The notes beneath the pieces are model-generated. The model worked only from the letters and a program-made list of their open reading frames with translations, was not told the DNA's origin and ran no database searches. From an uncultured Eubacteriales bacterium (GTDB lineage Bacteria; Bacillota; Clostridia; Christensenellales; Aristaeellaceae): a stretch of 64,000 nucleotides of DNA. The translations under genes and the position numbers were made by a program. This document shows positions 1-64,000 of the stretch, in pieces (position 1 is the first letter of the stretch; each line of letters begins with the position of its first letter). Location of the stretch: contig CACWZP010000009.1 in assembly GCA_902765395.1 (NCBI GenBank), positions 26,712 through 90,711 on the forward strand, in the 5' to 3' direction.

Positions 1-3000
1 CAGGCCCCGCAGTACTACACTTTGAACACCGATGTCGTCAAGGTGGCGCGCAAGAGCGGCACCAATGAAGTCGTGTCCTTCCGCGTGGAGGATGTGCACT
101 ACATCGCCAGCGGCAAGGTGTATGTCGACGCCAACAAGGTGCTGACGGGCGGCAGACCGCTGAAGGCCGGCGAGTTCACGTTTGCCATCGACGGCTTCGA
201 CATCCAGACCCGGCAGGTCTTCGCATCCGGCGCGGCGGGCGAGCCGCCCATGCCCGAGGCGCGCACGGCGTCGAACGACAAGGACGGCAACATCGCCTTC
301 GGCCCCGTCGCCATGGACACCGGGGACATCGGCAAGGTCTACTACTACCGGATCGCCGAGGTGATCCCCGAGGCCGAGGCCGACCGGGTTAAGGACGTGA
401 AGTACGACGGCACCGCCTTCATCGTGAAGGCCACCGTGGTGGACAATGGCGACGGCACCCTGGACCTGGACACCGAGGCCTTCACCCTCGACGACAAGCA
501 GACGCTGGTGTCGGTCAAGCCGGCGGACTATGCCTTCGTGAACCGCTATGAGCAGCAGACCGAGATCACCATCCCCGTGGCGAAGAACCTGATCGACCGG
601 GAGTGGAAGGACAGCGATTCCTTCACCTTCGAGCTGGTCAGCCGGGACGAGAACGGCGCCGAAACGGTGCTCAAGTCCCTGACGCTGGACAAGGACCACC
701 CCTCCGGCACGATCTCCCGCGGCTACACCCAGGAGGACGTGGACCACACGTACACCTATGCCCTGCGGGAGCGCATCCCCGACGGCGCGGTGGGCTTCAA
801 CGCCTCCGGCAAGAAGGTGCGCGTGCCCAAGACGCTGCAGAGCGCGGGCAAGGTGGACCTCACCTACGCGAAGTACAGGGAGATCGTCGCCGCGAAGCAG
901 CTGGAGGCCTACGGGCTGTCCGGCATGGCCCTGACCTGGCGGGTGGACGGCCTGATCTACGACAGCACGGAGCATGCCATCGAGGTGCAGGTGACCTACG
1001 ACGAGGCCCTGGAGGGCCTGAAGGCCACGGCGAACGGCAAGGTCGAGCCTGACACGCAGACCTTCGACAACAGCTTCACCACGGAGAGCACCTCCGCCCG
1101 GCTGACCGTCACAAAGCGGGTCGATGGCAGGCCCTGGCTGCGCCCCGCGGAGGAGACCTATCGCTTCCGGATCGACAACCTGGAGAACGCGCCCCTGCCC
1201 ATCGTGGACGGCGTGAAGACGGACGAGATCGCGGTCAAGCGCGGCCGCAACACGGAAGCGGCGGAGCAGTCCGGCAGCGTGGATATCGCCTATGAATGGG
1301 CGGATCTCAGGCAGGCGGACGGCACCCACGCCGCGCGCAAGGCCTTCACCTACGTGCTGACGGAGATCGTGCCCGACGACGCCCGGGCGATCATGGACGG
1401 CGACAGGGTCGTGGGCTATATGCGCAACCAGATCCACTACGACCTGTCGTCCCGCACCGTGCGGGTCTGGCTGATCGACAACGGGGACGGCACCATCGGC
1501 ACCGAAGTGGAATACCTCACGCCCGACGCCGATCCTGCCAAGGCAGAAAGCTGGACCGGCGCGGCGACGGCCTTTGTCAACACCTACGAAAAGGAGACGG
1601 AGCTGACAGTCTTCCCGCTGTCCGTCACCAAGCGGATCAACCGCGCCGCCGCCGACCACGGCGTGTACACCTTCACGCTGTACGATGCCGAGGGTGCGGT
1701 GGTCAACGACGCGCTGACCCTGGACGCCGAAGAAGTGGAAAACGGCCGGCTGAGCCTGAATCTGACCCTGACGGACGCGCAGAAGATCGACTGCACGGGC
1801 ATCGACGTGGACCATCCCAAGACCGTGGAGTACACCCTGCGGGAGAACATCCCGACGGATGCTATGGGCTTCAGCGCCACCGGTGAGCCGCTGAACGTGA
1901 AGTATGCGGACGCCACGGCCGGGCAGAAGGCGAGCACCGAGCTGATCTGGAAGCTGGACGGCGTGAACTACGATTCCTCCGCCATCCCGGTGCACGTGAC
2001 CGTGTCGCTGGACAAGCTGACCTACCTGATGAAGCCGACGGTGACCTACGGCGCCGGCCGCGGGGACACGGCCATCGTCGACAACTACGAGCCCACCCCC
2101 GTGGACCTGTCCCTGGGCATCGGGAAGCAGATCCTGGGCAAGGACGGGACGACGGTCCTGGAAACCTGGGCGCAGGACGCGCAGGACTGGACGGACATGC
2201 GCTTCCAGTTCAAACTGGAGGCAAAGGATGCAGGCAGCACGCCCATGCCCGCCGAGGCGGGGCGGACCGCCACCGCGGACGACGAACACCGCACCGCGCA
2301 GTTCGGCGCCATCCGGTATGCCGAAGAGGGCGTCTATGAATACAGGATCAGCGAGGTCATGCCCTCGGAGGACGGCGACCCGTACTCCCTGGAGCGGCAC
2401 CTGCTGTATGACGAAAGCGTCCACACGGTGAAGGTGACGATCCGGGACAACCTGCAGGGGAAGATGGTCGTCGCGAGTATCGTCTACGACGGCGACGCGG
2501 ACAACGGGCAGCCGGTGTACAATAACCGGTATATCGAGGATCCTTTCTACTTCCGCAAGGTGAACGAGGCCGGCGCGGCGCTGGCCGGCGCGACGCTGGC
2601 GCTGTACGAGGCCAACGGCACGACGCCGGTGGGCGAGAGCTGGGTCAGCTCCGCTGCGGAGGACCACCCGATCTACGACCTGCACCGCGGCAGGCAATAC
2701 GTGCTGAAGGAGACGCAGGCCCCCGTGGGCTATCTGCCCATGGCGGACCAGCGCTTCCGGGTGCTGACGGACGGCAGCATCCAGGCGGACGGCGACGCCG
2801 TGACCACCGCCGCGGACGACAGGGGCCTGGTGGTGAAGGTGCGCAATGCGCCCGTGCAGGTGAGCTTTGCCAAGGTGGATCCCGACGGCGCGCGCATCCC
2901 CGGCGCGGTGCTGAAGCTGGAGGACAGCAGGGGACAGGTGGTCGATTCCTGGACCAGCGACGCAAACGTCCATACGATCAGCCGGCTGGTCATCGGCCAG

Positions 3001-6000
3001 ACCTATACCCTCACCGAGACCCTCGCCCCCGCGGGCCACAAGGGCCGCGCGGTGGTGGCGTTCCACGTGGATGAAACCGGCAGCGTGATCGTGGAGACCC
3101 TGGACGCGGACGGCGCGCCGCTGGACGTGGTGGGCACGGATAGCGGCCTGCCCTGCGTGTCCGTTGAAAACCCGCCCGTCGTGTTGAAGGTGCGGAAGCT
3201 GGCGCCCAGCGGAAATGCCGTGCGCAGCGCGAAGATGGCGCTGCTGGACGCCGACGGAAAGACCCTTGACAGCTGGACCACCGACGGCAGCGACCACACC
3301 CTGCCCGCTCTGGCGAACAACCAGAGCTATACCATTCGGGAGACGGAGGCCCCCGACGGCTTCATCGTAGCCCCGGATCTGCACTTTATGCTGGACAGCT
3401 TCGGCGAAATCACCGCCTACAGGCTGGATGCGAAGGGCAGCCGGATCGCCGTGGCCCCCGGCGCGGACGAGGGCGCGCTGGTGTTCACCGTCACCGATGA
3501 AAAGACCAAGGTGAGCGTCTCCGGCACCAAGACCTGGCTGGACGGCAGGAATACCCACGTCAGCAAGGACGAGGTCGCCCTGACCCTCAAGCGCACGCCC
3601 GCGGGCGGCAGCGAGGAACCCGTGGACGCCAGCCCCGCCTGGACGGGCGACACCTATACCTATGCCAATCTGGACGAGTACGACGACCTGAGCCGGAAGT
3701 ACACCTACACCGTGACCGAGGCCGACATCACCGGCTTTGCCACCAGCTATGATGTGAAGGGCTACACCCAGAACATCACCAATCTGCGCGTGGGCAAGGT
3801 GGAGGTCAGCGGCGAAAAGACCTGGCTGGACGGCGGGAAAGCCCACGTCAGCAAGGACGAAATCACCCTGACCCTGAAGCGCACCAGCGCGAAGGCGGGC
3901 AGCAAGCCCGAAACGCTGGACGTGAAGCCCGTCTGGACCGGCAACCGCTACAGCTACGCGAATCTGGATGAGTTCGACCGCGAGGGCTACCCGTACACCT
4001 ACGCCGTGGAAGAGAAGGCCATCGAGGGCTTCACCACCGACGTGGATGACAGCACCCTCAACACCGTCAACTTCACCAACCTGCGCACGGGCAAGGTGGA
4101 GGTCAGCGGCGATAAGACCTGGCTGGACGGCGAAAACGCCCACGTCAGCGCGGATGAAATCACCCTGGCCCTGAAGCGCGTGAGCGCCAAGGAAGGCAGC
4201 ACGGCGGAGACGCTGGACGTGAAGCCTGTCTGGACCAACGACCACTACAGCTACGCGAACCTGGACGAGTTCGACCGAGAGGGCTACCTGTACACCTACA
4301 CCGTGGAGGAAGCCAAGATCGAGGGCTTCGACACCACCGTGGACGACAGCGAGCCCAACGCCTTCGACTTCACCAACCTGCGCGTGGGCAAGGTGGAGGT
4401 CGTTGGCGAAAAGACTTGGCTGGACGGCGGGAAGGCCCATAACAGCAAAAATGAAATCACGCTCACCCTGAAGCGAACCAGCGCCAAGGAGGGCAGCGAG
4501 CCGGAGACGGTGGGCGTGAAGCCCGTTTGGACCGACGACCGATACAGCTACGCCGACCTGGACGAATTCGACCCCGAGGGCTACCCGTACACCTACACCG
4601 TGGAGGAGGCCGAAATCGAGGGCTTCACCACCGACGTGGACGACAGCGAGCCCAACGCCTTCGACTTCACCAACCTGCGCACGGGCAAGGTGGAGGTCAG
4701 CGGCGAAAAGACATGGGTCGACGGCTACAATGCCCACGTCAGCGAGGACGAGGTCAAGCTCACCCTGAAGCGCGTGAGCGCCAAGGAGGGCAGCGAGCCG
4801 GAGATCGTGGACGTCAAACCCGCCTGGGACGGCGACCATTACAGCTACGCGGACCTGGACGAGTTCGACCCCGAGGGCTACCCGTACGCCTATGCCGTGG
4901 AAGAGACGCCCATCGAGGGCTACGACACCGCCGTGGACGATACGGTGCCCAACGCCTTCGACTTCACCAACACCCGCGTGGGCAAGGTGGAGGTCAGCGG
5001 CGAGAAGACCTGGCTGGACGGCGAGAACGCCCACGTCAGCGCGGACGAGATCACCCTGACCCTGAAGCGCACCAGTGCCAAGGAAGGCAGTGAGCCCCAG
5101 ACGCTGGACATCGCGCCGGTCTGGACGGACGATCATTACAGCTACGCCGACCTGGACGAGTTCGACCCGGAGGGCTACCTGTACACCTACGTGGTGGAGG
5201 AGACCGAAATCGAGGGCTTTACCACCGCCGTGGACGATACCACCCTCAACACCTATGACTTCACCAACCTGCGCACGGGCAAGGTGGAGGTCAGCGGCGA
5301 AAAGACCTGGGTCGACGGCGCCAATACCCACGTCAGCGCCGACGAGGTCAAGCTCACCCTGAAGCGCGTGAGCGCCAGGGAGGGCAGCGAGGCCGAGACG
5401 GTGGACGTCAAGCCCGCCTGGGACGGCGACCGCTACAGCTACGCGAACCTGGACGAGTTCGACCCCGAGGGCTACCCGTACACCTACGCCGTGGAGGAGA
5501 CGCCCATCGAGGGCTACGACACCGCCGTGGACGACAGCATGCCCAACGCCTTCGACTTCACCAACACCCGCGTGGGCAAGGTGGAGGTCAGCGGAGATAA
5601 GACCTGGCTGGACGGCGAGAACGCCCACGTCAGCGCGAATGAGGTCAAGCTCACCCTGAAGCGCGTGAGCGCCAAGGAGGGCAGCGAGCCGGAGACGCTG
5701 GACGCCAAGCCCGTCTGGGACGGCGACCACTACAGCTACGCGGACCTGGACGGGTTCGACCCCGAGGGCTACCCGTACACCTACACCGTGGAGGAGGCCG
5801 AGATCGAGGGATTTGCCACCACCGTGGACGATACCACCCTCAACACCTATGACTTCGCCAACCTGCGCGTGGGCAAGGTGGACATCTCCGGCACCAAGAC
5901 CTGGATCGACGGCGGCCGGGCCCACGACAACGCGGCCGAGGTGAAGCTGACCCTCATCCGCACCAGCGCAAAACAGGGCGCGCAGCCGGAGCGGCTGCAG

Positions 6001-7356
6001 AGCGTGCCGACATGGGCGGAGAACCGCTACACCTTCGCCGACCTGGACCGCTACGACGCCGAGGGCTATGAGTACGCCTACAGCGTCGAGGAGGTGCCGG
6101 TGACGGCCTACGAGATCCATCAGGATGGCCTGGACTTCACCAACACCTATCGCGCCTCCGGCTCGGTGACGCTCGCCGCCACCAAGGTGCTGACCGGCCG
6201 GGCGCTGGAGGCGGGCGAATTCAGCTTCCAGCTGAAGGATTCAAGCGGCCGCGTGCTGCAGACGGCGAAGAACCTGGCCTCCGGCGAGGTGCGCTTCGAG
6301 CCCATCGATTACACCGATGCCGACCTGGCCAACAGCCCGTTGACCTACACCATCAGCGAGGTGAAGGGCAGCGCCGAGTACGTCACCTACGCCGACAACA
6401 CGGAGACCGTGAAGGTGACCCTGGCAGACGACGGCGAGGGCCACATCACCGCGACGGCCGACCGCGACGCCGTCCAGGTGCGCTTTGAAAACGCGTATGT
6501 GACGCCCGAGCCCACGGCCAAGCCCACCGCGACGCCCGCCGGCGGGCCGACGCCGACGCCCGCGCCGAGGATCGACGTGGAGGGCGTCAAGGTCTGGAAC
6601 GACGAGGACAACATCCACAGGACCCGGCCCGACAGCGTCGTTATCGAGCTGCTGGCCGACGGCGAGGTGGCGGACAGCAGGACCGTCAGCGGCTCCGGCG
6701 ACAGCTGGCCCTACAAGTTCTCCAGCCTGCCTGAGCTGGACGCGGAGGGCAGGGCGATCGCCTACACCGTGCGCGAGAAGCCGGTGGAGCGCTATCGCTC
6801 CGTCGCCTCCGGCTATACCATCACCAACACGCTGATCCCGTCCAGGCCCGAGAAGTACGTCGAACTCAAGGGCGAAAAGACCTGGCGGGACAACGACGAC
6901 GCCGAGGGTAGGCGCCCCGCTAGCATCACCGTGCGCCTCTACCGCGACGGCGAGGTGGCGGCGGTTTGCACGACCTCCGAGGAGGACGGCTGGAAGTATT
7001 CCTTCGGCAGGCTGCCCGCGGACGACGGCTATGGCAACGTCTACACCTACAAGCTGCGCGAGGACGGCGTGGAGGGATATTTCGCCCGCATCGACGGCAT
7101 GAACGTGACCAATACCCGGATCACAGACTTCGAGATGTCAGGGCTCGTGCCCAAGTCGAGCACCCCGCTCTCCCGTCTGGCCAGCCTGACGGAGGCGGAG
7201 ATGGACGGCCTGATGGACGTGCTGGGCTACGGCACGCCGCTCTTCGGCATGCTGGACACCGGCGACGAAACGCCGCTGTATCCCTTCCTGTTCGGCGGCG
7301 CGGGCCTGCTGGCGCTGGCGATGCTGCTGGCGCTGCGCAAGCGCAGGGGAAGATAA
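1..7356 (+). CDS. Large Cna-B/SpaA isopeptide-domain surface protein (5' partial)
   Basis: The reading frame is open from base 1, so the true start lies upstream; about 2,451 codons are visible. In order I see about five pilin-isopeptide (FctA-like) domains (nt 100-2540, 'KVLTG..AGEFTF' and 'TKR' starts), three SpaA/prealbumin-like domains (nt 2550-3505, each with an 'ETxAPxG'-type motif), nine tandem Cna-B repeats (nt 3508-6150), another pilin-type domain (to about 6500), a Thr/Pro linker, two more Cna-B domains ('KVWNDEDN' and 'KTWRDNDD'), then a hydrophobic helix and an Arg/Lys tail. Each Cna-B unit keeps the Lys of 'KTW', the Glu of 'VEE' and the Asn of 'FTN' that form intramolecular isopeptide bonds in this family. 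The C-terminus has sorting-signal architecture, but the pentapeptide reads LDTGD rather than LPxTG. Inferred role: a long, proteolysis-resistant stalk or adhesin displayed on the cell wall. Domain calls are firm; the ligand is unknown. Confidence 0.9.
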   Translation, partial: QAPQYYTLNTDVVKVARKSGTNEVVSFRVEDVHYIASGKVYVDANKVLTGGRPLKAGEFTFAIDGFDIQTRQVFASGAAGEPPMPEARTASNDKDGNIAFGPVAMDTGDIGKVYYYRIAEVIPEAEADRVKDVKYDGTAFIVKATVVDNGDGTLDLDTEAFTLDDKQTLVSVKPADYAFVNRYEQQTEITIPVAKNLIDREWKDSDSFTFELVSRDENGAETVLKSLTLDKDHPSGTISRGYTQEDVDHTYTYALRERIPDGAVGFNASGKKVRVPKTLQSAGKVDLTYAKYREIVAAKQLEAYGLSGMALTWRVDGLIYDSTEHAIEVQVTYDEALEGLKATANGKVEPDTQTFDNSFTTESTSARLTVTKRVDGRPWLRPAEETYRFRIDNLENAPLPIVDGVKTDEIAVKRGRNTEAAEQSGSVDIAYEWADLRQADGTHAARKAFTYVLTEIVPDDARAIMDGDRVVGYMRNQIHYDLSSRTVRVWLIDNGDGTIGTEVEYLTPDADPAKAESWTGAATAFVNTYEKETELTVFPLSVTKRINRAAADHGVYTFTLYDAEGAVVNDALTLDAEEVENGRLSLNLTLTDAQKIDCTGIDVDHPKTVEYTLRENIPTDAMGFSATGEPLNVKYADATAGQKASTELIWKLDGVNYDSSAIPVHVTVSLDKLTYLMKPTVTYGAGRGDTAIVDNYEPTPVDLSLGIGKQILGKDGTTVLETWAQDAQDWTDMRFQFKLEAKDAGSTPMPAEAGRTATADDEHRTAQFGAIRYAEEGVYEYRISEVMPSEDGDPYSLERHLLYDESVHTVKVTIRDNLQGKMVVASIVYDGDADNGQPVYNNRYIEDPFYFRKVNEAGAALAGATLALYEANGTTPVGESWVSSAAEDHPIYDLHRGRQYVLKETQAPVGYLPMADQRFRVLTDGSIQADGDAVTTAADDRGLVVKVRNAPVQVSFAKVDPDGARIPGAVLKLEDSRGQVVDSWTSDANVHTISRLVIGQTYTLTETLAPAGHKGRAVVAFHVDETGSVIVETLDADGAPLDVVGTDSGLPCVSVENPPVVLKVRKLAPSGNAVRSAKMALLDADGKTLDSWTTDGSDHTLPALANNQSYTIRETEAPDGFIVAPDLHFMLDSFGEITAYRLDAKGSRIAVAPGADEGALVFTVTDEKTKVSVSGTKTWLDGRNTHVSKDEVALTLKRTPAGGSEEPVDASPAWTGDTYTYANLDEYDDLSRKYTYTVTEADITGFATSYDVKGYTQNITNLRVGKVEVSGEKTWLDGGKAHVSKDEITLTLKRTSAKAGSKPETLDVKPVWTGNRYSYANLDEFDREGYPYTYAVEEKAIEGFTTDVDDSTLNTVNFTNLRTGKVEVSGDKTWLDGENAHVSADEITLALKRVSAKEGSTAETLDVKPVWTNDHYSYANLDEFDREGYLYTYTVEEAKIEGFDTTVDDSEPNAFDFTNLRVGKVEVVGEKTWLDGGKAHNSKNEITLTLKRTSAKEGSEPETVGVKPVWTDDRYSYADLDEFDPEGYPYTYTVEEAEIEGFTTDVDDSEPNAFDFTNLRTGKVEVSGEKTWVDGYNAHVSEDEVKLTLKRVSAKEGSEPEIVDVKPAWDGDHYSYADLDEFDPEGYPYAYAVEETPIEGYDTAVDDTVPNAFDFTNTRVGKVEVSGEKTWLDGENAHVSADEITLTLKRTSAKEGSEPQTLDIAPVWTDDHYSYADLDEFDPEGYLYTYVVEETEIEGFTTAVDDTTLNTYDFTNLRTGKVEVSGEKTWVDGANTHVSADEVKLTLKRVSAREGSEAETVDVKPAWDGDRYSYANLDEFDPEGYPYTYAVEETPIEGYDTAVDDSMPNAFDFTNTRVGKVEVSGDKTWLDGENAHVSANEVKLTLKRVSAKEGSEPETLDAKPVWDGDHYSYADLDGFDPEGYPYTYTVEEAEIEGFATTVDDTTLNTYDFANLRVGKVDISGTKTWIDGGRAHDNAAEVKLTLIRTSAKQGAQPERLQSVPTWAENRYTFADLDRYDAEGYEYAYSVEEVPVTAYEIHQDGLDFTNTYRASGSVTLAATKVLTGRALEAGEFSFQLKDSSGRVLQTAKNLASGEVRFEPIDYTDADLANSPLTYTISEVKGSAEYVTYADNTETVKVTLADDGEGHITATADRDAVQVRFENAYVTPEPTAKPTATPAGGPTPTPAPRIDVEGVKVWNDEDNIHRTRPDSVVIELLADGEVADSRTVSGSGDSWPYKFSSLPELDAEGRAIAYTVREKPVERYRSVASGYTITNTLIPSRPEKYVELKGEKTWRDNDDAEGRRPASITVRLYRDGEVAAVCTTSEEDGWKYSFGRLPADDGYGNVYTYKLREDGVEGYFARIDGMNVTNTRITDFEMSGLVPKSSTPLSRLASLTEAEMDGLMDVLGYGTPLFGMLDTGDETPLYPFLFGGAGLLALAMLLALRKRRGR
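3508..6150 (+). repeat. Nine tandem Cna-B repeat units (288-297 bp) inside the surface-protein gene
   Basis: Units start at 3508, 3796, 4093, 4390, 4687, 4984, 5281, 5578 and 5875. Units 2 to 8 are exactly 297 bp (99 codons), unit 1 is 288 bp, and the last is the most diverged. Each begins near 'KVEVSGEKTW' and ends near 'DFTNLRxG'. Two sub-types (TSAKEGS with 'ITLTLKR', and VSAKEGS with 'VKLTLKR') alternate, which suggests duplication of more than one unit at a time. Confidence 0.95.
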
Positions 7357-7376
7357 CGGCAAAGCGACAGACGAAG

Positions 7377-7417
7377 GGCTGCCCCGATATGATTCCATAT
7401 CGGGGCAGCCCGTTTGT
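7377..7417. terminator. Bidirectional intrinsic terminator between convergent genes
   Basis: Perfect 15-bp stem GGCTGCCCCGATATG (7377-7391) and its complement (7396-7410) with an ATTC loop, followed on the plus strand by CGTTTGTTT. It lies between the stop of the surface-protein gene and the stop of the minus-strand redox gene, so it probably serves both. Confidence 0.85.
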
Positions 7418-7439
7418 TTGGCCCTGTCGCGGCCTTCGA

Positions 7440-8984
7440 TCAGCGGCTGGCCTCGTCGTAGAGGGCCTCCAGCAGCTCGGCTGTCACGGAACCGATCTTG
7501 TTGTAGACCACCTCGCCCCGCCGGTTCAGCACCACCGTCTGGGGCAGCGTGCCCGTGCCGCCCGCGAGGGCCGTCACCGCGTCGTCGCTGTCCAGGGCGA
7601 AGGGGAAGGAGAAGCCCTTGTCCGCCAGGAATTCCACCGGATCCTTCGTCACGAGGGACGAGTGCACGGCGATCATGGCGATGTCGCCCTCATGGGCCCT
7701 GTACAGCGCGTCGAAGTAGGGCAGCTCCTGGATGCAGGGCGTGCAGTGGGTCGCCCAGAAGTTGATGAAGGTGACCTTGCCGCGCGCGTCCGCAAGGTGG
7801 AACTCGGTGCCGTCGAAGCAGGTCAGCGTGAAGTCCTCCAGCCGCTGGCCCGCCTCGTGGCCCACCGGCGCGTCGCTCTGGAAGTCTTCCGCGGCGGGGG
7901 CATCGGTCTCGGCGGGGGTTTCGGTCTCGATCGGCGCTTCGGCCTCGACCGGCGCCCGGGGCGCGCCGCCCTTCCCGGCGGGATCCAGCGCGTTGAACCA
8001 CACGAGCGCCAGTCCCAGCAGCGCCAGCGCCGCCGCCCAGAGGACGCGGCCCGTTCGCCTGCGCCGCGCCGGCGCGCCGGCACTGTCGCCCGCGCAGAGC
8101 ATGTCCGGAGCCTTGAGGGTGACGCTGCCCGCCTTGACGGAGATCGCTCCCCGGCTGCAGGACGCCATGCACTTGCCGCAGTGGATGCACTCGTGGTCGC
8201 CCACCCGGCGCACGTCCATCCCGCAGGCGCGCACGCACGCGCCGCAGCGGTTACAGCGGCCGTCGTCCACCTTCACGCCCACGATGTTGAACCGGTTGAA
8301 CAGGCCGTAGATCGCGCCCAGCGGGCACAGGAAGCGGCAGAAGGCCCGGTAGCAGAACACGCAGGCCAGGCCGATGGCCGTCATGATGACGAACTTGCGG
8401 GTGAACAGCGCGCCCAGCATGCCGAACATGCCCTCGTTGGCGGGGTTGGCCAGCAGGCCCACGGCGCCCTCCAGCGTGCCGGCGGGGCAGATGTACTTGC
8501 AGAAGCCGGGCAGGGGAATGCCCTCTTTCAGGGCATACCACAGCGGCACGGCTGCGACGAACACCGCCAGCAGCAGGTATTTCAGCCATGACAGCGCCCG
8601 GGTGAGCCGGCTCTTCCTCAGCTTCGGCGTGGGGATTTTGTCCAGCAGCTCCTGCACCAGCCCGAAGGGGCACAGCCAGCCGCAGATGGTGCGGCCCAGG
8701 ATCACGCCGTAGAGCAGCACGATGCCCAGCACGTACCAGCCCGCCCGGTGATCGGCAGAGGCCAGCGCGTTCTGGATGGCCCCCAGGGGGCACGCGCCCA
8801 CCGCGGCGGGGCAGGAATAGCAGTTGAGGCCCGGGGCGCACAGGTATTTCCCGCTGCCCTTGTAGATCTCGCCGGTGATGAAGCCCTTGACACAGGCGTT
8901 GTGCAGCAGCGCCGAGTAGAGTTGGATCAGCCGGCGGGTGGTGGGCCGGTGGGCCTGCCACCAGGATGCTTTCGGTTTATCCAA
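7440..8984 (-). CDS. Membrane 4Fe-4S polyferredoxin fused to a TlpA-like thioredoxin domain
   Basis: About 514 residues. The N-terminal part is a NapH/CcoG-like membrane protein: a Cys cluster 'CAPGLNCYSCP..ACPLGA', helices carrying 'CGWLCPFG' and 'CRFLCPLGA', then two ferredoxin-type clusters 'CNRCGACVRACGMD' and 'CIHCGKCMASC'. After an Arg-rich stretch and one more membrane helix comes an acidic Ala/Pro/Glu linker and a ResA/TlpA-type thioredoxin fold with the active site 'WATHCTPC' and a cis-Pro 'GTLPQT'. Inference: electrons pass from cytoplasmic Fe-S clusters across the membrane to an extracytoplasmic thioredoxin. The start is ambiguous. GTG at 8993 has only 1 nt after GGAG, whereas TTG at 8984 has a GGAG about 10 nt upstream and is preferred. 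Either way it overlaps the upstream gene, implying translational coupling. Confidence 0.88.
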   Translation of the reverse strand: MDKPKASWWQAHRPTTRRLIQLYSALLHNACVKGFITGEIYKGSGKYLCAPGLNCYSCPAAVGACPLGAIQNALASADHRAGWYVLGIVLLYGVILGRTICGWLCPFGLVQELLDKIPTPKLRKSRLTRALSWLKYLLLAVFVAAVPLWYALKEGIPLPGFCKYICPAGTLEGAVGLLANPANEGMFGMLGALFTRKFVIMTAIGLACVFCYRAFCRFLCPLGAIYGLFNRFNIVGVKVDDGRCNRCGACVRACGMDVRRVGDHECIHCGKCMASCSRGAISVKAGSVTLKAPDMLCAGDSAGAPARRRRTGRVLWAAALALLGLALVWFNALDPAGKGGAPRAPVEAEAPIETETPAETDAPAAEDFQSDAPVGHEAGQRLEDFTLTCFDGTEFHLADARGKVTFINFWATHCTPCIQELPYFDALYRAHEGDIAMIAVHSSLVTKDPVEFLADKGFSFPFALDSDDAVTALAGGTGTLPQTVVLNRRGEVVYNKIGSVTAELLEALYDEASR

Positions 8985-9417
8985 GGCCAACACACTCCGT
9001 ACAGATCGTAATCGCTTTGTAGAGCACGTCGCGGGCGCTCCCGTTGAGGACGCCGGCGACGATCAGCGCCGCCGCCAGGGCGAGTATAACAGCCTGGATG
9101 GCGCGCTTGTTTTTGGGCCGCACGGGCTGGCCGGCCGCCCGGGCGAAGTACGCGCCCCTGACCGGCTTTTCGCCGCCTTCGTCCCGGATGCCCAGCGCCA
9201 GCCCCGCGATCAACAGCCCCAGGCCCGCGAAAAACAGCGGCGCGATGGCCGCGAGCCGCCGGGCGACGATCTGCGGCGTGTAGATGCTCTCCAGGGGGTC
9301 CAGCGCCCTGCGGGCCATGCCCTCGCGGCAGATGGAAACCGCCGAGACCGCCAGCAGCGCCGCCAGCGCGACGCAGACGACGGCCTGGAGGATCAGGTAT
9401 GCTTTGTTCTTGTTCAT
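8977..9417 (-). CDS. CD1871A-like CXXC-motif membrane protein
   Basis: 146 residues with three predicted hydrophobic helices (about residues 5-27, 58-78 and 107-124) and a conserved-looking C-terminal tail 'YKAITICTECVGLG'. That tail is the hallmark of the small Clostridial CD1871A family, which is usually only about 50 residues; here it is the end of a longer protein. It starts at ATG 9417 with GGAG 6 nt upstream, and its stop overlaps the start of the polyferredoxin/thioredoxin gene. The shared operon and the CTEC pair suggest it is a redox partner or maturation factor for that protein. No direct function is known to me. Confidence 0.75.
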   Translation of the reverse strand: MNKNKAYLILQAVVCVALAALLAVSAVSICREGMARRALDPLESIYTPQIVARRLAAIAPLFFAGLGLLIAGLALGIRDEGGEKPVRGAYFARAAGQPVRPKNKRAIQAVILALAAALIVAGVLNGSARDVLYKAITICTECVGLG

Positions 9418-9482
9418 AACGCTCCACTTCCGACGGGGATTCGTTTGTTTGATCGTGCCCGGCGCGCCGCCGGGTTGACACC

Positions 9483-9511
9483 ATTATATAGTGCGCCGCC
9501 GCCATTTGCAA
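9483..9511 (-). promoter_or_regulatory. Sigma-A promoter of the CXXC/polyferredoxin operon
   Basis: On the minus strand TTGCAA (9506-9511), 17-nt spacer, TATAAT (9483-9488). Transcription would start near 9476, giving a roughly 60-nt leader that contains a 7-bp GC hairpin (CCCGGCG/CGCCGGG). Confidence 0.75.
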
Positions 9512-9624
9512 GCGCTCCTCCTCCGGCGACGCCCGCCGGCCGTCCCCGGAAGGGGGCGCCCGCGGGGAAATTCACGGTTTGTTCATCGAATCGGCCCGGC
9601 GCTTTCACAATCCCCGGCCCGCCA

Positions 9625-9657
9625 TTTAAGGTTTATTCAAGGTTTCCCCAGTAAAAT
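9625..9657 (+). promoter_or_regulatory. OmpR-type direct repeat next to a -10 element, export operon promoter
   Basis: Two 11-bp direct repeats, TTTAAGGTTTA (9625-9635) and TTCAAGGTTTC (9636-9646), sit 5 nt upstream of TAAAAT (9652-9657). There is no good -35 box. Eleven-bp-phased TTxAAGGTT repeats replacing a -35 are typical of promoters activated by OmpR/PhoB-family response regulators. No such regulator is encoded in this window. Confidence 0.55.
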
Positions 9658-9712
9658 GATAGCCATCAAGCGAGGGCCATTCGCCCCCGAGGACAGGAAG
9701 GCGGTTGAAGCA

Positions 9713-10741
9713 ATGACAGGCAAGGCAAAATCCCGGCGGCGGGTGCTGCGGCGGATCATCATCACCCTCATCGTGCTGGCGCTGCTGGCCGGCGCGGGCT
9801 GGTTCGCCTACAGCTCGCTGAAGGCGGAATACACCGTGACCTACGACACCTACACCGCCACCCGGGGCAGCATCTCCAACGCCCTGTCCTTCTCCGGCAA
9901 CCTGGGCCTGGTGGACAGCGCGACCTACGCCGCGTCCTCCTCGGGCACGGTGAAGACCGTCTATGTGAAGGCGGGGGACGACGTTTCCGAAGGCGACAGG
10001 CTGCTGCGGCTGAACAACGGCGAGACCATCACCGCCGATTTCGCGGGCCGGGTGAACAAGCTGAACGTCGAGGAGGGCGACGAGGTGGCCCAGGGCCAGG
10101 AGCTGGTGCAGGTCGCCGATTTCAGCCACCTGCAGATCAGCTTCCGGGTGGACGAGTACGACATCAGCGACGTGCACGTGGGCGACGGGTGCACCGTGAC
10201 CGTCACGGCGCTGGAAAAGTCCTTCGACACCGCCATCGACGCCATCGACCACATCTCCTCCTCCGGCGGCAACGTGGCCTATTACACCGCCACGGCCCAT
10301 GTGGACGTGGACGACGCGAACGTTCTGCCCGGCATGCAGGTGACCGTGAGCATCACCCAGCAAGAGACCACGGACGCCGTGATCCTGAAGGTGGACGCCG
10401 TCAGCTTCGACATGACCAACCAGGCCTTCGTCTGGATGAAGAACGAGGCCGGGGAGCTGGAGCAGGTCTACATCACCACGGGTGTCTCCAACGGCAATTA
10501 CATCGAGGTGGTGGACGGCCTCAACGAGGGCGACGAGGTGTATGCCGAGGCCGAGACCCAGGCCGTCAGCGGCGCGGCCAGCCTGTTCTCCAGCCTCTTC
10601 GGCGGCCAGCAGTTCAACCAGCCCCAGGGCGGCCCCGGCGGCATGCAGGGCGGCGGCAACTTCGAGCGCGGCAGCCGGGACGGCAATTCCGGCGAGCGGC
10701 CCAACTGGTCCGGCGGCGAACGCCCCGGCGGAGGGAACTGA
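9713..10741 (+). CDS. MacA/YknX-type membrane fusion (adaptor) protein
   Basis: 342 residues. The N-terminus is an Arg-rich segment and one membrane anchor (about residues 12-32). It is followed by a lipoyl/biotinyl-like hairpin split into two halves ('SSSGTVKTVYVKAGDDVSEG' and 'GRVNKLNVEEGDEVAQGQ'), a beta-barrel region 'QISFRVDEYDISDVHVGD' and a membrane-proximal domain. The tail is Gly/Asn/Pro-rich and probably disordered. ATG 9713 is chosen because an upstream in-frame ATG (9656) overlaps the probable -10 box and lacks a ribosome site. It is the first gene of the operon; the ATPase gene starts 2 nt after its stop. By analogy with YknXYZ/MacAB it links the permease to exported substrate at the cell surface. 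Confidence 0.85.
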   Translation: MTGKAKSRRRVLRRIIITLIVLALLAGAGWFAYSSLKAEYTVTYDTYTATRGSISNALSFSGNLGLVDSATYAASSSGTVKTVYVKAGDDVSEGDRLLRLNNGETITADFAGRVNKLNVEEGDEVAQGQELVQVADFSHLQISFRVDEYDISDVHVGDGCTVTVTALEKSFDTAIDAIDHISSSGGNVAYYTATAHVDVDDANVLPGMQVTVSITQQETTDAVILKVDAVSFDMTNQAFVWMKNEAGELEQVYITTGVSNGNYIEVVDGLNEGDEVYAEAETQAVSGAASLFSSLFGGQQFNQPQGGPGGMQGGGNFERGSRDGNSGERPNWSGGERPGGGN

Positions 10742-10742
10742 C

Positions 10743-11450
10743 ATGGACAGGACGGTTGACAGCGGCACGTTCTTCCGGATGGAGAAGATCAACAAGTTCT
10801 ACCAGATGGGCGAGGAGCAGGCCCACATCCTCAAGGACATCGACCTGGAGATCCGGCGCGGCGAGTACCTCTCCGTGCTGGGCCCCTCCGGCAGCGGCAA
10901 GAGCACGCTGATGAACATCATCGGCTGCCTGGACGTGGCGACGTCCGGGCGGTACACCCTCCACGGGCGCTCGGTGGACGAGCTGACCGAGGGGGAGCTG
11001 GCCCGGCTGCGCAGCGCGGAGATCGGTTTCGTGTTCCAGAATTCCCAGCTGCTGCCGAGGCTGACGGCGCAAAAGAACGTGGAGCTGCCGCTGATCTACG
11101 CGGGCGTCGGCCCGAAGGAGCGCAGGCGGCGCGCCCAGGAGCTGCTGGAGCGGGTGGGGCTTTCCGACCGCATGGACCACCTTCCCAGCCAGCTCTCCGG
11201 CGGCCAGCAGCAGCGCGTGGCCATCGCACGGGCCCTGGCCGGGAACCCCACGCTGCTGCTGGCGGACGAGCCCACCGGCGCGCTGGACCAGAAGACCGGC
11301 CGCCAGGTGATGGCCCTGTTCCGGGAATTGAACGACGAGGGCCGCACCATCATCATGATCACCCACGACATGAACATCGCCAAGAACGCCCGCCGGGTGG
11401 TGCACATCATCGACGGGGAACTCACGGAGGGAGGAATGGCAGATGCGTGA
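10743..11450 (+). CDS. MacB/LolD-family ABC transporter ATP-binding protein
   Basis: 235 residues, the usual length for the family. Visible motifs are Walker A 'GPSGSGKST', Q-loop '[18 protein letters not shown]', signature '[15 protein letters not shown]', Walker B 'LLLADEP', D-loop 'GALD' and the switch His in 'MITHD'. The start ATG follows GGCGGAGGG. It drives the permease encoded just downstream; substrates of related systems are peptides, antimicrobials or lipoproteins, and nothing here identifies the cargo. Confidence 0.93.
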
Positions 11451-11506
11451 ACCCATTCACAGGCCCTATCCCGTGCCGCCCGTGACCCTCCGGGGAGGTG
11501 GCGCAG

Positions 11507-12718
11507 GTGCTTAGTTCCATTCGCGGCGCCTTCGTGATGCTGGGTGAGTGCGTGAAGATGAGCCTTTCCAACATCCTGGGCAACCGGGCGCGCTCGTTTC
11601 TGACGGTGCTGGGCATCCTCATCGGCGTGGCGGCGGTGATCGCGCTGATCACCACGGTGAATGGCTTTTCCGGCTCGCTGTCCAGCTCCTTTTCCAGCAT
11701 GGGCGCGGGCACGCTGACGGTTTCGGTATCAGGAAGCGACCTGAAATCCGGCCTGACCACCCAGGATCTGGCGGGGCTCACCGAGCTGGACGCCGTGGAG
11801 GGCGTCACGCCCAGCGTGGCCCTCAGCGCCCGGGTGTCCCGGGGCGGCAGCTACAAGACGAACGTGTCCGTTTCCGGCAGGAACAGCTATTATTTCCACC
11901 GAAACGGAGATATCGTCACCCGGGGCCGGGCGCTGAACATCGCCGACGAGGACTACATGACCTTCGCCTGCCTCATCAGCCCGGACATGGTGGAGGAATT
12001 CTTCTACGGCGTGGACCCCATCGGCGAGAGCCTGTACATCTCGGGCATCCCGTTTACGGTGGTGGGCCTGACCAGCGAGGACGGCGACACCAGCGTCGCC
12101 GGCATGATGAGCGGCAGCCCGGACATACTGATCCCCTACACCACGGCCATGAAGCTGAACAGCGTCAACGTGGTCACCTCCTTCACGGTCTACCTGGCCG
12201 ACGGCTGGAATTCCGAAGCGGGCACGGAGGCCCTGGAGGCCGCGCTGGACGCCCTGTTCAGCTATGAGGAGGACTGCTATGAGATCATGGACATGTCCTC
12301 CATCGAGGACACCATGGAGAGCATGCTGAACATGGTCAGCGCGCTGCTGGCGGGCATCGCCTCCATCGCCCTGGTGGTGGGCGGCATCGGCATCATGAAC
12401 ATGATGCTCACCACCGTCACCGAGCGCACCACGGAGATCGGCCTGAAGAAGGCGCTGGGGGCCATGCCCTGGCAGATCCAGGCCCAGTTCCTGATCGAGT
12501 CCTTCCTGCTGAGCATCATCGGCGGCGGGGCGGGCATCGTGCTGGGGCTGCTGCTGTCTCTGATCCTTTCAAAGGTGATGGGCACGGGCTTCGTGATCTC
12601 CACCTTCGCCATACTCCTGGGCGCGGGCTTCTCCGCCGCCGTGGGCATCGTCTTCGGCTGGGCCCCGGCGAGGAAGGCCAGCAAGCTCAATCCGATCGAC
12701 GCATTAAGGTCCGTATAG
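11507..12718 (+). CDS. MacB/YknZ-type ABC transporter permease
   Basis: About 403 residues with the MacB/FtsX layout: an N-terminal helix in '[21 protein letters not shown]', a large extracytoplasmic MacB_PCD-like domain, then three helices with the FtsX motif around '[17 protein letters not shown]', '[10 protein letters not shown]' and '[12 protein letters not shown]'. The C-terminus '[15 protein letters not shown]' is typical of the family. GTG 11507 is preferred over GTG 11498 because GGGGAGG (11492-11498) lies 8 nt before 11507 but overlaps the other. It functions with the ATPase upstream and the adaptor proteins on both sides. Confidence 0.92.
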
Positions 12719-12737
12719 ACATAAAGGAGGTCATCCC

Positions 12738-13865
12738 ATGAAAACCCGCGAGCTCACCCTGATCCCCGCCATGCTGCTGGCAATCGTCCTCTCCCCCGCC
12801 GCCCTGGCCGACGGCATCACCTTCACCGGCACGGTGGCCGCCAGCCAGACCCACGAGGTCTACGCGCCCATCGGCGGTACCGTCGAGGCCGTGGCGGCCG
12901 AGGCCGGTCAGACGGTCAAGGCGGGAGACGCCCTGGTGCAGCTGTCCACCACGAAGGTCTACGCCGAGGAGGACGGCACCGTCACCGGCGTGTTCGGCGA
13001 ACCCGGCGACAGCGCCGAGACCGTTTCCCAGAAGTACGGCGCGGTTATGTACCTGGAGGGCGAGAGCGTCTACTCCGTGGCCGCGTCCACCGACAACGCC
13101 TACAATTCCACCGCCACGAAGTTCGTCCACGTGGGCGAGCCGGTGTATATCGAGTGCTATTCCGACGGCAGCCACACCGGCTCCGGCGTCATCACCGCCA
13201 TCGAGGGTACCGACTACACCGTTCGGGTCACCTCCGGCGAGTTCCTGATCGGCGAGACCGTGAACATCTACCGGGGCGAGAGCGCCGTCTCCACCAGCCG
13301 CATCGGCCGGGGCACGCTGAACCGCACCAGCCCCACCGCCGTGACCGGCAGCGGCAGCATCGCCTCCGTCGCCGTGGAAAACGGCGACAGCGTGAAGAAG
13401 GGCGATCTGCTGTTTGAGACCCTGGACGGCAGCTTCGACGGCCTTTACATGTCCGGCAGCGCCATCGCCGCGGGCGTCGGCGGCACCGTCAGCCAGCTGA
13501 ACGCCCAGCAGGGCAGCCCCGTGCAGAAGGGCGACGTGGTGGCCGTGATATACCCCGAAAGCGCCATGCGCATCGAGGCCCAGGTGGCCGAGGGCAACCT
13601 TTCCTCCATCGCGGTGGGCGACCCCGTGAGCATCGAGCTGGTGTGGAACCAGGACGAGGAAGTGACCTACGAGGGCACGATCAGCATGATCTCCGCCATC
13701 GCCGACGAGGCCCAGGGCGGCAGCGAGGGCGACAGCGGCGTGACCTACACCGTGTATGTCGACTTCACGCCCGATGAAAACACCCGCTACGGCATGAGTG
13801 CCGTGGTGACCACGCTGGACGCAGCGGAAGCCGAAGAGGTGAGCGAGGATGCGCAGGCGGATTGA
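12738..13865 (+). CDS. Secreted HlyD-like adaptor protein (second adaptor of the operon)
   Basis: 375 residues with a cleavable signal peptide (to about residue 25, 'SPAALADG', no lipobox Cys) and a strong AAAGGAGG ribosome site. It has two sets of lipoyl-like half motifs: 'APIGGTVEAVAAEAGQTVKAG', and later 'GSGSIASVAVENGDSVKKG' and 'GVGGTVSQLNAQQGSPVQKG'. An insert domain lies between them, and the end is a HlyD-type beta-barrel with 'RYGMSAVV'. Unlike the first adaptor it lacks a membrane anchor, so it would be released to or held at the outside face. Its last codons overlap the next gene by 17 nt. It is clearly similar in plan to the third adaptor-like protein at the end of the operon. Confidence 0.8.
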   Translation: MKTRELTLIPAMLLAIVLSPAALADGITFTGTVAASQTHEVYAPIGGTVEAVAAEAGQTVKAGDALVQLSTTKVYAEEDGTVTGVFGEPGDSAETVSQKYGAVMYLEGESVYSVAASTDNAYNSTATKFVHVGEPVYIECYSDGSHTGSGVITAIEGTDYTVRVTSGEFLIGETVNIYRGESAVSTSRIGRGTLNRTSPTAVTGSGSIASVAVENGDSVKKGDLLFETLDGSFDGLYMSGSAIAAGVGGTVSQLNAQQGSPVQKGDVVAVIYPESAMRIEAQVAEGNLSSIAVGDPVSIELVWNQDEEVTYEGTISMISAIADEAQGGSEGDSGVTYTVYVDFTPDENTRYGMSAVVTTLDAAEAEEVSEDAQAD

Positions 13866-15288
13866 GAGGGTCTTGGCGCTGCTGCTGGCCCTGGCGATGC
13901 TGGGCTTCGCGGCGCTGGCCGAGGGTGATCCCACGCCGGATGAACCCGTGCCGGAGGAATCCGTGACAGACGGGCCCGCGTCGGGCGAGAATACGTCCGG
14001 TGAGAACACGTCTGGCGAAAATACATCCGGTGAGAACACGTCTGGCGAGAATACGTCCGGGGAAAATACATCCGGTGAGAACACATCGGGCGAGAATACG
14101 TCCAGGGAGAACACGTCGGGTGAGAACACATCCGGGGAGAACACATCCGGGGAGAACACGTCCGGCGAAGATACGTCCGGCGAACCCGCTGTCGAAGCGA
14201 CGGTCACGCCGGAGCCTACCGTCACGCCGGAGCCTACGGCCACGCCTGAAGTGACGGCCACGCCGGAGACCACGGCCACGCCTGAAGTGACGGCCACGCC
14301 TGAAGCGACGGTCACGCCGGAGCCTACGGCCACGCCTGAAGTGACGGCCACGCCGGAGACCACGGCCACGCCGGAGGCCACATCCGCGCCCGCGGCGGCC
14401 ATTACATTCCACGTGACCGATCCTGAAGGCCTGTCCATTTCCGGCAATGCCTGTGCCGTGGACGCGATGCAGGCGCGCAGCCTGACCCTGGTCTGGGACT
14501 GCGGCGCCGCCTGCGACGGCTACGCCCTGTCGCTGGTCGGCCCGGACGGCGCGGAGCTGCTGGGCGGACGGCAGTCGGAGGCGTCCGTCACGCTGCCCAT
14601 GGAGGGGCGAGCGGCGGGCCGCTACGCGCTGACGGTCTCTGCGCTTTCGGGCGAGGTGACCGTGGCGTCGGCGACGCTGTATATCGATGTCGCACAGGAT
14701 GAGCGCCAGGAGGGCCAGCGCCCCATGGGCGGCGGCCACGGCGGCGGGAAGTCCGGCGGCAGCGGCGGCAGGAGCCAGGGCGGTGGCGCGGCGCAGCAGG
14801 AGCAGGGCTTTCACATCACTCCGGGCACCGCGCTGACCAGCAGCCATGTTTCCGGCACAATGGACATGAGCCTTTACGGCACCGTGGGGCTGACCGCGCC
14901 GGATGAGCCCATGACCCGGCTGGCGCTGGGCGGCGAGGCGCTGGACATCGGCCTGGAGAGCGGCGCGGAATTCACCGCTTCCATCCAGGACGGCACGCTT
15001 ACGCTGACCGCCGGAGGCGGCGAAATGTGGTGCCTGAACGGCCTGGCGCTGAAGCGGCTCGCCACCAGCGGCGTCGAAAGGATCCTGTTGAACATCGGCG
15101 ACTGGTCGGGCGAGCTGGCCGCGGGCCAGTCCCTCACGGGCGAGGTGTACGCCCGCCTGCGGGCCGAGGGCGTCGTCTCCTCAAACTGCGATTACCATGT
15201 CTGCGCCGGGGGCGTCCGCGTGACGATCGGCGGGGAGACATACGCCCTTGACGAAGAAAACGCGCTGATCCCGATGGAGGGTGATTGA
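13849..15288 (+). CDS. Secreted low-complexity protein with SGENT and TPEx repeats, unknown function
   Basis: 479 residues. A signal peptide ends near 'AALAEG', followed by 13 pentapeptides of the SGENT type, then Thr-Pro-Glu repeats. A beta-rich domain follows (about residues 184-285, fibronectin-like by eye), a Gly/Ser-rich linker ('GGGHGGGKSGGSGG'-like), and a C-terminal domain of about 165 residues of mixed beta character that contains three Cys ('MWCLNG', 'SNCDYHVCAGG'). I do not recognise the C-terminal domain. The gene overlaps the preceding adaptor gene and its stop abuts the next one. That places it as an integral member of the export operon, either an exported client or a surface component. 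Repeats rich in Ser, Thr and Asn could be glycosylated (inference). Confidence 0.8.
   Translation: MRRRIERVLALLLALAMLGFAALAEGDPTPDEPVPEESVTDGPASGENTSGENTSGENTSGENTSGENTSGENTSGENTSGENTSRENTSGENTSGENTSGENTSGEDTSGEPAVEATVTPEPTVTPEPTATPEVTATPETTATPEVTATPEATVTPEPTATPEVTATPETTATPEATSAPAAAITFHVTDPEGLSISGNACAVDAMQARSLTLVWDCGAACDGYALSLVGPDGAELLGGRQSEASVTLPMEGRAAGRYALTVSALSGEVTVASATLYIDVAQDERQEGQRPMGGGHGGGKSGGSGGRSQGGGAAQQEQGFHITPGTALTSSHVSGTMDMSLYGTVGLTAPDEPMTRLALGGEALDIGLESGAEFTASIQDGTLTLTAGGGEMWCLNGLALKRLATSGVERILLNIGDWSGELAAGQSLTGEVYARLRAEGVVSSNCDYHVCAGGVRVTIGGETYALDEENALIPMEGD
13981..14175 (+). repeat. Thirteen 15-bp repeats encoding SGENT
   Basis: Thirteen consecutive 15-bp units code for SGENT, with one SRENT (unit 9) and one SGEDT (unit 13). 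The DNA varies at synonymous positions (tcg/tcc/tct, ggc/ggt/ggg, aat/aac), so the peptide is held more constant than the DNA. Confidence 0.95.
14203..14382 (+). repeat. Thr-Pro-Glu coding repeats
   Basis: Twelve-bp units of the form (G/A)(C/T)xACGCC(G/T)GA encode TPEP/TPEV/TPET blocks with larger duplications ('PEVTATPETTATP' occurs twice). A similar but shorter TP-rich linker is present in the first surface protein near nt 6500. Confidence 0.85.
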
Positions 15289-15289
15289 C

Positions 15290-16273
15290 TTGCTGAAACG
15301 CTGGATATGCCTGCTGCTGGCGCTGATGGGCCTTGCGACCCCGGCGCTGGCGGAGGTTTACGCCGGGGTGACCGCGGCGCTGGAGACCGTGCCCATTTGC
15401 GCGGAGGCGGCCGGGACCGTGGCGGCGGTGGAGGCCGAGGTCGGCCAGCGGGTGGAGTCGGGCCAGGCGCTGGCGGCGCTGAAATCGGAAAAGGTGTTCG
15501 CCGGCCAGGACGGCACGGTCTCCCTCGTCGAAGCCAATGCGGGGGAGGACGTGGACGGCACGGTGCTTGAGATCGCGCCCGTGGAGCGCTACACGATCCA
15601 CTGCACCGTGGACAAGGCGTATCAGAGCGCGGCCTCGACCCTCTTGCACAGCGGCGAGACGGTCTACATCAAGTGCACCGCGGACGGCACCCACCGCGCC
15701 GTGGGGGTGGTCACGCAGATCGACGGCAGCGAATACCGGGTGCTGACCCTGGGCGGCGAGCTGTACGTGGGCGAGGCGGTCTACCTGTATCGGGACGGGG
15801 ATTTCACCGCGTCCCTGCGCGTGGGCGCCGGCACTGTGGTGGCCAGCGACACCCAGGTCTATGAAGCCAGCGGCGCGCTGTCGCGGCTGTGCGTGGCGGC
15901 GGGGGATGTCGTGGAGCGCGGCCAGCTGCTCTATGAGCTGGGCGGCGGGTCGGTGGAAGCGGCCTGCGCGGGCATCCTCGCCGATATATCCTGCCAGCCG
16001 GGTGAATCGGTCGCGAAGGGCCAGGTCGTCGCCGGGATCGTGCCGGAGGACGCCGTGGGCGTGGAGATCGAAGTGGACGAAGCGCAGGTCAGCCGCATCG
16101 TCGTGGGCGACGCCGCGTCGCTCACCTTCGCCGGGCAGGAGGACGAATGCGCCCTCCCCGGCACCGTCGTGGAGATCCTCGATGCCGAAACGCTGGGCAC
16201 CTACATCGTGAGGATAAAGCCCGAAGCCGGCGCACAGCTCCCGCTGGGCATGAGCGTGGAGGCGCGGTTTTAA
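15290..16273 (+). CDS. Secreted HlyD-like adaptor protein (third adaptor of the operon)
   Basis: About 327 residues, with a signal peptide ending 'ATPALAEV' and no lipobox. It has the same plan as the second adaptor: a lipoyl-like half 'AEAAGTVAAVEAEVGQRVESG', an insert with 'DKAYQSAASTLLHSGETVYI', a second half 'GILADISCQPGESVAKGQ', and a terminal beta-barrel 'VEIEVDEAQVSRIVVGDAAS' ending 'LPLGMSVEARF'. TTG 15290 is preferred because GGAGGG (15276-15281) is about 8 nt upstream; the GTG at 15281 overlaps that site. It is the last gene of the run; no strong terminator follows it. Two secreted adaptors bracket the repeat protein, which suggests the three act together outside the membrane. Confidence 0.78.
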   Translation: MLKRWICLLLALMGLATPALAEVYAGVTAALETVPICAEAAGTVAAVEAEVGQRVESGQALAALKSEKVFAGQDGTVSLVEANAGEDVDGTVLEIAPVERYTIHCTVDKAYQSAASTLLHSGETVYIKCTADGTHRAVGVVTQIDGSEYRVLTLGGELYVGEAVYLYRDGDFTASLRVGAGTVVASDTQVYEASGALSRLCVAAGDVVERGQLLYELGGGSVEAACAGILADISCQPGESVAKGQVVAGIVPEDAVGVEIEVDEAQVSRIVVGDAASLTFAGQEDECALPGTVVEILDAETLGTYIVRIKPEAGAQLPLGMSVEARF

Positions 16274-16364
16274 TACTGACCTCAATCCAAATCGCAACCG
16301 TCTGCGGGCATCTTTTCCGCCCTGCCGTTGCCTCGCTGCGGTCAACGATGCACTGTAATGCGCG

Positions 16365-16398
16365 AAAAAGGCGGCCATCCCCGAAGGGATTGCCGCCT
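16365..16398 (-). terminator. Intrinsic terminator of the DUF445 gene
   Basis: Thirteen-nt arms (16369-16381 and 16386-16398) pair with one mismatch around a CGAA loop. Read on the minus strand the stem is followed by a T run (16365-16369 region) just past the DUF445 stop. Confidence 0.75.
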
Positions 16399-16412
16399 CA
16401 GTTCATTGGCGT

Positions 16413-17315
16413 TCACAGCAGCAGGTTCACGAAGCCCATGATGCAGCCCAGCAGCGCGCCGAGATAGACGATGGCCCGCAGCTCGTGCTTCATGATGTCG
16501 AAGGCCGTCCGTTCGATCTCCACCGCGTCCAGGGCGTTGATCTTGTCCACCACGATCTTTTCGATGTCGATCGCCTGCAGGAGCCTGCCCAGGTTGTCGC
16601 CCAGCAAGCTGGTGTACAGCTCCAGCACGCCGCCGGTGACCTGCTCCTCCCGGTCCTTGTATTTTTCGTACAGGTCGCACAGCCGCGCCTGCATCAGCTC
16701 GCCCCGATAGCGGTTGACCAGGGCCGCCGCGGCGTCCGGCGCCCGGTCGGCGATGAGCTCGTTCACCTTCTCCGCCAGCTTGTCGCGGATGGCCTCCTTG
16801 GTGTTGCCGTCGATCAGCATGGAGAACAGCTTGTTCTGGGTGATAAAGTCCATCCGGTTCCCGATGATGCTGTCGACGATCTCGTGCCCCAGCCTGGCCT
16901 CGACGATCTTCGCGCTCAGCGCCTCCGCCAGCTTCTTTCGCATGGATTCGCCGCTGGGGTTCACCCGGTCGCGGATGGCGGGCTGGCGAAGGATCTCGTA
17001 CACCGTGCGCTCGTCCTGTGAAAACGAGCGCAAAAACCCGGTGATCTTTTCCCGCAAGGTGTCCAGGGTCTTCTGGGAGAGCAGCGTCTGGCGCAGGGTC
17101 TCCTCGTTCAGCAGCTGCTGGCTGACCACCTCGCCGATGGACTGGGCGATGCGCCCCTGCTGGCTGGGGATCAGGCCCGGCGTCATGGGGATGTGGAACC
17201 GGCCGATGTACATGGCCTTTCGGGGCCGGAACAGCATCCGGATGGCCAGGTCGTTGGTGATGTATCCGATGATGCCGCCCACCAGGGGGGCGAGGATGAC
17301 CCGGGGTATAATCAT
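16413..17315 (-). CDS. DUF445 (YheB-like) membrane protein
   Basis: About 300 residues. The N-terminal helix 'LAPLVGGIIGYITNDLAIRMLF' and the following 'GLIPSQQGRIAQSIGEVV' are characteristic of DUF445. The middle is a long helical region with repeated 'DKL..KVNELI'-type segments, and the C-terminus is a second membrane helix ('VYLGALLGCIMGFVNLLL'). ATG 17315 is chosen because GGGAG lies about 10 nt upstream; the in-frame ATG at 17351 has no ribosome site. It is monocistronic on the minus strand, divergent from the histidine kinase. The cellular role of DUF445 proteins is not established; B. subtilis YheB is sporulation-associated by expression. Confidence 0.85.
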   Translation of the reverse strand: MIIPRVILAPLVGGIIGYITNDLAIRMLFRPRKAMYIGRFHIPMTPGLIPSQQGRIAQSIGEVVSQQLLNEETLRQTLLSQKTLDTLREKITGFLRSFSQDERTVYEILRQPAIRDRVNPSGESMRKKLAEALSAKIVEARLGHEIVDSIIGNRMDFITQNKLFSMLIDGNTKEAIRDKLAEKVNELIADRAPDAAAALVNRYRGELMQARLCDLYEKYKDREEQVTGGVLELYTSLLGDNLGRLLQAIDIEKIVVDKINALDAVEIERTAFDIMKHELRAIVYLGALLGCIMGFVNLLL

Positions 17316-17495
17316 GGCGTGAATACTCCCATCTCGCACGGCTTTTCGCATTTCGGGCTGGCCGCGGAAATGCCGCAGCCGCGTCTTACACCATTATACC
17401 CCCTCCGGGCAAGCGGCGCAATGCCGTTTGTGAAAAAGCCGCGGCCTGCCGAATCCCTTTGGCCGCGCCCGCCCGTTTTTGCCTGACCGGCCCGG

Positions 17496-17524
17496 TTGAA
17501 ACGAAATCCGGTCTGTGGTAAAAT
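17496..17524 (+). promoter_or_regulatory. Sigma-A promoter of the two-component operon
   Basis: TTGAAA (17496-17501), 17-nt spacer, TAAAAT (17519-17524). Start of transcription near 17531. This rules out an alternative GTG start at 17515 for the kinase. Confidence 0.8.
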
Positions 17525-17559
17525 ACGAGGCGAAAGACCGGACGGAGGGGGGCGGCGGC

Positions 17560-18939
17560 ATGGGCGGATTTCACAGACGGCGCGGCCTGCGCCAAGCGGC
17601 GGCGCTGGGCGCGGCCGCGGCTGCGTGCGCCCTGCCGGCCCGGGCCGAGGCCGCCGAAACGCTGTCGCATTTCATTCAGCGGCACTATCTGGAGTCGCTG
17701 GGGGTGCTCCCGGCGCTGGTGCTGCTGGCGCTGCTTTGGATCATCGTTGGCGTCGACCGGTACATTCGCCCCGATTTGAAGCGCACCATGCGGATCATCA
17801 TCGCCGTGCTGCTCAGCCTGGTGGCCCAGAACTACCTGGAATACCGGCTGGCCGCGGGGGAGCTCCGGTGGCTGGCGCGCACGCTGCTGTCCATCTACGG
17901 ATACGCGGCGCGGCCGGCGATCCTGGCGCTGTTTCTGAAGGTGATCGCGCCGCAGAAGCGGCTTAAGTGGGCCTGGGCGCTGGTGGGCGTGAACGCCGCC
18001 GTGTACGCCACGGCGCTGTTTTCCCACATTTGCTTCTGGATCGACGGGAAGAACCACTATCATGGCGGCCCCCTGAGCGGCATGTGCCTCTGGGTCAGCC
18101 TGATCCTGATGGCCTGCTGGTTCTGGATGATGGCCCGGATGTTCCATCCGCAGAAGCGCCGGGAGACCTGGGTGCCGGTGCTGGCGCTGGCGCTGATCCT
18201 GGCGGCGCTGGCGCTGGACGGCAACGTGGGCGCCCTCGACCAGCCCATATCCTACCTGACCATCGCGGCGGTCATCAGCTGCCTGGCCTGCTATATCTGG
18301 CTGCACCTGCAATTCGTGCGGGAGCACGAGCAGGCCCTGATGGCCGGGCAGCGGGTGCAGCTGATGCTGAGCCAGATCAAGCCCCATTTCCTGCACAACT
18401 CCCTGGCGGTGATCGCGGAGCTCTGCGACAGCGATCCGCAGCTGGCCAAGGCCGCCACGGTGAAGTTTTCGAAGTACCTGCGGGGCAACATGAACTCCAT
18501 CGACGCGGCGCGGGCCATCCCGTTTGAAAGGGAGCTGAGCCACACGCGGCTGTACCTGGAGATCGAGCAGCTGCGCTTTGAGGACGCGCTGACCGTGCGC
18601 TACGACATTGCCTGTACCGATTTCAGCATCCCCGCGCTGACGGTGGAGCCGCTGGTGGAGAACGCCGTGCGCCACGGCGTGCGGGAGAACCCCGACGGCA
18701 GGGGCACGGTGACGATCCGCACCCGCCGGCTGCCGGACGCCTACGAGGTGTCCGTGGTGGACGACGGTCCGGGCTTCGACCCCGACCATGTCCCGGACGA
18801 CGACAGGCCCCACGTGGGCATCGAGAACGTGCGCCAGCGGCTCGAGCAGGTCTGCGGCGGCACGCTGGACATACGCTCCGCCCCGGGCGAGGGCACCACG
18901 GCCACGATCCGGCTGCCCAGGGACGGCGCGGGACAGTAA
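17560..18939 (+). CDS. LytS/YehU-type sensor histidine kinase
   Basis: 459 residues. The N-terminus ends its first hydrophobic stretch at 'LPARAEAAE' and may be a signal or first helix, followed by six further membrane helices to about residue 265. The kinase core is of the His_kinase (LytS) type: phosphoacceptor His in 'SQIKPHFLHNSLAVI', N-box 'PLVENAVRHGV', G-box 'DDGPGF' and a second Gly-rich 'GEGTTATI'. ATG 17560 follows GGAGGGGGG. The cognate regulator starts 32 nt after the stop. The input signal is unknown; the multi-helix sensor suggests a membrane or lipid-proximal cue. Confidence 0.9.
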   Translation: MGGFHRRRGLRQAAALGAAAAACALPARAEAAETLSHFIQRHYLESLGVLPALVLLALLWIIVGVDRYIRPDLKRTMRIIIAVLLSLVAQNYLEYRLAAGELRWLARTLLSIYGYAARPAILALFLKVIAPQKRLKWAWALVGVNAAVYATALFSHICFWIDGKNHYHGGPLSGMCLWVSLILMACWFWMMARMFHPQKRRETWVPVLALALILAALALDGNVGALDQPISYLTIAAVISCLACYIWLHLQFVREHEQALMAGQRVQLMLSQIKPHFLHNSLAVIAELCDSDPQLAKAATVKFSKYLRGNMNSIDAARAIPFERELSHTRLYLEIEQLRFEDALTVRYDIACTDFSIPALTVEPLVENAVRHGVRENPDGRGTVTIRTRRLPDAYEVSVVDDGPGFDPDHVPDDDRPHVGIENVRQRLEQVCGGTLDIRSAPGEGTTATIRLPRDGAGQ

Positions 18940-18971
18940 AACGCGGATATACCAACGACGGGAGGTACGCC

Positions 18972-19769
18972 ATGCTGATATACGCCATCGACGACGAGCC
19001 GCGCCTGCTGCGGGCGCTGCACAAGGCCATCGAAAGGGCGGAGCCCCGGGCCGAGATCATGGACTTCCCCCTGGCCACCGAGGCGGTACGCGCCATCGAG
19101 GCGGGCGGGCTGCTGCCGGACATCGTGTTTTCGGACATCCGCATGCCCCGGATGGACGGCCTGGCGCTGGCCAGGCGGCTGAAGACCCTCGCGCCCCGGG
19201 CGAAGGTGGTGTTCGTCACGGGCTACGAGGAGTACTCGCTGGACGCCTACCGGGTCCACGCCAGCGGCTACATCACCAAGCCCGTGGAGGTGGAGCGCGT
19301 GCGCGAGGAGATCGAGAACATCATGCCGCCCCGGCCGGAGATGCCGGAGGGGCTGTGGGTGCGCTGCTTCGGGCCCTTCGAGGTGTTCTACAACCGCGTG
19401 CCGCTGGCCTTTGCCCGCCGCCAGACCAAGGAGCTGCTGGCCTTTTTGATCGACCGGGAGGGCGGCAGCTGCACGGCGGAGGAGATCGTGGCGGCGCTGT
19501 GGGAGGACGAGGACAACCTCGCCGCCGCGAAGGCGCGGCTGCGCACGCTGATCAACGATCTGAAGAACGCGCTGTCGAAGGTGGGCATGGGGGACGCGCT
19601 GGTGCGCCGCAGCGGCCAGCTGTCGGTGCTGCCGGACCGGATCCCCTGCGACTACTACGCCATGCTCAGTGGCGACGCGCGCTGGTCGGGAACGTTCTAC
19701 GGGGAGTATATGTCCCAGTACAGCTGGGCGGAGGCCACGCGGGGCCGGCTCAGCTTTCGGAACAATTGA
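18972..19769 (+). CDS. Response regulator with SARP/BTAD-like DNA-binding output
   Basis: 265 residues. A receiver domain (1-120) has the acidic pair 'DDE', the phosphoacceptor Asp in 'FSDIRMPRMDG', the Thr in 'FVTGYEEYS' and the Lys in 'YITKP'. From about residue 130 there is a winged-helix Trans_reg_C-like domain 'FGPFEVFYNRVPLAFARRQTKEL' (split around position 145), 'AALWEDEDN', and a C-terminal segment 'YYAMLSGD..GEYMSQYSWAE' that recurs in Clostridial regulators of this class. LytS-type kinases normally pair with LytTR outputs, so this output is a variant pairing. It ends with a strong terminator. The giant surface-protein genes are the nearest downstream candidates for control. Confidence 0.9.
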   Translation: MLIYAIDDEPRLLRALHKAIERAEPRAEIMDFPLATEAVRAIEAGGLLPDIVFSDIRMPRMDGLALARRLKTLAPRAKVVFVTGYEEYSLDAYRVHASGYITKPVEVERVREEIENIMPPRPEMPEGLWVRCFGPFEVFYNRVPLAFARRQTKELLAFLIDREGGSCTAEEIVAALWEDEDNLAAAKARLRTLINDLKNALSKVGMGDALVRRSGQLSVLPDRIPCDYYAMLSGDARWSGTFYGEYMSQYSWAEATRGRLSFRNN

Positions 19770-19800
19770 CGATAAAAATAGGGTATTTTTGTGATTTACG

Positions 19801-19828
19801 GAAGGAAACGGCGGTTTCCTTCTTTTTT
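19801..19828 (+). terminator. Intrinsic terminator of the two-component operon
   Basis: Nine-bp perfect stem GAAGGAAAC/GTTTCCTTC with a GGCG tetraloop and a T6 tract (19823-19828). A weaker 5-bp GGGCC/GGCCC hairpin follows at 19829-19844. Confidence 0.88.
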
Positions 19829-19885
19829 GGGCCTTTTACGGCCCTGGATGGGTGGTTTTTGAACGTTTTTGTTCGCCGGATCAGG

Positions 19886-19891
19886 TATAAT
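19886..19891 (+). promoter_or_regulatory. Probable -10 box of the giant surface-protein genes
   Basis: Perfect TATAAT in an AT-rich stretch, 79 nt upstream of the ATG. At 17-nt spacing the -35 position (19863-19868, ACGTTT) is poor; a TTGAAC at 19859-19864 is too far (21 nt). A missing -35 is compatible with an activator, and a regulator gene lies immediately upstream. Confidence 0.5.
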
Positions 19892-19969
19892 AAATAAAAT
19901 ATGGAAAAATATGCCCTTTTGCGGTTTTGAGTGACGCGGACGGCCCCGCGCATACAGGAGGAAGAGATC

Positions 19970-22900
19970 ATGAAGCAGACGATGAAGCGGACACTGGCGC
20001 TGTTGATGGCGCTGTTGCTGGCCCTGCCCTCGTTCGCTCTGTCGGAGGATTATGCCCCGGCAGTGGAGGACGCGGCGGAGGAGTTGGAAGTCATGCTGGA
20101 TGATCTCGACGCCGGGGACGACGAGGCTGATGACGCGATCGAGGACGTCGACGCGGAAGGCACCGTGCCGGCGGGGTATGTCCGCGTGCGCCTGGCCGTG
20201 ACGCCCGAGGACGCCGCTGTGGCCGTGCTGGACCTGGCCACCGGCGAGGCCATCGAGCCGCAGGCGGACGGCGGCTGGCTGCTGGTTCCCGGCGTGTACG
20301 CCTACAGCGCCTTTGCCGAGGGCTGCGCGCCGGTGGAAGAGGAACCCTTTGAGGTGCCGGAGGGCGGCGAGAACTTCGAGCTGGAGATCGCGCTGGAGCC
20401 GGCGGAGGAAGTCTCCGAAGAGAGCGCCGAGGAAGCCACCGAAGAGCCTGCGGAGGAGATCACAGAGGAAGCCACCGAAGAGCCCGCAGAGGAGATCGCA
20501 GAGGAAACCGCAGAAGAAACGAACGAAGAACCCGTGGAAGAACCCGCAGAGGAAACCGCAGAAGAAACGAACGAAGAACCCGTGGAAGAACCCGCAGAGG
20601 AAACCACCGAAGAAACGATCGAAGAGCCCACAGAGGAAATCACAGAGGAACCCGCCGAAGAACCCACAGAAGAGCCTGTTGAGGAACCTGCGGAAGAAAC
20701 CGCTGAAGAGCCCGCGGAAGAGATGACTGAAGAGCCCATCGAGGCTGCCGCGGAGGAACAGATCGTCGAGGAGGAGCCCGAAGCGCTCGAGGCTGTGGAG
20801 GCCGTCGACGCCATGGAGGCCGCCGTTCGCGTGATCGTCGCGGTCCGCCCGGAGGACGCCGCCGTGGAGATCCGTCCCGCGGATTCGGACGAGGCGCTCT
20901 CCCCGGAGGAGGACGGCGCCTGGCTGCTCATTCCCGGCGAATACGTCTACAGCGCCTACGCCGAGGGCTGCGAGGCCGTGGAGGACGTTCCCTTTGCCGT
21001 CCCGGAGGGCGACGCGGACTTCGCGCTCGAGATCGAGCTTGCGCCGCTGGCCGTAGCCTTTGAGCAGACGCTGGTGGTGGATGACGTGGCCGTGACCGTC
21101 GCCGCCGAGCCCGGCGCGTTCCCGGCGGACGCGGCGCTCTCCGTGGAGAAGGTGCCCGTGGTCCGGCAGGCGGAGGCGGACGCCGCCGTGGACGAGGTGC
21201 GCGGGGACGAGAAGAACGTGGCGGTGTCCTACACCTTTGACATCAGGGTGCTGGACGCCCGGGGCGTCGAGCTGCAGCCCGCCGAGGGCTTCAATGTGTC
21301 GGTGTCCTTTGCCCTGGCCCACGCGGCGGATGAGAACCTGGAGGCCAGCGTCTACCACATCACCGAGGACGACGCCGGCGAACTGACCGCCCAGGCGCTG
21401 GATGCGGTGGAGGACACCGCGGAGCAGACCGTCACCGCGGAGACCGACGGCTTCTCCCTGTATACCGTTGAATTTACCTACGATTCCCTGCAGTACGTGC
21501 TGCAGGGCGGCGAAAGCGTGCCTCTGAACACGGTGCTTCGCGCCGTGGGCCTGGCGGGCGAGGCGGAAAGCGCCTCCGTCAGCAACGATGAGCTGTTCTC
21601 CGCGGCCTTTGAAGCGGGGGAGTGGACGCTGGTCTCCCACCGGCCCTTCACCACCGAGGAGTGGCTGAAGGTGGTCATCGGCGGCGTGGAGTACGAGATC
21701 ACCGTGACGGACGACATCAAGTTCGTCAGCGCCACCTGCTATGTGAACGGCGAGGCGAAGACGGTGCAGGCCGTGCCGGTGACGGAGGAGCTCACCGAGC
21801 TGAACAAGGATGTCAGCGAATGGTATGTCCTGAACAATAACGTGACCTTTGACAAAGACACGCGGCTCAAGATCCAGGGCGACATACACCTGATCCTGAA
21901 GAGCGGCTATACCCTGACGGCGAAGAAGGGCGTGCGCCTGGCCCAGGGCAACAGCCTGACCGTCTATTCAGACGCTGCCGCAAACGGCACCGGCGCGCTG
22001 ACGGCCAGCCTGACCGGCAACACCGGCCATGCCGGCATCGGCGGCGACATCCAGGAGAGCGGCGGCGACTTCACGCTGTACGGCGGCGTGGTGACCACCA
22101 CCGGCGCCACCGACGCGGCGGGCCTGGGCGGCGGCGACGGTGGCTGCGGCGGCGTGGTGCGCATCTACGGCGGCACGCTGACGGCCAACGGCGGCCGGCA
22201 GGGCGCGGGCATCGGCGGCGGCCTCAGCGGCAGCCAGGGCGGCGCCGTCACCATCTGGGGCGGCACCGTGACGGCCAAGGGCGGCGCCTGCGCCGCAGGC
22301 ATCGGCGGCGGCGAGAACTTCGCCGACGAGCGCGGCAATGAGGAATTCGGCGGCAACGGCGGCGTCGTGAACATCTGGGGCGGCACCGTGACGGCCACCG
22401 GCGGCACCTATGCCGCGGGCATCGGCGGCGGCCAGTACGGCGATGGCGGCACGCTGCGCATGGGCGGCCAGTGCACCATCACCGCCACCGCCGGCGCCAA
22501 GTCGAAGCGGGACACCAACGGCATCCAGGCCATCGGCCGGGGCGAGCTCTCCACCAACGAGGAACGCTATGGCGGACCGCAGACCGAGGGCAGCGTGGTG
22601 TTTTCTGGCACCGCTGCCGTAAAGGCCGGCCAGACGGCAGCGTCGGCTGCGGACATGCCCGCCTACAGGCGGCTGGAGGGCTGCCGCATGCCCTACGCCC
22701 AGATTGAATCCAGCGGCTCGACGGCCCATCCCGTCTCGGCCACCATCAACTATGTAAACGAGAAGTACAAGCCTTCCATCGACGTGCAGGATGCGTCCGG
22801 CAAGTCCATCTCCCAGGCCAATGCGGGCGAGGAGTTCAAGGTGGTCATCACCCTGGACAGCTGCCAGGTGGAGCGCCTGACGGCCACCTATACCCTCGAG

Positions 22901-25900
22901 GGTGAACAGCAGACGCTTGAACCTGACGGCGACGAGCCCGAGAAGGTATACGACGGCAACGGCGTGCAGACCCAGGAGATCTACACCTTCACCATGCCCT
23001 TCTTCGTGGACGACGGCGTGGCGGTGGACGCGAAGGTGATGGGCAAGCAGTACAACATCACCGTGGGCACGATCACTACGGAGGGCGAGGAGAGCACTAC
23101 CGGCGGCAACGTGACCATCCTGGTGAACGACAGCGAGTATGTGCAGTCGCACAAGGCCATGGAGGAGGATCGCGTCTGGATCTCCGTCTCTCCCTATATC
23201 GGCGGGGACTACTTCGTCCAGAGCCTGACGGTCATCGGCGTCACCAGCGGCAGGAGGATCGCCTATCTGGAGAACGACTACTTTGAAAACATGACGAAGG
23301 GCACCACCGAGGACCTGTGGTCGTTCTGGATGCCGGGCGAGGACGTGGTCGTCACCGCGAACTTCAAAAAGGGCGTGGGCTATATCGCCCTGAACGGAAA
23401 AAAGAAGGTGCAGCGCTACTTCACAGAAATCACGGCGAGCTCCAGCGACCTGAACCTGAACGGCCTCGGCGTAGGCGGGGGCTGGTACGTGGTGCGGGGC
23501 ACCGTGAACATTTCCAACCGCGTGAATGTCACCGCCGACGTGAACCTGATCCTGGCCGACGGCGCGACGCTGAACGCCGAGGACGGCATCTTCGTGGCCA
23601 AGCGCACGGGCGGCCGGCTGACCGTCTGGGCCCAGTACCGCGGCACGGGCAAAATCAGTGCCGACGCCACGGACACCCACTGGGCCGGCATCGGCGGCAA
23701 CGAGCGGGACGACGGCGGCAGGATGACCTTCAACGGCGGCATCATCGAGGCCTACGGTGGCACGGACGCCTCGGGCATCGGCACCGGCGACAACGGCGAG
23801 TGCGACGAGATCTATATCAACGTGCCCAAGGGCAAGCCTGACGGCTTCACCTACGTCACCGCCTATGGCGGTAAATACGGCGCGGGCATCGGCGGCGGCC
23901 AGGACCGCAACAACAAGTATACCGAGATCAACGGCGGCACCGTGAAGGCCTACGGCGGCAGGAGCGGCGCCGGCATCGGCGGCGGCGAGGGCGGCGGCAA
24001 CGAGAAGATCGTCATCAACGGCGGCGATGTCTATGCCAAGGGCGGCGCGTTCGGCGCGGGCCTGGGCGGCGGCGAGGTGGAGTATGGCGGCGGCTTCGGC
24101 GGCACCGTGGAGATCCACGGCGGCAAGGTGGAAGCCGTCGGCGGCGAGCACGCGGCGGGCATCGGCGCGGGCGAGGACGGATCCGGCCTTACCTTCACCA
24201 TGACCGGCGGCGATGTGACGGCCACGGCCGGCGAAGGCGCGGCGGGCGTCGGCGGCGCCAAGGACAAGCCGGGCGGCACCGTTTCCATCACCGGCGGCAA
24301 AATCGTCATCAACGCCGACTGCAACTCGGCCATCGGCGGCGGCGCGGGCAACGGCAGCAACGGCTCCCTGAGCCTGGGCCCCAACATGACCGCCTGGACG
24401 AGCACCAGCTACAGCAGCGACTGGGTCCGGTCCCCGGGCGGAAGCAGGGTGTACAACGTCCAGCACAAAAAGTATGCCTGGATCCAAGAGTGCGATCACG
24501 ACGGGAAGACCTATCAGACCGTGGACGATGAGACGCACTACATGGAAGCCTGCCAGTGGTGCATCATGGGCGGCAAGTACGAGCCGCACGTGTGGGGCGG
24601 CAAGAACAACGCCGTCTGCAGCCTGTGCGGCCTGGATCTCTATCGGAAGATCCATGTCCCCAACACCGACAGGATCATCGTGGAGCTGTTCCTGGGCGAC
24701 AAGCAGATCCCGGTGGACGTCTACGAAAAGAATATCGTCGGCGGCGCGCTGAAGAACAGCGAGATCACCGTGAAGGTCACCCCCCGGGAGGACTATCGGC
24801 TCACGGGCGAGAACGCCTTTATCAAATACAACACCACCGAAACGATCAACGTCACCCGGCAGCCGGACGAGGGGGACACCCAGGTCTATACCTTCACCAT
24901 GCCCGCTTTCGCCGTGGTTCTGAACTTCGGCGCGGATTTCGCCCACTACGTGGCCCAGGTCAATACCTGTCTGGTGGACGACAAGGGCGCGGTGATCGAC
25001 GGGAACCCCGTGAACCGGATACGGATCACCGGCACCAACTGGGGCAACTATAACTTCGGCACCTATACCTATACCAGCAAGGGCGCCGAGACGCTCGCCA
25101 TGATCGTCTATCCCAACAGCGGCTATGTGGTGAGCAAGGTGGAGGGCTTCCGCCGCAATGCCGACGGCTCCAACGGGGAAAGCCATGCCGTGGAAAAGAC
25201 CTCGCTGAACCACTACAGGTTCAAGCTGAACGACGGCGACGTGAACATCGTCGTCACGTTCAAGGAGTCCAAGCGGGGCTACGTCTATCACGTGCTGCAG
25301 CAGATCGACGCAAACGGCGCGCTGAGCTGGCCGGACGAGCAGGATGTGCAGATGCTGAGCAAGCAGGCCGCGGGCGTCTACCAGGTGCCCCGCACGCCGG
25401 CCTATGAAGTGGTGCCGGACGGCATGGGCTCCTGGGATTACAATATCGCGGGCTATCGCGTGGGCGAATACAGCAGCAGCGGCCCCGCCAAAGTGCTCGA
25501 GCCCGGCCCGGTGACCGACAACGAGACGATCTACGCCGGCGACATCACCATCGAGGAAGACGGCGAGGACCTGTATATCTACTTCACGCTGGACGAAGAG
25601 CCCCTGAGGCTGTACAAGAAGCCTTACGAAGAATACTGGCCGGAAGAGCTGGATAATCCCGCGAACTATGAGGAGCTGCAGCTTTACGTGGGCATGCCGG
25701 TCAAGGCATATCTGGAAAAGAACAACAAGCAGGCCAGCAACAATGGCGTAACCGAGGACTATGTGTGGGCGCTGCCCAAGGAGGTCGGCAAGAGTACCGT
25801 CATACTGTCAAACAGCGTGACCATGCCCTCCAAGGGCCCCCTGTCCCTGTTCCCGTACAAGTCCGCGTCCAAGGTCATCGTGCGGCTGGATCTGGGCGCG

Positions 25901-28900
25901 TATGACGCTCAGGTGAATGGTTACCCGGGGAACGAGTATTGGGATGAATATGACGGCGATTATCCCAGCTATCACAGCGAGGAGGGCAAGCCGTGGAAGG
26001 CGGCCACGATGGCGCGCCTGACGGATGCCCAGGGCGAGGAGATATACGGCCGGGCCTTCGTCGTCAAGCTGGGCGAGACCCTTCCCGAGCAGATCCTGGA
26101 GGCCATGTACGGCGCGCACCGGCCCGGCTACAAGCTGGAGGGCTGGTACACCAGAAAAGAGAACGTAAAGTGGGAGCGCGAATGGGGCGCGACAGAGGAG
26201 TACTTCAATTCTTCCCTGCAGCACAATATCAACGGCGACAAGTACTATGTCATCACGCTGAAGGCGAATTGGACCGTGCGCGACGCGACGGTGGAGTTCA
26301 ACCCGGGCGCGGGCAGCTTGAAGGATGGCGCGGTATCGTCCTATGTCATCAAGGAGGGCGAATACTTTACTTCCATGCCGAAGGCGATCCCGCCCTACGG
26401 TTCCCAGTTCCGCAAATGGACAGACAAAAACGGGGATAGTGTCACCACAAACACCTATTACAGCAGCAACTTCAACAACGTTACTGAACTGGTGGACACC
26501 GCCGACCCGGACGCCACGAACACCATCCTGCTAACGGCGGAATATATACCGTGGGGAACAGTGACCAGCAGTATCAGGTTCACGGACTCGGAAGATACGA
26601 CGGCGGAGGACTACGCCTCGATCAACATAGCGATTCCGGCGGACCGGGAAAATGCCGTGTACAGGGCGGTCGCGAAGCTTCAGTCGGGCAAGTGGACCAC
26701 CACGATGTATGACCAGCAGGGGAATGTTGTGGGGACTCCGTTCGATCTGCCCGACAGGGGGCGACAGAACTTCCTGGGCTGGAGCTCCACACCGAACGGC
26801 ACGCCCCAGACCTCTGTCGAAATATCCTCCAGGCGCGACATTGAGAGAGACAGGCCCTATGCGCCTGACACCAAGCCCAGCTTACTTTACGCCCGCTGGT
26901 CGGAGCCGAAGTATGCCCTGACGCTGAACCTGGACGGCGGCACGCTGCCCCAGGGCATCTCCGTGCAGAGGGAGTACGCCGTGGGCGAGACCCTGCCGAA
27001 GGACAGCGCGGGCGAGACCCTCTCCTGGGCGGACATCGCGCCGGTGCGGGAGGGCTATGACTTCTTGGGCTGGGAGCCGGACGTGACGCAGTACAGCGCC
27101 ATGCCCGCCGAGGACCTGGCCGCCACGGCGCAGTGGGAGCAGCACAAGTACAGCATGTTCTTCGTGTACGGCGACAAGAAGGAACCCTATGTCATCAAGG
27201 CCGTCGCGGGCGCGGATATCTCCGCCCTGCTGCCCGGGGAACCGGTCTGGGAGGACGACCCGGAGACGATGCAGCCGGACGAGCTGGGCAAGGCGCACCT
27301 GTTCGGCGGCTGGTATCCCGAAGATCCGGTGAGCGTCATGCCGGACGAGGATCGGGTGTATATCGCCAAGTGGATCGAAGAGCCCCAGAAGCCGGACGCG
27401 CCGGAGGTGGACGGGAAGACCTGCACCACGCTGACCGTGAAGGCGGAGGCGGGCCAGGCATACCGCCTGGCGGGCGTGAACGACTGGACAAAGCCCACCG
27501 GAGACACGCTGACGTTCAAGGGGCTGACGCCCGGCCGGACGTACAGCGTCGAGACCTATATCCCCGCCGTGGAGGGCAAGAACCTGGATTCCCAGGTGTC
27601 CGACGCGACGGTGGCGACCCTGCCCAACGCCGTGGCCGTGCGGCTGGACGTGGGCGGCTACAACTATGCCGCCCAAAAGAGCACGACGCTGCGCGGCGAC
27701 TACTGGGACGCCGACTGGCCGACCTATTCGACAGCGGACGGCGACGTGTACTTTGAGGAGAATGACGCCAGCCTCAAGCTCTCCTTTATGGTGGACGAGG
27801 GCGCTTCTATCGACGCGGCGTCGCTGAACGTGTGGCGCGAGGGCCATGAGCTGGACGGCTGGTTCGCCAAAGGCGGCGAGGGTCAGCAGTGGACGGAGCA
27901 GTCCACCGCCAGCGCGGAATACTTCGACGATGCCACCAGAACCGCCACCAGCGCCGAGGGCTTAGAATATACCTATCACATCATCACGCTCAAGGCGCGA
28001 TGGTCGCTTCGCGATGCCATAGTGGTATATGAAATGAACGGCGGCGTGAAGCCGGTTGGAATGCCGGAGACCCTGGCCGCGAACGGGCGGATCACGCTGA
28101 CTGAGCCCACTTGCGATAAGGACGGCAAGCTTTGGGACTTCGTGGACTGGACGGACGAAAACGGCCAGCACTATAAGGCCGGGGACGCGCTGACCTATGA
28201 CAGCATCTCGCTCGTTTCGCCCGTCGACCGGGGCGGCAACGTTCGGGACGACGAGGGCAAGCTGGAGCCGAACGTCATCCGGCTGACGGCGAACTTTGCG
28301 CTGCGGCCCGCCGTGACGGTCACGGTGCACTTTGAGACCGACGGCGGCAATGCGATTCCCGTGGACGGCGGCGAAGAGGGCCCCGCTGACTTTACCGTCA
28401 CCATTCCCGCGGGCGAGCCGACGGCGGACTTCTATATCTCCGAAGAGGTCGACGGCTTCACGCTGAAGAGCGGCGAGGACAGCGCGGCCTATTACCCGAT
28501 CTCCAAGCAGGGCCACAGCTTCCGCGACTGGTACCTGGACGATGAGTACAGGAACATCTTTGCCAACCCCATGACCATCGGCCGAGAGAGTGCGGGCGAG
28601 ACCATCCATATCTATGCCAAGTGGGCCGTGGTGGCGTTCACCATCCGCTTTGACACGCAGGGCGGCAATGCGATCGAGCCCATCACCCAGGACTACGGCA
28701 CCCCGGTCACCCGGCCCGCCGACCCGGTGAAGGAACACCACACCTTCAAGGGCTGGGCGGTGGAAGTGGATGATGATAAGCTTAAGCCGCTGGATGAGTT
28801 CCCGGCGACCATGCCCGGCTATGACCTGTGGCTGGTCGCGGACTGGGAAGTGAACCAGTATGGCGTCACGCTGAAATACAATGACGGTCAGACGGCGGAC

Positions 28901-31900
28901 AAGGTCATTCAGGGAGACTATAATACGTCGATCAGTTATCCCGACATGCCGGATCGAACCGCCTATGCCTTCGATGGCTGGAAGCTGGAGGACGGGGAGG
29001 CGTATGTCAGCCTGCCCGGGAAGATCCCGGGCGAGGACCAGGTCTACGAGGCCTATTGGAAGGCCAATATACCCGACGCGCCCGTGGTGGAAGCCAGGAC
29101 CCGGGACAGCCTGACCGTGACGGCGCAGGCGGGCCAGGAGTACAGCCTGGACGGCGCGACCTGGCAGACGGCAGACGCAGCCAGCCTGACCTTTGACGGC
29201 CTGACCCCGGGCAAGGAATACACCGTGTCCACCCGCGTGGCGGGGAAGGGCAAGTTTGACCTGCCCTCCGACGCTGCCACGACGACCGCGACCACGCTCA
29301 GTGCCGTGGCCGTGCGGCTGGACATGGGCACCTATGACTTCGTCGCCGACATCTTCTCCGAATTGCGCGGCGAGTACTGGGGCGGGGAATGGCCGGACAA
29401 CTCCGGGGACCTGATGGGTTGGGCCTACTTCCCGGATGAAGACCTGACCGTGAAGCGCTCCTTCCTGGTGGACGAGGGCGCGGCCCTGCCGACGGCCATC
29501 CTCGACAAGATGGCCGGCACCTGGCGCGAAGGCTATGCGCTTGATGGCTGGTATACCAGGGGCAATGTGAAGTGGGAGAACGCCACGGCGGCCGTCGAGC
29601 AGCACTTTGACAGCGGCAGGACCGGCACCGCCACCAGTGCCGAGGGCGCAGAATTTACCTATAATATCATCACGCTGAAGGCGCAGTGGAGCCTGCGCCC
29701 GGCCAGCGTGGTCTGTGACATTAACGACGGCGTGGAGCCGGACGGCATGCCGAAGACCCTGAATCCGGGAAACAAGATCACCTTTGCCGAGCCCACCTGC
29801 GACAAGGACGGCAAGGCCTGGGAGTTCGTCAACTGGACCGACGCCGTGGGCAACGCCTATGCCGCCGGCGACGAGCTGACCTACAGCGACCTGTCCGCCA
29901 TCGCCGATGATGACGTGGGCATGGAGCCCGACGAGCAAGGCACGTTGAAGAACAACGTGCTGCGCCTGACGGCCCACTTCAAGCTGGTGGATGCCGACAA
30001 CGGCGTGCTGCACTTTGACAGCAAGGGCGGCAACGCCGTGGACGACGTGGTGGTGCCCATTGCAGAGGGCAGTCTGGAGACGAAAGTGACCGTGTCCATA
30101 GACAACGGGAAAACCAAAGTGAAGTACGCGGATCAGACCGTTGACTTTGGCAATCCCACCCGCGAGCACTATACCTTCAAGGGCTGGAGCGACACTTCCA
30201 ACAGCGATGAGGTGTTGACAAATCCCTTCGACATCACGAAGGATGGCAAGACCCTCTATGCCGTGTGGGAAGTCAACAAGCACAGCATCACCTTCAAGAA
30301 CCTCGGCCCTGACGGGAAGACCACCAAGGAGATCGCAAATGTGCCCTATGGCACGGCACTCACCGATGCCTATATCAAGGCCGGGCTGCCTGAAAACGCC
30401 ACCACCTGGGCGCACCATGCCTTCAAGGGCTGGAGCGGCCTGGTGTCCACCATGCCCGACGCGGACCTGACCGTGACCGCCCAGTGGGAGACGAACAAGT
30501 ATACCGTCACCCTGAACTACAACGACGGCGGCGCCACGGCGAACCGGGTCATCACCGACGCCTACGGAGCGCCTATCGAAACCATCGCCGACCCGACCCG
30601 CCCGAACTGTGATTTCCTGGGCTGGCAGCTGGACGGCGCGGGGGACTATGTCACCCTGCCCACGGCCATCCCCGGCGGGGACCGGACCTATGTCGCCTGC
30701 TGGCAGGCCATGAAGCCGGCCGCGCCGGAGGTAGAGTCCAGGACCCGCTTCACTCTGACCGTGAAGGCGATCCCCGGCCAGATGTACCGGCTGGGCGACG
30801 GGGAGTGGGTCGAGGCGACGGGCGACACGCTGACCTTCAATGACCTGACCCCCGGCGAGACCTGTCAGGTGACCACCCTTGTGCCCGAAAACGCGGCGCA
30901 GGGCTATTCGGCGTCGAAGGAATCCGAGGCGACGAGCGTGACGCTGCCCAGGGGGGTGGCCGTGCGCCTGGACGCGCCGGATGTGCATGTGGAGCGCACG
31001 GAGTACCTCGACGAGGGCGAGTGGCCCAACGGCGACACCATGAACGCCATGATGGGCGCCACCCGCGCGGGCTATCGGCTGAATGGCTGGTACATCCAGA
31101 ACGGCACGAAGTGGACCATCAACCAGACCGCCGAGGAGGCGCTGTTTGACAAGGCGGACGGCGAAAACGTGCGGGAGCACGTGAAAGAAGGCGAGCATGA
31201 ATATGACGCCTATGTCATCACCCTCAAGCCCCGGTGGACGCTGCTGAACGCGAACGTCACCTATAAGCTGGCGAATGGTTCCTGGCCGGACGGCTCCACC
31301 ACGGACCGCAGCCGCACGGGCATCCGCGAGGGCGAGACCATCACCGTCACCGGCGATGTGCCCGCCCGGCCCGGTTACACCTTCCTGCATTGGAAGGACG
31401 AAAACGACGGAACCCATGCGCCGGGCACGTCCTTTGTGTACGAGAACCTGACCTGCGCCACGCCTGCGACGACGAGCGACGGCAGCAACACCATCGTGTT
31501 CACGGCGGTGTATGAGGAGAAGGAAGCGGCCGAAGGCACGCTGACCTTCGACGCCCAGGGCGGCAGCGCCGTCGAGGCAGTAAACGTGCCCATCGCCAAG
31601 GGCGTGGAGTCCGCGGCGGTCACCGTGACCAGCGGCGACGAGAAGACCACCGTCACCATCGGCGGGACCCCGTCGGAGTTTGACAACCCCACCCGCGCGG
31701 GCCACGACTTCACCGGCTGGAGCGCTACCGCCGGCGGCAACCCGGGCGCGCAGGCGCTGACCTTCACCCGGGAGAGCCTGCAGCAGACGCTCTACGCCGC
31801 CTGGTCCGTGCACATGCACACCATCACCGTTACAGATCTGGGCGAAGCGGGCGGAAAAAAGGTCATCCAAGTGGCCTACGGCACGCCGCTGTCCAACAGC

Positions 31901-34444
31901 CTGGTCATCAACCAGCTGAGCGAGGCGGATCTGACCCGGGAATACCATACCTTCCGGGGCATCGACAAGACCCTGAGCGGCAATATGCCGGACGAGGATC
32001 TGACCGTAAACGCGGTCTGGAGCCCCAGAGAGTACACCTTGACCTTCGATACCAAGGGCGGCAGCGCCATCGCGCCCATCACCGCTTCGTATGGCGGGCC
32101 CGTCGCCTGGCCCGCGGACCCGACCCGGGAGGGCTACAGCTTCCTGGGCTGGAAGCTGAACGACGCATTGGTCACGGACGATATGCGCCCCGCAACCATG
32201 CCCGGCGAGAACCGAACCTATGAGGCCCAATGGCAGATCGGCACGTTCACCCTTACCTTCGACACCCTGGGCGGCACGGAGATCGAGGCGATCACCGCGC
32301 AGTTCGGCGCGGCCATCCAAGCGCCCGCCGACCCGACCCGGCTGCACTTTGACTTCATCGGCTGGCAGCCTGAGCTGCCCGCGACCATGCCCGGACGCGA
32401 CCTGACGGTGTACGCCCTGTGGAAGCTGCATAACTATACCGTCACCTTCATGGATGGCGGCGAGGAATACGCGAAGGTCGTCGGCGTTTACGGCAGCCCC
32501 GTCACCGCGCCTGATGATCCCAGCCGCGAGGGCGAGGCCTTCCGGGGCTGGAGCGACGCGCCGGACAGCCGGACGATTGCGACCCTGCCCGAGACCATGC
32601 CGGACGCGGATGCGACCTATTACGCCGTCTGGAAGGAACATCTGCCCGCGCCCGAGATCGAGAGCGTCGACCAGGACAAGACCAGCCTGACGGTGCACAT
32701 GAAACAGTCCCCGGCCGAGGGCGACGCCTATGAATTCAGCCTGGACGGCAAGACCTGGCAGGACGCGCCCGTATTTACCGGCCTGACCGAGGACACGGGC
32801 TACACCGTGTACGCCCGGATCAAGGAGACGGAGGAGCACTTTGCCTCCGAGGCCGCCGAGCAGGCGACCAACACCGACAAGACGCTGCTCACCGGCGCGT
32901 CCGTCGAGGGCGAGGCCGTGGTGGGCGAGACCCTGAAGGCGTCCACCGAGCCGGAGGGCGCAAAGGACGTCGGCTGGCAGTGGACGCGGGACGGCAAGCC
33001 CATTGCAGGGGCGACGAAGCCGACCTATACCCTGACCGCCGCGGACGTGGGCACGGTGATCGGCGCCACTGCCATCCAGAAGGTGACTTTCGGCGACGAC
33101 GTGACCCGCGCGGCGCAGACCGGCCCGGCCCGCAAGCGCCCCGGGGAGGCGGCGGAAGCGCCCGTGCTCAAGAGCCGCACATCCGGCAGCCTGACCGTCG
33201 AGACCAAAGACGGCGAGGAGTATTCCATCGACGGCGGCAAGACCTGGCAGACGGGCGACACCTTCACCGGCCTCGACCCCGTGACGGAATACAGCGTCGT
33301 CGCGCGCAGGGCGGAGACAGCCACCACCTATGCCGGCCCCATCTCCCAGCCCCTTGCGGCGACCACCGACAAGCTGCCCCAGGGCCCCGTGGAGGGCCTG
33401 ACCTCCACGCCCGCCAGCAGCGCCGCCAGCAAAAACGGCGCGATCCAGGGCGTGGCCCCAGGCATGGAATACTCCGATGACAAGGGCGCGACCTGGAAGC
33501 CGGTGACGGGCGAGACCATCGAAAACCTGGCCCAGGGCACCTATCAGGTGCGGTATGCCGAGGACGCGACCCACTACGCCGGCCCCGCGACGGACATTGC
33601 CGTGGCGGCCACCGCCGTGGACACCGCCGCCATGCTGATCGCCACGATGAAGTCCACGGGCAAGCGCTCGCTGCGGGCCACCTGGACGAAGGTGGACGGC
33701 GTGGACGGCTACGACGTGTTCTTCGTGAACTGCGGCTCGGGCAAGTACCGGCTGATGGGAAGCGTGGCCGCGGACGCGGAGCGCGCCTTCGATTTCAACA
33801 AGCTGGACGCCCGGCGCGGCTACAAGGTGCAGGTGAAGGCCTGGGTGACGGACGGCAGCGGGAAGAAGTACGTGGCGAAGAGCCCCGTGGCCCACTGCTA
33901 CACCTCCGGCGGCGGCTGGAAGATCGTGAACCCGAAGAGCCTGACGCTGAAGAAGTCGGCGTTCACGGTGAAGATCGGCAAGACGGCCCAGATCCGCGCC
34001 ACGATCAAGGGCACCCGCAAGGGCAACATCCTGAACCACGACCACAAGCTGCGCTACTACTCCAGCGACAAGAAGGTGGCGAAGGTCACCTCCACGGGCA
34101 GGATCAAGGCCGTGGGGGCGGGCAGCTGCGTGATCTACGTGCTGACCAGCAACGGCATCTGGAAGGCCGCGACCGTGACCGTGGACGACCGGCCCACGAA
34201 GATCGCCTTCAAGGGCGGGAAGAAGACGCTGGCCGTCGGCAAGGCGCTGTCGCTGGGCAAGCGGGTGAAGCTGACGCCCGCGAAGGCCGTGACGACGCTG
34301 ACCTGGACCAGCTCCGACCCCGCCGTGGCCACCGTGGACGAAAACGGCAGGGTGACGGCCGTGTCCAAGGGCAAGGTCACCATCACCGTCACCACCCACA
34401 ACGGGAAAAAGGCGAAGATCAAGCTGACCATCAAGGCCAAATAA
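19970..34444 (+). CDS. Giant secreted protein (4,824 residues) with Listeria-Bacteroides and BIG2 repeats
   Basis: ATG 19970 follows AGGAGGAAGAG; the signal peptide ends near 'ALPSFALSED'. Order: acidic segment; a PEGA-like unit ('VRVRLAVTPEDAAV'); a Glu/Pro/Thr spacer (nt 20400-20760); a second PEGA-like unit; two Gly-rich beta-solenoid-like blocks of 'GAGIGGG' and 'GGTVTATGG' type (about residues 678-844 and 1210-1477); a Cys/His-containing insert (about 1503-1561); four composite modules (from nt 25874) with many 'FxGW..DPTREGYxFLGW'-type Listeria-Bacteroides (InlB B-like) repeats; fibronectin-like segments; and two C-terminal BIG2 domains ('KVAKVTSTGRIKAV', 'DPAVATVDENGRVTAV'). There is no LPxTG, SLH or membrane anchor, so the protein is secreted or held non-covalently. 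Probable adhesin or matrix protein; ligand unknown. It may be co-transcribed with the next giant gene. Confidence 0.9.
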   Translation: MKQTMKRTLALLMALLLALPSFALSEDYAPAVEDAAEELEVMLDDLDAGDDEADDAIEDVDAEGTVPAGYVRVRLAVTPEDAAVAVLDLATGEAIEPQADGGWLLVPGVYAYSAFAEGCAPVEEEPFEVPEGGENFELEIALEPAEEVSEESAEEATEEPAEEITEEATEEPAEEIAEETAEETNEEPVEEPAEETAEETNEEPVEEPAEETTEETIEEPTEEITEEPAEEPTEEPVEEPAEETAEEPAEEMTEEPIEAAAEEQIVEEEPEALEAVEAVDAMEAAVRVIVAVRPEDAAVEIRPADSDEALSPEEDGAWLLIPGEYVYSAYAEGCEAVEDVPFAVPEGDADFALEIELAPLAVAFEQTLVVDDVAVTVAAEPGAFPADAALSVEKVPVVRQAEADAAVDEVRGDEKNVAVSYTFDIRVLDARGVELQPAEGFNVSVSFALAHAADENLEASVYHITEDDAGELTAQALDAVEDTAEQTVTAETDGFSLYTVEFTYDSLQYVLQGGESVPLNTVLRAVGLAGEAESASVSNDELFSAAFEAGEWTLVSHRPFTTEEWLKVVIGGVEYEITVTDDIKFVSATCYVNGEAKTVQAVPVTEELTELNKDVSEWYVLNNNVTFDKDTRLKIQGDIHLILKSGYTLTAKKGVRLAQGNSLTVYSDAAANGTGALTASLTGNTGHAGIGGDIQESGGDFTLYGGVVTTTGATDAAGLGGGDGGCGGVVRIYGGTLTANGGRQGAGIGGGLSGSQGGAVTIWGGTVTAKGGACAAGIGGGENFADERGNEEFGGNGGVVNIWGGTVTATGGTYAAGIGGGQYGDGGTLRMGGQCTITATAGAKSKRDTNGIQAIGRGELSTNEERYGGPQTEGSVVFSGTAAVKAGQTAASAADMPAYRRLEGCRMPYAQIESSGSTAHPVSATINYVNEKYKPSIDVQDASGKSISQANAGEEFKVVITLDSCQVERLTATYTLEGEQQTLEPDGDEPEKVYDGNGVQTQEIYTFTMPFFVDDGVAVDAKVMGKQYNITVGTITTEGEESTTGGNVTILVNDSEYVQSHKAMEEDRVWISVSPYIGGDYFVQSLTVIGVTSGRRIAYLENDYFENMTKGTTEDLWSFWMPGEDVVVTANFKKGVGYIALNGKKKVQRYFTEITASSSDLNLNGLGVGGGWYVVRGTVNISNRVNVTADVNLILADGATLNAEDGIFVAKRTGGRLTVWAQYRGTGKISADATDTHWAGIGGNERDDGGRMTFNGGIIEAYGGTDASGIGTGDNGECDEIYINVPKGKPDGFTYVTAYGGKYGAGIGGGQDRNNKYTEINGGTVKAYGGRSGAGIGGGEGGGNEKIVINGGDVYAKGGAFGAGLGGGEVEYGGGFGGTVEIHGGKVEAVGGEHAAGIGAGEDGSGLTFTMTGGDVTATAGEGAAGVGGAKDKPGGTVSITGGKIVINADCNSAIGGGAGNGSNGSLSLGPNMTAWTSTSYSSDWVRSPGGSRVYNVQHKKYAWIQECDHDGKTYQTVDDETHYMEACQWCIMGGKYEPHVWGGKNNAVCSLCGLDLYRKIHVPNTDRIIVELFLGDKQIPVDVYEKNIVGGALKNSEITVKVTPREDYRLTGENAFIKYNTTETINVTRQPDEGDTQVYTFTMPAFAVVLNFGADFAHYVAQVNTCLVDDKGAVIDGNPVNRIRITGTNWGNYNFGTYTYTSKGAETLAMIVYPNSGYVVSKVEGFRRNADGSNGESHAVEKTSLNHYRFKLNDGDVNIVVTFKESKRGYVYHVLQQIDANGALSWPDEQDVQMLSKQAAGVYQVPRTPAYEVVPDGMGSWDYNIAGYRVGEYSSSGPAKVLEPGPVTDNETIYAGDITIEEDGEDLYIYFTLDEEPLRLYKKPYEEYWPEELDNPANYEELQLYVGMPVKAYLEKNNKQASNNGVTEDYVWALPKEVGKSTVILSNSVTMPSKGPLSLFPYKSASKVIVRLDLGAYDAQVNGYPGNEYWDEYDGDYPSYHSEEGKPWKAATMARLTDAQGEEIYGRAFVVKLGETLPEQILEAMYGAHRPGYKLEGWYTRKENVKWEREWGATEEYFNSSLQHNINGDKYYVITLKANWTVRDATVEFNPGAGSLKDGAVSSYVIKEGEYFTSMPKAIPPYGSQFRKWTDKNGDSVTTNTYYSSNFNNVTELVDTADPDATNTILLTAEYIPWGTVTSSIRFTDSEDTTAEDYASINIAIPADRENAVYRAVAKLQSGKWTTTMYDQQGNVVGTPFDLPDRGRQNFLGWSSTPNGTPQTSVEISSRRDIERDRPYAPDTKPSLLYARWSEPKYALTLNLDGGTLPQGISVQREYAVGETLPKDSAGETLSWADIAPVREGYDFLGWEPDVTQYSAMPAEDLAATAQWEQHKYSMFFVYGDKKEPYVIKAVAGADISALLPGEPVWEDDPETMQPDELGKAHLFGGWYPEDPVSVMPDEDRVYIAKWIEEPQKPDAPEVDGKTCTTLTVKAEAGQAYRLAGVNDWTKPTGDTLTFKGLTPGRTYSVETYIPAVEGKNLDSQVSDATVATLPNAVAVRLDVGGYNYAAQKSTTLRGDYWDADWPTYSTADGDVYFEENDASLKLSFMVDEGASIDAASLNVWREGHELDGWFAKGGEGQQWTEQSTASAEYFDDATRTATSAEGLEYTYHIITLKARWSLRDAIVVYEMNGGVKPVGMPETLAANGRITLTEPTCDKDGKLWDFVDWTDENGQHYKAGDALTYDSISLVSPVDRGGNVRDDEGKLEPNVIRLTANFALRPAVTVTVHFETDGGNAIPVDGGEEGPADFTVTIPAGEPTADFYISEEVDGFTLKSGEDSAAYYPISKQGHSFRDWYLDDEYRNIFANPMTIGRESAGETIHIYAKWAVVAFTIRFDTQGGNAIEPITQDYGTPVTRPADPVKEHHTFKGWAVEVDDDKLKPLDEFPATMPGYDLWLVADWEVNQYGVTLKYNDGQTADKVIQGDYNTSISYPDMPDRTAYAFDGWKLEDGEAYVSLPGKIPGEDQVYEAYWKANIPDAPVVEARTRDSLTVTAQAGQEYSLDGATWQTADAASLTFDGLTPGKEYTVSTRVAGKGKFDLPSDAATTTATTLSAVAVRLDMGTYDFVADIFSELRGEYWGGEWPDNSGDLMGWAYFPDEDLTVKRSFLVDEGAALPTAILDKMAGTWREGYALDGWYTRGNVKWENATAAVEQHFDSGRTGTATSAEGAEFTYNIITLKAQWSLRPASVVCDINDGVEPDGMPKTLNPGNKITFAEPTCDKDGKAWEFVNWTDAVGNAYAAGDELTYSDLSAIADDDVGMEPDEQGTLKNNVLRLTAHFKLVDADNGVLHFDSKGGNAVDDVVVPIAEGSLETKVTVSIDNGKTKVKYADQTVDFGNPTREHYTFKGWSDTSNSDEVLTNPFDITKDGKTLYAVWEVNKHSITFKNLGPDGKTTKEIANVPYGTALTDAYIKAGLPENATTWAHHAFKGWSGLVSTMPDADLTVTAQWETNKYTVTLNYNDGGATANRVITDAYGAPIETIADPTRPNCDFLGWQLDGAGDYVTLPTAIPGGDRTYVACWQAMKPAAPEVESRTRFTLTVKAIPGQMYRLGDGEWVEATGDTLTFNDLTPGETCQVTTLVPENAAQGYSASKESEATSVTLPRGVAVRLDAPDVHVERTEYLDEGEWPNGDTMNAMMGATRAGYRLNGWYIQNGTKWTINQTAEEALFDKADGENVREHVKEGEHEYDAYVITLKPRWTLLNANVTYKLANGSWPDGSTTDRSRTGIREGETITVTGDVPARPGYTFLHWKDENDGTHAPGTSFVYENLTCATPATTSDGSNTIVFTAVYEEKEAAEGTLTFDAQGGSAVEAVNVPIAKGVESAAVTVTSGDEKTTVTIGGTPSEFDNPTRAGHDFTGWSATAGGNPGAQALTFTRESLQQTLYAAWSVHMHTITVTDLGEAGGKKVIQVAYGTPLSNSLVINQLSEADLTREYHTFRGIDKTLSGNMPDEDLTVNAVWSPREYTLTFDTKGGSAIAPITASYGGPVAWPADPTREGYSFLGWKLNDALVTDDMRPATMPGENRTYEAQWQIGTFTLTFDTLGGTEIEAITAQFGAAIQAPADPTRLHFDFIGWQPELPATMPGRDLTVYALWKLHNYTVTFMDGGEEYAKVVGVYGSPVTAPDDPSREGEAFRGWSDAPDSRTIATLPETMPDADATYYAVWKEHLPAPEIESVDQDKTSLTVHMKQSPAEGDAYEFSLDGKTWQDAPVFTGLTEDTGYTVYARIKETEEHFASEAAEQATNTDKTLLTGASVEGEAVVGETLKASTEPEGAKDVGWQWTRDGKPIAGATKPTYTLTAADVGTVIGATAIQKVTFGDDVTRAAQTGPARKRPGEAAEAPVLKSRTSGSLTVETKDGEEYSIDGGKTWQTGDTFTGLDPVTEYSVVARRAETATTYAGPISQPLAATTDKLPQGPVEGLTSTPASSAASKNGAIQGVAPGMEYSDDKGATWKPVTGETIENLAQGTYQVRYAEDATHYAGPATDIAVAATAVDTAAMLIATMKSTGKRSLRATWTKVDGVDGYDVFFVNCGSGKYRLMGSVAADAERAFDFNKLDARRGYKVQVKAWVTDGSGKKYVAKSPVAHCYTSGGGWKIVNPKSLTLKKSAFTVKIGKTAQIRATIKGTRKGNILNHDHKLRYYSSDKKVAKVTSTGRIKAVGAGSCVIYVLTSNGIWKAATVTVDDRPTKIAFKGGKKTLAVGKALSLGKRVKLTPAKAVTTLTWTSSDPAVATVDENGRVTAVSKGKVTITVTTHNGKKAKIKLTIKAK
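20400..20760 (+). repeat. Glu/Pro/Thr-rich spacer repeats in the 4,824-residue protein
   Basis: Imperfect repeats encoding 'EEPAEE', 'EEITEEP' and 'EETNEEPVEEPAEETAEE'; one 48-bp unit is duplicated almost exactly around 20505-20600. The spacer separates two copies of a PEGA-like unit (nt 20160-20400 and 20820-21050). Confidence 0.85.
25874..32640 (+). repeat. Four composite modules of about 1.7 kb in the 4,824-residue protein
   Basis: Module starts are marked by 'VAVRLDxGxY' or its variant at about 25874, 27631, 29305 and 30955. Each holds an 'EYWxxxWP' segment, 'EGYxLDGWY', 'HIITLKARW', a 'CDKDGKxWDFVDWTD'-type unit and then 'VHFDxxGGNAV' Listeria-Bacteroides repeats, and ends with a fibronectin-like 'RTRDSLTV.AGQEYSL' stretch. 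Copies are diverged, so duplication is not recent. Confidence 0.75.
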
Positions 34445-34468
34445 ACCCATAGGAAACCAAAGGTATCG

Positions 34469-34496
34469 CCCCTTGCCCCCTGACGGGGAGAAGGGG
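34469..34496 (+). other. Stem-loop in the spacer between the two giant genes
   Basis: CCCCTT..CCCC TGAC GGGG..AAGGGG forms a two-part stem with a small internal loop. There is no T run after it, and I see no promoter in the 101-nt spacer, so it may be an mRNA processing or attenuation element rather than a full terminator. Confidence 0.45.
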
Positions 34497-34545
34497 AAGC
34501 ATCAGGCGACGGGGAGAAATCCCCTCACGTATCGGAGGCAGGATT

Positions 34546-37500
34546 ATGAAAAATAATATGAAAATGGCGAAGCGGGTATTGGCACTGGCACTGGTGCTGA
34601 CACTGATGCTGGGCTCCGTGGGCGGGTATGCCCCCGGCTGGTTCAGAGCGCTGGCCACGGAAGCTGCGGAAGGCGGGGAGGCGGCGATGCCTCCGACGCC
34701 TGATAATCCTGCCCTCGAGCCGCCGGAAGCACCGGCGGCCCCGGAAGCGCCCGCCGTGGATGCGGCCCCGGAAGCGCCCGCCGTGGACGCGGCCCCGGAA
34801 GCGCCCGCCGTGGACGCGGCCCCGGAAGCCGCGCCGGGCGCTGACGTCCCTGTCGAGACCGGGGACGCTGTCGCGTCGGACGTGCCTGCGGAAACGGAGA
34901 CCTCTGCGGAGACGGACGCGCCCGTGGAAGCGGAGACCGCTGCGGTGGAAGAACCCGCTGCGACCGGGGACGGCGAAACTGCCGATCCCGAAGAACAACC
35001 CACCGAAACCGAGGAAGAACCTGCAGAATCCGGTGAACAACCCACCGAAACCGAGGAAGAGACCACCGAAACCGAAGCAGAACCCACCGAAACCGAAGCA
35101 GAACCCACCGAAACCGAAGCAGAACCCACCGATACTGAGGAAGAACCTGCGGAACCTGAGGAAGAGACCACCGAACCCGAGGAAGAGACCGCGATTATAG
35201 AGGAAGGAACCCCCGAAACCGAGGAGGATACCCCCGAAACCAAAGCAGAACCCACTGAACCCGAGAAAGAACCCACCGAAACCGAGGAGGAACCTGCCGA
35301 AATCGAAGCAGAACCCACCGAAACCGAGGAAGAACCCACCGGACCCGAAGCGGCTCCCGCCCAGGCGGAGGGCCTGCTTGGCGTGCAGCTGAACGCCGCC
35401 CAGAACGAGGTCGGGCTGGCCCGGGACGCGGCGGACGCCGCCGTGCCTGTGGTCGAGCAGCAGACCACCCCCATCCCTGCCGCGAACGCGGGCGACAGCG
35501 GAACTGACAAGAAAGAGGGCATCAGCGTCCTCCAGCAGAGGATCGACAAGGTTCTTTCGGCCAACGGCAGGCTGAGCGGCACGGTGCGGATCATCCTGGA
35601 GCGCAACACCATCTTCGAGGGCAACAGCTCCGGTGAAAACAAGGGAAAGATCGTCATCGACGCCGGCGCGCGCGACATTGGCGACGATTTCGCGGTGGAG
35701 CTGGTGGCCGAGGATGCCGGTGAGACCGGCACCGAGGGCGAGGGCTTCACTACCATCAACGCCGATCTGGTCATCAGGGGCGTGAAGGTGGTCATGAAGA
35801 GCATAATGATGGCCGCTGGCAAGTCGATCACCGTCCGGGCGGAGGACGCCGAGCAGAACAAGGACAAGGGCGGCCACCTGGTGTTCAACGGCACTGCCAA
35901 CGCGCCCAACGAGCTGATCGTGAACGTAAACAAGAATTCCAGCGCCGAGATTTATGCCGTGGACAACGACGACGTGGTCGAAGCCACCACCACCTCCGGC
36001 GCGAAGTCGCTGTACATCAACGCGGGTGACGGCCTGAACCGGGTCAACGTCAACGCCGGCGGCGGCCGCGTGGAGATCGTGACCGGCAGCGGCAACGACA
36101 CCGTGGACGTGAACATCAGCGGGGCCAACAACGGCGTGTACGTGGACACCGGCTCCAGCACCGACTATTTGACCATCGTGGACGCCGCCCAGGCGAGCGC
36201 CGTCCAGATCCCCGAGCTGGACGCGGACGGCAAGCCGAAGAAGGATGAGGCGGGCAACCCGGTCTACAAGAAGTCCGGCACCTATGAGATCAACACCGGC
36301 GACGGCGATGACCAGATCACCGTGGACCTGCGCGCCGGGGCGGGGAATATGACCGTCAACACCGGCACGGGCGGGGCCGTCATCGATGTGCTCAAGGGTG
36401 ACTATCGCTCCATAGAGAACCTGGACTACAAATTCAATCCCAACTCCACCGAGCAGATCAAGCCCGCGCAATCCAATACGAAGATCACCTTTGTCAACGA
36501 GGATGCGAGTGCCGTCGACCGCTACACCGTGGACGTGAACGCGGGCCTGGCCGTGGACGAGCTGCGCTTCGACAAGGGCGCGGCCTCCGTGTATCTCAAG
36601 GGCAAGCTGAACAACCGCCTGCCCCAGGGCGTCACGAACCCCATCGGCTATATCGGCGGCACCCCGGCCCAGGGCTTCCAGATGCACGTGGCCAGCAGCC
36701 AGGACGACAAGGAGACGGCGCAGGACCAGGATTTGACGCTGAAGATCACCTACGCCGACCCGGGCAAGGTCAACTTCACCGACGCGCTGAAGAACAAGAA
36801 GCGGGTGGAGGTTTACACCACCGGCACGGGCATCTTCAACGTGACGGCGAACGAGGACTTCACCGACTACGTGATCAAGACGCCGGTGAGCAGGGACATC
36901 GAACGGATCGTCGTCAGTGGTTCCACCAAGCCGCTGATGCTGAGCAACCTGGTGTTTGACGCCGAAGAGCTGGGCGACGACGCGCCCTATATCCCCGGCG
37001 TCACGGGCGAGAACGGTTCCCTGGCCAACCTGAACGTGCTGATCAAGGCCCCGACCATCGACATCGCCAGGACCATCAAGGCCCAGAACGTCCGCGCGGA
37101 ATCCGCGCTGGGCTCCCTTTCCATGGGCGGCGCCTTTGAAAACTACCATAACGGCCAGTCCCTGGGCGACATCGCCGCGGATATGATCAGCGTGGCGGAC
37201 GCCGCCGAGATCAACGTGCGCTCGTCCATAGAGACGGCCCACGACATCGCGCTGGTGGCCCGCGTGAAGCACTTTGGCAGCCTGTTCACCCTGCTTCCGG
37301 CGGCCCTGGACCTGGTCAACGTGAAGCTGGCCCGGGCCATGGTGAACATCAACGCCGGCGCCGATCTGTCGGCGCGCGGCAACGTGACCGCCCAGGCGAA
37401 GATCGACACCACCATCGGCTACTATGTGGACGTGGACGGCGAGACCCACCAGGTGAAGCAGAAGCAGGTCGGCGGCCCCATCGGCATCGACGTGGTGGTG

Positions 37501-40500
37501 AACAACGCCAGCGTCAACGTTGCCCACGGCGCGAACATCGAAGCTGACAACGACATCATCCTCGCCGCGTCCAGCGACGTGCGCGCCTACAACTACGCCA
37601 ACTACGGCGGGTTCTTCTCGCCCGTGGCCCTGTCGGTCACGGCCATCACCAACACCGTGAACGTGCAGATGAACGGCACGCTGGACGCGGGCCGCAAGGT
37701 GAAGCTGGACGCCTCCGGCTCCGTGGAGGACGAGACCCTCTCCACCTATCAGAAGGGCGTCAACGCGGTGGGCGGCGGCGCGGTGGGCGGCTTCGTGGCC
37801 GTCAACGTGGTGGATCAGGTCGTGAACGCCGTCATCGGCGAGCACGCCCATGTCACCGCGGGCGGCGACGTGGCCGTGTACTCCAGCAACGTGGCCAACG
37901 TCCAGACCATCGCTACCGCCGGCGGCGACAAGATGGCACAGCAGTCTTCCCCGACGGTCGTCTCTGCAATCGGCCTGTTCAAGGCCCTGAGTGGCATCCT
38001 CTTCGACAAATTCAAGGGCACCTTCGTGGACCGGGAGGCCGAGAAGTTCGTCAAGACCGTGACCAAGCTCTCCGCCTCCGACTACAGCATCCGGGTGGTC
38101 GAGCCCTCCGACGACAACGAGCAGGGCGGCTCCACCACCGTGAAGACCAAGGTGGGCGACAAGCTGGACAAGGCCGGCAACGTGGCCACCTACGGCATCA
38201 TCGAGCCCAAGGCCAATGACGGCTACAAGGTGCAGACCGTGATGATCCGCTACCTGGGCTATGACAAGACGACCGGCGCGGCGAACGACCACTATACCTA
38301 TGAGGAGGTCGTCAAGAACCAGTACGGCCAATACCTGTTCCTGCTGGAGAACGCCGACGTGGAGGTCATGGTCACCTACGCCAAGGAAGGCGCGGCGGGC
38401 GGAACCGCCGTCGCCGCCGACGGCCAGCAGCAGGTGGACGTGAACGCCGACGACCTGGAGGACAGCTTCGAGCTGCCCGACCTGTTCGAGGACGCCGCCG
38501 AGGGCATCGCGGGCAACGCGGACGACGCGGACGACGTCGCCGTCGAGGGCGGCGCGCAGGCTGAAGACGGCCACGCCGCCCACGACCTGGTGTTCGACAG
38601 CGAATACATCAAGGACGGCAGCATCGTCACCTGGAAGACCGGCGAGGACGGCAAGAGCCTCAAGTCGGTCCGGGGCGGGCAGAAGATCCGCCTGATCCCC
38701 AACGCCAACAAGTCTGCCGAAGACGGCAGCGCCGTCACCGAGCTGAAGAGCCTCTCCGTCGTCTACACCCACACGGTGGACGGCAACGAGGTGGTCGAGA
38801 CCATCAAGATCGAGGCCGACAGCCAGGGCCGCTATATATTCACCGTGCCCGACGACATCCCCGCGGACGTGAAGCTGTACGTGCATGCCGAATTCGGGGC
38901 AATCGAGGACAACAGCGCCAGACAGCCTGCCCACAAGCAGTTGACGGGCTCGCTGGCCGTGGGCGTGACGCTGAACAAAGGCGGCAGCCGCATCGCCTCC
39001 GGCAGCGTGGTGACCGCCGGCGGCGATGTCGACATGTTCGGCTATACCCGCACCTACACCAACACCCAGGCCGACGGCACGGCCATCACGCCCAAGGACG
39101 CCGCGCAGGTGGCCAAGGAGCAGAGCAAGCCCCAGACGGTGCAGAAGGTGACCTACAGCGTGCAGGGGGCGAACGTCTCCATGAAGGTGAACGGCACCCT
39201 GCCAGGCACCATCACCCGGGACGTCGACCCGGCCCACGCCGCCTCCGTCGCTACCCCCAAGCTCACCTTCAAGCTGGACGACGCCTACAAGAGCCAGGTG
39301 GAAAAGGTCAGCGTGGTGATCAGCTACTACACCAAGATCAACCCGAGCCTGTCTGCGGGCAAGCGCGTGAGCGAGACGGTGGAGCTGGACAAGACCAGCG
39401 ACGGCGAGTACGCCTTTGACCTGAATACCACCAAGTACGCCACGGTGGACGGCAGCACCCTGGAGATCACCTTCATGTTCAAGGACGCCGACGGCAATCT
39501 CGTCGCCATCGAAGGCGACGCGAAGGCCGCGTCCAAATTCGTGGTGCCCAACGCGATCCGCACCAGTGTGAACCAGAAGAAGGAAGCGGGCGTGACGACG
39601 GATCTGGGCAGGCTGGACTTCCACGACGTGCGCTATGCCGACGACGACACCGCCAAGGTAAAGCCCCTCTACTATTTCACCATCACCCCCGAGGCGGGCT
39701 ACAAGTGCGACCCGGCGGCGGGCGGCTCCAATGCGACCGCCACCACCGTCAAGTCCAACAAGAGCGTGCTGTACGCCACCTGGATCGGCGCAGACGGCTC
39801 GCCCCAGAAGGGAACGCTGACCCATGACGATACCTGCGCTCTCAACGAGTGGTACTTCAAATCCGTGGACGGCAATAATGCTGTGCCCGCCGGCGCGCTG
39901 ATCACCATCACAGCCGTGTTCAGCGAGGACGCCAGGAAGATCGTGACGAACGACAACGGCATGACCATCGAGGGCTCCGACAAGCTGAAGGGCAGCGCCA
40001 AGCTCAGCAAGGAAGCGGCCAAGGAGGGCGACAAGGTCACCGTCAAGCTGACGGGCAACGACGGCTACAAGGCCGCCGGCATGATCGCCTATGTCACCTC
40101 CACCGCCAATCCGTCCCATTACAGGGAGCTGGCCGTCACCCTGAACGACAAGGGCGAATATGAGTTCACGGTGCCCCACTTCAAGGACGACACTGAGAAG
40201 CTGTATATCTCCCCGCGCTTTGAGCCCAAGACCATCGAGATGAAGAGCGCCGGCGGCACGGAGATCATGACCAGCGAGTCGGACCGGAAGGCCGCCAAGG
40301 GCCAGACCGTCACCATCCAGCTCACGGACGACGACATCAAGGCCGGCAAGAAGCTGGACCCGGCTAACACCACCGTCACCTACCAAGGTGAGAACCTGGC
40401 CGTGGACAACAAGGGCCGCTTCACCATCCCCACCGGGGACGGGTATACCGCCACCGAGCTGACCATCAACGCGGCCCTTAAGGACAAGGACATCGAGATG

Positions 40501-43500
40501 AAGGAATTCGTCAGCGGCGAGGACAAGATCGTCCCCGCCAGCAAGCTGGCGGATCCCGGCGAGACCGTCACGCTGAAGGTGGAGGCCCGGGAGGGCTATC
40601 GCGCCAAGGCCGGCACGGTGAAGGCGACCATCACCATCCAGACCGCCAGCGGCACCTCGACCCGACAGGTCTTCGCCAGCTGGAAGGAGAAGGACACCTA
40701 TACCCTCAAGCTCCCCACGGTGGGGGACGGTGAGACGATCACCAACATCCAGCTGGCCGCCGAGTTTGAGCCCGGCAGCGACGGCGTGGCGCTCAGCATG
40801 GGCGTGGGCGTGGCCGTGGGCGTCACCCTGGCGGAGAACATCCTGGAGATCCAGGGCGCCAGCGACGTGCCCGTGCTGGACGACGACGGCAAGCCCGTCA
40901 TGGAGAACGGCAAGGTGAAGACGCGGCACATCGACCCTGCGCAGGTGACGGACAACGGCCTGAGCATGGTCGCCGTCAGCGTGGGCAGCAAGGCCATCAC
41001 CGAGGCCAAGGCGGGCTACAACGAGGGCGACACCGGCGTGGCCGGCGCCATCGCCGTGCAGGTGGCCAAGACCACCACCGACGTGGCCGTCCGCAAGGAC
41101 GCCCAGATAAAGCACGACGGCCTCATCTTCATGATGGCCAAGGCCAAGCAGGACTTCAAGGTCACCGGCGACGCCTCCGGCAAGAAGGACGGCAACGAGG
41201 CCGAGGGCACCGGCGTGGGCGCTGGCATTGCCTTCGCCATCGACGGCCTGACGACCCGCGGCGTCATCGAAGACGGCGTGGTGTTTAAAGAAGGCAGCAA
41301 GGCCAGCGGCATCACCATCAACGTCGGCCACAAGGAAAAGGACCAGGTGACGGCCAGGGCCGGCGCGACGGGCGGCTCCGCGTGGGTGCCCGTGGCGGCG
41401 GTGGACGTGTTCAATTCCGAGGTGCTGGCCGAAATGGGCCGGCTGAAGGATGAGAGCGGCAGGGATCTGAACCAGCTGGATGTTTCCGGCAAGGTGAAGA
41501 TCAAGGCCAGCGGCGAGTCCGCCAAGGCGCAGTACAACCATGAGGTCACCGCGGACGCCTCCGCCCGGGGCGGCAAGACGGCCATGGGCGGCGCGTTCAT
41601 CGTCACGTGGCTCAAAAACGACGTGCAGGCGCTGTTGAACCAGAGTCTGAACGCTACCAAGGATATCAGCATCAGCGCCATCGCCGGGGACGCGCTGAAG
41701 GCCGTGGCCAAGGCGGCGGCCAGCGGCGGCGACGCCGGCGGGGAGGATGAGAAGGGCGACGGCAGCGCCGACAAGCAGGCCAACAGCATCCTGAAGGGCG
41801 CGGGCGGCGTGGCCGGCCGCTTCGGCGGCCTGGACGGCGCGGCCATCAAGAACGGCGCCAACAACCGCCAGAAGGCCGAGACCGCCGAGCAGACCGTCAC
41901 CGGCGCGGGCGCGTTCGTGCTGAACGTGATGAAGAACGCCTCCCGGGCCGAGATCAAGGATGGCGTGAACATCACCACCAAGGGCGCCCTGACGGTGTCG
42001 TCCACGAACCGCACCGATGCCACCGTCAAGGCGGACGCCTCCGCCACCAAGTCGGACGTGGGCGTGGGCATCGGCGTAGCCATCAACATCGTCACCATGG
42101 ACAACATCGCCCGCATCGGCAATGGCATCGTCTCCGCCGATTCCCTGGCGGTGACCGCCGAAATCGCCAAGGCCCCCACGAAGGTGCGCACCGTGACCGT
42201 CGCCGAGAACGAGACCCGGTTCAGCAACGCCTTCACCGAGCAGATCAAGGAGGCCTTGCGCGACCTGATGGGCGAGGATGTGGCCGACAAGGTGGGCTGG
42301 CTCACCGACATCGGCAGCGAGGGCATCGGCAAGTTCTGCCAGACGCTGATCGACGATCTGAACCTGGGCAAGCTGTTTGAGCTGATGACCAACGCCCCGG
42401 GCGATTCCTTTGAAAATTTCGGCAAGGCCATCTGGGAGCGCCTGAAGGACTTCCCGAAGGTGCTGGTCCAGCCGCTGCTGGAGGCGTATCAGGAGGTCTA
42501 CCGCAGCGGGCAATACCTGACCGCGGACGGCACCGACGGGCTGATGAAGATCCTGGAGACCGTGTGGGCCGAGCTGTCGGTGCAGCTGCCCGGCGAGGTG
42601 GTCAGCACGGTGAAGGACAAGCTGTTCAAGGAAGGCTTGCCCAAGATCGGCGGTTCGGTGATCGACATGATCACCGATAAGATCACCGGCAAGGGCAACG
42701 ACGGCGACAAGATCAAGGAAACCCTGAAGGACGTCCTGATCGACTCACTGAAGGGCGTCATGGACAAGATGATCGACAACACCGTGCGTGCTGTCGGCGC
42801 ACAGCTCCCGCTGCTCAATCCCAGCAACATCACCCTGGTGCAGGAGTTGAAGAAGAAGAGCTGGGCGGATCTGAAGGCCAGCGTCATCCCCTATATCACC
42901 ACCACCTTCCGCACCACCGTCTGGGACTACGCTCCCGTGGTGGAGAAGATCCAGGCGGACGGCTTCGTCGGCGCCATCCAGAAGGAGCTGCGCAAAGCTC
43001 TGAAGGAGAGCAGCGTGGCCATGACCAACGAGGCCATCGACAAGCTGCTGGGCGTGATGAACGTGAAATTCGAGCGCGAGGCCATCGAGGACAGACATAT
43101 CGTCACTACCCAGGCCATTGCGGGCTCCGGCGCGAAGAAGAAGAGCGGCGCTGGCAGCCTGGCCATCGCCGTGGCGAACCTGAACACCCTGGCGGAGATC
43201 GCCGGCGGGTCGGGGAGCGTCACCGTGACCGGGGACATGACCGTGAACGCCGAGGAAGTGCGCCGGGTGCGCACCCACTCCACCGCCGCCGTGGACGAGC
43301 GCGGCGAGGCGGACAACAACGACGGCGCGGGGGATTCCGACAACGCCAATACCGGCGGCGGCGACGCCGCCACCACCACAGCCACCGACCCGGACGGCAA
43401 CGTGACTGTGACCACCGGCGTGGGCGGAAGCGTGCTGAGTTTCGGCGGCATGAACGACGACGAGAGCATCGAGATCGAGGCGCAGGACGGCTACTGCCTG

Positions 43501-46500
43501 GAGAAAGGCAAGCTGGTTCGCACCTACTGCAAGGCGGACGGCACCGAGGTGGTGGACAAGCTGGACTTCGAGAGCGCCAAGGGCGACGACGGCGCCATCA
43601 GCTACTGGTTCGACCCCATGGACGGCGTGGACACCACCGGCATGACCGACGAGGAGATCGAGAGCCTCAAGATCAACATCGACGTGGAGTTCACCGAGCT
43701 GCTCAAGGAGATCCCGAAGCCCACCCTCCGATACGAGACACAGGGCAAGGAATATCCGGCGGACAAACAGATCACCGTCAGCGTCGAGGGCCGGGAAAAC
43801 GATGAAAGCGGCAAGGCCTGGGGCAAGGTGAACGACCTGGGCGAGATCACCATTCCCGTGGAGCCCGGCCTGAAGGTGAGCGGCATCGTCGTGAACGGCA
43901 TGGACGGCATATCGTTTATCACGTATGGCGTCGGCGAGGACGACGACGAGATCGTGCAGGCTTCCGCCAACGACAGCGAAGAGGTGTACGTCTTCAAGGT
44001 GCCCGCCCAGGGCGTGAAGAGCATCCTCGTCACCTTTGAGGAGGACCACGACGCCGAGCACGTGGAGCAGCAGCGCCAGGCCCAGAAGGATCGCGCGGGG
44101 CGCACCGTGGGCGTGGGTGCGGCGTTCACGCTGACCTACGGCAAATCCAGCGTGAAGGCCGCCATCGGCGACGACGAGCAGGGCACCAGCCGCAACGTTA
44201 CCGCGGGCACCCTGTCCGTCACGGCTTCCTCCGAGCACGAGGAGGAGAACTACGCCACCGCCGGCGCGGATCCCTTCGAGGGCACCAGCGACGACATCAA
44301 GGACTTCGCCCTGGACGCCGCTGTGTCCGTGAACATACTGGACAACGACGTGCGCGCCGCCATCGCCAAGGGCGGCCAGGTGACCACCACTGCCAAGCCC
44401 GACGCTTCGGACGACGCCGTCGCGCCGGCCAAGGCCGAGGATGAAGAGGAAGAGGATCTGCCCGAGGAGATCGATGTGACCAAGGGCGCGCTGATCGTCT
44501 CTGCCACCGAGGTGGGCGCCAGCGAGACCAAGGCCAGCGCCTTCGCCGCCGGCAGCACCACCGCCGTGGGCGCCAGCGTGGCCGTGAACGTGTCCCTGTC
44601 GGACATCACCGCCGAGATGAACGCCGCCGCGAAGGTGTCCGGCAAGGCCGTCGTGCGCACCCATACCCTCAGCCGCGACGACACCTGGTCCTTCGCCAGC
44701 GCCATGGGCGCGGATATCCAGCGCTCGCTGAACAAATTCTCCGACGGAGCCTCCACCGTGGCGGAAAAGGCCAACGACGTGACCACCGGCAAGATCTTCG
44801 ACGAAAAGAAGGAGACCAAGGGCAACAAGACCAACGCCAAGATCAACGACCGACTGAACGACAAGCGGGTCATCAAGGACGACGGCCAGAAGGCCCGGGA
44901 CGACCTGAACGTGTCCGCCAACGTGATGCGCAGCCAGAACGTGGAGGTGGACAACGGCGAGGATGCCGGCCAGGGCGCCAATGCCGCCAAGGACTTCGTC
45001 AACGTGGAGGGCGGCCAGGAGGTGGACGGCTTCCAGAACCCCAACAAGAAGTCCAGCCTGCGGGTGGCCGCCGCCCTGGGCGTCACCGTGGCGCTGCACA
45101 GCGCTACCACCAGCGTGAACCAGGCGATCAACGCGGCCCGGGAGATCCTGGTGTCCGCCACCAACGCGGGCAACTTCAACACCCGCTCCACCGGCGCGGC
45201 CATGAGCCTGGCCAAAGAGAAGGGCAAGAGCATCGCCGCCGCCGTGGGCATCAGCGTGAACAGGAACCAGGCCCACGCCACCGTGAACGGCAATCTTGCC
45301 GCCGCGGACGGCGACGTGACCGTCAGCGCCGACCTGAAGCAGAATTTGACCGACACCTACCGGGGCCGGCTGGCGGTGCAGTCCATCGCGGGCGCCGTGT
45401 CCGGCAAGGGCAGCGACACCTCCGTGGCCGGCGCGCTGAGCCTGCTGTTCAGCTATGGCGAGACCGACGCCATCGTGGACGGCGACCTGAAGGGCAACGC
45501 CGTGAGCGTCACCGCCAACGACAAGAGCAAGCTGGCCGTGCGCGCCGGCGGCATCAACGTGTCCAAGGGCGCCAACGTGGGCGCGGGCGTGTCCGTGGCC
45601 ACCATCTGGAGCGCGAACACCGTGAAGGCCGAGGTGAAGGACGGCGCGACCATCGACGCCAACAGCTTCGCCCTGAAGGCCGTGAAGGCCCCCGTGACCT
45701 GGGACGACTACAGGTTCCCGCTCTCCCTGCAGGACCTGATCAGCGACTCCTCCGATCTGGACGACGAGGAGCGGGAGAACGTGTATCCCGGCCTGATCGA
45801 CGTGCACAAGAAGCCCGGCGAGAAGAGCTATACCGTGAGCATCAACATGAACACCTACGCCCTGATGAAGCTGGCGGATGCGCTGAGCTTCCTGTCCTCG
45901 AAGAACTACTACACCGAGGCCATCGCGGGCTCGCTGGTGACCGGCCAGGCCGATTCCACCAAGCCCAACAAGCTGAACGCCGCGGGCTCCATTTCCATCG
46001 TGCGGGCGCTGAACAGCGTGGAGGCCGTGCTGGGCAACAACGTCACCATCAACAAGGGCGGCAATCGCGCCAAGGGCGACGTGACCATCCTGGCCCAGGA
46101 CGACACCACCGTGCGCATGATCGGCGGCGCGGTCGCCGCAGGCAGCGCCAAGAACAGCGCCGGCATCACCCTCACCTTCCTCTATGACAAGGACGAGGCG
46201 AAGGCCGTCGTCGGCGACAATCTGAACATCAAGGCCGGCAGCGTCAGCCACAGGGCCGTCGCCTCTACCAACGTGGAGAGCTACAACGCCGCCGCGTCCG
46301 TGAGCTCCGCCTCCCAGGCGGACAAGTCCATCGGCGGCGGCCTGGACGTGGTGCTGCTGAACACCATCGCCAACGCCAAAATCGGCGACAGCGCCACCGT
46401 CGACGCCGGCGGCAAGCTGGACATCGCGGCGGATTCCAACCTGAACCTGATGCTGATCTCCGTGAGCGCCAGCGTGGCCAAGGCGGCCACCGCCGCGGGC

Positions 46501-49500
46501 GGCACCATCGCGGTGCTGGTGAACGACGCCGAGGCCAAAGCCAGCGTGGGGAAGAACCACAGCCTGTCCGCCGACGGCGACGTGACCGTGGCGGGAAGGG
46601 CCGTGGACAAGCTGCTCTCCGTGATCGCCAGCGCCTCCGCCGCCGTGACCAGCAAGAGCGCCGCGGCCGGTTCGCTGAACGTGCTGGTGGACAACGCCAA
46701 GGGCAAGGTCTTCCTGGATGAAGGCGGCGCCGGCAAGGGCATCGCGTCCCGAAAGGGCAGCGTCTCCCTGCTGGGCGAGACCGAGACCCGGGTCGCCAAC
46801 GTCACCGTGGCGGTGGCGGGCGGCAAGGACAAGGCCACTGGCCTGTCCGCCAACATCAACGTGCTGCACCGCGATTCCGGCGTGGAAGCGAAGGGCGGCG
46901 CGGGCTATGTCATCGACGCTGCGAAGGACGTGCTCATCTCCAGCCATGGCATGGACGTCAGCCGCGTGGTCAGCATGGCTGTGGCCGCCGCCTCAAGCGG
47001 GAACGGCATCAGCGGCAACCTGCCCGTGCTGGTCAGCCGGAACAAGGTGAAGACCACGCTGGGCAGCGTCACCGTGAAAGCGGGCGGCGAGGCGGCCTTT
47101 GCCTCCCGCCTGGACGACGTCACCAAGGCCATCGCGGGCAGCCTGGGCCTGTCCTGGAGCAGCAACGCCGCGGCGGCCACCGCGATGTTCGTCAACAAGG
47201 AAAACGAAGTGACCACCGACATGGGCGCCAGCTCCGTCACCGCGGCGGGCAGCTCCGGCGCGCTTTCCAGGAAGCTGCCGGGCGGCGAGGCCTTTACGGG
47301 CATCTACGTGGGCGCGAAGGTGGTGGACGACATACTGGCCGTCGCGGCGGGCATCGCGGCGGCGGGCAACAAGGGCCTCACCGGCAATTTGCTGTGGAGC
47401 AGCAACAAGAACGTGGTGAAGGCGGACGCCTCCCAGGCGTCCCTGTCCGCACTGGCGAAGAACGCCTCCGGTAAGGCCGTGGGCGGCGGCTCCGTCACTG
47501 TGAACGCCGCCAATGATTCCAAGCAGATCATCTTCGCCGGTGGCCTGAACGCGGCCAAGAGCGTTGCCGCTGGCGCGTCCATCGCCGTGCTGACCGCGGC
47601 CAAGGAGGTCACCGCCAAGGCCCACAACGCCAAGGCCTGGCAGGACGTGAACGTCGCCGCCAGCAACACCGACAACGTGTTTGAGATGGCCCTCAGCGCC
47701 GGCGGTTCCGGCAAGGCGGCCGTGGAAATCGGCATCGCCTACCAGTCCCTGAAGAGCAGGGTGAACGCCGTGGTTGCCAGCGAGATCGAGGCGAACAGGG
47801 GCAGCTTCAACCTGAAATCCGTGAACGACGTGAACCTGGACAACACCGCCGTGGCGCTGGCGGGCGCAGGCAAGGCGGCCGTCACCCCGGTGTTTGCCGT
47901 GAGCGTCTTCACCGGCGAGAGCAACGCCATACTGGGCGGCGGCACCATAAAGGCGGCCAAGGGCGTGAACGTGTCCGCCACCGCCAACAAGGATATGGGC
48001 CAGTACACCGTGGGCGCTGCGGCCAGCGGCCAGGCGGCGGTGTCCGGCGCGGTGTCTGTGGCGAGCCTGAAGGACACCACCAACGCGCTGGTCTCAAACG
48101 GCACCGTCATCAACGCCGACACCCTGGACGTGACCGCCCAGAGCGACCTCACCCAGGTCGGCGCCTCTGCGGCCGTCGCCGCCAGCGCCAAGGGCGCCGT
48201 GGCCGTGAACGGCATGCTGGTCATTGCCAAGGGCAACGCCCTGGCCGAGATGGACGGCGCGGCCACCCTGTCGGGCAAGGCCAACGTGAAGGCCGCCTCC
48301 GAGCGGAACATCGTGGACGTCGCGGCCACCGTGGCCGTGGGCGGTCAGGTGGGCGTGGGCGTGACCGTCATGGGCCTGGTCGCCGGCGACAGGATGGACC
48401 AGGATGCCGCCGATATGCTCACCTACGGCAATTCCTCCACCAAGAACGGCAGCAAGACCTTCGATTCCACTGCCATCATCGACAAGATGCACGAGCTGGG
48501 CATCAAGGATACCTCTGACCTGGAGGAACAGAGGGACAAGGACGGCAATATCACCCAGACCAGCCTGGCCGACGACCTGACCGGCAACGGCCACAGCAAT
48601 GGCAATACCTCCGTGGGCACGAACGGCAAGTTCGACGCCACCTCCGGCTTCGTGGAGGGCGATACCTTCGACGGCGCGCCGGACAGCAACGACGACAAGC
48701 AGGACATGACCGAGACGGCGGACATCAAGAAGGCCAGGGCCGCGGCGGGCAATACCGCTTACAGCTCTGATCCCAAGGACTCCGTGGTGGCCCGCATCGG
48801 CATGAACGGCAACGTCACCGCCAGGGGCGTGGACGTGTACGCCGAGCAGGACACCAAGGCCGACGTGGTCGGCGCGACGGTGTCCGGCGGCAGCATGGCG
48901 GGCGTGGGCGTCAGCGTGGCCATCGCCATGCTGCGCAGCAACGTGTTCGCCACCTCCCTGGGCACCGTGGACGCCAAGGAGGGCAGCGTGAACGTCACCG
49001 CAGTGTCGAAGTCCGGCGGCGTGATGCCGGACGGCGACGAGCAGGCGCGCACCGCGGCCATCAGCAAGGACTTGGGCGAAAGCGAGGACGACGAGCTGAA
49101 GGAGAGCCTGACCACACTGAAGGATATGCTGAGCAAGCGCTCCATCCGGGTCGTCGGCGTGGCGGCCGGCATCGGCAGCGCGGGCGTGGGCGCCGCGGGC
49201 AGCGTGGTGCGCACGGACAACATCACCCGGGCCACCCTGGGCGGCACCGTGAAGAACGCCGGCGCGCTGAACGTGGATGCCGCGAGTGACTACGGCAACG
49301 TGTCCGCCCTCACCCTGGCCATCGGCGGCGGCGCGGAGGCGGGCCTCAGTGCGGCCTTCGCCATGGCGATGACCAACGGCACCGTGGAATCGAAGATCGA
49401 CAGATCCGCCAACATCACCGGCGCGAACACGAAGATCGCCGTGACCAGCGAATCCGTGGTCAAGGCCAACGCGCTGTCCGTCACCGCCGCCGCGGGCGGC

Positions 49501-52500
49501 GTGGCCGGCGGCGCGGCCGGCGTGGCCATCGCGGCCAACAGCCTGACCCAGAATACCCTGGTGGACCGCGGCGCGAAGATCGACATGACCGGCGACAGCG
49601 CCACGCTCAAGGTGAAGGGCACCTCCTCCACCAAGGCCGACACGTTCCTGCTGGGCGTGAGCATCGGCAGCGGCGCGGCGGGCTTTGGCGAGGCGGCCTC
49701 CATCGTGTCGCCCACCCTCAACACCGGCATCGGCACCACCGGCTCCGGCACGGTCTCCCTGGGCAAGCTGGCCAGCGTGGACGTGCTCAACGATGTGACC
49801 AGCTCGGCCACGGCCAACGTGCTGTCCGTCTCCGCCGGCGGCGTGGCCCTGCAGGGCAACGTGCTGCTGGTGTTCAACGATACCGATGCCACTGCCAAGG
49901 TGGCCAACGCCAGCGGCACCCTGGGGAGCATGAAGATCAACGGCGAGCTGGGCACCACGGGCCGCTCCCGCCTGGCGGCGGCGGCTGTCGGCGGCAGCGC
50001 GGGCGGCGTGAGCGTCAGCTATGTGGACGTGGATTCCAAGAACAACGCCATTCTCGACACCGATAATTTTACCGCCACCGTGCTGGGCGATCTGACCGTC
50101 AGCACCGGCGAGGACGACACCCGCAAGACCAGCGCCGACGCTGCCTCCGTGGCCGCCGGGATAGCCGCCACCGTGTCCGTCAGCCTGAACGCCGCCGTGG
50201 CCCGCAACCGGGCGGTGAACAGCGCCACCATCACCGGCAAGCGCGGCCTGACCGCCGCCAACGTGAACCTGAAGGCCAACGCCAACGGCGATGCCGACGC
50301 GCGCTTCTACGGCCTCAGCGTGGGCACCGGCAGCGTGGCAGGCTCCGTGGACGTGGCCCTGAACGAGACCACCGCCAAGGCGATCATGAAGCTGGACGGC
50401 GCGCTGAACGCCAACCTGAACGCCGCCTCCGACGTGGACGGCGCGACCACCGCGAAGATGTACACCGGCAGCGGCGCCATCTACGGCGCGAAGGTGAACG
50501 TGGCCGTGGCCTACGGCAAGACCAACTCCATCGTCGATGTGGACATCGCCAAGGCCCCGACGAAGAAGGTGAACATCGAGGCCCACAGCACCGGCAAGGA
50601 CGACGTGAACACTACCATCGATAACCAGAGCTTCGAGGTGTTCAGCGCCGCGGCCATGGTGGGCACCGCTTACAGCAAGGACAATTTCAGCGCGAGAGTG
50701 AAGCTGCGCGGCGGCGACTACGACCTGGGCAAGGTGGACGTGAAAACCGACTATGACACCAACGCCGAAGCCGTCGTGACCCCGTCCGCGGCGGGCGTGG
50801 ACGTGAGCTTCGCGAAGCTGGCCGTGAACTACGCCGGCGCCAACAGCACCGCCACCGCAGGCTCCGAGCTGGAGCTGGCGGACGGCGCCAACCTGAAAGT
50901 GGACGGCGATATAGCCGTCAAGACCGTGGGCAAGGCCGAGACCAACGCCCAGGTGGTGTCCGCCAAGTACGTCACCGCCAACGTGATTGGCGTGGGCGTC
51001 AGCATCAGCGATTCCGAGATGAACGGCAGGCAGGCGGCGACGCTGCGCATGAATGGCGGCAGCATCGAAAAGGCCTCCGACCTGCGGGTGCAGAGCCTGA
51101 CTGACAAGGCCCTGGCGAAGGCTGCCGTGGGCACCTCCGGCGTGGGCGAGGACGAGGCGGACACCGCCACCGTGTCCCTGGTGAACGTGAACGTGAACTC
51201 CGCCACCGCCAGGGAAAACCTGGCCAGCACCGCGGCCATCCTGGGCAGCGGCCGGGACGCCAACACCATCGCTGCGGACAGTCTGACCCTGATGGCCGAT
51301 ACCGGCAAGTCGACATCCACCGACGCCAACGGCAAGACGACCGTCAGCCCCGTGGTGACGACGGCCCGGTCCAAGAGCGCCACCGCCACTGAGATCGGGG
51401 TGGTCTCCGGCGGCGGCCTGCTGTCCGACGCCACCAGCACCGACAGCTTCAACGTGGTGCTCAGCGGCGTGGCCGCAGACATCGCCGGGGAGGCCAATCT
51501 CACCAGCAGCACCCACACCGAAGCATTTGCAGAGGGCTCCAACCCGGGCAACTGGACGCTGCTGCAGGTCGCCGTCACGGAGATGGAGGCCAAGGTGGGC
51601 GAGGAAGGCGACCGGCAGACCTCGAAGGTCATCATCGGCGACGAGACCACCCTGACCACCGGCGCGCTGAAGATCGCCGCCAGCAACGACGGCAACGCCC
51701 ACACCGACCTGTCCCAGGCTTCCGCCAATTCCATCGTGGGCGTCAAGGTGTCCAAGCTGCCCACGGACTCCTGGTACGACACGGGCGTGAGCATCGGCAG
51801 CAATGCCGTGCTGACCAGTGATGTGGATGCCAGCATCACCTCCGACAGCAGCGCCAAGGCCAAGTCCGTCGTCGAATCCGACGGCGTGGGCCTGGTGGTG
51901 GACGTGAGCGTGATGAAGGGCAAGAACGTGCTGCACGACGAGAACAACCTGGACATCGGCGACGGCACCGAGATCACCACCGGGGACGATTTGACCCTGT
52001 CCAGCACCAGCAGCGCCCAGTTGACGGCGAAGACCGTCGTCTCCGGCGGCGGCGCGCTGGCGGGCGAGTATGGCACCGCGGAGAACACCGTGACCCGCGC
52101 CAACCGCGTCACCATCGCGGACAACGCAAAGCTGACCTCCGAAGACGGCGCGCTGAACATTACCGCCGCCTCCGGCGAGGCGGACGACATCCAGACCAAC
52201 GTGAAGGTCACGGCGGGCGGCCTGTTCCTGCTGGGCAACGCCACCGCCGAGACGAGCCTGACCGCCAACAGCGAGATCCTCGTCGGCCAGAACGTGGAGC
52301 TCAACGCCCGGGAGGACCTGGACCTGCTGGCCCGGTCCACCAGCCGCACCGCCAAGGGCGGCGTGGGCCTGAACACCGAGGCGAAGGTGGACGCCAAGGG
52401 CGCCGGCCTCAATCCGGATTCCGACGCCACCGTCACGCTGAACATGAACACCTATATCGACATCAATCGCGATTCGGACGGCAGCCGCGACACCACCCAG

Positions 52501-54381
52501 CTGATCAGCAACAACGGCGACATCAACGTGTATGTGGACAACGCCGGGCTGAACGTGCATGCCTACGCCAAGGCCGAAGGCAAGGCGGCGGCCGGCTGGT
52601 CCAACGCCGACGCCGTGGTGGAGGCCAACCTGGGCAACACCATCTGGGTGGACAGCGCCAACCTCTATCCCCGCAGGACCGTCACGTTGCTGGCCAGCAG
52701 CGGCGGCAGGGACGGCGACAAGCCCAGCTTCGACATCGAGGCCACCGCCGAGATGTACGCAGCCGGCGCCGCCTATCCCCACGCGGAGCTGAAGGGCCTG
52801 CCCTTCAACCAGGTGCGCACCAACGACGCCCGCAGGGTGGCCCGCAGGGGCAAGTTCGTCCACGAGGCCATCGACCCGAAGAAGGACGTCGACAAGAAGA
52901 TCAAGGCCAACTGCTCGGATACCACCACCGCCTGGACTCTCGTGAGAGACAGTAAAAACGAGCTCCTCAACTGGAGCGGCGCGAAGTACCGCTGCGATTT
53001 CTGCACCAAGGACCAGGGCGAGCGGACGGACGCCGCCGCCTCCGTGCGCGACAAGACCGGATTGGGCATCCAGCCCCCGCATGTCGCCAGCTTCGCCAAG
53101 GCGCTCTCCCCGCTGGTGGACATCCAGCGGATGCTGGAGGCGCTGGGCATCAGCAAGGCCCGCTACGGCGAGGAGGACTACGCCGCCGCCAGCGCCATCT
53201 TCGTGCTGGATTATCCCGTGATGCTGCAGAAGGACGTGACGCTGTCGGGCGACCAGCTCAACAGATACCGCCTGTGGACCAACGCGGCCACCCAGCTGGA
53301 CGTCCACCTGCTGCCCAATGCCACCCGCCTCTACGGCAGGCACCGCAATGGAAAGCTGATGCTGCAATACGTGGCCGAGGTGATCCGCGGCGACGTGCGC
53401 GGCGACGGCGAGAGCCACGAGATCGACATCATCACCGCCCTGACCGACTATGCGGCCAGCCACCCGGTGATCCCTGTCGGCTCCACCGGCTCCCTGGACT
53501 TCTCCACCGGCACGCTGATGCTGCCCGCCCGGGCGGACTTCGAGCTGTACCTGCATGAGGTGTCCGGCCAGTGGCTGATCGACAAGCTGGACGAGGGCTT
53601 CATCCGGATGCTCACCGGCGACCAGGATGAGATCAACGAAGCTGTGCTGAACGGCAGGGAGCTGCCCGACGGCCGGATCGCGGAGAGCCTGATCGACGGC
53701 GGCGAGCGGGACGGCTGGAAGCTGTACTGGCTGGGCGACAGCCCCGATACGGCGGCCGACCCCGACCAGGTGCTGGTGGGTCTGCTGGTGAACCCGGACA
53801 CCGACGAGGTGGACGCCTTCCGCACCAGCGTGAACATGATCGAAAGCGGCGAGGAGCCCGTGGACGTGTCGCTGTACCTGTACCGCGACAGCAAGGCCGA
53901 CCGCATGGAGATCGAGAAGTACAACGCCATGTTCTTCGACACCCCCGAGGGCGAGAAGAGCCTGGTGAAGGTGATCACCGACGTGCTGATGGAGCGCGAG
54001 CTGGAGATGCCCAAGTCGATGAACATCGTGCTGCGCGCCTATGACATCGAAGGCTCCGACTTCCCGGTCTACAGCCTCACTGACCACTTCTTCGCCCTGT
54101 GCGACGGCACGGACGGCGGCGTGAGCATGTTCGACGGCTTCTACACCAACACCTTCGACGGCGACACCTTCGACAGCGACTACATCCGCATCGAGGGCAT
54201 CGTGGACGGCGACCTGAACGTCACCGTCAAGCAGGGCCAGAACATCTGGCCGGAGTGGACCGACAAGGATGCCGCCTCCGACATCGCGGGCAACGATTAC
54301 GCCCGCGTGGACGGCGAGTGGTATCCCGCCGATGAAGCGCCCCGGCCCGAAGCGCTGCCCGACGATGCCGCGGACGCGTAG
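34546..54381 (+). CDS. Giant secreted LktA-like filamentous adhesin (6,611 residues)
   Basis: ATG 34546 follows CGGAGG; signal peptide to about residue 35. Next come Ala/Pro/Glu repeats and a 'PTETEEE' region, then a beta-roll with RTX-like turns ('GSGNDTVDV', 'GDGDDQITVDL', about residues 492-622). The bulk consists of dozens of diverged beta-solenoid repeats of the form 'VNVxxNxAxAxIGxxAxVxAGGxVxVxA', resembling the repeat region of Fusobacterium LktA-family leukotoxin/filamentous adhesins (family likeness judged by eye). Inserts include chitobiase-like 'GYKxxxV' repeats (nt 38050-40790) and an unusual helical region (nt 42215-43100). The last ~540 residues form a globular region with 'YRCDFCTKDQ' and 'LLPNATRLYG'. 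No sortase, SLH or membrane anchor is visible. Likely a cell-surface or secreted adhesin/toxin-like protein; activity not provable from sequence. Confidence 0.85.
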   Translation: MKNNMKMAKRVLALALVLTLMLGSVGGYAPGWFRALATEAAEGGEAAMPPTPDNPALEPPEAPAAPEAPAVDAAPEAPAVDAAPEAPAVDAAPEAAPGADVPVETGDAVASDVPAETETSAETDAPVEAETAAVEEPAATGDGETADPEEQPTETEEEPAESGEQPTETEEETTETEAEPTETEAEPTETEAEPTDTEEEPAEPEEETTEPEEETAIIEEGTPETEEDTPETKAEPTEPEKEPTETEEEPAEIEAEPTETEEEPTGPEAAPAQAEGLLGVQLNAAQNEVGLARDAADAAVPVVEQQTTPIPAANAGDSGTDKKEGISVLQQRIDKVLSANGRLSGTVRIILERNTIFEGNSSGENKGKIVIDAGARDIGDDFAVELVAEDAGETGTEGEGFTTINADLVIRGVKVVMKSIMMAAGKSITVRAEDAEQNKDKGGHLVFNGTANAPNELIVNVNKNSSAEIYAVDNDDVVEATTTSGAKSLYINAGDGLNRVNVNAGGGRVEIVTGSGNDTVDVNISGANNGVYVDTGSSTDYLTIVDAAQASAVQIPELDADGKPKKDEAGNPVYKKSGTYEINTGDGDDQITVDLRAGAGNMTVNTGTGGAVIDVLKGDYRSIENLDYKFNPNSTEQIKPAQSNTKITFVNEDASAVDRYTVDVNAGLAVDELRFDKGAASVYLKGKLNNRLPQGVTNPIGYIGGTPAQGFQMHVASSQDDKETAQDQDLTLKITYADPGKVNFTDALKNKKRVEVYTTGTGIFNVTANEDFTDYVIKTPVSRDIERIVVSGSTKPLMLSNLVFDAEELGDDAPYIPGVTGENGSLANLNVLIKAPTIDIARTIKAQNVRAESALGSLSMGGAFENYHNGQSLGDIAADMISVADAAEINVRSSIETAHDIALVARVKHFGSLFTLLPAALDLVNVKLARAMVNINAGADLSARGNVTAQAKIDTTIGYYVDVDGETHQVKQKQVGGPIGIDVVVNNASVNVAHGANIEADNDIILAASSDVRAYNYANYGGFFSPVALSVTAITNTVNVQMNGTLDAGRKVKLDASGSVEDETLSTYQKGVNAVGGGAVGGFVAVNVVDQVVNAVIGEHAHVTAGGDVAVYSSNVANVQTIATAGGDKMAQQSSPTVVSAIGLFKALSGILFDKFKGTFVDREAEKFVKTVTKLSASDYSIRVVEPSDDNEQGGSTTVKTKVGDKLDKAGNVATYGIIEPKANDGYKVQTVMIRYLGYDKTTGAANDHYTYEEVVKNQYGQYLFLLENADVEVMVTYAKEGAAGGTAVAADGQQQVDVNADDLEDSFELPDLFEDAAEGIAGNADDADDVAVEGGAQAEDGHAAHDLVFDSEYIKDGSIVTWKTGEDGKSLKSVRGGQKIRLIPNANKSAEDGSAVTELKSLSVVYTHTVDGNEVVETIKIEADSQGRYIFTVPDDIPADVKLYVHAEFGAIEDNSARQPAHKQLTGSLAVGVTLNKGGSRIASGSVVTAGGDVDMFGYTRTYTNTQADGTAITPKDAAQVAKEQSKPQTVQKVTYSVQGANVSMKVNGTLPGTITRDVDPAHAASVATPKLTFKLDDAYKSQVEKVSVVISYYTKINPSLSAGKRVSETVELDKTSDGEYAFDLNTTKYATVDGSTLEITFMFKDADGNLVAIEGDAKAASKFVVPNAIRTSVNQKKEAGVTTDLGRLDFHDVRYADDDTAKVKPLYYFTITPEAGYKCDPAAGGSNATATTVKSNKSVLYATWIGADGSPQKGTLTHDDTCALNEWYFKSVDGNNAVPAGALITITAVFSEDARKIVTNDNGMTIEGSDKLKGSAKLSKEAAKEGDKVTVKLTGNDGYKAAGMIAYVTSTANPSHYRELAVTLNDKGEYEFTVPHFKDDTEKLYISPRFEPKTIEMKSAGGTEIMTSESDRKAAKGQTVTIQLTDDDIKAGKKLDPANTTVTYQGENLAVDNKGRFTIPTGDGYTATELTINAALKDKDIEMKEFVSGEDKIVPASKLADPGETVTLKVEAREGYRAKAGTVKATITIQTASGTSTRQVFASWKEKDTYTLKLPTVGDGETITNIQLAAEFEPGSDGVALSMGVGVAVGVTLAENILEIQGASDVPVLDDDGKPVMENGKVKTRHIDPAQVTDNGLSMVAVSVGSKAITEAKAGYNEGDTGVAGAIAVQVAKTTTDVAVRKDAQIKHDGLIFMMAKAKQDFKVTGDASGKKDGNEAEGTGVGAGIAFAIDGLTTRGVIEDGVVFKEGSKASGITINVGHKEKDQVTARAGATGGSAWVPVAAVDVFNSEVLAEMGRLKDESGRDLNQLDVSGKVKIKASGESAKAQYNHEVTADASARGGKTAMGGAFIVTWLKNDVQALLNQSLNATKDISISAIAGDALKAVAKAAASGGDAGGEDEKGDGSADKQANSILKGAGGVAGRFGGLDGAAIKNGANNRQKAETAEQTVTGAGAFVLNVMKNASRAEIKDGVNITTKGALTVSSTNRTDATVKADASATKSDVGVGIGVAINIVTMDNIARIGNGIVSADSLAVTAEIAKAPTKVRTVTVAENETRFSNAFTEQIKEALRDLMGEDVADKVGWLTDIGSEGIGKFCQTLIDDLNLGKLFELMTNAPGDSFENFGKAIWERLKDFPKVLVQPLLEAYQEVYRSGQYLTADGTDGLMKILETVWAELSVQLPGEVVSTVKDKLFKEGLPKIGGSVIDMITDKITGKGNDGDKIKETLKDVLIDSLKGVMDKMIDNTVRAVGAQLPLLNPSNITLVQELKKKSWADLKASVIPYITTTFRTTVWDYAPVVEKIQADGFVGAIQKELRKALKESSVAMTNEAIDKLLGVMNVKFEREAIEDRHIVTTQAIAGSGAKKKSGAGSLAIAVANLNTLAEIAGGSGSVTVTGDMTVNAEEVRRVRTHSTAAVDERGEADNNDGAGDSDNANTGGGDAATTTATDPDGNVTVTTGVGGSVLSFGGMNDDESIEIEAQDGYCLEKGKLVRTYCKADGTEVVDKLDFESAKGDDGAISYWFDPMDGVDTTGMTDEEIESLKINIDVEFTELLKEIPKPTLRYETQGKEYPADKQITVSVEGRENDESGKAWGKVNDLGEITIPVEPGLKVSGIVVNGMDGISFITYGVGEDDDEIVQASANDSEEVYVFKVPAQGVKSILVTFEEDHDAEHVEQQRQAQKDRAGRTVGVGAAFTLTYGKSSVKAAIGDDEQGTSRNVTAGTLSVTASSEHEEENYATAGADPFEGTSDDIKDFALDAAVSVNILDNDVRAAIAKGGQVTTTAKPDASDDAVAPAKAEDEEEEDLPEEIDVTKGALIVSATEVGASETKASAFAAGSTTAVGASVAVNVSLSDITAEMNAAAKVSGKAVVRTHTLSRDDTWSFASAMGADIQRSLNKFSDGASTVAEKANDVTTGKIFDEKKETKGNKTNAKINDRLNDKRVIKDDGQKARDDLNVSANVMRSQNVEVDNGEDAGQGANAAKDFVNVEGGQEVDGFQNPNKKSSLRVAAALGVTVALHSATTSVNQAINAAREILVSATNAGNFNTRSTGAAMSLAKEKGKSIAAAVGISVNRNQAHATVNGNLAAADGDVTVSADLKQNLTDTYRGRLAVQSIAGAVSGKGSDTSVAGALSLLFSYGETDAIVDGDLKGNAVSVTANDKSKLAVRAGGINVSKGANVGAGVSVATIWSANTVKAEVKDGATIDANSFALKAVKAPVTWDDYRFPLSLQDLISDSSDLDDEERENVYPGLIDVHKKPGEKSYTVSINMNTYALMKLADALSFLSSKNYYTEAIAGSLVTGQADSTKPNKLNAAGSISIVRALNSVEAVLGNNVTINKGGNRAKGDVTILAQDDTTVRMIGGAVAAGSAKNSAGITLTFLYDKDEAKAVVGDNLNIKAGSVSHRAVASTNVESYNAAASVSSASQADKSIGGGLDVVLLNTIANAKIGDSATVDAGGKLDIAADSNLNLMLISVSASVAKAATAAGGTIAVLVNDAEAKASVGKNHSLSADGDVTVAGRAVDKLLSVIASASAAVTSKSAAAGSLNVLVDNAKGKVFLDEGGAGKGIASRKGSVSLLGETETRVANVTVAVAGGKDKATGLSANINVLHRDSGVEAKGGAGYVIDAAKDVLISSHGMDVSRVVSMAVAAASSGNGISGNLPVLVSRNKVKTTLGSVTVKAGGEAAFASRLDDVTKAIAGSLGLSWSSNAAAATAMFVNKENEVTTDMGASSVTAAGSSGALSRKLPGGEAFTGIYVGAKVVDDILAVAAGIAAAGNKGLTGNLLWSSNKNVVKADASQASLSALAKNASGKAVGGGSVTVNAANDSKQIIFAGGLNAAKSVAAGASIAVLTAAKEVTAKAHNAKAWQDVNVAASNTDNVFEMALSAGGSGKAAVEIGIAYQSLKSRVNAVVASEIEANRGSFNLKSVNDVNLDNTAVALAGAGKAAVTPVFAVSVFTGESNAILGGGTIKAAKGVNVSATANKDMGQYTVGAAASGQAAVSGAVSVASLKDTTNALVSNGTVINADTLDVTAQSDLTQVGASAAVAASAKGAVAVNGMLVIAKGNALAEMDGAATLSGKANVKAASERNIVDVAATVAVGGQVGVGVTVMGLVAGDRMDQDAADMLTYGNSSTKNGSKTFDSTAIIDKMHELGIKDTSDLEEQRDKDGNITQTSLADDLTGNGHSNGNTSVGTNGKFDATSGFVEGDTFDGAPDSNDDKQDMTETADIKKARAAAGNTAYSSDPKDSVVARIGMNGNVTARGVDVYAEQDTKADVVGATVSGGSMAGVGVSVAIAMLRSNVFATSLGTVDAKEGSVNVTAVSKSGGVMPDGDEQARTAAISKDLGESEDDELKESLTTLKDMLSKRSIRVVGVAAGIGSAGVGAAGSVVRTDNITRATLGGTVKNAGALNVDAASDYGNVSALTLAIGGGAEAGLSAAFAMAMTNGTVESKIDRSANITGANTKIAVTSESVVKANALSVTAAAGGVAGGAAGVAIAANSLTQNTLVDRGAKIDMTGDSATLKVKGTSSTKADTFLLGVSIGSGAAGFGEAASIVSPTLNTGIGTTGSGTVSLGKLASVDVLNDVTSSATANVLSVSAGGVALQGNVLLVFNDTDATAKVANASGTLGSMKINGELGTTGRSRLAAAAVGGSAGGVSVSYVDVDSKNNAILDTDNFTATVLGDLTVSTGEDDTRKTSADAASVAAGIAATVSVSLNAAVARNRAVNSATITGKRGLTAANVNLKANANGDADARFYGLSVGTGSVAGSVDVALNETTAKAIMKLDGALNANLNAASDVDGATTAKMYTGSGAIYGAKVNVAVAYGKTNSIVDVDIAKAPTKKVNIEAHSTGKDDVNTTIDNQSFEVFSAAAMVGTAYSKDNFSARVKLRGGDYDLGKVDVKTDYDTNAEAVVTPSAAGVDVSFAKLAVNYAGANSTATAGSELELADGANLKVDGDIAVKTVGKAETNAQVVSAKYVTANVIGVGVSISDSEMNGRQAATLRMNGGSIEKASDLRVQSLTDKALAKAAVGTSGVGEDEADTATVSLVNVNVNSATARENLASTAAILGSGRDANTIAADSLTLMADTGKSTSTDANGKTTVSPVVTTARSKSATATEIGVVSGGGLLSDATSTDSFNVVLSGVAADIAGEANLTSSTHTEAFAEGSNPGNWTLLQVAVTEMEAKVGEEGDRQTSKVIIGDETTLTTGALKIAASNDGNAHTDLSQASANSIVGVKVSKLPTDSWYDTGVSIGSNAVLTSDVDASITSDSSAKAKSVVESDGVGLVVDVSVMKGKNVLHDENNLDIGDGTEITTGDDLTLSSTSSAQLTAKTVVSGGGALAGEYGTAENTVTRANRVTIADNAKLTSEDGALNITAASGEADDIQTNVKVTAGGLFLLGNATAETSLTANSEILVGQNVELNAREDLDLLARSTSRTAKGGVGLNTEAKVDAKGAGLNPDSDATVTLNMNTYIDINRDSDGSRDTTQLISNNGDINVYVDNAGLNVHAYAKAEGKAAAGWSNADAVVEANLGNTIWVDSANLYPRRTVTLLASSGGRDGDKPSFDIEATAEMYAAGAAYPHAELKGLPFNQVRTNDARRVARRGKFVHEAIDPKKDVDKKIKANCSDTTTAWTLVRDSKNELLNWSGAKYRCDFCTKDQGERTDAAASVRDKTGLGIQPPHVASFAKALSPLVDIQRMLEALGISKARYGEEDYAAASAIFVLDYPVMLQKDVTLSGDQLNRYRLWTNAATQLDVHLLPNATRLYGRHRNGKLMLQYVAEVIRGDVRGDGESHEIDIITALTDYAASHPVIPVGSTGSLDFSTGTLMLPARADFELYLHEVSGQWLIDKLDEGFIRMLTGDQDEINEAVLNGRELPDGRIAESLIDGGERDGWKLYWLGDSPDTAADPDQVLVGLLVNPDTDEVDAFRTSVNMIESGEEPVDVSLYLYRDSKADRMEIEKYNAMFFDTPEGEKSLVKVITDVLMERELEMPKSMNIVLRAYDIEGSDFPVYSLTDHFFALCDGTDGGVSMFDGFYTNTFDGDTFDSDYIRIEGIVDGDLNVTVKQGQNIWPEWTDKDAASDIAGNDYARVDGEWYPADEAPRPEALPDDAADA
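34744..35350 (+). repeat. Low-complexity repeats near the N-terminus of the 6,611-residue protein
   Basis: Three nearly identical 27-bp units (34744-34824) encode EAPAVDAAP. From about 34990 to 35350 imperfect repeats encode 'PTETEEEP' and 'PTETEAEP'. This flexible acidic spacer parallels the one in the neighbouring giant protein. Confidence 0.88.
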
Positions 54382-54402
54382 CGCGAACGACAAGGATAAG
54401 AC

Positions 54403-54440
54403 AAAAAAGGGGGCTGTCTCAATATGAGACAGTCCCCTTC
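54403..54440. terminator. Bidirectional terminator between the giant gene and the minus-strand GGDEF gene
   Basis: Thirteen-bp stem (54409-54421 with 54425-54437, one G-U pair) with a 3-nt loop. The minus strand continues into TTTTTT (54403-54408); the plus strand continues into TTCATATT. Confidence 0.85.
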
Positions 54441-54458
54441 ATATTGCCGGCCTCGCGT

Positions 54459-55577
54459 CTACCGACCGGCGCGCTTGTCCTTGTACAGCTCGCCGTCGGC
54501 GGCGTTCACGAAGTCCTCCAGCGCCATGCCCGCACTGTGCTGCACATAGCCCACGCTGGCGGCCAGGCGATAGGGCAGGGCGTGCTCCCGGTTGTAGGCC
54601 TCGAAGGCCGCCTTCACCGACTGCCGGTACGCGTCGGCCTCCGCCTCGTCCGCCAGGAACAGCATGGCCAGGAACTCGTCGCCGCCGTACCGGGCCAGTA
54701 TGCCCTTCCTGCCCACCATGGACCGGGTCAGTATGCTGGCCGCGGCCACCAGAGCCTCGTCGCCCACGGGATGGCCCAGGGTATCGTTGATCTGCTTGAA
54801 GCGGTCCAGGTCCATCATGAACAGGTACAGCGGCCGCCCCTGCTTGACGTATTCGGCAAAGGCCGCCTCCAGCGTCTTGCGGTTGTTCAACCCGGTCAGG
54901 CCGTCTCGCAGGATCTCGCTGTCCTGGTCGTCGAGGTAGATCAGCACGATGGAGATGGCTGCGCAGGTCCACGCGCCGGGCATGCCGGTGTAGAACAGGC
55001 TGACCACCGCGCCGATGATGGGCACCACGTAAAAGCCCAGCAGCTTCAGCACGGTGCGCCGGGGCACGCGGCCGTCCCGGTCAAACAGGCGGATGAGGAT
55101 GTGCACCAGCGAGACCAGCAGCATGCCGTAGGCGCCGATCATCTGCACCCAGAACAGCGGCCCGTGGGCGTACACGTTCTCAGGGGAGACGGTGAACGTC
55201 CACTCCGTGAATATGGACAGCAGGTTCAGCGCCGTGAACGCGAGCCCCGGCAGCATCATCAGGCGCTGCAGACGCCGGGTGATGGTGTGGCCCAGGGTCT
55301 CCAGCACGTACAGGTACCAGATGCAGCCCAGTATGACGCTCATGCTCAAGAACAGCCCGTTCAGCACCCGGTTGGCCAGGATCGCGCCGGGGAACCGGCG
55401 GCCCTCCACCAGCAGCCAGAGGCTGTCGAGGATCAGCTGGGCGATCACCCCGTAGACCACGCTGCGGAACAGCACCCGGTGCATCTGCTGGTTGACGTTG
55501 CTGACGCTCTGGTAGGTGATGACGCACAGGATCAGCAGGCAGAGCGCGTTGAGTTCGATATGGATGGCGGTGGTCAT
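54459..55577 (-). CDS. Membrane-bound diguanylate cyclase (GGDEF), minus strand
   Basis: 372 residues. The N-terminal half has six to seven hydrophobic helices resembling a 7TM sensor. The GGDEF domain (from about residue 205) shows 'DGLTGLNNRKTLE', 'MDLDRFKQINDTLGH', the catalytic 'RYGGDEF' and 'AASVGYVQH'. No RxxD inhibitory site is evident four residues before the motif. ATG 55577 follows GGAAGG; in-frame starts further upstream lack a ribosome site. Predicted product is cyclic di-GMP. It is divergent from a second GGDEF gene with 254 nt between them. Confidence 0.9.
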   Translation of the reverse strand: MTTAIHIELNALCLLILCVITYQSVSNVNQQMHRVLFRSVVYGVIAQLILDSLWLLVEGRRFPGAILANRVLNGLFLSMSVILGCIWYLYVLETLGHTITRRLQRLMMLPGLAFTALNLLSIFTEWTFTVSPENVYAHGPLFWVQMIGAYGMLLVSLVHILIRLFDRDGRVPRRTVLKLLGFYVVPIIGAVVSLFYTGMPGAWTCAAISIVLIYLDDQDSEILRDGLTGLNNRKTLEAAFAEYVKQGRPLYLFMMDLDRFKQINDTLGHPVGDEALVAAASILTRSMVGRKGILARYGGDEFLAMLFLADEAEADAYRQSVKAAFEAYNREHALPYRLAASVGYVQHSAGMALEDFVNAADGELYKDKRAGR

Positions 55578-55630
55578 GGCGCAACCCTTCCGTTTCATAG
55601 TATGGCATTGGCAGCGATATCCCAATATTG

Positions 55631-55659
55631 ATTTTACCAGTAATTCTTCGGTCAATCAA
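55631..55659 (-). promoter_or_regulatory. Extended -10 sigma-A promoter of the minus-strand GGDEF gene
   Basis: On the minus strand TTGATT (55654-55659), 17-nt spacer, TAAAAT (55631-55636) preceded directly by TGG, an extended -10. Confidence 0.75.
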
Positions 55660-55745
55660 CAATAAAGGCCGTCGTGGTGGGAAAAATTGCGCAGATCCAG
55701 CGCTTTTCCTGGGCGCTGGATAAACGCGAAATAGCCTTATCGCCC

Positions 55746-55773
55746 TTGAAGCTTAACCGGGATGGGGTATAAT
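55746..55773 (+). promoter_or_regulatory. Sigma-A promoter of the plus-strand GGDEF gene
   Basis: TTGAAG (55746-55751), 16-nt spacer, TATAAT (55768-55773), about 58 nt before the ATG. Confidence 0.8.
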
Positions 55774-55831
55774 GGATTATTGGCGGGCGGCTCGCGCCTA
55801 CCGACTTCCGACCATCATCGAGGTTTGACCC

Positions 55832-56896
55832 ATGCAAAACCAACGCCTTGCCGACGCCGTTCGCCCGGATCGGCGCTACAACCTGCTGATCAACACCACC
55901 CTGTTGCTGATCCACCTGGCCTTTGCCGTGGTCTACGCAAGGCTGGGGACGCCGGCGCTGTTTTACTACAACCTGTTCAGCATCGCCGTGTTCATGGCGG
56001 GCTATGTGGCGGTGCTGCGGGAATGGACGACGGCCTATTACATTGCCGTCTATAGCGAGGTCTACCTGTTCACGACGCTGAACCTGCTGCTGCTGGGCTG
56101 GGGCTGCGGCTTCGAGCTCTACTGCTTCTCTTATGCCATCTCCATCCAGCTGGTCTCCTTCATGATGGCCCGGGAGCGGGTCGCCAAGAGCATGTATATC
56201 ATCGTGGGCGGCATCACCGCGGTGTATTTCCTGGCCATGCGGCTGGTGACCTGGGAGGTCAGCCCCGTCTACAGCGTGCCGGAGGAGGCGCGCCGGGGGC
56301 TGTACCTGGCCAACGCGCTGATCGCTCTGACGCTCTGCGTGAACTACGTGGGCCTGTTCACCCGCATCGTCTACCTGCTGGCCAGCGACCTGCGCTACGA
56401 TTCCACCCACGACGCCCTCACCAACCTGTACAACCGCCGGGAGATGTGGGATCTCATGGACAACGATCGCGTGGCGGAGCACGGTGGCGCGGCGGTGGCC
56501 ATGGTGGACATCGACGACTTCAAGCAGATCAACGACACCCTGGGCCACGAGACCGGGGACGAGGTGCTGCGGGCGCTGGCCGAGCGGCTGAAGGCGCTGG
56601 AGGGCGGCGGGCTCTACACCAGCCGCTGGGGCGGCGAGGAGTTCGTGATCTTCTGCGGCCGGGACGACGCGGCCTATTACAGCATCCGCAGGCGGCTGGA
56701 GGACTTCGTGCGCCGCTGCGCCGCCACGCCCGTGATGGTGGGGGAAAGGCGCGTGGACTTCACCGTCACCGTGGGCCTGGTGATGGCCGACCATACCGCG
56801 GACGTGCAAAGCCTGGTCAACCGGGCGGATGAACTGCTGTATGAGGGCAAGCAGTCCGGCAAGAACCGCCTGGTGGTGGGGACGCTGGAGGATTGA
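55832..56896 (+). CDS. Membrane-bound diguanylate cyclase (GGDEF), plus strand
   Basis: 354 residues. About six membrane helices (residues 17-185) precede a GGDEF domain with 'DALTNLYNRREMWDL', 'VDIDDFKQINDTLGHETGDEVL', the active variant 'WGGEEF' and 'TVTVGLVMAD'. ATG 55832 has GAGG 8 nt upstream. Both the membrane half and the catalytic half differ from those of the divergent neighbour, so the two are unlikely to be a recent duplication. Predicted to make cyclic di-GMP in response to a membrane signal. Confidence 0.9.
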   Translation: MQNQRLADAVRPDRRYNLLINTTLLLIHLAFAVVYARLGTPALFYYNLFSIAVFMAGYVAVLREWTTAYYIAVYSEVYLFTTLNLLLLGWGCGFELYCFSYAISIQLVSFMMARERVAKSMYIIVGGITAVYFLAMRLVTWEVSPVYSVPEEARRGLYLANALIALTLCVNYVGLFTRIVYLLASDLRYDSTHDALTNLYNRREMWDLMDNDRVAEHGGAAVAMVDIDDFKQINDTLGHETGDEVLRALAERLKALEGGGLYTSRWGGEEFVIFCGRDDAAYYSIRRRLEDFVRRCAATPVMVGERRVDFTVTVGLVMADHTADVQSLVNRADELLYEGKQSGKNRLVVGTLED

Positions 56897-56908
56897 AAAC
56901 CTATTCTG

Positions 56909-56948
56909 CAGGGACCGATTCAACGCTGAATCGGCCCCTGTTTCTATT
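56909..56948 (+). terminator. Intrinsic terminator of the plus-strand GGDEF gene
   Basis: Fourteen-nt arms (56909-56922 and 56927-56940) pair with one mismatch around an ACGC loop, followed by TTTCTATTTA. The next ~100 nt (56949-57052) hold nothing I can identify. Confidence 0.8.
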
Positions 56949-57052
56949 TATTGGCACGATTAGCGGACGGACCGCCAAAGGCGGGCGTCGCGCGGTCCGG
57001 CGGAGGCCGCAGGACTTCGTCGGGAATCATTCATCAATTGTTCACAATTAAA

Positions 57053-57079
57053 TTAGCACTCACCTCTTGACAGTGCTAA
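57053..57079 (+). promoter_or_regulatory. CIRCE operator (HrcA site)
   Basis: TTAGCACTC (57053-57061), exactly 9 nt, CAGTGCTAA (57071-57079). It matches the CIRCE inverted repeat with a single mismatch in the right arm. It overlaps the -35 box of the hsp20 promoter, as expected for repression by HrcA. Confidence 0.92.
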
Positions 57080-57094
57080 CAAAATGAGTATAAT
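57067..57094 (+). promoter_or_regulatory. Sigma-A promoter of hsp20
   Basis: Consensus TTGACA (57067-57072), 16-nt spacer, consensus TATAAT (57089-57094). The transcript would have a leader of about 105 nt (57101-57205) with short inverted segments; no known riboswitch is recognised in it. Confidence 0.88.
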
Positions 57095-57205
57095 AATAGA
57101 TGAACCGAGGGGGAGAGCCCAGGAGGGCATAAAGCCCGGGTTCGATGGGTACAACATAAGACGAAAAGACCTGCACAGGCCGAAGCGTCAAAGGAGGTAT
57201 GAATT

Positions 57206-57658
57206 ATGTTGATGCCGAGTATCTTTGCTGAAAATCTGTTTGATGAGTTCTTTGATGATTTCCCGATGCCCCGCCAGTTCCGGAACATCGACCGCCAGCT
57301 GTACGGCAAGAACGCCGCCCGGGAGATGAAGACCGACGTGCACGAGCACGAGGACCACTATGAAGTGGACATCGACCTGCCCGGCTTCAAGAAGGAGGAG
57401 ATCACGCTGAGCCTGGAGGAGGGCTACCTGACCGTGAATGCCGCCAAGGGCCTGGACAAGGACGAGACGGACAAGAAGGGCCGCATGATCCGCCAGGAGC
57501 GCTACGCCGGCTCCATGCAGCGCAGCTTCTATGTGGGCGAAGCCCTCACCGAGGAGGACATCACCGCCCGGTTTGAAAACGGCGTGCTGAGTCTGAACGT
57601 GCCCAAGCGCGAGGCGAAAAAGCTGCCCGAGAAAAAGGTCATCATGATCGAAGGCTAA
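57206..57658 (+). CDS. hsp20: Small heat-shock protein Hsp20
   Basis: 150 residues. The N-terminal region 'AENLFDEFFDDFPM' is Phe-rich as in bacterial sHsps. The alpha-crystallin domain (about residues 40-140) has 'DVHEHEDHYEVDIDLPGFKKEE' (split by eye at residue 50) and ends with 'GVLSLNVPK', the family's conserved GVLxxxxPK motif. The C-terminal extension carries a VIMIEG tail. ATG 57206 follows AAAGGAGG. It acts as an ATP-independent holdase for unfolding proteins. Control by CIRCE/HrcA is clear from the promoter. The gene is monocistronic, closed by a strong terminator. Confidence 0.96.
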   Translation: MLMPSIFAENLFDEFFDDFPMPRQFRNIDRQLYGKNAAREMKTDVHEHEDHYEVDIDLPGFKKEEITLSLEEGYLTVNAAKGLDKDETDKKGRMIRQERYAGSMQRSFYVGEALTEEDITARFENGVLSLNVPKREAKKLPEKKVIMIEG

Positions 57659-57672
57659 ATCAAATAAGAACG

Positions 57673-57702
57673 GCCCCGCCGCGTATCGCGGCGGGGCTTT
57701 TT
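57673..57702. terminator. Terminator between hsp20 and the convergent minus-strand gene
   Basis: Perfect 11-bp stem GCCCCGCCGCG/CGCGGCGGGGC with a TAT loop and T5 (57698-57702). The minus strand side continues into CGTTCTTATTT, so it may act both ways. Confidence 0.92.
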
Positions 57703-57710
57703 GTCTGCCG

Positions 57711-58508
57711 TCAGTCGTTCAACACCTCGTACACGTGCCCGTGCCAGTAAAACAGGCCGGGGGCCTCGAAGGAGATGTCCAGGGTGGTGCCGTCGGCCAG
57801 GGTGAAGTTGTAGTAGATGCCGGAATCGGTGACGCGCACATCGCTCTCCTCGCCGATGCGCATATTCCTAAAGCCCTCAAGCTGCGCCAGTATCTCGTCC
57901 ACGTCGGTGACGACGATCTCCTCCTGCTCGTCCCGGCGGAAGATCATCTCCACGGGGGGATTCTCGTCCAGGTTCTCAAAAACGGCGGTGAAGGGCGCGT
58001 AGTTGCAGAAGTCCAGCAGCAGGTTGCCGGGCTGCGGCTCCGTCCACGGGGGAAGCTCCACCTCGTCCTTCACGTCGATGGGCTCCAGCGCCACCGCCGC
58101 GGTCCGCTCCGCGCCTTCAAAGTAGTGGGCCTTCTCGAATTCCCGGGCCTCGCCAGGCTGCACGGGTTCGCTCATCAGGCCGATCATCACGTAGATTGCC
58201 TTGCCGCGCAGGTCGTTCCCGTCGGCGTCGAAGTAGTTCACGTTGAAGTTCAGCTGGGTCAGGGCCCTTTCGCCGCGGTTCGTCAGCGTGTAGGCCACGG
58301 TCACCTGGCGCTCCGTGCCGCCGTTGATCGTCCGGGTTTCAAGGGTGGCGACGGGATGGCCCGCGCCGTCGTTCAGCTCGATCGAGGTCTCAAAGGGGAT
58401 GGGCGTGCCCTCGGCCTCCTCCGCCAGGGCGCCGGCGATCTTCATCACGCCGCTGACGATCAGGGCGATGCCGAGAAGGATCAGCGCGATGCGCAAAGCC
58501 TTGTTCAT
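57711..58508 (-). CDS. Membrane-anchored extracytoplasmic protein, unknown function
   Basis: 265 residues. One N-terminal hydrophobic helix (residues 5-27, 'ALRIALILLGIALIVSGVM') acts as anchor or signal; no lipobox. The region 'VAYTLTNRGERALTQLNFNV' to 'QPGEAREFEKAHYFEG' has the beta-sandwich pattern of FxLYD-like domains (similarity by eye only). The rest is acidic and includes 'EEIVVTDVDEILAQLEGF'. ATG 58508 is set by AGGAGGAGG upstream. An in-frame ATG at 58592 is rejected. On its strand a TATAAT (58601-58606) is present without a clear -35 box. Confidence 0.75.
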   Translation of the reverse strand: MNKALRIALILLGIALIVSGVMKIAGALAEEAEGTPIPFETSIELNDGAGHPVATLETRTINGGTERQVTVAYTLTNRGERALTQLNFNVNYFDADGNDLRGKAIYVMIGLMSEPVQPGEAREFEKAHYFEGAERTAAVALEPIDVKDEVELPPWTEPQPGNLLLDFCNYAPFTAVFENLDENPPVEMIFRRDEQEEIVVTDVDEILAQLEGFRNMRIGEESDVRVTDSGIYYNFTLADGTTLDISFEAPGLFYWHGHVYEVLND

Positions 58509-58627
58509 GGGATAACCTCCTCCTGGGTCGCGTGGGTTCATGGTTGCCCATTGGACGGAGGGGGCGGGGGAATGGTTCCCGGTTTCCGCCAATTATGTGA
58601 ATTATATGAAAACTCCCCGCGAACGGC

Positions 58628-58657
58628 TTGACAACCGGGGGCGGAATGGAGTACACT
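58628..58657 (+). promoter_or_regulatory. Sigma-A promoter of the T-box operon
   Basis: TTGACA (58628-58633), 18-nt spacer, TACACT (58652-58657). Transcription would start near 58664, just before the T-box leader. Confidence 0.72.
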
Positions 58658-58663
58658 TTACCC

Positions 58664-58951
58664 AGCTAAATTACAGCTGTAAATGCGATGAAGGCATTAT
58701 GCGCCTGGTTCGCGCCTTTAGAGAGTCGGCGGTGGGTGGAAGCCGATGGGCGGACGGGGATGCAGTCTCATGCCAGAGCAGATTGTCTGAAAAGCCAGTA
58801 AGACAATCCGGAAGCCCCGTTATCATGGCTGGGCGCTTGATGGAGCGCCGACGAGTGGCCGCGCCAGCGGCAATCCGGGTGGTACCGCGGTTTGATATCT
58901 GTCTGATCGTCCCGAAGCACAGACCATTTGTGTTTGCGCTTCGGGTTTTTT
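58664..58951 (+). promoter_or_regulatory. T-box leader, probable leucine (CTC) specifier
   Basis: Stem I contains AGAGAGTC and GGTGGGTGGAAGCC motifs; its base GGCAT pairs with ATGCC, and the specifier loop just before ATGCC reads GTCTC, giving CTC (58767-58769, Leu). A GATTGTCT/AGACAATC helix follows (58781-58808). The T-box sequence GGGTGGTACCGCG is at 58877-58889; its TGGT would pair with a tRNA ending ACCA, consistent with tRNA-Leu. The terminator is CCCGAAGC (58911-58918) with GCTTCGGG (58938-58945) and T6. Known mechanism: uncharged tRNA stabilises the antiterminator. The T-box call is firm; the specifier is inferred from folding by eye and from the LeuA-like gene downstream. Confidence 0.93.
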
Positions 58952-58995
58952 GCACCCCGGGGAATCCATCAATACATATCATAGGAGAGGACACC

Positions 58996-60405
58996 ATGAA
59001 GACCATCAAGCTGATTGACATGACGCTGCGGGAAGTGAACGCGCTGCGCTCCGGTGCGCTGACGTTCAAGGAGAAGCTGGAGATCGCCCGGGGGCTGGAC
59101 CGGCTGAAGGTGGACGGCATCGAGCTGGCGCCCATCGACGGCGGCAAGGCCGAGGCGCTGGCCAACAAGACCATCGCGGCCATGGTCTCCGCGCCGATCA
59201 TCGCGTCGGTGGACATCGCCTCCGGCAACCTGCCGGAGACATGGGAGAGCGTTCGCGCCGCCAGGCACCCCAGGCTGAATCTGCTGGCCCCGCTGTCGCC
59301 CGCGCTGATGGAGTACAGCTGCCACAAGAAGGCCCCCGCCATGCTGGAGCTGATCACCGCCCAGGTGAAGGCGGCGCGCGGCCTGACCGAGAGCGTGGAG
59401 TTCTCCGCCGTGGACGCCACCCGGGCCGAGCGCGGCTTCCTGTGCGACGCCATCGCCGCCGCCATCGCCGCCGGCGCCAACCGGGTGACCCTGTGCGACA
59501 CCGCCGGCGTGATGCTGCCGGGCGAGTTCGCGGACTTCGTCACCGACGTGCGCGCCAACGCGGCGGGGCTTGAGAACGTCAAGCTGCTGGTGCAGGTGAG
59601 CGACGAGATGAGCATGGGCCTGGCCTGTGCCGCCGCCGCCATCGCCGCCGGGGCCGACGGCATGAAGTGCGTGGCCGTGCCCGCCGGGTATCCCACGCTC
59701 CAGCAGGCCGCCCGGTTCGTGGAGGTGAAGGGCGCGGCGCTGGACATCGCCGCCAACCTGCGCACCACGGAGCTGACCCGGGTCTCCGGCCAGCTGAACA
59801 AGCTGCTGCAGCCCCACGAGGACAGCGATTCCCCCCTGGGCAACGTGGCCATTGGCGAGACCGCGGGCGTGTGCCTGGACGCCAATGACGAGATCGGCGA
59901 GGTCATCAAGGTGGTCCGCCAGCTGGGCTATGACCTGTCCGACGAGGACAACGCCAAGGTCTACGAGGCCTTCAAGCGCGTGGCCAGCCGCAAGCACTTC
60001 GTGGGCACCCGGGAGCTGGACGCCATCGTGGCCAGCACGGCGCTGCAGGTGCCCAGCACCTATCACATCGAGAATTACGTCATCAACAGCGGCAACGTGA
60101 TCACCGCCACCGCCAACATCCTGCTGAACCGCAACGGCGAGAAGCTGCGGGGCGTGGGCGTGGGCGACGGCCCCATCGACGCCGCGTTCCTGGCCATCGA
60201 GCAGATCATCGGCCACCACTACGAGCTGGACGACTTCCAGATCCAGACCGTCACCGAGGGCCGGGACGCCATGGGCAGCGCGCTGGTGAAGCTGCGCGCC
60301 GACGGCAAGGTCTACTCCGGCAACGGCATCTCCACCGACATCATCGGCGCCTCCATCCGGGCGTATATCAGCGCGCTGAACAAGATCGTGTATGAGGCGA
60401 ACTAA
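58996..60405 (+). CDS. LeuA-like DRE-TIM protein lacking the HxH metal motif
   Basis: 469 residues. ATG 58996 follows AGGAGAGG, directly after the T-box terminator. The first ~270 residues are a DRE-TIM barrel, and residues ~355-465 match the LeuA regulatory/dimer domain ('ITATANILLNRNGEKLRGVG', 'GDGPIDAAFLAIEQI', 'VYSGNGISTDIIGAS'). The catalytic signature is altered. Canonical 'DTTLRDGEQ' reads 'DMTLREVNA' (R12 kept, metal Asp replaced by Glu13). Canonical 'HxHND' aligns with 'QVSDE', so both metal-binding His are Gln200 and Ser202. The 'GIGERaGN' loop is missing. Homologous to 2-isopropylmalate/homocitrate synthases, but the usual Zn-dependent acetyl-CoA condensation seems unlikely. Function unknown; probably a neofunctionalised paralogue working with the ligase encoded next. 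Confidence 0.85.
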   Translation: MKTIKLIDMTLREVNALRSGALTFKEKLEIARGLDRLKVDGIELAPIDGGKAEALANKTIAAMVSAPIIASVDIASGNLPETWESVRAARHPRLNLLAPLSPALMEYSCHKKAPAMLELITAQVKAARGLTESVEFSAVDATRAERGFLCDAIAAAIAAGANRVTLCDTAGVMLPGEFADFVTDVRANAAGLENVKLLVQVSDEMSMGLACAAAAIAAGADGMKCVAVPAGYPTLQQAARFVEVKGAALDIAANLRTTELTRVSGQLNKLLQPHEDSDSPLGNVAIGETAGVCLDANDEIGEVIKVVRQLGYDLSDEDNAKVYEAFKRVASRKHFVGTRELDAIVASTALQVPSTYHIENYVINSGNVITATANILLNRNGEKLRGVGVGDGPIDAAFLAIEQIIGHHYELDDFQIQTVTEGRDAMGSALVKLRADGKVYSGNGISTDIIGASIRAYISALNKIVYEAN

Positions 60406-60420
60406 CAGGGAGCAGGGAAA

Positions 60421-60485
60421 AGGGAGTAGGGGGAACCCGAATCCCAAGCCATTCCTACTCCCTACTCCCTACTGCCTACTCCCTT
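60421..60485 (+). repeat. Heptanucleotide repeats and inverted repeat in the spacer
   Basis: Four tandem 7-bp units of CCTACTC (one CCTACTG) at 60454-60481 followed by CCTT. The first unit with its flank (CCTACTCCCT, 60454-60463) is the exact complement of AGGGAGTAGG at 60421-60430, so a 10-bp stem with alternative registers can form between the two genes of the T-box operon. Confidence 0.8.
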
Positions 60486-60508
60486 AACAACATCCGAGGT
60501 ATAAATAT

Positions 60509-63004
60509 ATGAAACTTTCCTTCTCCATCCAATACTGGAAATCCCTCTCCTGGCCCCAGGCCGTGGCGGCCGCGCTGGACGCAAAGCTTTCGGGCATCGA
60601 GCTGTATGACGTGAACGGCGCGATGTTCCAGGGCAAGTCCAGCCCCACCAACCCGGAGCTGGCCGCTGCCACCCGGCGGCACCTTACCAACCAGGGCCTG
60701 TCCCTGCCCTGCGTGGACACCGTGGGCGACTTCACCGACCAGCGCTTCCTGGACGAGTTGAACGAGTGCGTGGAGGTGGCCGTGAACCTTGGCGCGCCCT
60801 ATGTGGGCATCCACACCGACGAGAGCAACCAGGCCGCCTGCGTGGAGCGGATGGCCCGGCTGGTGGACGCGGTGGGCGACAAGCCTGTGACGCTGCTGAT
60901 CGCCACCACCGGCGCCTATGCCGACACCGCCCGGCTGCGTGACCTTTTGAACCGCTTTGCCGACGACCGGCTGGCGGCGCTGTGGGACATGCACTCCACC
61001 TGCGTCTTCGGCGAGGACGCCGAGGCCACCATCACCAACCTGGGCGCCTACGTGCGCCACGTGCACATCCACGACTTCCGCCGGGAGGGCAGCATCTTCG
61101 TGCCGGAGCTGGTGGGCGAGGGTGCGCTGCCTATGCGCGAGCTGATGAACGCGCTGCGCTCGGTGAACTACGACGGCTTCATCTCATTGCAGTGGAACCC
61201 GGACTGGATCGACGGACTCAACGACATCGAGATCCTGCTGACCCACTTTTCCAGCTGCATGAGCCGCTTTGAGAGCACCCGCCTGGGCCGCAGGCACCTC
61301 TACTGGAACAACCGGCACACCGGCAACTACGTCTGGAAGAAGGAGACCTTGATCGAAAAGACCTTCCCCCAGGTGCTGGACACGATGGTGGAGAACTTCC
61401 CCGACCAGCTGGCCGTGAAGTTCACCACCCTGGACTATACCCGCACCTACAGCCAGTTCCGGGACGACGTGGACGAGTTTGCCCGCACGCTGGTGTCCCT
61501 GGGCGTGCGCGCGGGCAGCAAGGTGACCATCTGGGCCACCAACGTGCCCGCCTGGTTCCTCACGTTCTGGGCCACCACGAAGATCGGCGCCGTGCTGGTG
61601 ACGATGAACACCGCCTACAAGATCCACGAGGCGGAATACCTGCTGCGCCAGTCGGACACCCACACGCTGGTGATGATCGACGGCTACCGGGATTCCAACT
61701 ATAGGCAGATCATCAACGAGCTGTGCCCCGAGCTGGCGGCCAACCAGCCCGGCCAGCCGCTGCACGCCCGCCGGCTGCCCTTCCTGCGCAACGTGATCAC
61801 CGTGGGCTTCCGCATGCCCGGCGCGCTGACCTGGGAGGATTCCCTGGAGTACGCCGCCCGCACGCCCATCGAGGAGATCCGCCGCATGGCCGCCGCCGTG
61901 GACGTGAACGATGTGTGCAACATGCAGTACACTTCCGGCACCACGGGCTTCCCCAAGGGTGTGATGCTGACCCACTACAACATCGTCAACGACGGCAAGA
62001 TGATCGGCGACGGCATGGACCTGTCCACCGCGGACCGCATGATGATCCAGGTGCCCATGTTCCACTGCTTCGGCATGGTGCTGGCCATGACCGCCACCAT
62101 GACCCACGGCGGCACCATCCTGCCCCTGCCGTACTTCTCGCCGAAGTCGTCCCTGGCCTGCATCCACAACGAGCACATCACCGCCTTCCACGGCGTGCCC
62201 ACGATGTTCATCGCCATGCTGGCCCACCCGGACTTCCCCAAGACCGACTTCTCCCACATGCGCACCGGCATCATGGCCGGCAGCCCGTGCCCCATCGCCG
62301 TGATGCGGGACGTGGTGGAGAAGATGCACATGCCGGAGATCGTCATCGTCTACGGCCAGACCGAGGCCAGCCCTGGCTGTACCATGAGCCGCACCACCGA
62401 TCCGCTGGAGGTGCGCGTGGCCACCGTGGGCAGCGCGTTCCCGGAGATCGAGTGCAAGATCGTGGACCCGGAGACCGGCGAGGACTGCCCCGACGAGGTG
62501 ATCGGCGAATTCGTCGCCCGGGGCTACAACATCATGAAGGGCTATTACAAGATGCCCAAGGCCACCGCGTCGGCGATTGACAAGGACGGCTGGCTGCACA
62601 CCGGCGATTTGGCCTGCCGCACGCCCGAGGGCAACTACCGCATCACCGGCCGCCTGAAGGACATGATCATCCGCGGCGGCGAGAACATCTATCCCAAGGA
62701 GATCGAGGAGTTCATCTACACCCATCCGAAGGTTTCCGACGTCCAGGTCATCGGCGTGCCCGACAAGGCCATGGGCGAGGAGATCATGGCCTGCATCATC
62801 CTCAAGGAGGGCGAGACCATGACCGTGGAGGAGATGAAGGCCTACGTCCGCGACCACATGGCCAAGCACAAGGTGCCCAAGTACATCGACTTCGTCGACG
62901 GCTTCCCCATGAACGATGCTGGCAAGATCCAGAAGTACAAGATGCGCGAGATGGCCGTGGAGAAGCTGGGCTTGCAGAAGGATGCGGCGATAGAGACGGC
63001 GTAA
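60509..63004 (+). CDS. Fusion: sugar-isomerase-like TIM barrel + acyl-CoA synthetase (AMP-binding)
   Basis: 831 residues. Residues 1 to about 250 form a xylose-isomerase/AP-endonuclease-2-like TIM barrel with plausible metal or active-site positions Glu31 ('GIELYD'), Asp160 and His162 ('WDMHS') and 'HVHIHD' near 185; the usual final Glu position reads Gln in 'ISLQWN'. From about 285 onward it is an adenylate-forming enzyme of the medium/long-chain acyl-CoA synthetase type: P-loop 'YTSGTTGFPKG' (about 474), 'YGQTEAS' (about 616), 'GWLHTGD' (about 694), hinge 'GRLKDMIIRGGENIYPKEIE' and catalytic Lys 806 in 'GKIQK'. The ligase half looks fully active. GAGGT precedes ATG 60509 by 8 nt. It follows the LeuA-like gene by 103 nt and is presumably under the same T-box. 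Substrate unknown. Confidence 0.9.
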   Translation: MKLSFSIQYWKSLSWPQAVAAALDAKLSGIELYDVNGAMFQGKSSPTNPELAAATRRHLTNQGLSLPCVDTVGDFTDQRFLDELNECVEVAVNLGAPYVGIHTDESNQAACVERMARLVDAVGDKPVTLLIATTGAYADTARLRDLLNRFADDRLAALWDMHSTCVFGEDAEATITNLGAYVRHVHIHDFRREGSIFVPELVGEGALPMRELMNALRSVNYDGFISLQWNPDWIDGLNDIEILLTHFSSCMSRFESTRLGRRHLYWNNRHTGNYVWKKETLIEKTFPQVLDTMVENFPDQLAVKFTTLDYTRTYSQFRDDVDEFARTLVSLGVRAGSKVTIWATNVPAWFLTFWATTKIGAVLVTMNTAYKIHEAEYLLRQSDTHTLVMIDGYRDSNYRQIINELCPELAANQPGQPLHARRLPFLRNVITVGFRMPGALTWEDSLEYAARTPIEEIRRMAAAVDVNDVCNMQYTSGTTGFPKGVMLTHYNIVNDGKMIGDGMDLSTADRMMIQVPMFHCFGMVLAMTATMTHGGTILPLPYFSPKSSLACIHNEHITAFHGVPTMFIAMLAHPDFPKTDFSHMRTGIMAGSPCPIAVMRDVVEKMHMPEIVIVYGQTEASPGCTMSRTTDPLEVRVATVGSAFPEIECKIVDPETGEDCPDEVIGEFVARGYNIMKGYYKMPKATASAIDKDGWLHTGDLACRTPEGNYRITGRLKDMIIRGGENIYPKEIEEFIYTHPKVSDVQVIGVPDKAMGEEIMACIILKEGETMTVEEMKAYVRDHMAKHKVPKYIDFVDGFPMNDAGKIQKYKMREMAVEKLGLQKDAAIETA

Positions 63005-63010
63005 ACGGAT

Positions 63011-63038
63011 TTGGCGGGGGACCTGCTTTCCCCGCCAA
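63011..63038 (+). terminator. Possible terminator after the T-box operon
   Basis: Perfect 9-bp stem TTGGCGGGG/CCCCGCCAA with a 10-nt loop, 7 nt after the stop codon. No T run follows, so termination efficiency is doubtful. Confidence 0.5.
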
Positions 63039-63100
63039 GGCCACCCCTTTGACAGATTTTGCTTGAGCCTGAAGGCTCTGGCCGCAAAACCTGCAAGGAA

Positions 63101-63144
63101 GCTTTTTTCACTCTGGTCGACAGGCTCCCTGCCGTGAAAAAAGC
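63101..63144. repeat. Inverted repeat in the intergenic region
   Basis: GCTTTTTTCAC (63101-63111) and GTGAAAAAAGC (63134-63144) are exact complements with a 22-nt loop. A further 7-bp hairpin CGCGGCG/CGCCGCG follows near 63151-63171. I see no gene between 63005 and 63414; the stretch consists of such palindromes. Confidence 0.7.
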
Positions 63145-63235
63145 CCCGCCCGCGGCGTACATGCCGCCGCGTACGATTGAAGATCGGGACGCCGCCGTTC
63201 CCCGATGCCCCTGGCGAGCTGGCCGGGGCCCCAAA

Positions 63236-63402
63236 AGCCTTCCCCCATGGGGAAGGTGCCCCCGAAGGGGGCGGATGAGGTCTCCACGCGTATCGCTTCG
63301 CGCCTTTGCCGCGATAAAGGCGCGGAGCCATCCTCAAAGGACCTCATCCGTCATTTGCTCCGCAGGCTGCGCAAATGCCACCTTCCCCATCGGGGGAAGG
63401 CT
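63236..63402. repeat. 167-bp nested palindrome, MITE/REP-like element
   Basis: The ends are exact complements: AGCCTTCCCCC (63236-63246) with 63392-63402, ATGGGGAAGGTG (63247-63258) with 63379-63390, and CGGATGAGGT (63272-63281) with 63341-63350. The outer two pairs also fold back on themselves locally. Such AAGCCTTCCCC..GGATGAGG palindromes look like dispersed repeats; copy number elsewhere cannot be judged here. Confidence 0.85.
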
Positions 63403-63414
63403 CTGGAGGGCCAT

Positions 63415-63795
63415 ATGCCGAGGATCACCTATTACAACGGCGACTATAAACCCCTGTCGCAGAAGCTGCGGCGGGAGATGACGCGACAGGAAAAGCATCT
63501 TTGGTATGATTACCTGAAACCGCATCCGGCCACCTTCCGTCGACAGAAGCAGTTTGGCCATTACATTGTGGATTTCTACTGTGCCAGCGCGAAGGTGGTT
63601 GTGGAGCTGGATGGCTCCCAGCACTATGAGCCCGAAGAAGTGCAGCGCGACGCCGAACGGGACCAATACCTGTCTGGCCTCGGATTGGCCGTGCTTCGGT
63701 TCAGCAATGCGGACGTCGACCAGCGTTTCGACGGCGTTTGCGCGGCCATAGACAGGACTGTTCGGGAAAGAGAAGGAAAAGGCCGGGGTGAATGA
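63415..63795 (+). CDS. DUF559 endonuclease-like protein
   Basis: 126 residues. It matches the DUF559 pattern: 'SQKLRREMTRQEKHLWY', 'FRRQKQFGHYIVDFYC', the Asp-Gly core 'VVVELDGSQHY', 'RDAERDQYLSGLGLAVLRF' and 'VREREGKGR'. The fold is of the restriction-endonuclease/Vsr type; the conserved D (in 'IVDFYC') and E/D ('ELDGSQH') are candidate catalytic residues. ATG 63415 follows GGAGGG at 63406, only 13 nt after the palindromic repeat. Extension of the frame upstream would run through that repeat and is rejected. Repeats flank the gene on both sides, suggesting it travels with them. Cellular function is unknown. Confidence 0.88.
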   Translation: MPRITYYNGDYKPLSQKLRREMTRQEKHLWYDYLKPHPATFRRQKQFGHYIVDFYCASAKVVVELDGSQHYEPEEVQRDAERDQYLSGLGLAVLRFSNADVDQRFDGVCAAIDRTVREREGKGRGE

Positions 63796-63797
63796 AA

Positions 63798-63861
63798 GCC
63801 TTCCCCAGAGGGGAAGGCAAGGGGACGCGGATAATCCAACGCCTTTCCCAAAGGTGAAGGC
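63798..63861. repeat. Palindromic repeats downstream of the DUF559 gene
   Basis: GCCTTCCCC AGA GGGGAAGGC (63798-63818) is a 9-bp perfect palindrome sharing its core with the upstream 167-bp element. A second, degenerate copy GCCTTTCCC AAA GGTGAAGGC lies at 63841-63861. Confidence 0.82.
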
Positions 63862-63929
63862 AACAAAGGGCGAACATCGCCCCGGCAGAAAGCAGCGATT
63901 CGACAAATCGGGATTTGTGAGGAACAGAT

Positions 63930-64000
63930 ATGAAAACAATATATCTGATCGGCGGTACAATGGGCGTCGGTAAAACGACGGTGAGTCAGCAACTGAAAAA
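63930..64000 (+). CDS. P-loop kinase/ATPase, N-terminal fragment (3' partial)
   Basis: Only 23 codons are inside the window: an ATG with GAGGA upstream, then 'MKTIYLIGGTMGVGKTTVSQ'. The Walker A motif 'GGTMGVGKTT' and the short leading beta strand suit a nucleotide-kinase-like or AAA_18-type protein. Nothing more can be said without the rest. Confidence 0.75.
   Translation, partial: MKTIYLIGGTMGVGKTTVSQQLK

Follow-up and report, generated by a model that had tools for sequence, protein, structure and literature searches.

Organisation of the locus

Near the 3' end of the window, by which we mean the whole 64 kb stretch of DNA that was analysed, a T-box leader precedes two genes, here called A and B, and the following features were recorded.

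58628..58657, + strand: sigma-70-like promoter read from the sequence, TTGACA (58628) and TACACT (58652) with an 18-nt spacer, called solely by resemblance to the consensus
58679..58917, + strand: T-box leader (RF00230, 100.7 bits, gathering score 93, E 5e-21)
58767-58769, + strand: T-box specifier CTC, conserved in relatives
58880-58886, + strand: T-box core TGGTACC
58911..58951, + strand: intrinsic terminator of the T-box, stem CCCGAAGC/GCTTCGGG followed by T6, read from the sequence
58996..60405, + strand: gene A, 469 aa, pseudo-IPMS (HMGL barrel without metal ligands and a conserved LeuA_dimer)
60509..63004, + strand: gene B, 831 aa, degenerate xylose-isomerase-like TIM barrel joined to an AMP-forming acyl-CoA ligase
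63204..64000, no strand: sequence unshared with a near-identical relative, between gene B and, probably, a second PFOR on contig C42
63418-63795, inside the preceding stretch: DUF559 gene

The stretch at 63204..64000 also holds imperfect inverted repeats and the start of a P-loop protein, and the window ends where the contig does, right behind an insert. No leuB, leuC or leuD was found between gene B and that end, in agreement with the first-pass annotation. The 'two-gene unit' described there holds for the A-B pair behind the T-box, but it is probably not the whole operon, since the window stops at a contig end behind an insert and the unit of the relatives runs on; in the window's genome, the contig carrying A and B would abut C42, the contig that carries the second PFOR (PFOR2). 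An amidohydrolase gene (PF04909) sits behind gene B in many loci.

The T-box leader

The leader is the sole Rfam match at the gathering threshold within the window. Its free folding gives a z of -1.48, with 13/200 shuffles folding equally well; its identity as a T-box is carried by the covariance-model match and by conservation, and the free fold is not decisive. The gathering threshold of RF00230 was reached in 7/10 relatives scanned; L053 and L091 have a T-box core by pattern search yet lie under that threshold, and L047 has no core. By the same pattern search, cores stand upstream of gene A in 79/98 distinct loci (82/101 before removal of duplicates) and are absent from 13 loci having the full 600 nt upstream. 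Three of the 100 relatives' loci are duplicates in gene A (L024 = L023, L149 = L087 and L150 = L089).

The first-pass annotation had described a firm T-box with a probable CTC specifier, and had named a different specifier codon, or two genes never adjacent or never under T-box control, as what would speak against its reading. Neither was borne out: by rule-based and hand reading, 78 of the 79 distinct T-boxes carry a Leu codon as specifier (72 CUC and 6 CUG), and gene B directly follows gene A in 96/97 distinct loci (99/100 with duplicates). Seven specifiers were read by hand (L021, L030, L038, L083, L132, L135 and L143), giving five CUC, one CUG and, for L132, GAA; the operon T-box of L132 is the exception, and also reads GAA by the rule used for the other loci. 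Exchanging CUC for CUG leaves the amino acid unchanged, which would be expected were leucine the selected feature. The predicted function of the leader is the binding of uncharged tRNA-Leu followed by antitermination.

Gene A, a degenerate LeuA homologue

Gene A consists of an HMGL-like domain and an allosteric LeuA_dimer domain (PF08502, 108 bits against a cut-off of 24.9), and has this domain order and its descent in common with LeuA (TIGR00973), but the catalytic residues are lost. In the profile search it lies under every IPMS cut-off listed (for TIGR00973, 241.5 bits for the whole protein and 126.9 for the best stretch, cut-off 598.7). Of the metal ligands D, H and H, the first is present in 1/100 rows, the second in 1/100 and the third in 2/100, and no row has all three, whereas true LeuA keeps each of them in 30/30; the homologue had rightly been called metal-less. 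In all 100 rows the alignment is gapped at the GER of GERAGN and at the H..GIHQ stretch. These counts use the 100 rows as computed, three duplicates included, and L080 was left out of the alignment for its length.

The LeuA_dimer is the best-conserved part of the protein, with 77% identity in the regulatory domain against 54% in the barrel. In true LeuA it is the barrel that is better conserved (62%, regulatory domain 48%). This pattern would fit a catalytically dead protein that keeps an unusually conserved leucine-binding domain and probably acts as a leucine sensor, a reading to which we give roughly even credence.

Gene B, a barrel-ligase fusion

The fusion reported for gene B is borne out by its Pfam domains, AP_endonuc_2, AMP-binding and AMP-binding_C. 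Its best match is PRK12583 (696.7 bits, under the cut-off of 832). The ligase motifs YTSGTTG.PKG, YGQTE, GWLH[TS]GD and the catalytic Lys in GK[IV].K are intact in the window's protein and its relatives (17 sequences, in one of which F replaces the Y of YGQTE), and are also found in the consensus of 62 rows, the alignment retaining full-length proteins only (62/101). Identity is 83% in the ligase part and 49% in the TIM barrel, where the xylose-isomerase-type metal site E, D, H, H, E is broken in the window's protein, which has A at position 132 and Q at position 228. The complete set of five residues is kept in 11/62 A-linked rows (61 distinct) compared with 7/7 solo B.

Such solo B fusions, with neither gene A nor a T-box core, are present in other genomes; 11 of full or nearly full length were found and the genomic contexts of 7 were examined. 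The A-linked proteins are united in a single clade with support 0.90 (41 rows, 40 of them distinct), to which the 7 solo proteins are sister (0.97), suggesting that gene A joined a B fusion that already existed. The proposed substrate of B, isovalerate, follows from the T-box and the gene linkage only.

Linked oxidoreductases and aminotransferase

In relatives, the operon gains either IlvE and VOR genes or the divergent PFOR2. Among 20 loci from whole genomes, a same-strand ilvE stands beside A-B in 8 and VOR genes in 6. At L139, IlvE and VorB exceed their NCBIfam cut-offs (VorB 529 bits against 399), and the beta, gamma and ferredoxin subunits are in order; no linked oxidoreductase or aminotransferase was found for L140 and the g18 clade (L142-L146). 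The VOR cassettes also include a P-loop protein.

PFOR2 lies 3' of A-B in 37/39 eligible loci. It occurs in 21/49 genomes with gene A against 1/71 genomes without it, the latter count including the typing of fragments and one borderline score; the single A-less genome is G117 (contamination 8), whose contig begins inside gene B. The copy in the window's genome is carried by a separate contig, C42. Over its full length PFOR2 is related to pyruvate:ferredoxin oxidoreductase, and it scores above the cut-off of the pyruvate equivalog TIGR02176 (1702.8 bits, cut-off 911.35), but differs from canonical PFOR in forming a separate clade (support 1.0, branch 0.62; L172 left out of the tree), in its linkage to A-B, in the presence of a canonical copy in the same genome and in a changed motif. 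Compared with 30 canonical PFORs, 78 positions are fixed differently, among them the change from TGCSSIYGGSAP to TGCSQAWGSAMP between the two copies of the window's own genome. Specificity for isovaleryl rather than pyruvate is a candidate property of PFOR2.

The classical leucine pathway across the family

We considered 120 genomes of the family with a completeness of 90 or more, 49 with gene A and 71 without. A leuB over the cut-off is found in 1/49 genomes with gene A compared with 38/71 of those without it (Fisher p 3e-10, with no correction for kinship), so that A and leuB occur together in 1/120, and four genera each contain A-only and leuB-only species. The profile search found neither leuA nor leuB over the cut-off in the window's own genome; leuB-like partial matches slightly under the cut-off occur in G057 and in G070, the closest relative. 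On contig C17, aconitase-like and isocitrate-dehydrogenase-like genes were seen, their identities being read from translations and not from profile matches.

Parallel T-box ligases

In the window's own genome, an MbcS-like ligase next to a VOR cassette lies behind an Ile (AUC) T-box, and a PaaK-like ligase lies behind a Tyr T-box, both ligase types being under their equivalog cut-offs; in relatives, Val T-boxes stand before further ligases. In G101, a single cluster combines VOR-ilvE and two MbcS-like ligases with T-boxes for Leu, Ile and Val (GUA). Specifiers of the Ile, Tyr and Val leaders were read by the same rule as those of the Leu leaders, Val by hand. MbcS of S. aureus favours 2-methylbutyrate and isobutyrate and is described as handling isovalerate poorly (PMC10026030), and a distinct ligase for the Leu branch would therefore be expected.

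Proposed isovalerate-to-leucine route

We consider it likely that the locus comprises the control region and the two leading genes of an operon that makes leucine from isovalerate, and are more confident still of isovalerate as the substrate and of leucine as the direction. The computed support consists of the Leu T-box, the A-B adjacency, the intact ligase motifs of B, the linkage to IlvE and VOR or to PFOR2, the near-exclusion with leuB, and the loss of the catalytic residues of A while its leucine-binding domain is conserved. The undescribed leucine-responsive pathway put forward in the first-pass annotation is partly supported as a whole, and its option of a branched-chain acyl-CoA salvage was right; the lack of leuA and leuB over the cut-off in the window's genome, VOR with IlvE or PFOR2, the parallel Ile, Val and Tyr T-box ligases and the retained leucine-binding domain of A narrow it to this candidate. 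Weighing against it are the 13 loci without a T-box core, the GAA specifier of L132, the position of PFOR2 on C42 in the window's genome and its score over the pyruvate equivalog cut-off, the loci with no linked oxidoreductase or aminotransferase, the solo B fusions, the partial leuB-like matches, the invariant barrel residues of A and the MbcS-like and PaaK-like ligases falling under their cut-offs. The setting is that of gut and rumen bacteria without the textbook leucine pathway, and isovalerate is a short fatty acid from neighbouring microbes.

When uncharged tRNA-Leu builds up, the T-box would antiterminate, and B would convert isovalerate (3-methylbutyrate) from other microbes into isovaleryl-CoA, with ATP going to AMP. 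Next, PFOR2 (in the window's clade) or VOR (elsewhere), as the 2-oxoacid:ferredoxin oxidoreductase, would form 2-ketoisocaproate from isovaleryl-CoA, CO2 and reduced ferredoxin by reductive carboxylation, and IlvE would transaminate 2-ketoisocaproate to leucine. Gene A would be a dead isopropylmalate synthase retained for its regulatory domain, binding leucine and feeding back on B, perhaps through contact with the degenerate TIM barrel of B.

More tentatively, and with slightly less than even confidence, we propose that a dead isopropylmalate synthase was taken over by an isovalerate-CoA ligase as a separate allosteric subunit that senses leucine, within a wider T-box-coded ligase regulon that replaces the classical leucine pathway repeatedly in one gut and rumen family. 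Leucine would then control one operon twice, through the T-box and through feedback, and A would be a clear candidate for the conversion of an enzyme into a sensor. Each acid ligase (for isovalerate, 2-methylbutyrate, isobutyrate or aryl acetate) would be induced by shortage of the amino acid that is rebuilt, and the T-box specifier, as a code for each ligase's acid read from sequence alone, would give substrate predictions for many uncultured gut anaerobes.

Alternative explanations

Gene A could instead be an active enzyme of altered, metal-independent chemistry, catalysing a step of a new leucine route and being no sensor. Residues E132, E135, D140, R143, E145 and D168 of its barrel are invariant in 43 close relatives, the catalytic arginine is retained in 70/100 rows and A travels with B; however, the three metal ligands never occur together, the GER and H..GIHQ stretches are gapped throughout, the conserved part is the regulatory domain and not the barrel, and the route by ligase, oxidoreductase and aminotransferase is complete without an extra step, which makes an active A unlikely.

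That B feeds isovaleryl-CoA into iso-branched membrane fatty acids during leucine shortage, leucine synthesis not being the purpose, would accord with leucine being the usual source of isovaleryl-CoA. S. aureus MbcS is likewise reported to serve membrane lipid synthesis (PMC10026030). We regard this explanation as improbable, as ilvE and VOR genes lie within the same operons, leuB is nearly excluded, and a Tyr T-box precedes analogous ligases and Val T-boxes others.

VOR and PFOR are reversible, and the operon might be oxidative, fermenting leucine to isovalerate; this is very improbable for genes that a Leu T-box switches on in leucine shortage, with a ligase of the AMP-forming family, 48 of the 49 genomes with A being without leuB over the cut-off. 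The least probable explanation, that A is a working isopropylmalate synthase of the classical pathway with leuB, leuC and leuD elsewhere, could draw on a gene of the window's genome (C4:79435) that is LeuC-like and passes the IPMI_arch cut-off, but that gene and its small subunit appear, from the translations, to adjoin a malic enzyme and a 2-hydroxycarboxylate transporter, and the classical IPMS pathway was rejected for the absence of a leuB over the cut-off in 48 of the 49 genomes with A and the degraded active site of A.

Comparison with known systems

The proposed isovalerate-to-leucine route shares its order of steps with the aryl-acid route of Methanococcus maripaludis, where the acid is converted to acyl-CoA and then, by a ferredoxin oxidoreductase, to the 2-oxoacid, which is transaminated; that route is aromatic and archaeal and is not known to involve a T-box or pseudo-IPMS. 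It is mentioned, as a route to aromatic amino acids, in PMC4162585.

As proposed for B, S. aureus MbcS acts on branched short-chain acids taken from the cell's surroundings, but as described in PMC10026030 isovalerate is a poor substrate and the product goes to fatty acid synthesis. In sequence, B lies closer to a different ligase subfamily, with PRK12583 as best match. For Prevotella bryantii, the conversion of branched acids into branched amino acids by an unspecific acetyl-CoA synthetase and a ferredoxin oxidoreductase (EC 1.2.7.7) was suggested and called not proven (PMC7709123); where that report treats the route, it concerns enzyme classes in another phylum, with no operon, T-box or pseudo-IPMS. 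Against the route, isovalerate raised the classical branched-chain enzymes in P. bryantii instead (PMC7709123). Our literature search found enzyme classes suggested for Prevotella and no named operon.

Since the 1960s it has been known that rumen bacteria use branched-chain volatile fatty acids as growth factors, and the carboxylation of isovalerate to leucine was already reported at that time (both as cited in PMC7356843). As summarised there, the work on rumen anaerobes and the route proposed here both lead from isovalerate to leucine by carboxylation and amination, but the former is physiology, and here candidate genes, an operon and a leucine switch are named. The physiology is old and the enzyme classes had already been suggested (PMC7709123); set against these sources, the operon, the T-box code and the pseudo-IPMS look new, and the operon would supply genes for a rumen pathway known since the 1960s.

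A leucine T-box ahead of a conserved gene pair

The first-pass annotation had read a T-box with a probable CTC specifier ahead of a metal-less LeuA-like protein (A) and a barrel fused to an acyl-CoA ligase (B), and the features found there are:

58679-58917, + strand: T-box leader RF00230 (100.7 bits against a gathering threshold of 93, E 5e-21)
58767-58769, + strand: specifier CTC within the leader
58996-60405, + strand: gene A, Pfam HMGL-like and LeuA_dimer domains
60509-63004, + strand: gene B, Pfam AP_endonuc_2, AMP-binding and AMP-binding_C domains

This leader has both the TGGT core and a terminator, and the fourth base of the core presumably pairs with the discriminator A of tRNA-Leu. 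Searching by pattern at 98 distinct places (the window and relatives' loci), we found a T-box core upstream of A in 79. Their specifiers, read by rule with seven read by hand, were CUC (72), CUG (six) and GAA (one); CUC and CUG both code for leucine, and the flanking bases vary on either side. The GAA leader (L132, 12119-12378, - strand) precedes a complete operon of P-loop protein, ferredoxin, 2-ketoisovalerate ferredoxin oxidoreductase (VOR), ilvE, A and B; elsewhere the rule gives leucine codons. No core was found by pattern at 19 of the 98 places, 13 with the full 600 nt upstream, five with short upstream sequence and one (L131) within a longer operon. Five coreless loci have a common promoter-like stretch upstream of A, with a conserved element around GCAAAAGAATATTTTGCACAATTTAATTTCC in L047, L048, L050 and L068 and a slightly different form in L051, and these are possibly under some other form of control.

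A scan of species-representative genomes gave at least 557 stretches encoding a relative of A (E 1e-3 or better), possibly including true LeuA; the best 80 were retained, and 64 of these best 80 have titles that point to a ruminant host or carry a RUG assembly name, RUG being taken to mean rumen. Together with 20 divergent loci added from whole genomes this made 100 loci, 97 of them distinct, and B directly follows A in every distinct locus except L056, where the contig ends. Across a phylum sample of 299 genomes, A was found in the window's own genome and one other (G168), the copy of which also adjoins B.

Exclusion with the classical leucine pathway

Co-occurrence was counted over 120 genomes of the family, with leuB and LeuA scored against their own cut-offs. 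A is present in 49 and leuB in 39, and both only in one (G074), with the caveat that LeuB-like fragments lie just below the cut-off in G057 and G070; the exclusion has a Fisher p of 3e-10, a value that ignores kinship. Four genera (g10, g24, g31 and g34) contain both A-only and leuB-only species, and 33 genomes have neither A nor leuB over the cut-off. LeuA exceeds its cut-off in 2 of the 49 genomes with A versus 36 of the 71 without. On these sequence counts, the candidate A-B operon appears to replace the classical leucine pathway.

In G070, the closest relative, an open frame (contig C39; L235, 2412-3269) matches all but the first third of the leuB profile and is a putative decayed or foreign leuB. 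LeuA but not leuB exceeds its cut-off in 16 of the 120 genomes (e.g. G016, G043, G059, G072, G039 and G055), 14 of which also lack A; genes of the A-B/VOR set were absent from four fetched contexts of such genomes (L224-L227).

Linked aminotransferase and ferredoxin oxidoreductases

Clustering of neighbours identified the genes recurring around A-B. One clade group has a branched-chain aminotransferase before or after the pair (486.1 bits, cut-off 307) and, nearby, a P-loop protein, ferredoxin, VorB (529 bits, cut-off 399), VorA and VorG; among the 20 whole-genome loci, eight have a same-strand ilvE and six have VOR genes beside A-B. The P-loop protein (L139, 11157-11825, and orthologues; CbiA/ParA-like, below cut-off) is constant across the VOR-ilvE cassettes examined.

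In the window's own clade, a single-chain pyruvate:ferredoxin oxidoreductase (PFOR) lies downstream of A-B in 37 of the 39 loci with enough downstream sequence, the two without being L071 and L075, often with an amidohydrolase in between (PF04909; L039, 9939-10856, and orthologues in many loci). Of the two PFORs in the window's own genome, all 37 are nearer to the second than to the canonical enzyme. This PFOR2 (19 sequences) forms a clade apart from 30 canonical PFORs (support 1.0, branch 0.62); the two groups are fixed for different residues at 78 positions, including five in the TGCSSIYGGSAPT region, which we take to border the substrate. By score and place, PFOR2 occurs in 21 of the 49 genomes with A; among the 71 without, it occurs in one (G117), as a fragment following a B fragment 91% identical, on a contig of 3,990 bases that starts inside B.

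The window's own genome carries both canonical PFOR and PFOR2; the latter is on contig C42, with 141 nt between the gene and the contig end upstream of it. The window ends with its own contig, C9. In a close relative, represented by L017 and L203 (one contig) and 97.7% identical to the window as far as 63203, a single stretch holds A, B and PFOR2; C9 and C42 are therefore probably neighbours, with additional sequence lying between in the window's genome. Positions 63204-64000, behind B, are not common to this relative, where a 4Fe-4S protein gene takes their place, and carry a DUF559 gene and imperfect inverted repeats. Elsewhere in the window, a single open reading frame of 6611 codons (34546-54381, + strand), containing long repetitive sequence, is a candidate giant surface or secreted protein.

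Residue losses in A and B

We compared 100 A rows with 30 true LeuA of the same family, assuming the usual residue roles. No row combines the three metal ligands: the metal aspartate survives in 1, and the two metal histidines in 1 and 2, of the 100. All 100 have gaps at the GER of GERAGN and across the H..GIHQ stretch, and the arginine is retained in 70. Among 72 non-redundant A, sequence identity is 77% in the regulatory domain and 54% in the barrel; the figures for 19 non-redundant true LeuA are 48% and 62%, an inversion expected if leucine binding was kept and catalysis was not. The five metal-site residues of B's TIM barrel are present in 7 of 7 B fusions lacking A versus 11 of 62 A-linked rows, pointing to decay of the barrel in loci with A, where it may serve as a docking site.

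Leader, specifier conservation, gene order, exclusion and residue losses are read from sequence. For the proposed route, in which B would activate isovalerate, a ferredoxin oxidoreductase would carboxylate it to ketoisocaproate, IlvE would yield leucine and A would sense leucine, we infer substrates, direction and feedback.

Parallel T-box-controlled ligases and known systems

Among 16 T-box matches in the window's own genome, one with an AUC (Ile) specifier precedes a ligase gene divergent from a P-loop-ferredoxin-VorB-VorA-VorG cassette:

G000:C26:23874 (L229): helix-turn-helix/cupin/ligase fusion, MbcS-like, beside the VOR cassette

Its best NCBIfam match is MbcS; this assembly splits the gene over two overlapping frames, and the G070 copy is intact. 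A UAC (Tyr) T-box (G000:C2:61570, L230) precedes an acyl-CoA ligase, a PaaK-like ligase (542.7 bits, below the cut-off of 646.3) and an ACT-pair protein, suggestive of a sensor parallel to A. In G101 three T-boxes lie together, CUC before A-B and AUC and GUA (Val) each before an MbcS-like ligase (435.6 bits, below the cut-off of 850, and 424.4 bits), the second followed by P-loop protein, ferredoxin, VorBAG and ilvE; in G001 a GUC (Val) T-box and ligase stand ahead of the A-B operon. T-box-ligase pairs of this Ile/Val set, described as MbcS-like and helix-turn-helix/cupin-fused with the L139 ligase outside the profile search, occur beside VOR cassettes at L209:3330, 5928 and L139:3060. The acid of each ligase would be the one giving the T-box amino acid after carboxylation and amination: likely 2-methylbutyrate to isoleucine, isobutyrate to valine and, for the Tyr set, an aryl acetate to an aromatic amino acid.

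Searches of an open-access library turned up, in the text available, no named operon for an isovalerate-to-leucine route and no link between T-boxes and ligases. That leucine is formed in the rumen by carboxylation of isovalerate goes back to Allison (1962, 1966), as cited in PMC7356843, and rumen Methanobrevibacter is described as using isovalerate for leucine (excerpts of PMC10658910). For Prevotella bryantii, excerpts of PMC7709123 suggest an unspecific acetyl-CoA synthetase with a ferredoxin oxidoreductase, the reaction being said there not to be proven. MbcS of S. aureus, according to excerpts of PMC10026030, takes 2-methylbutyrate and isobutyrate and is poor with isovalerate, in keeping with a separate ligase for leucine.
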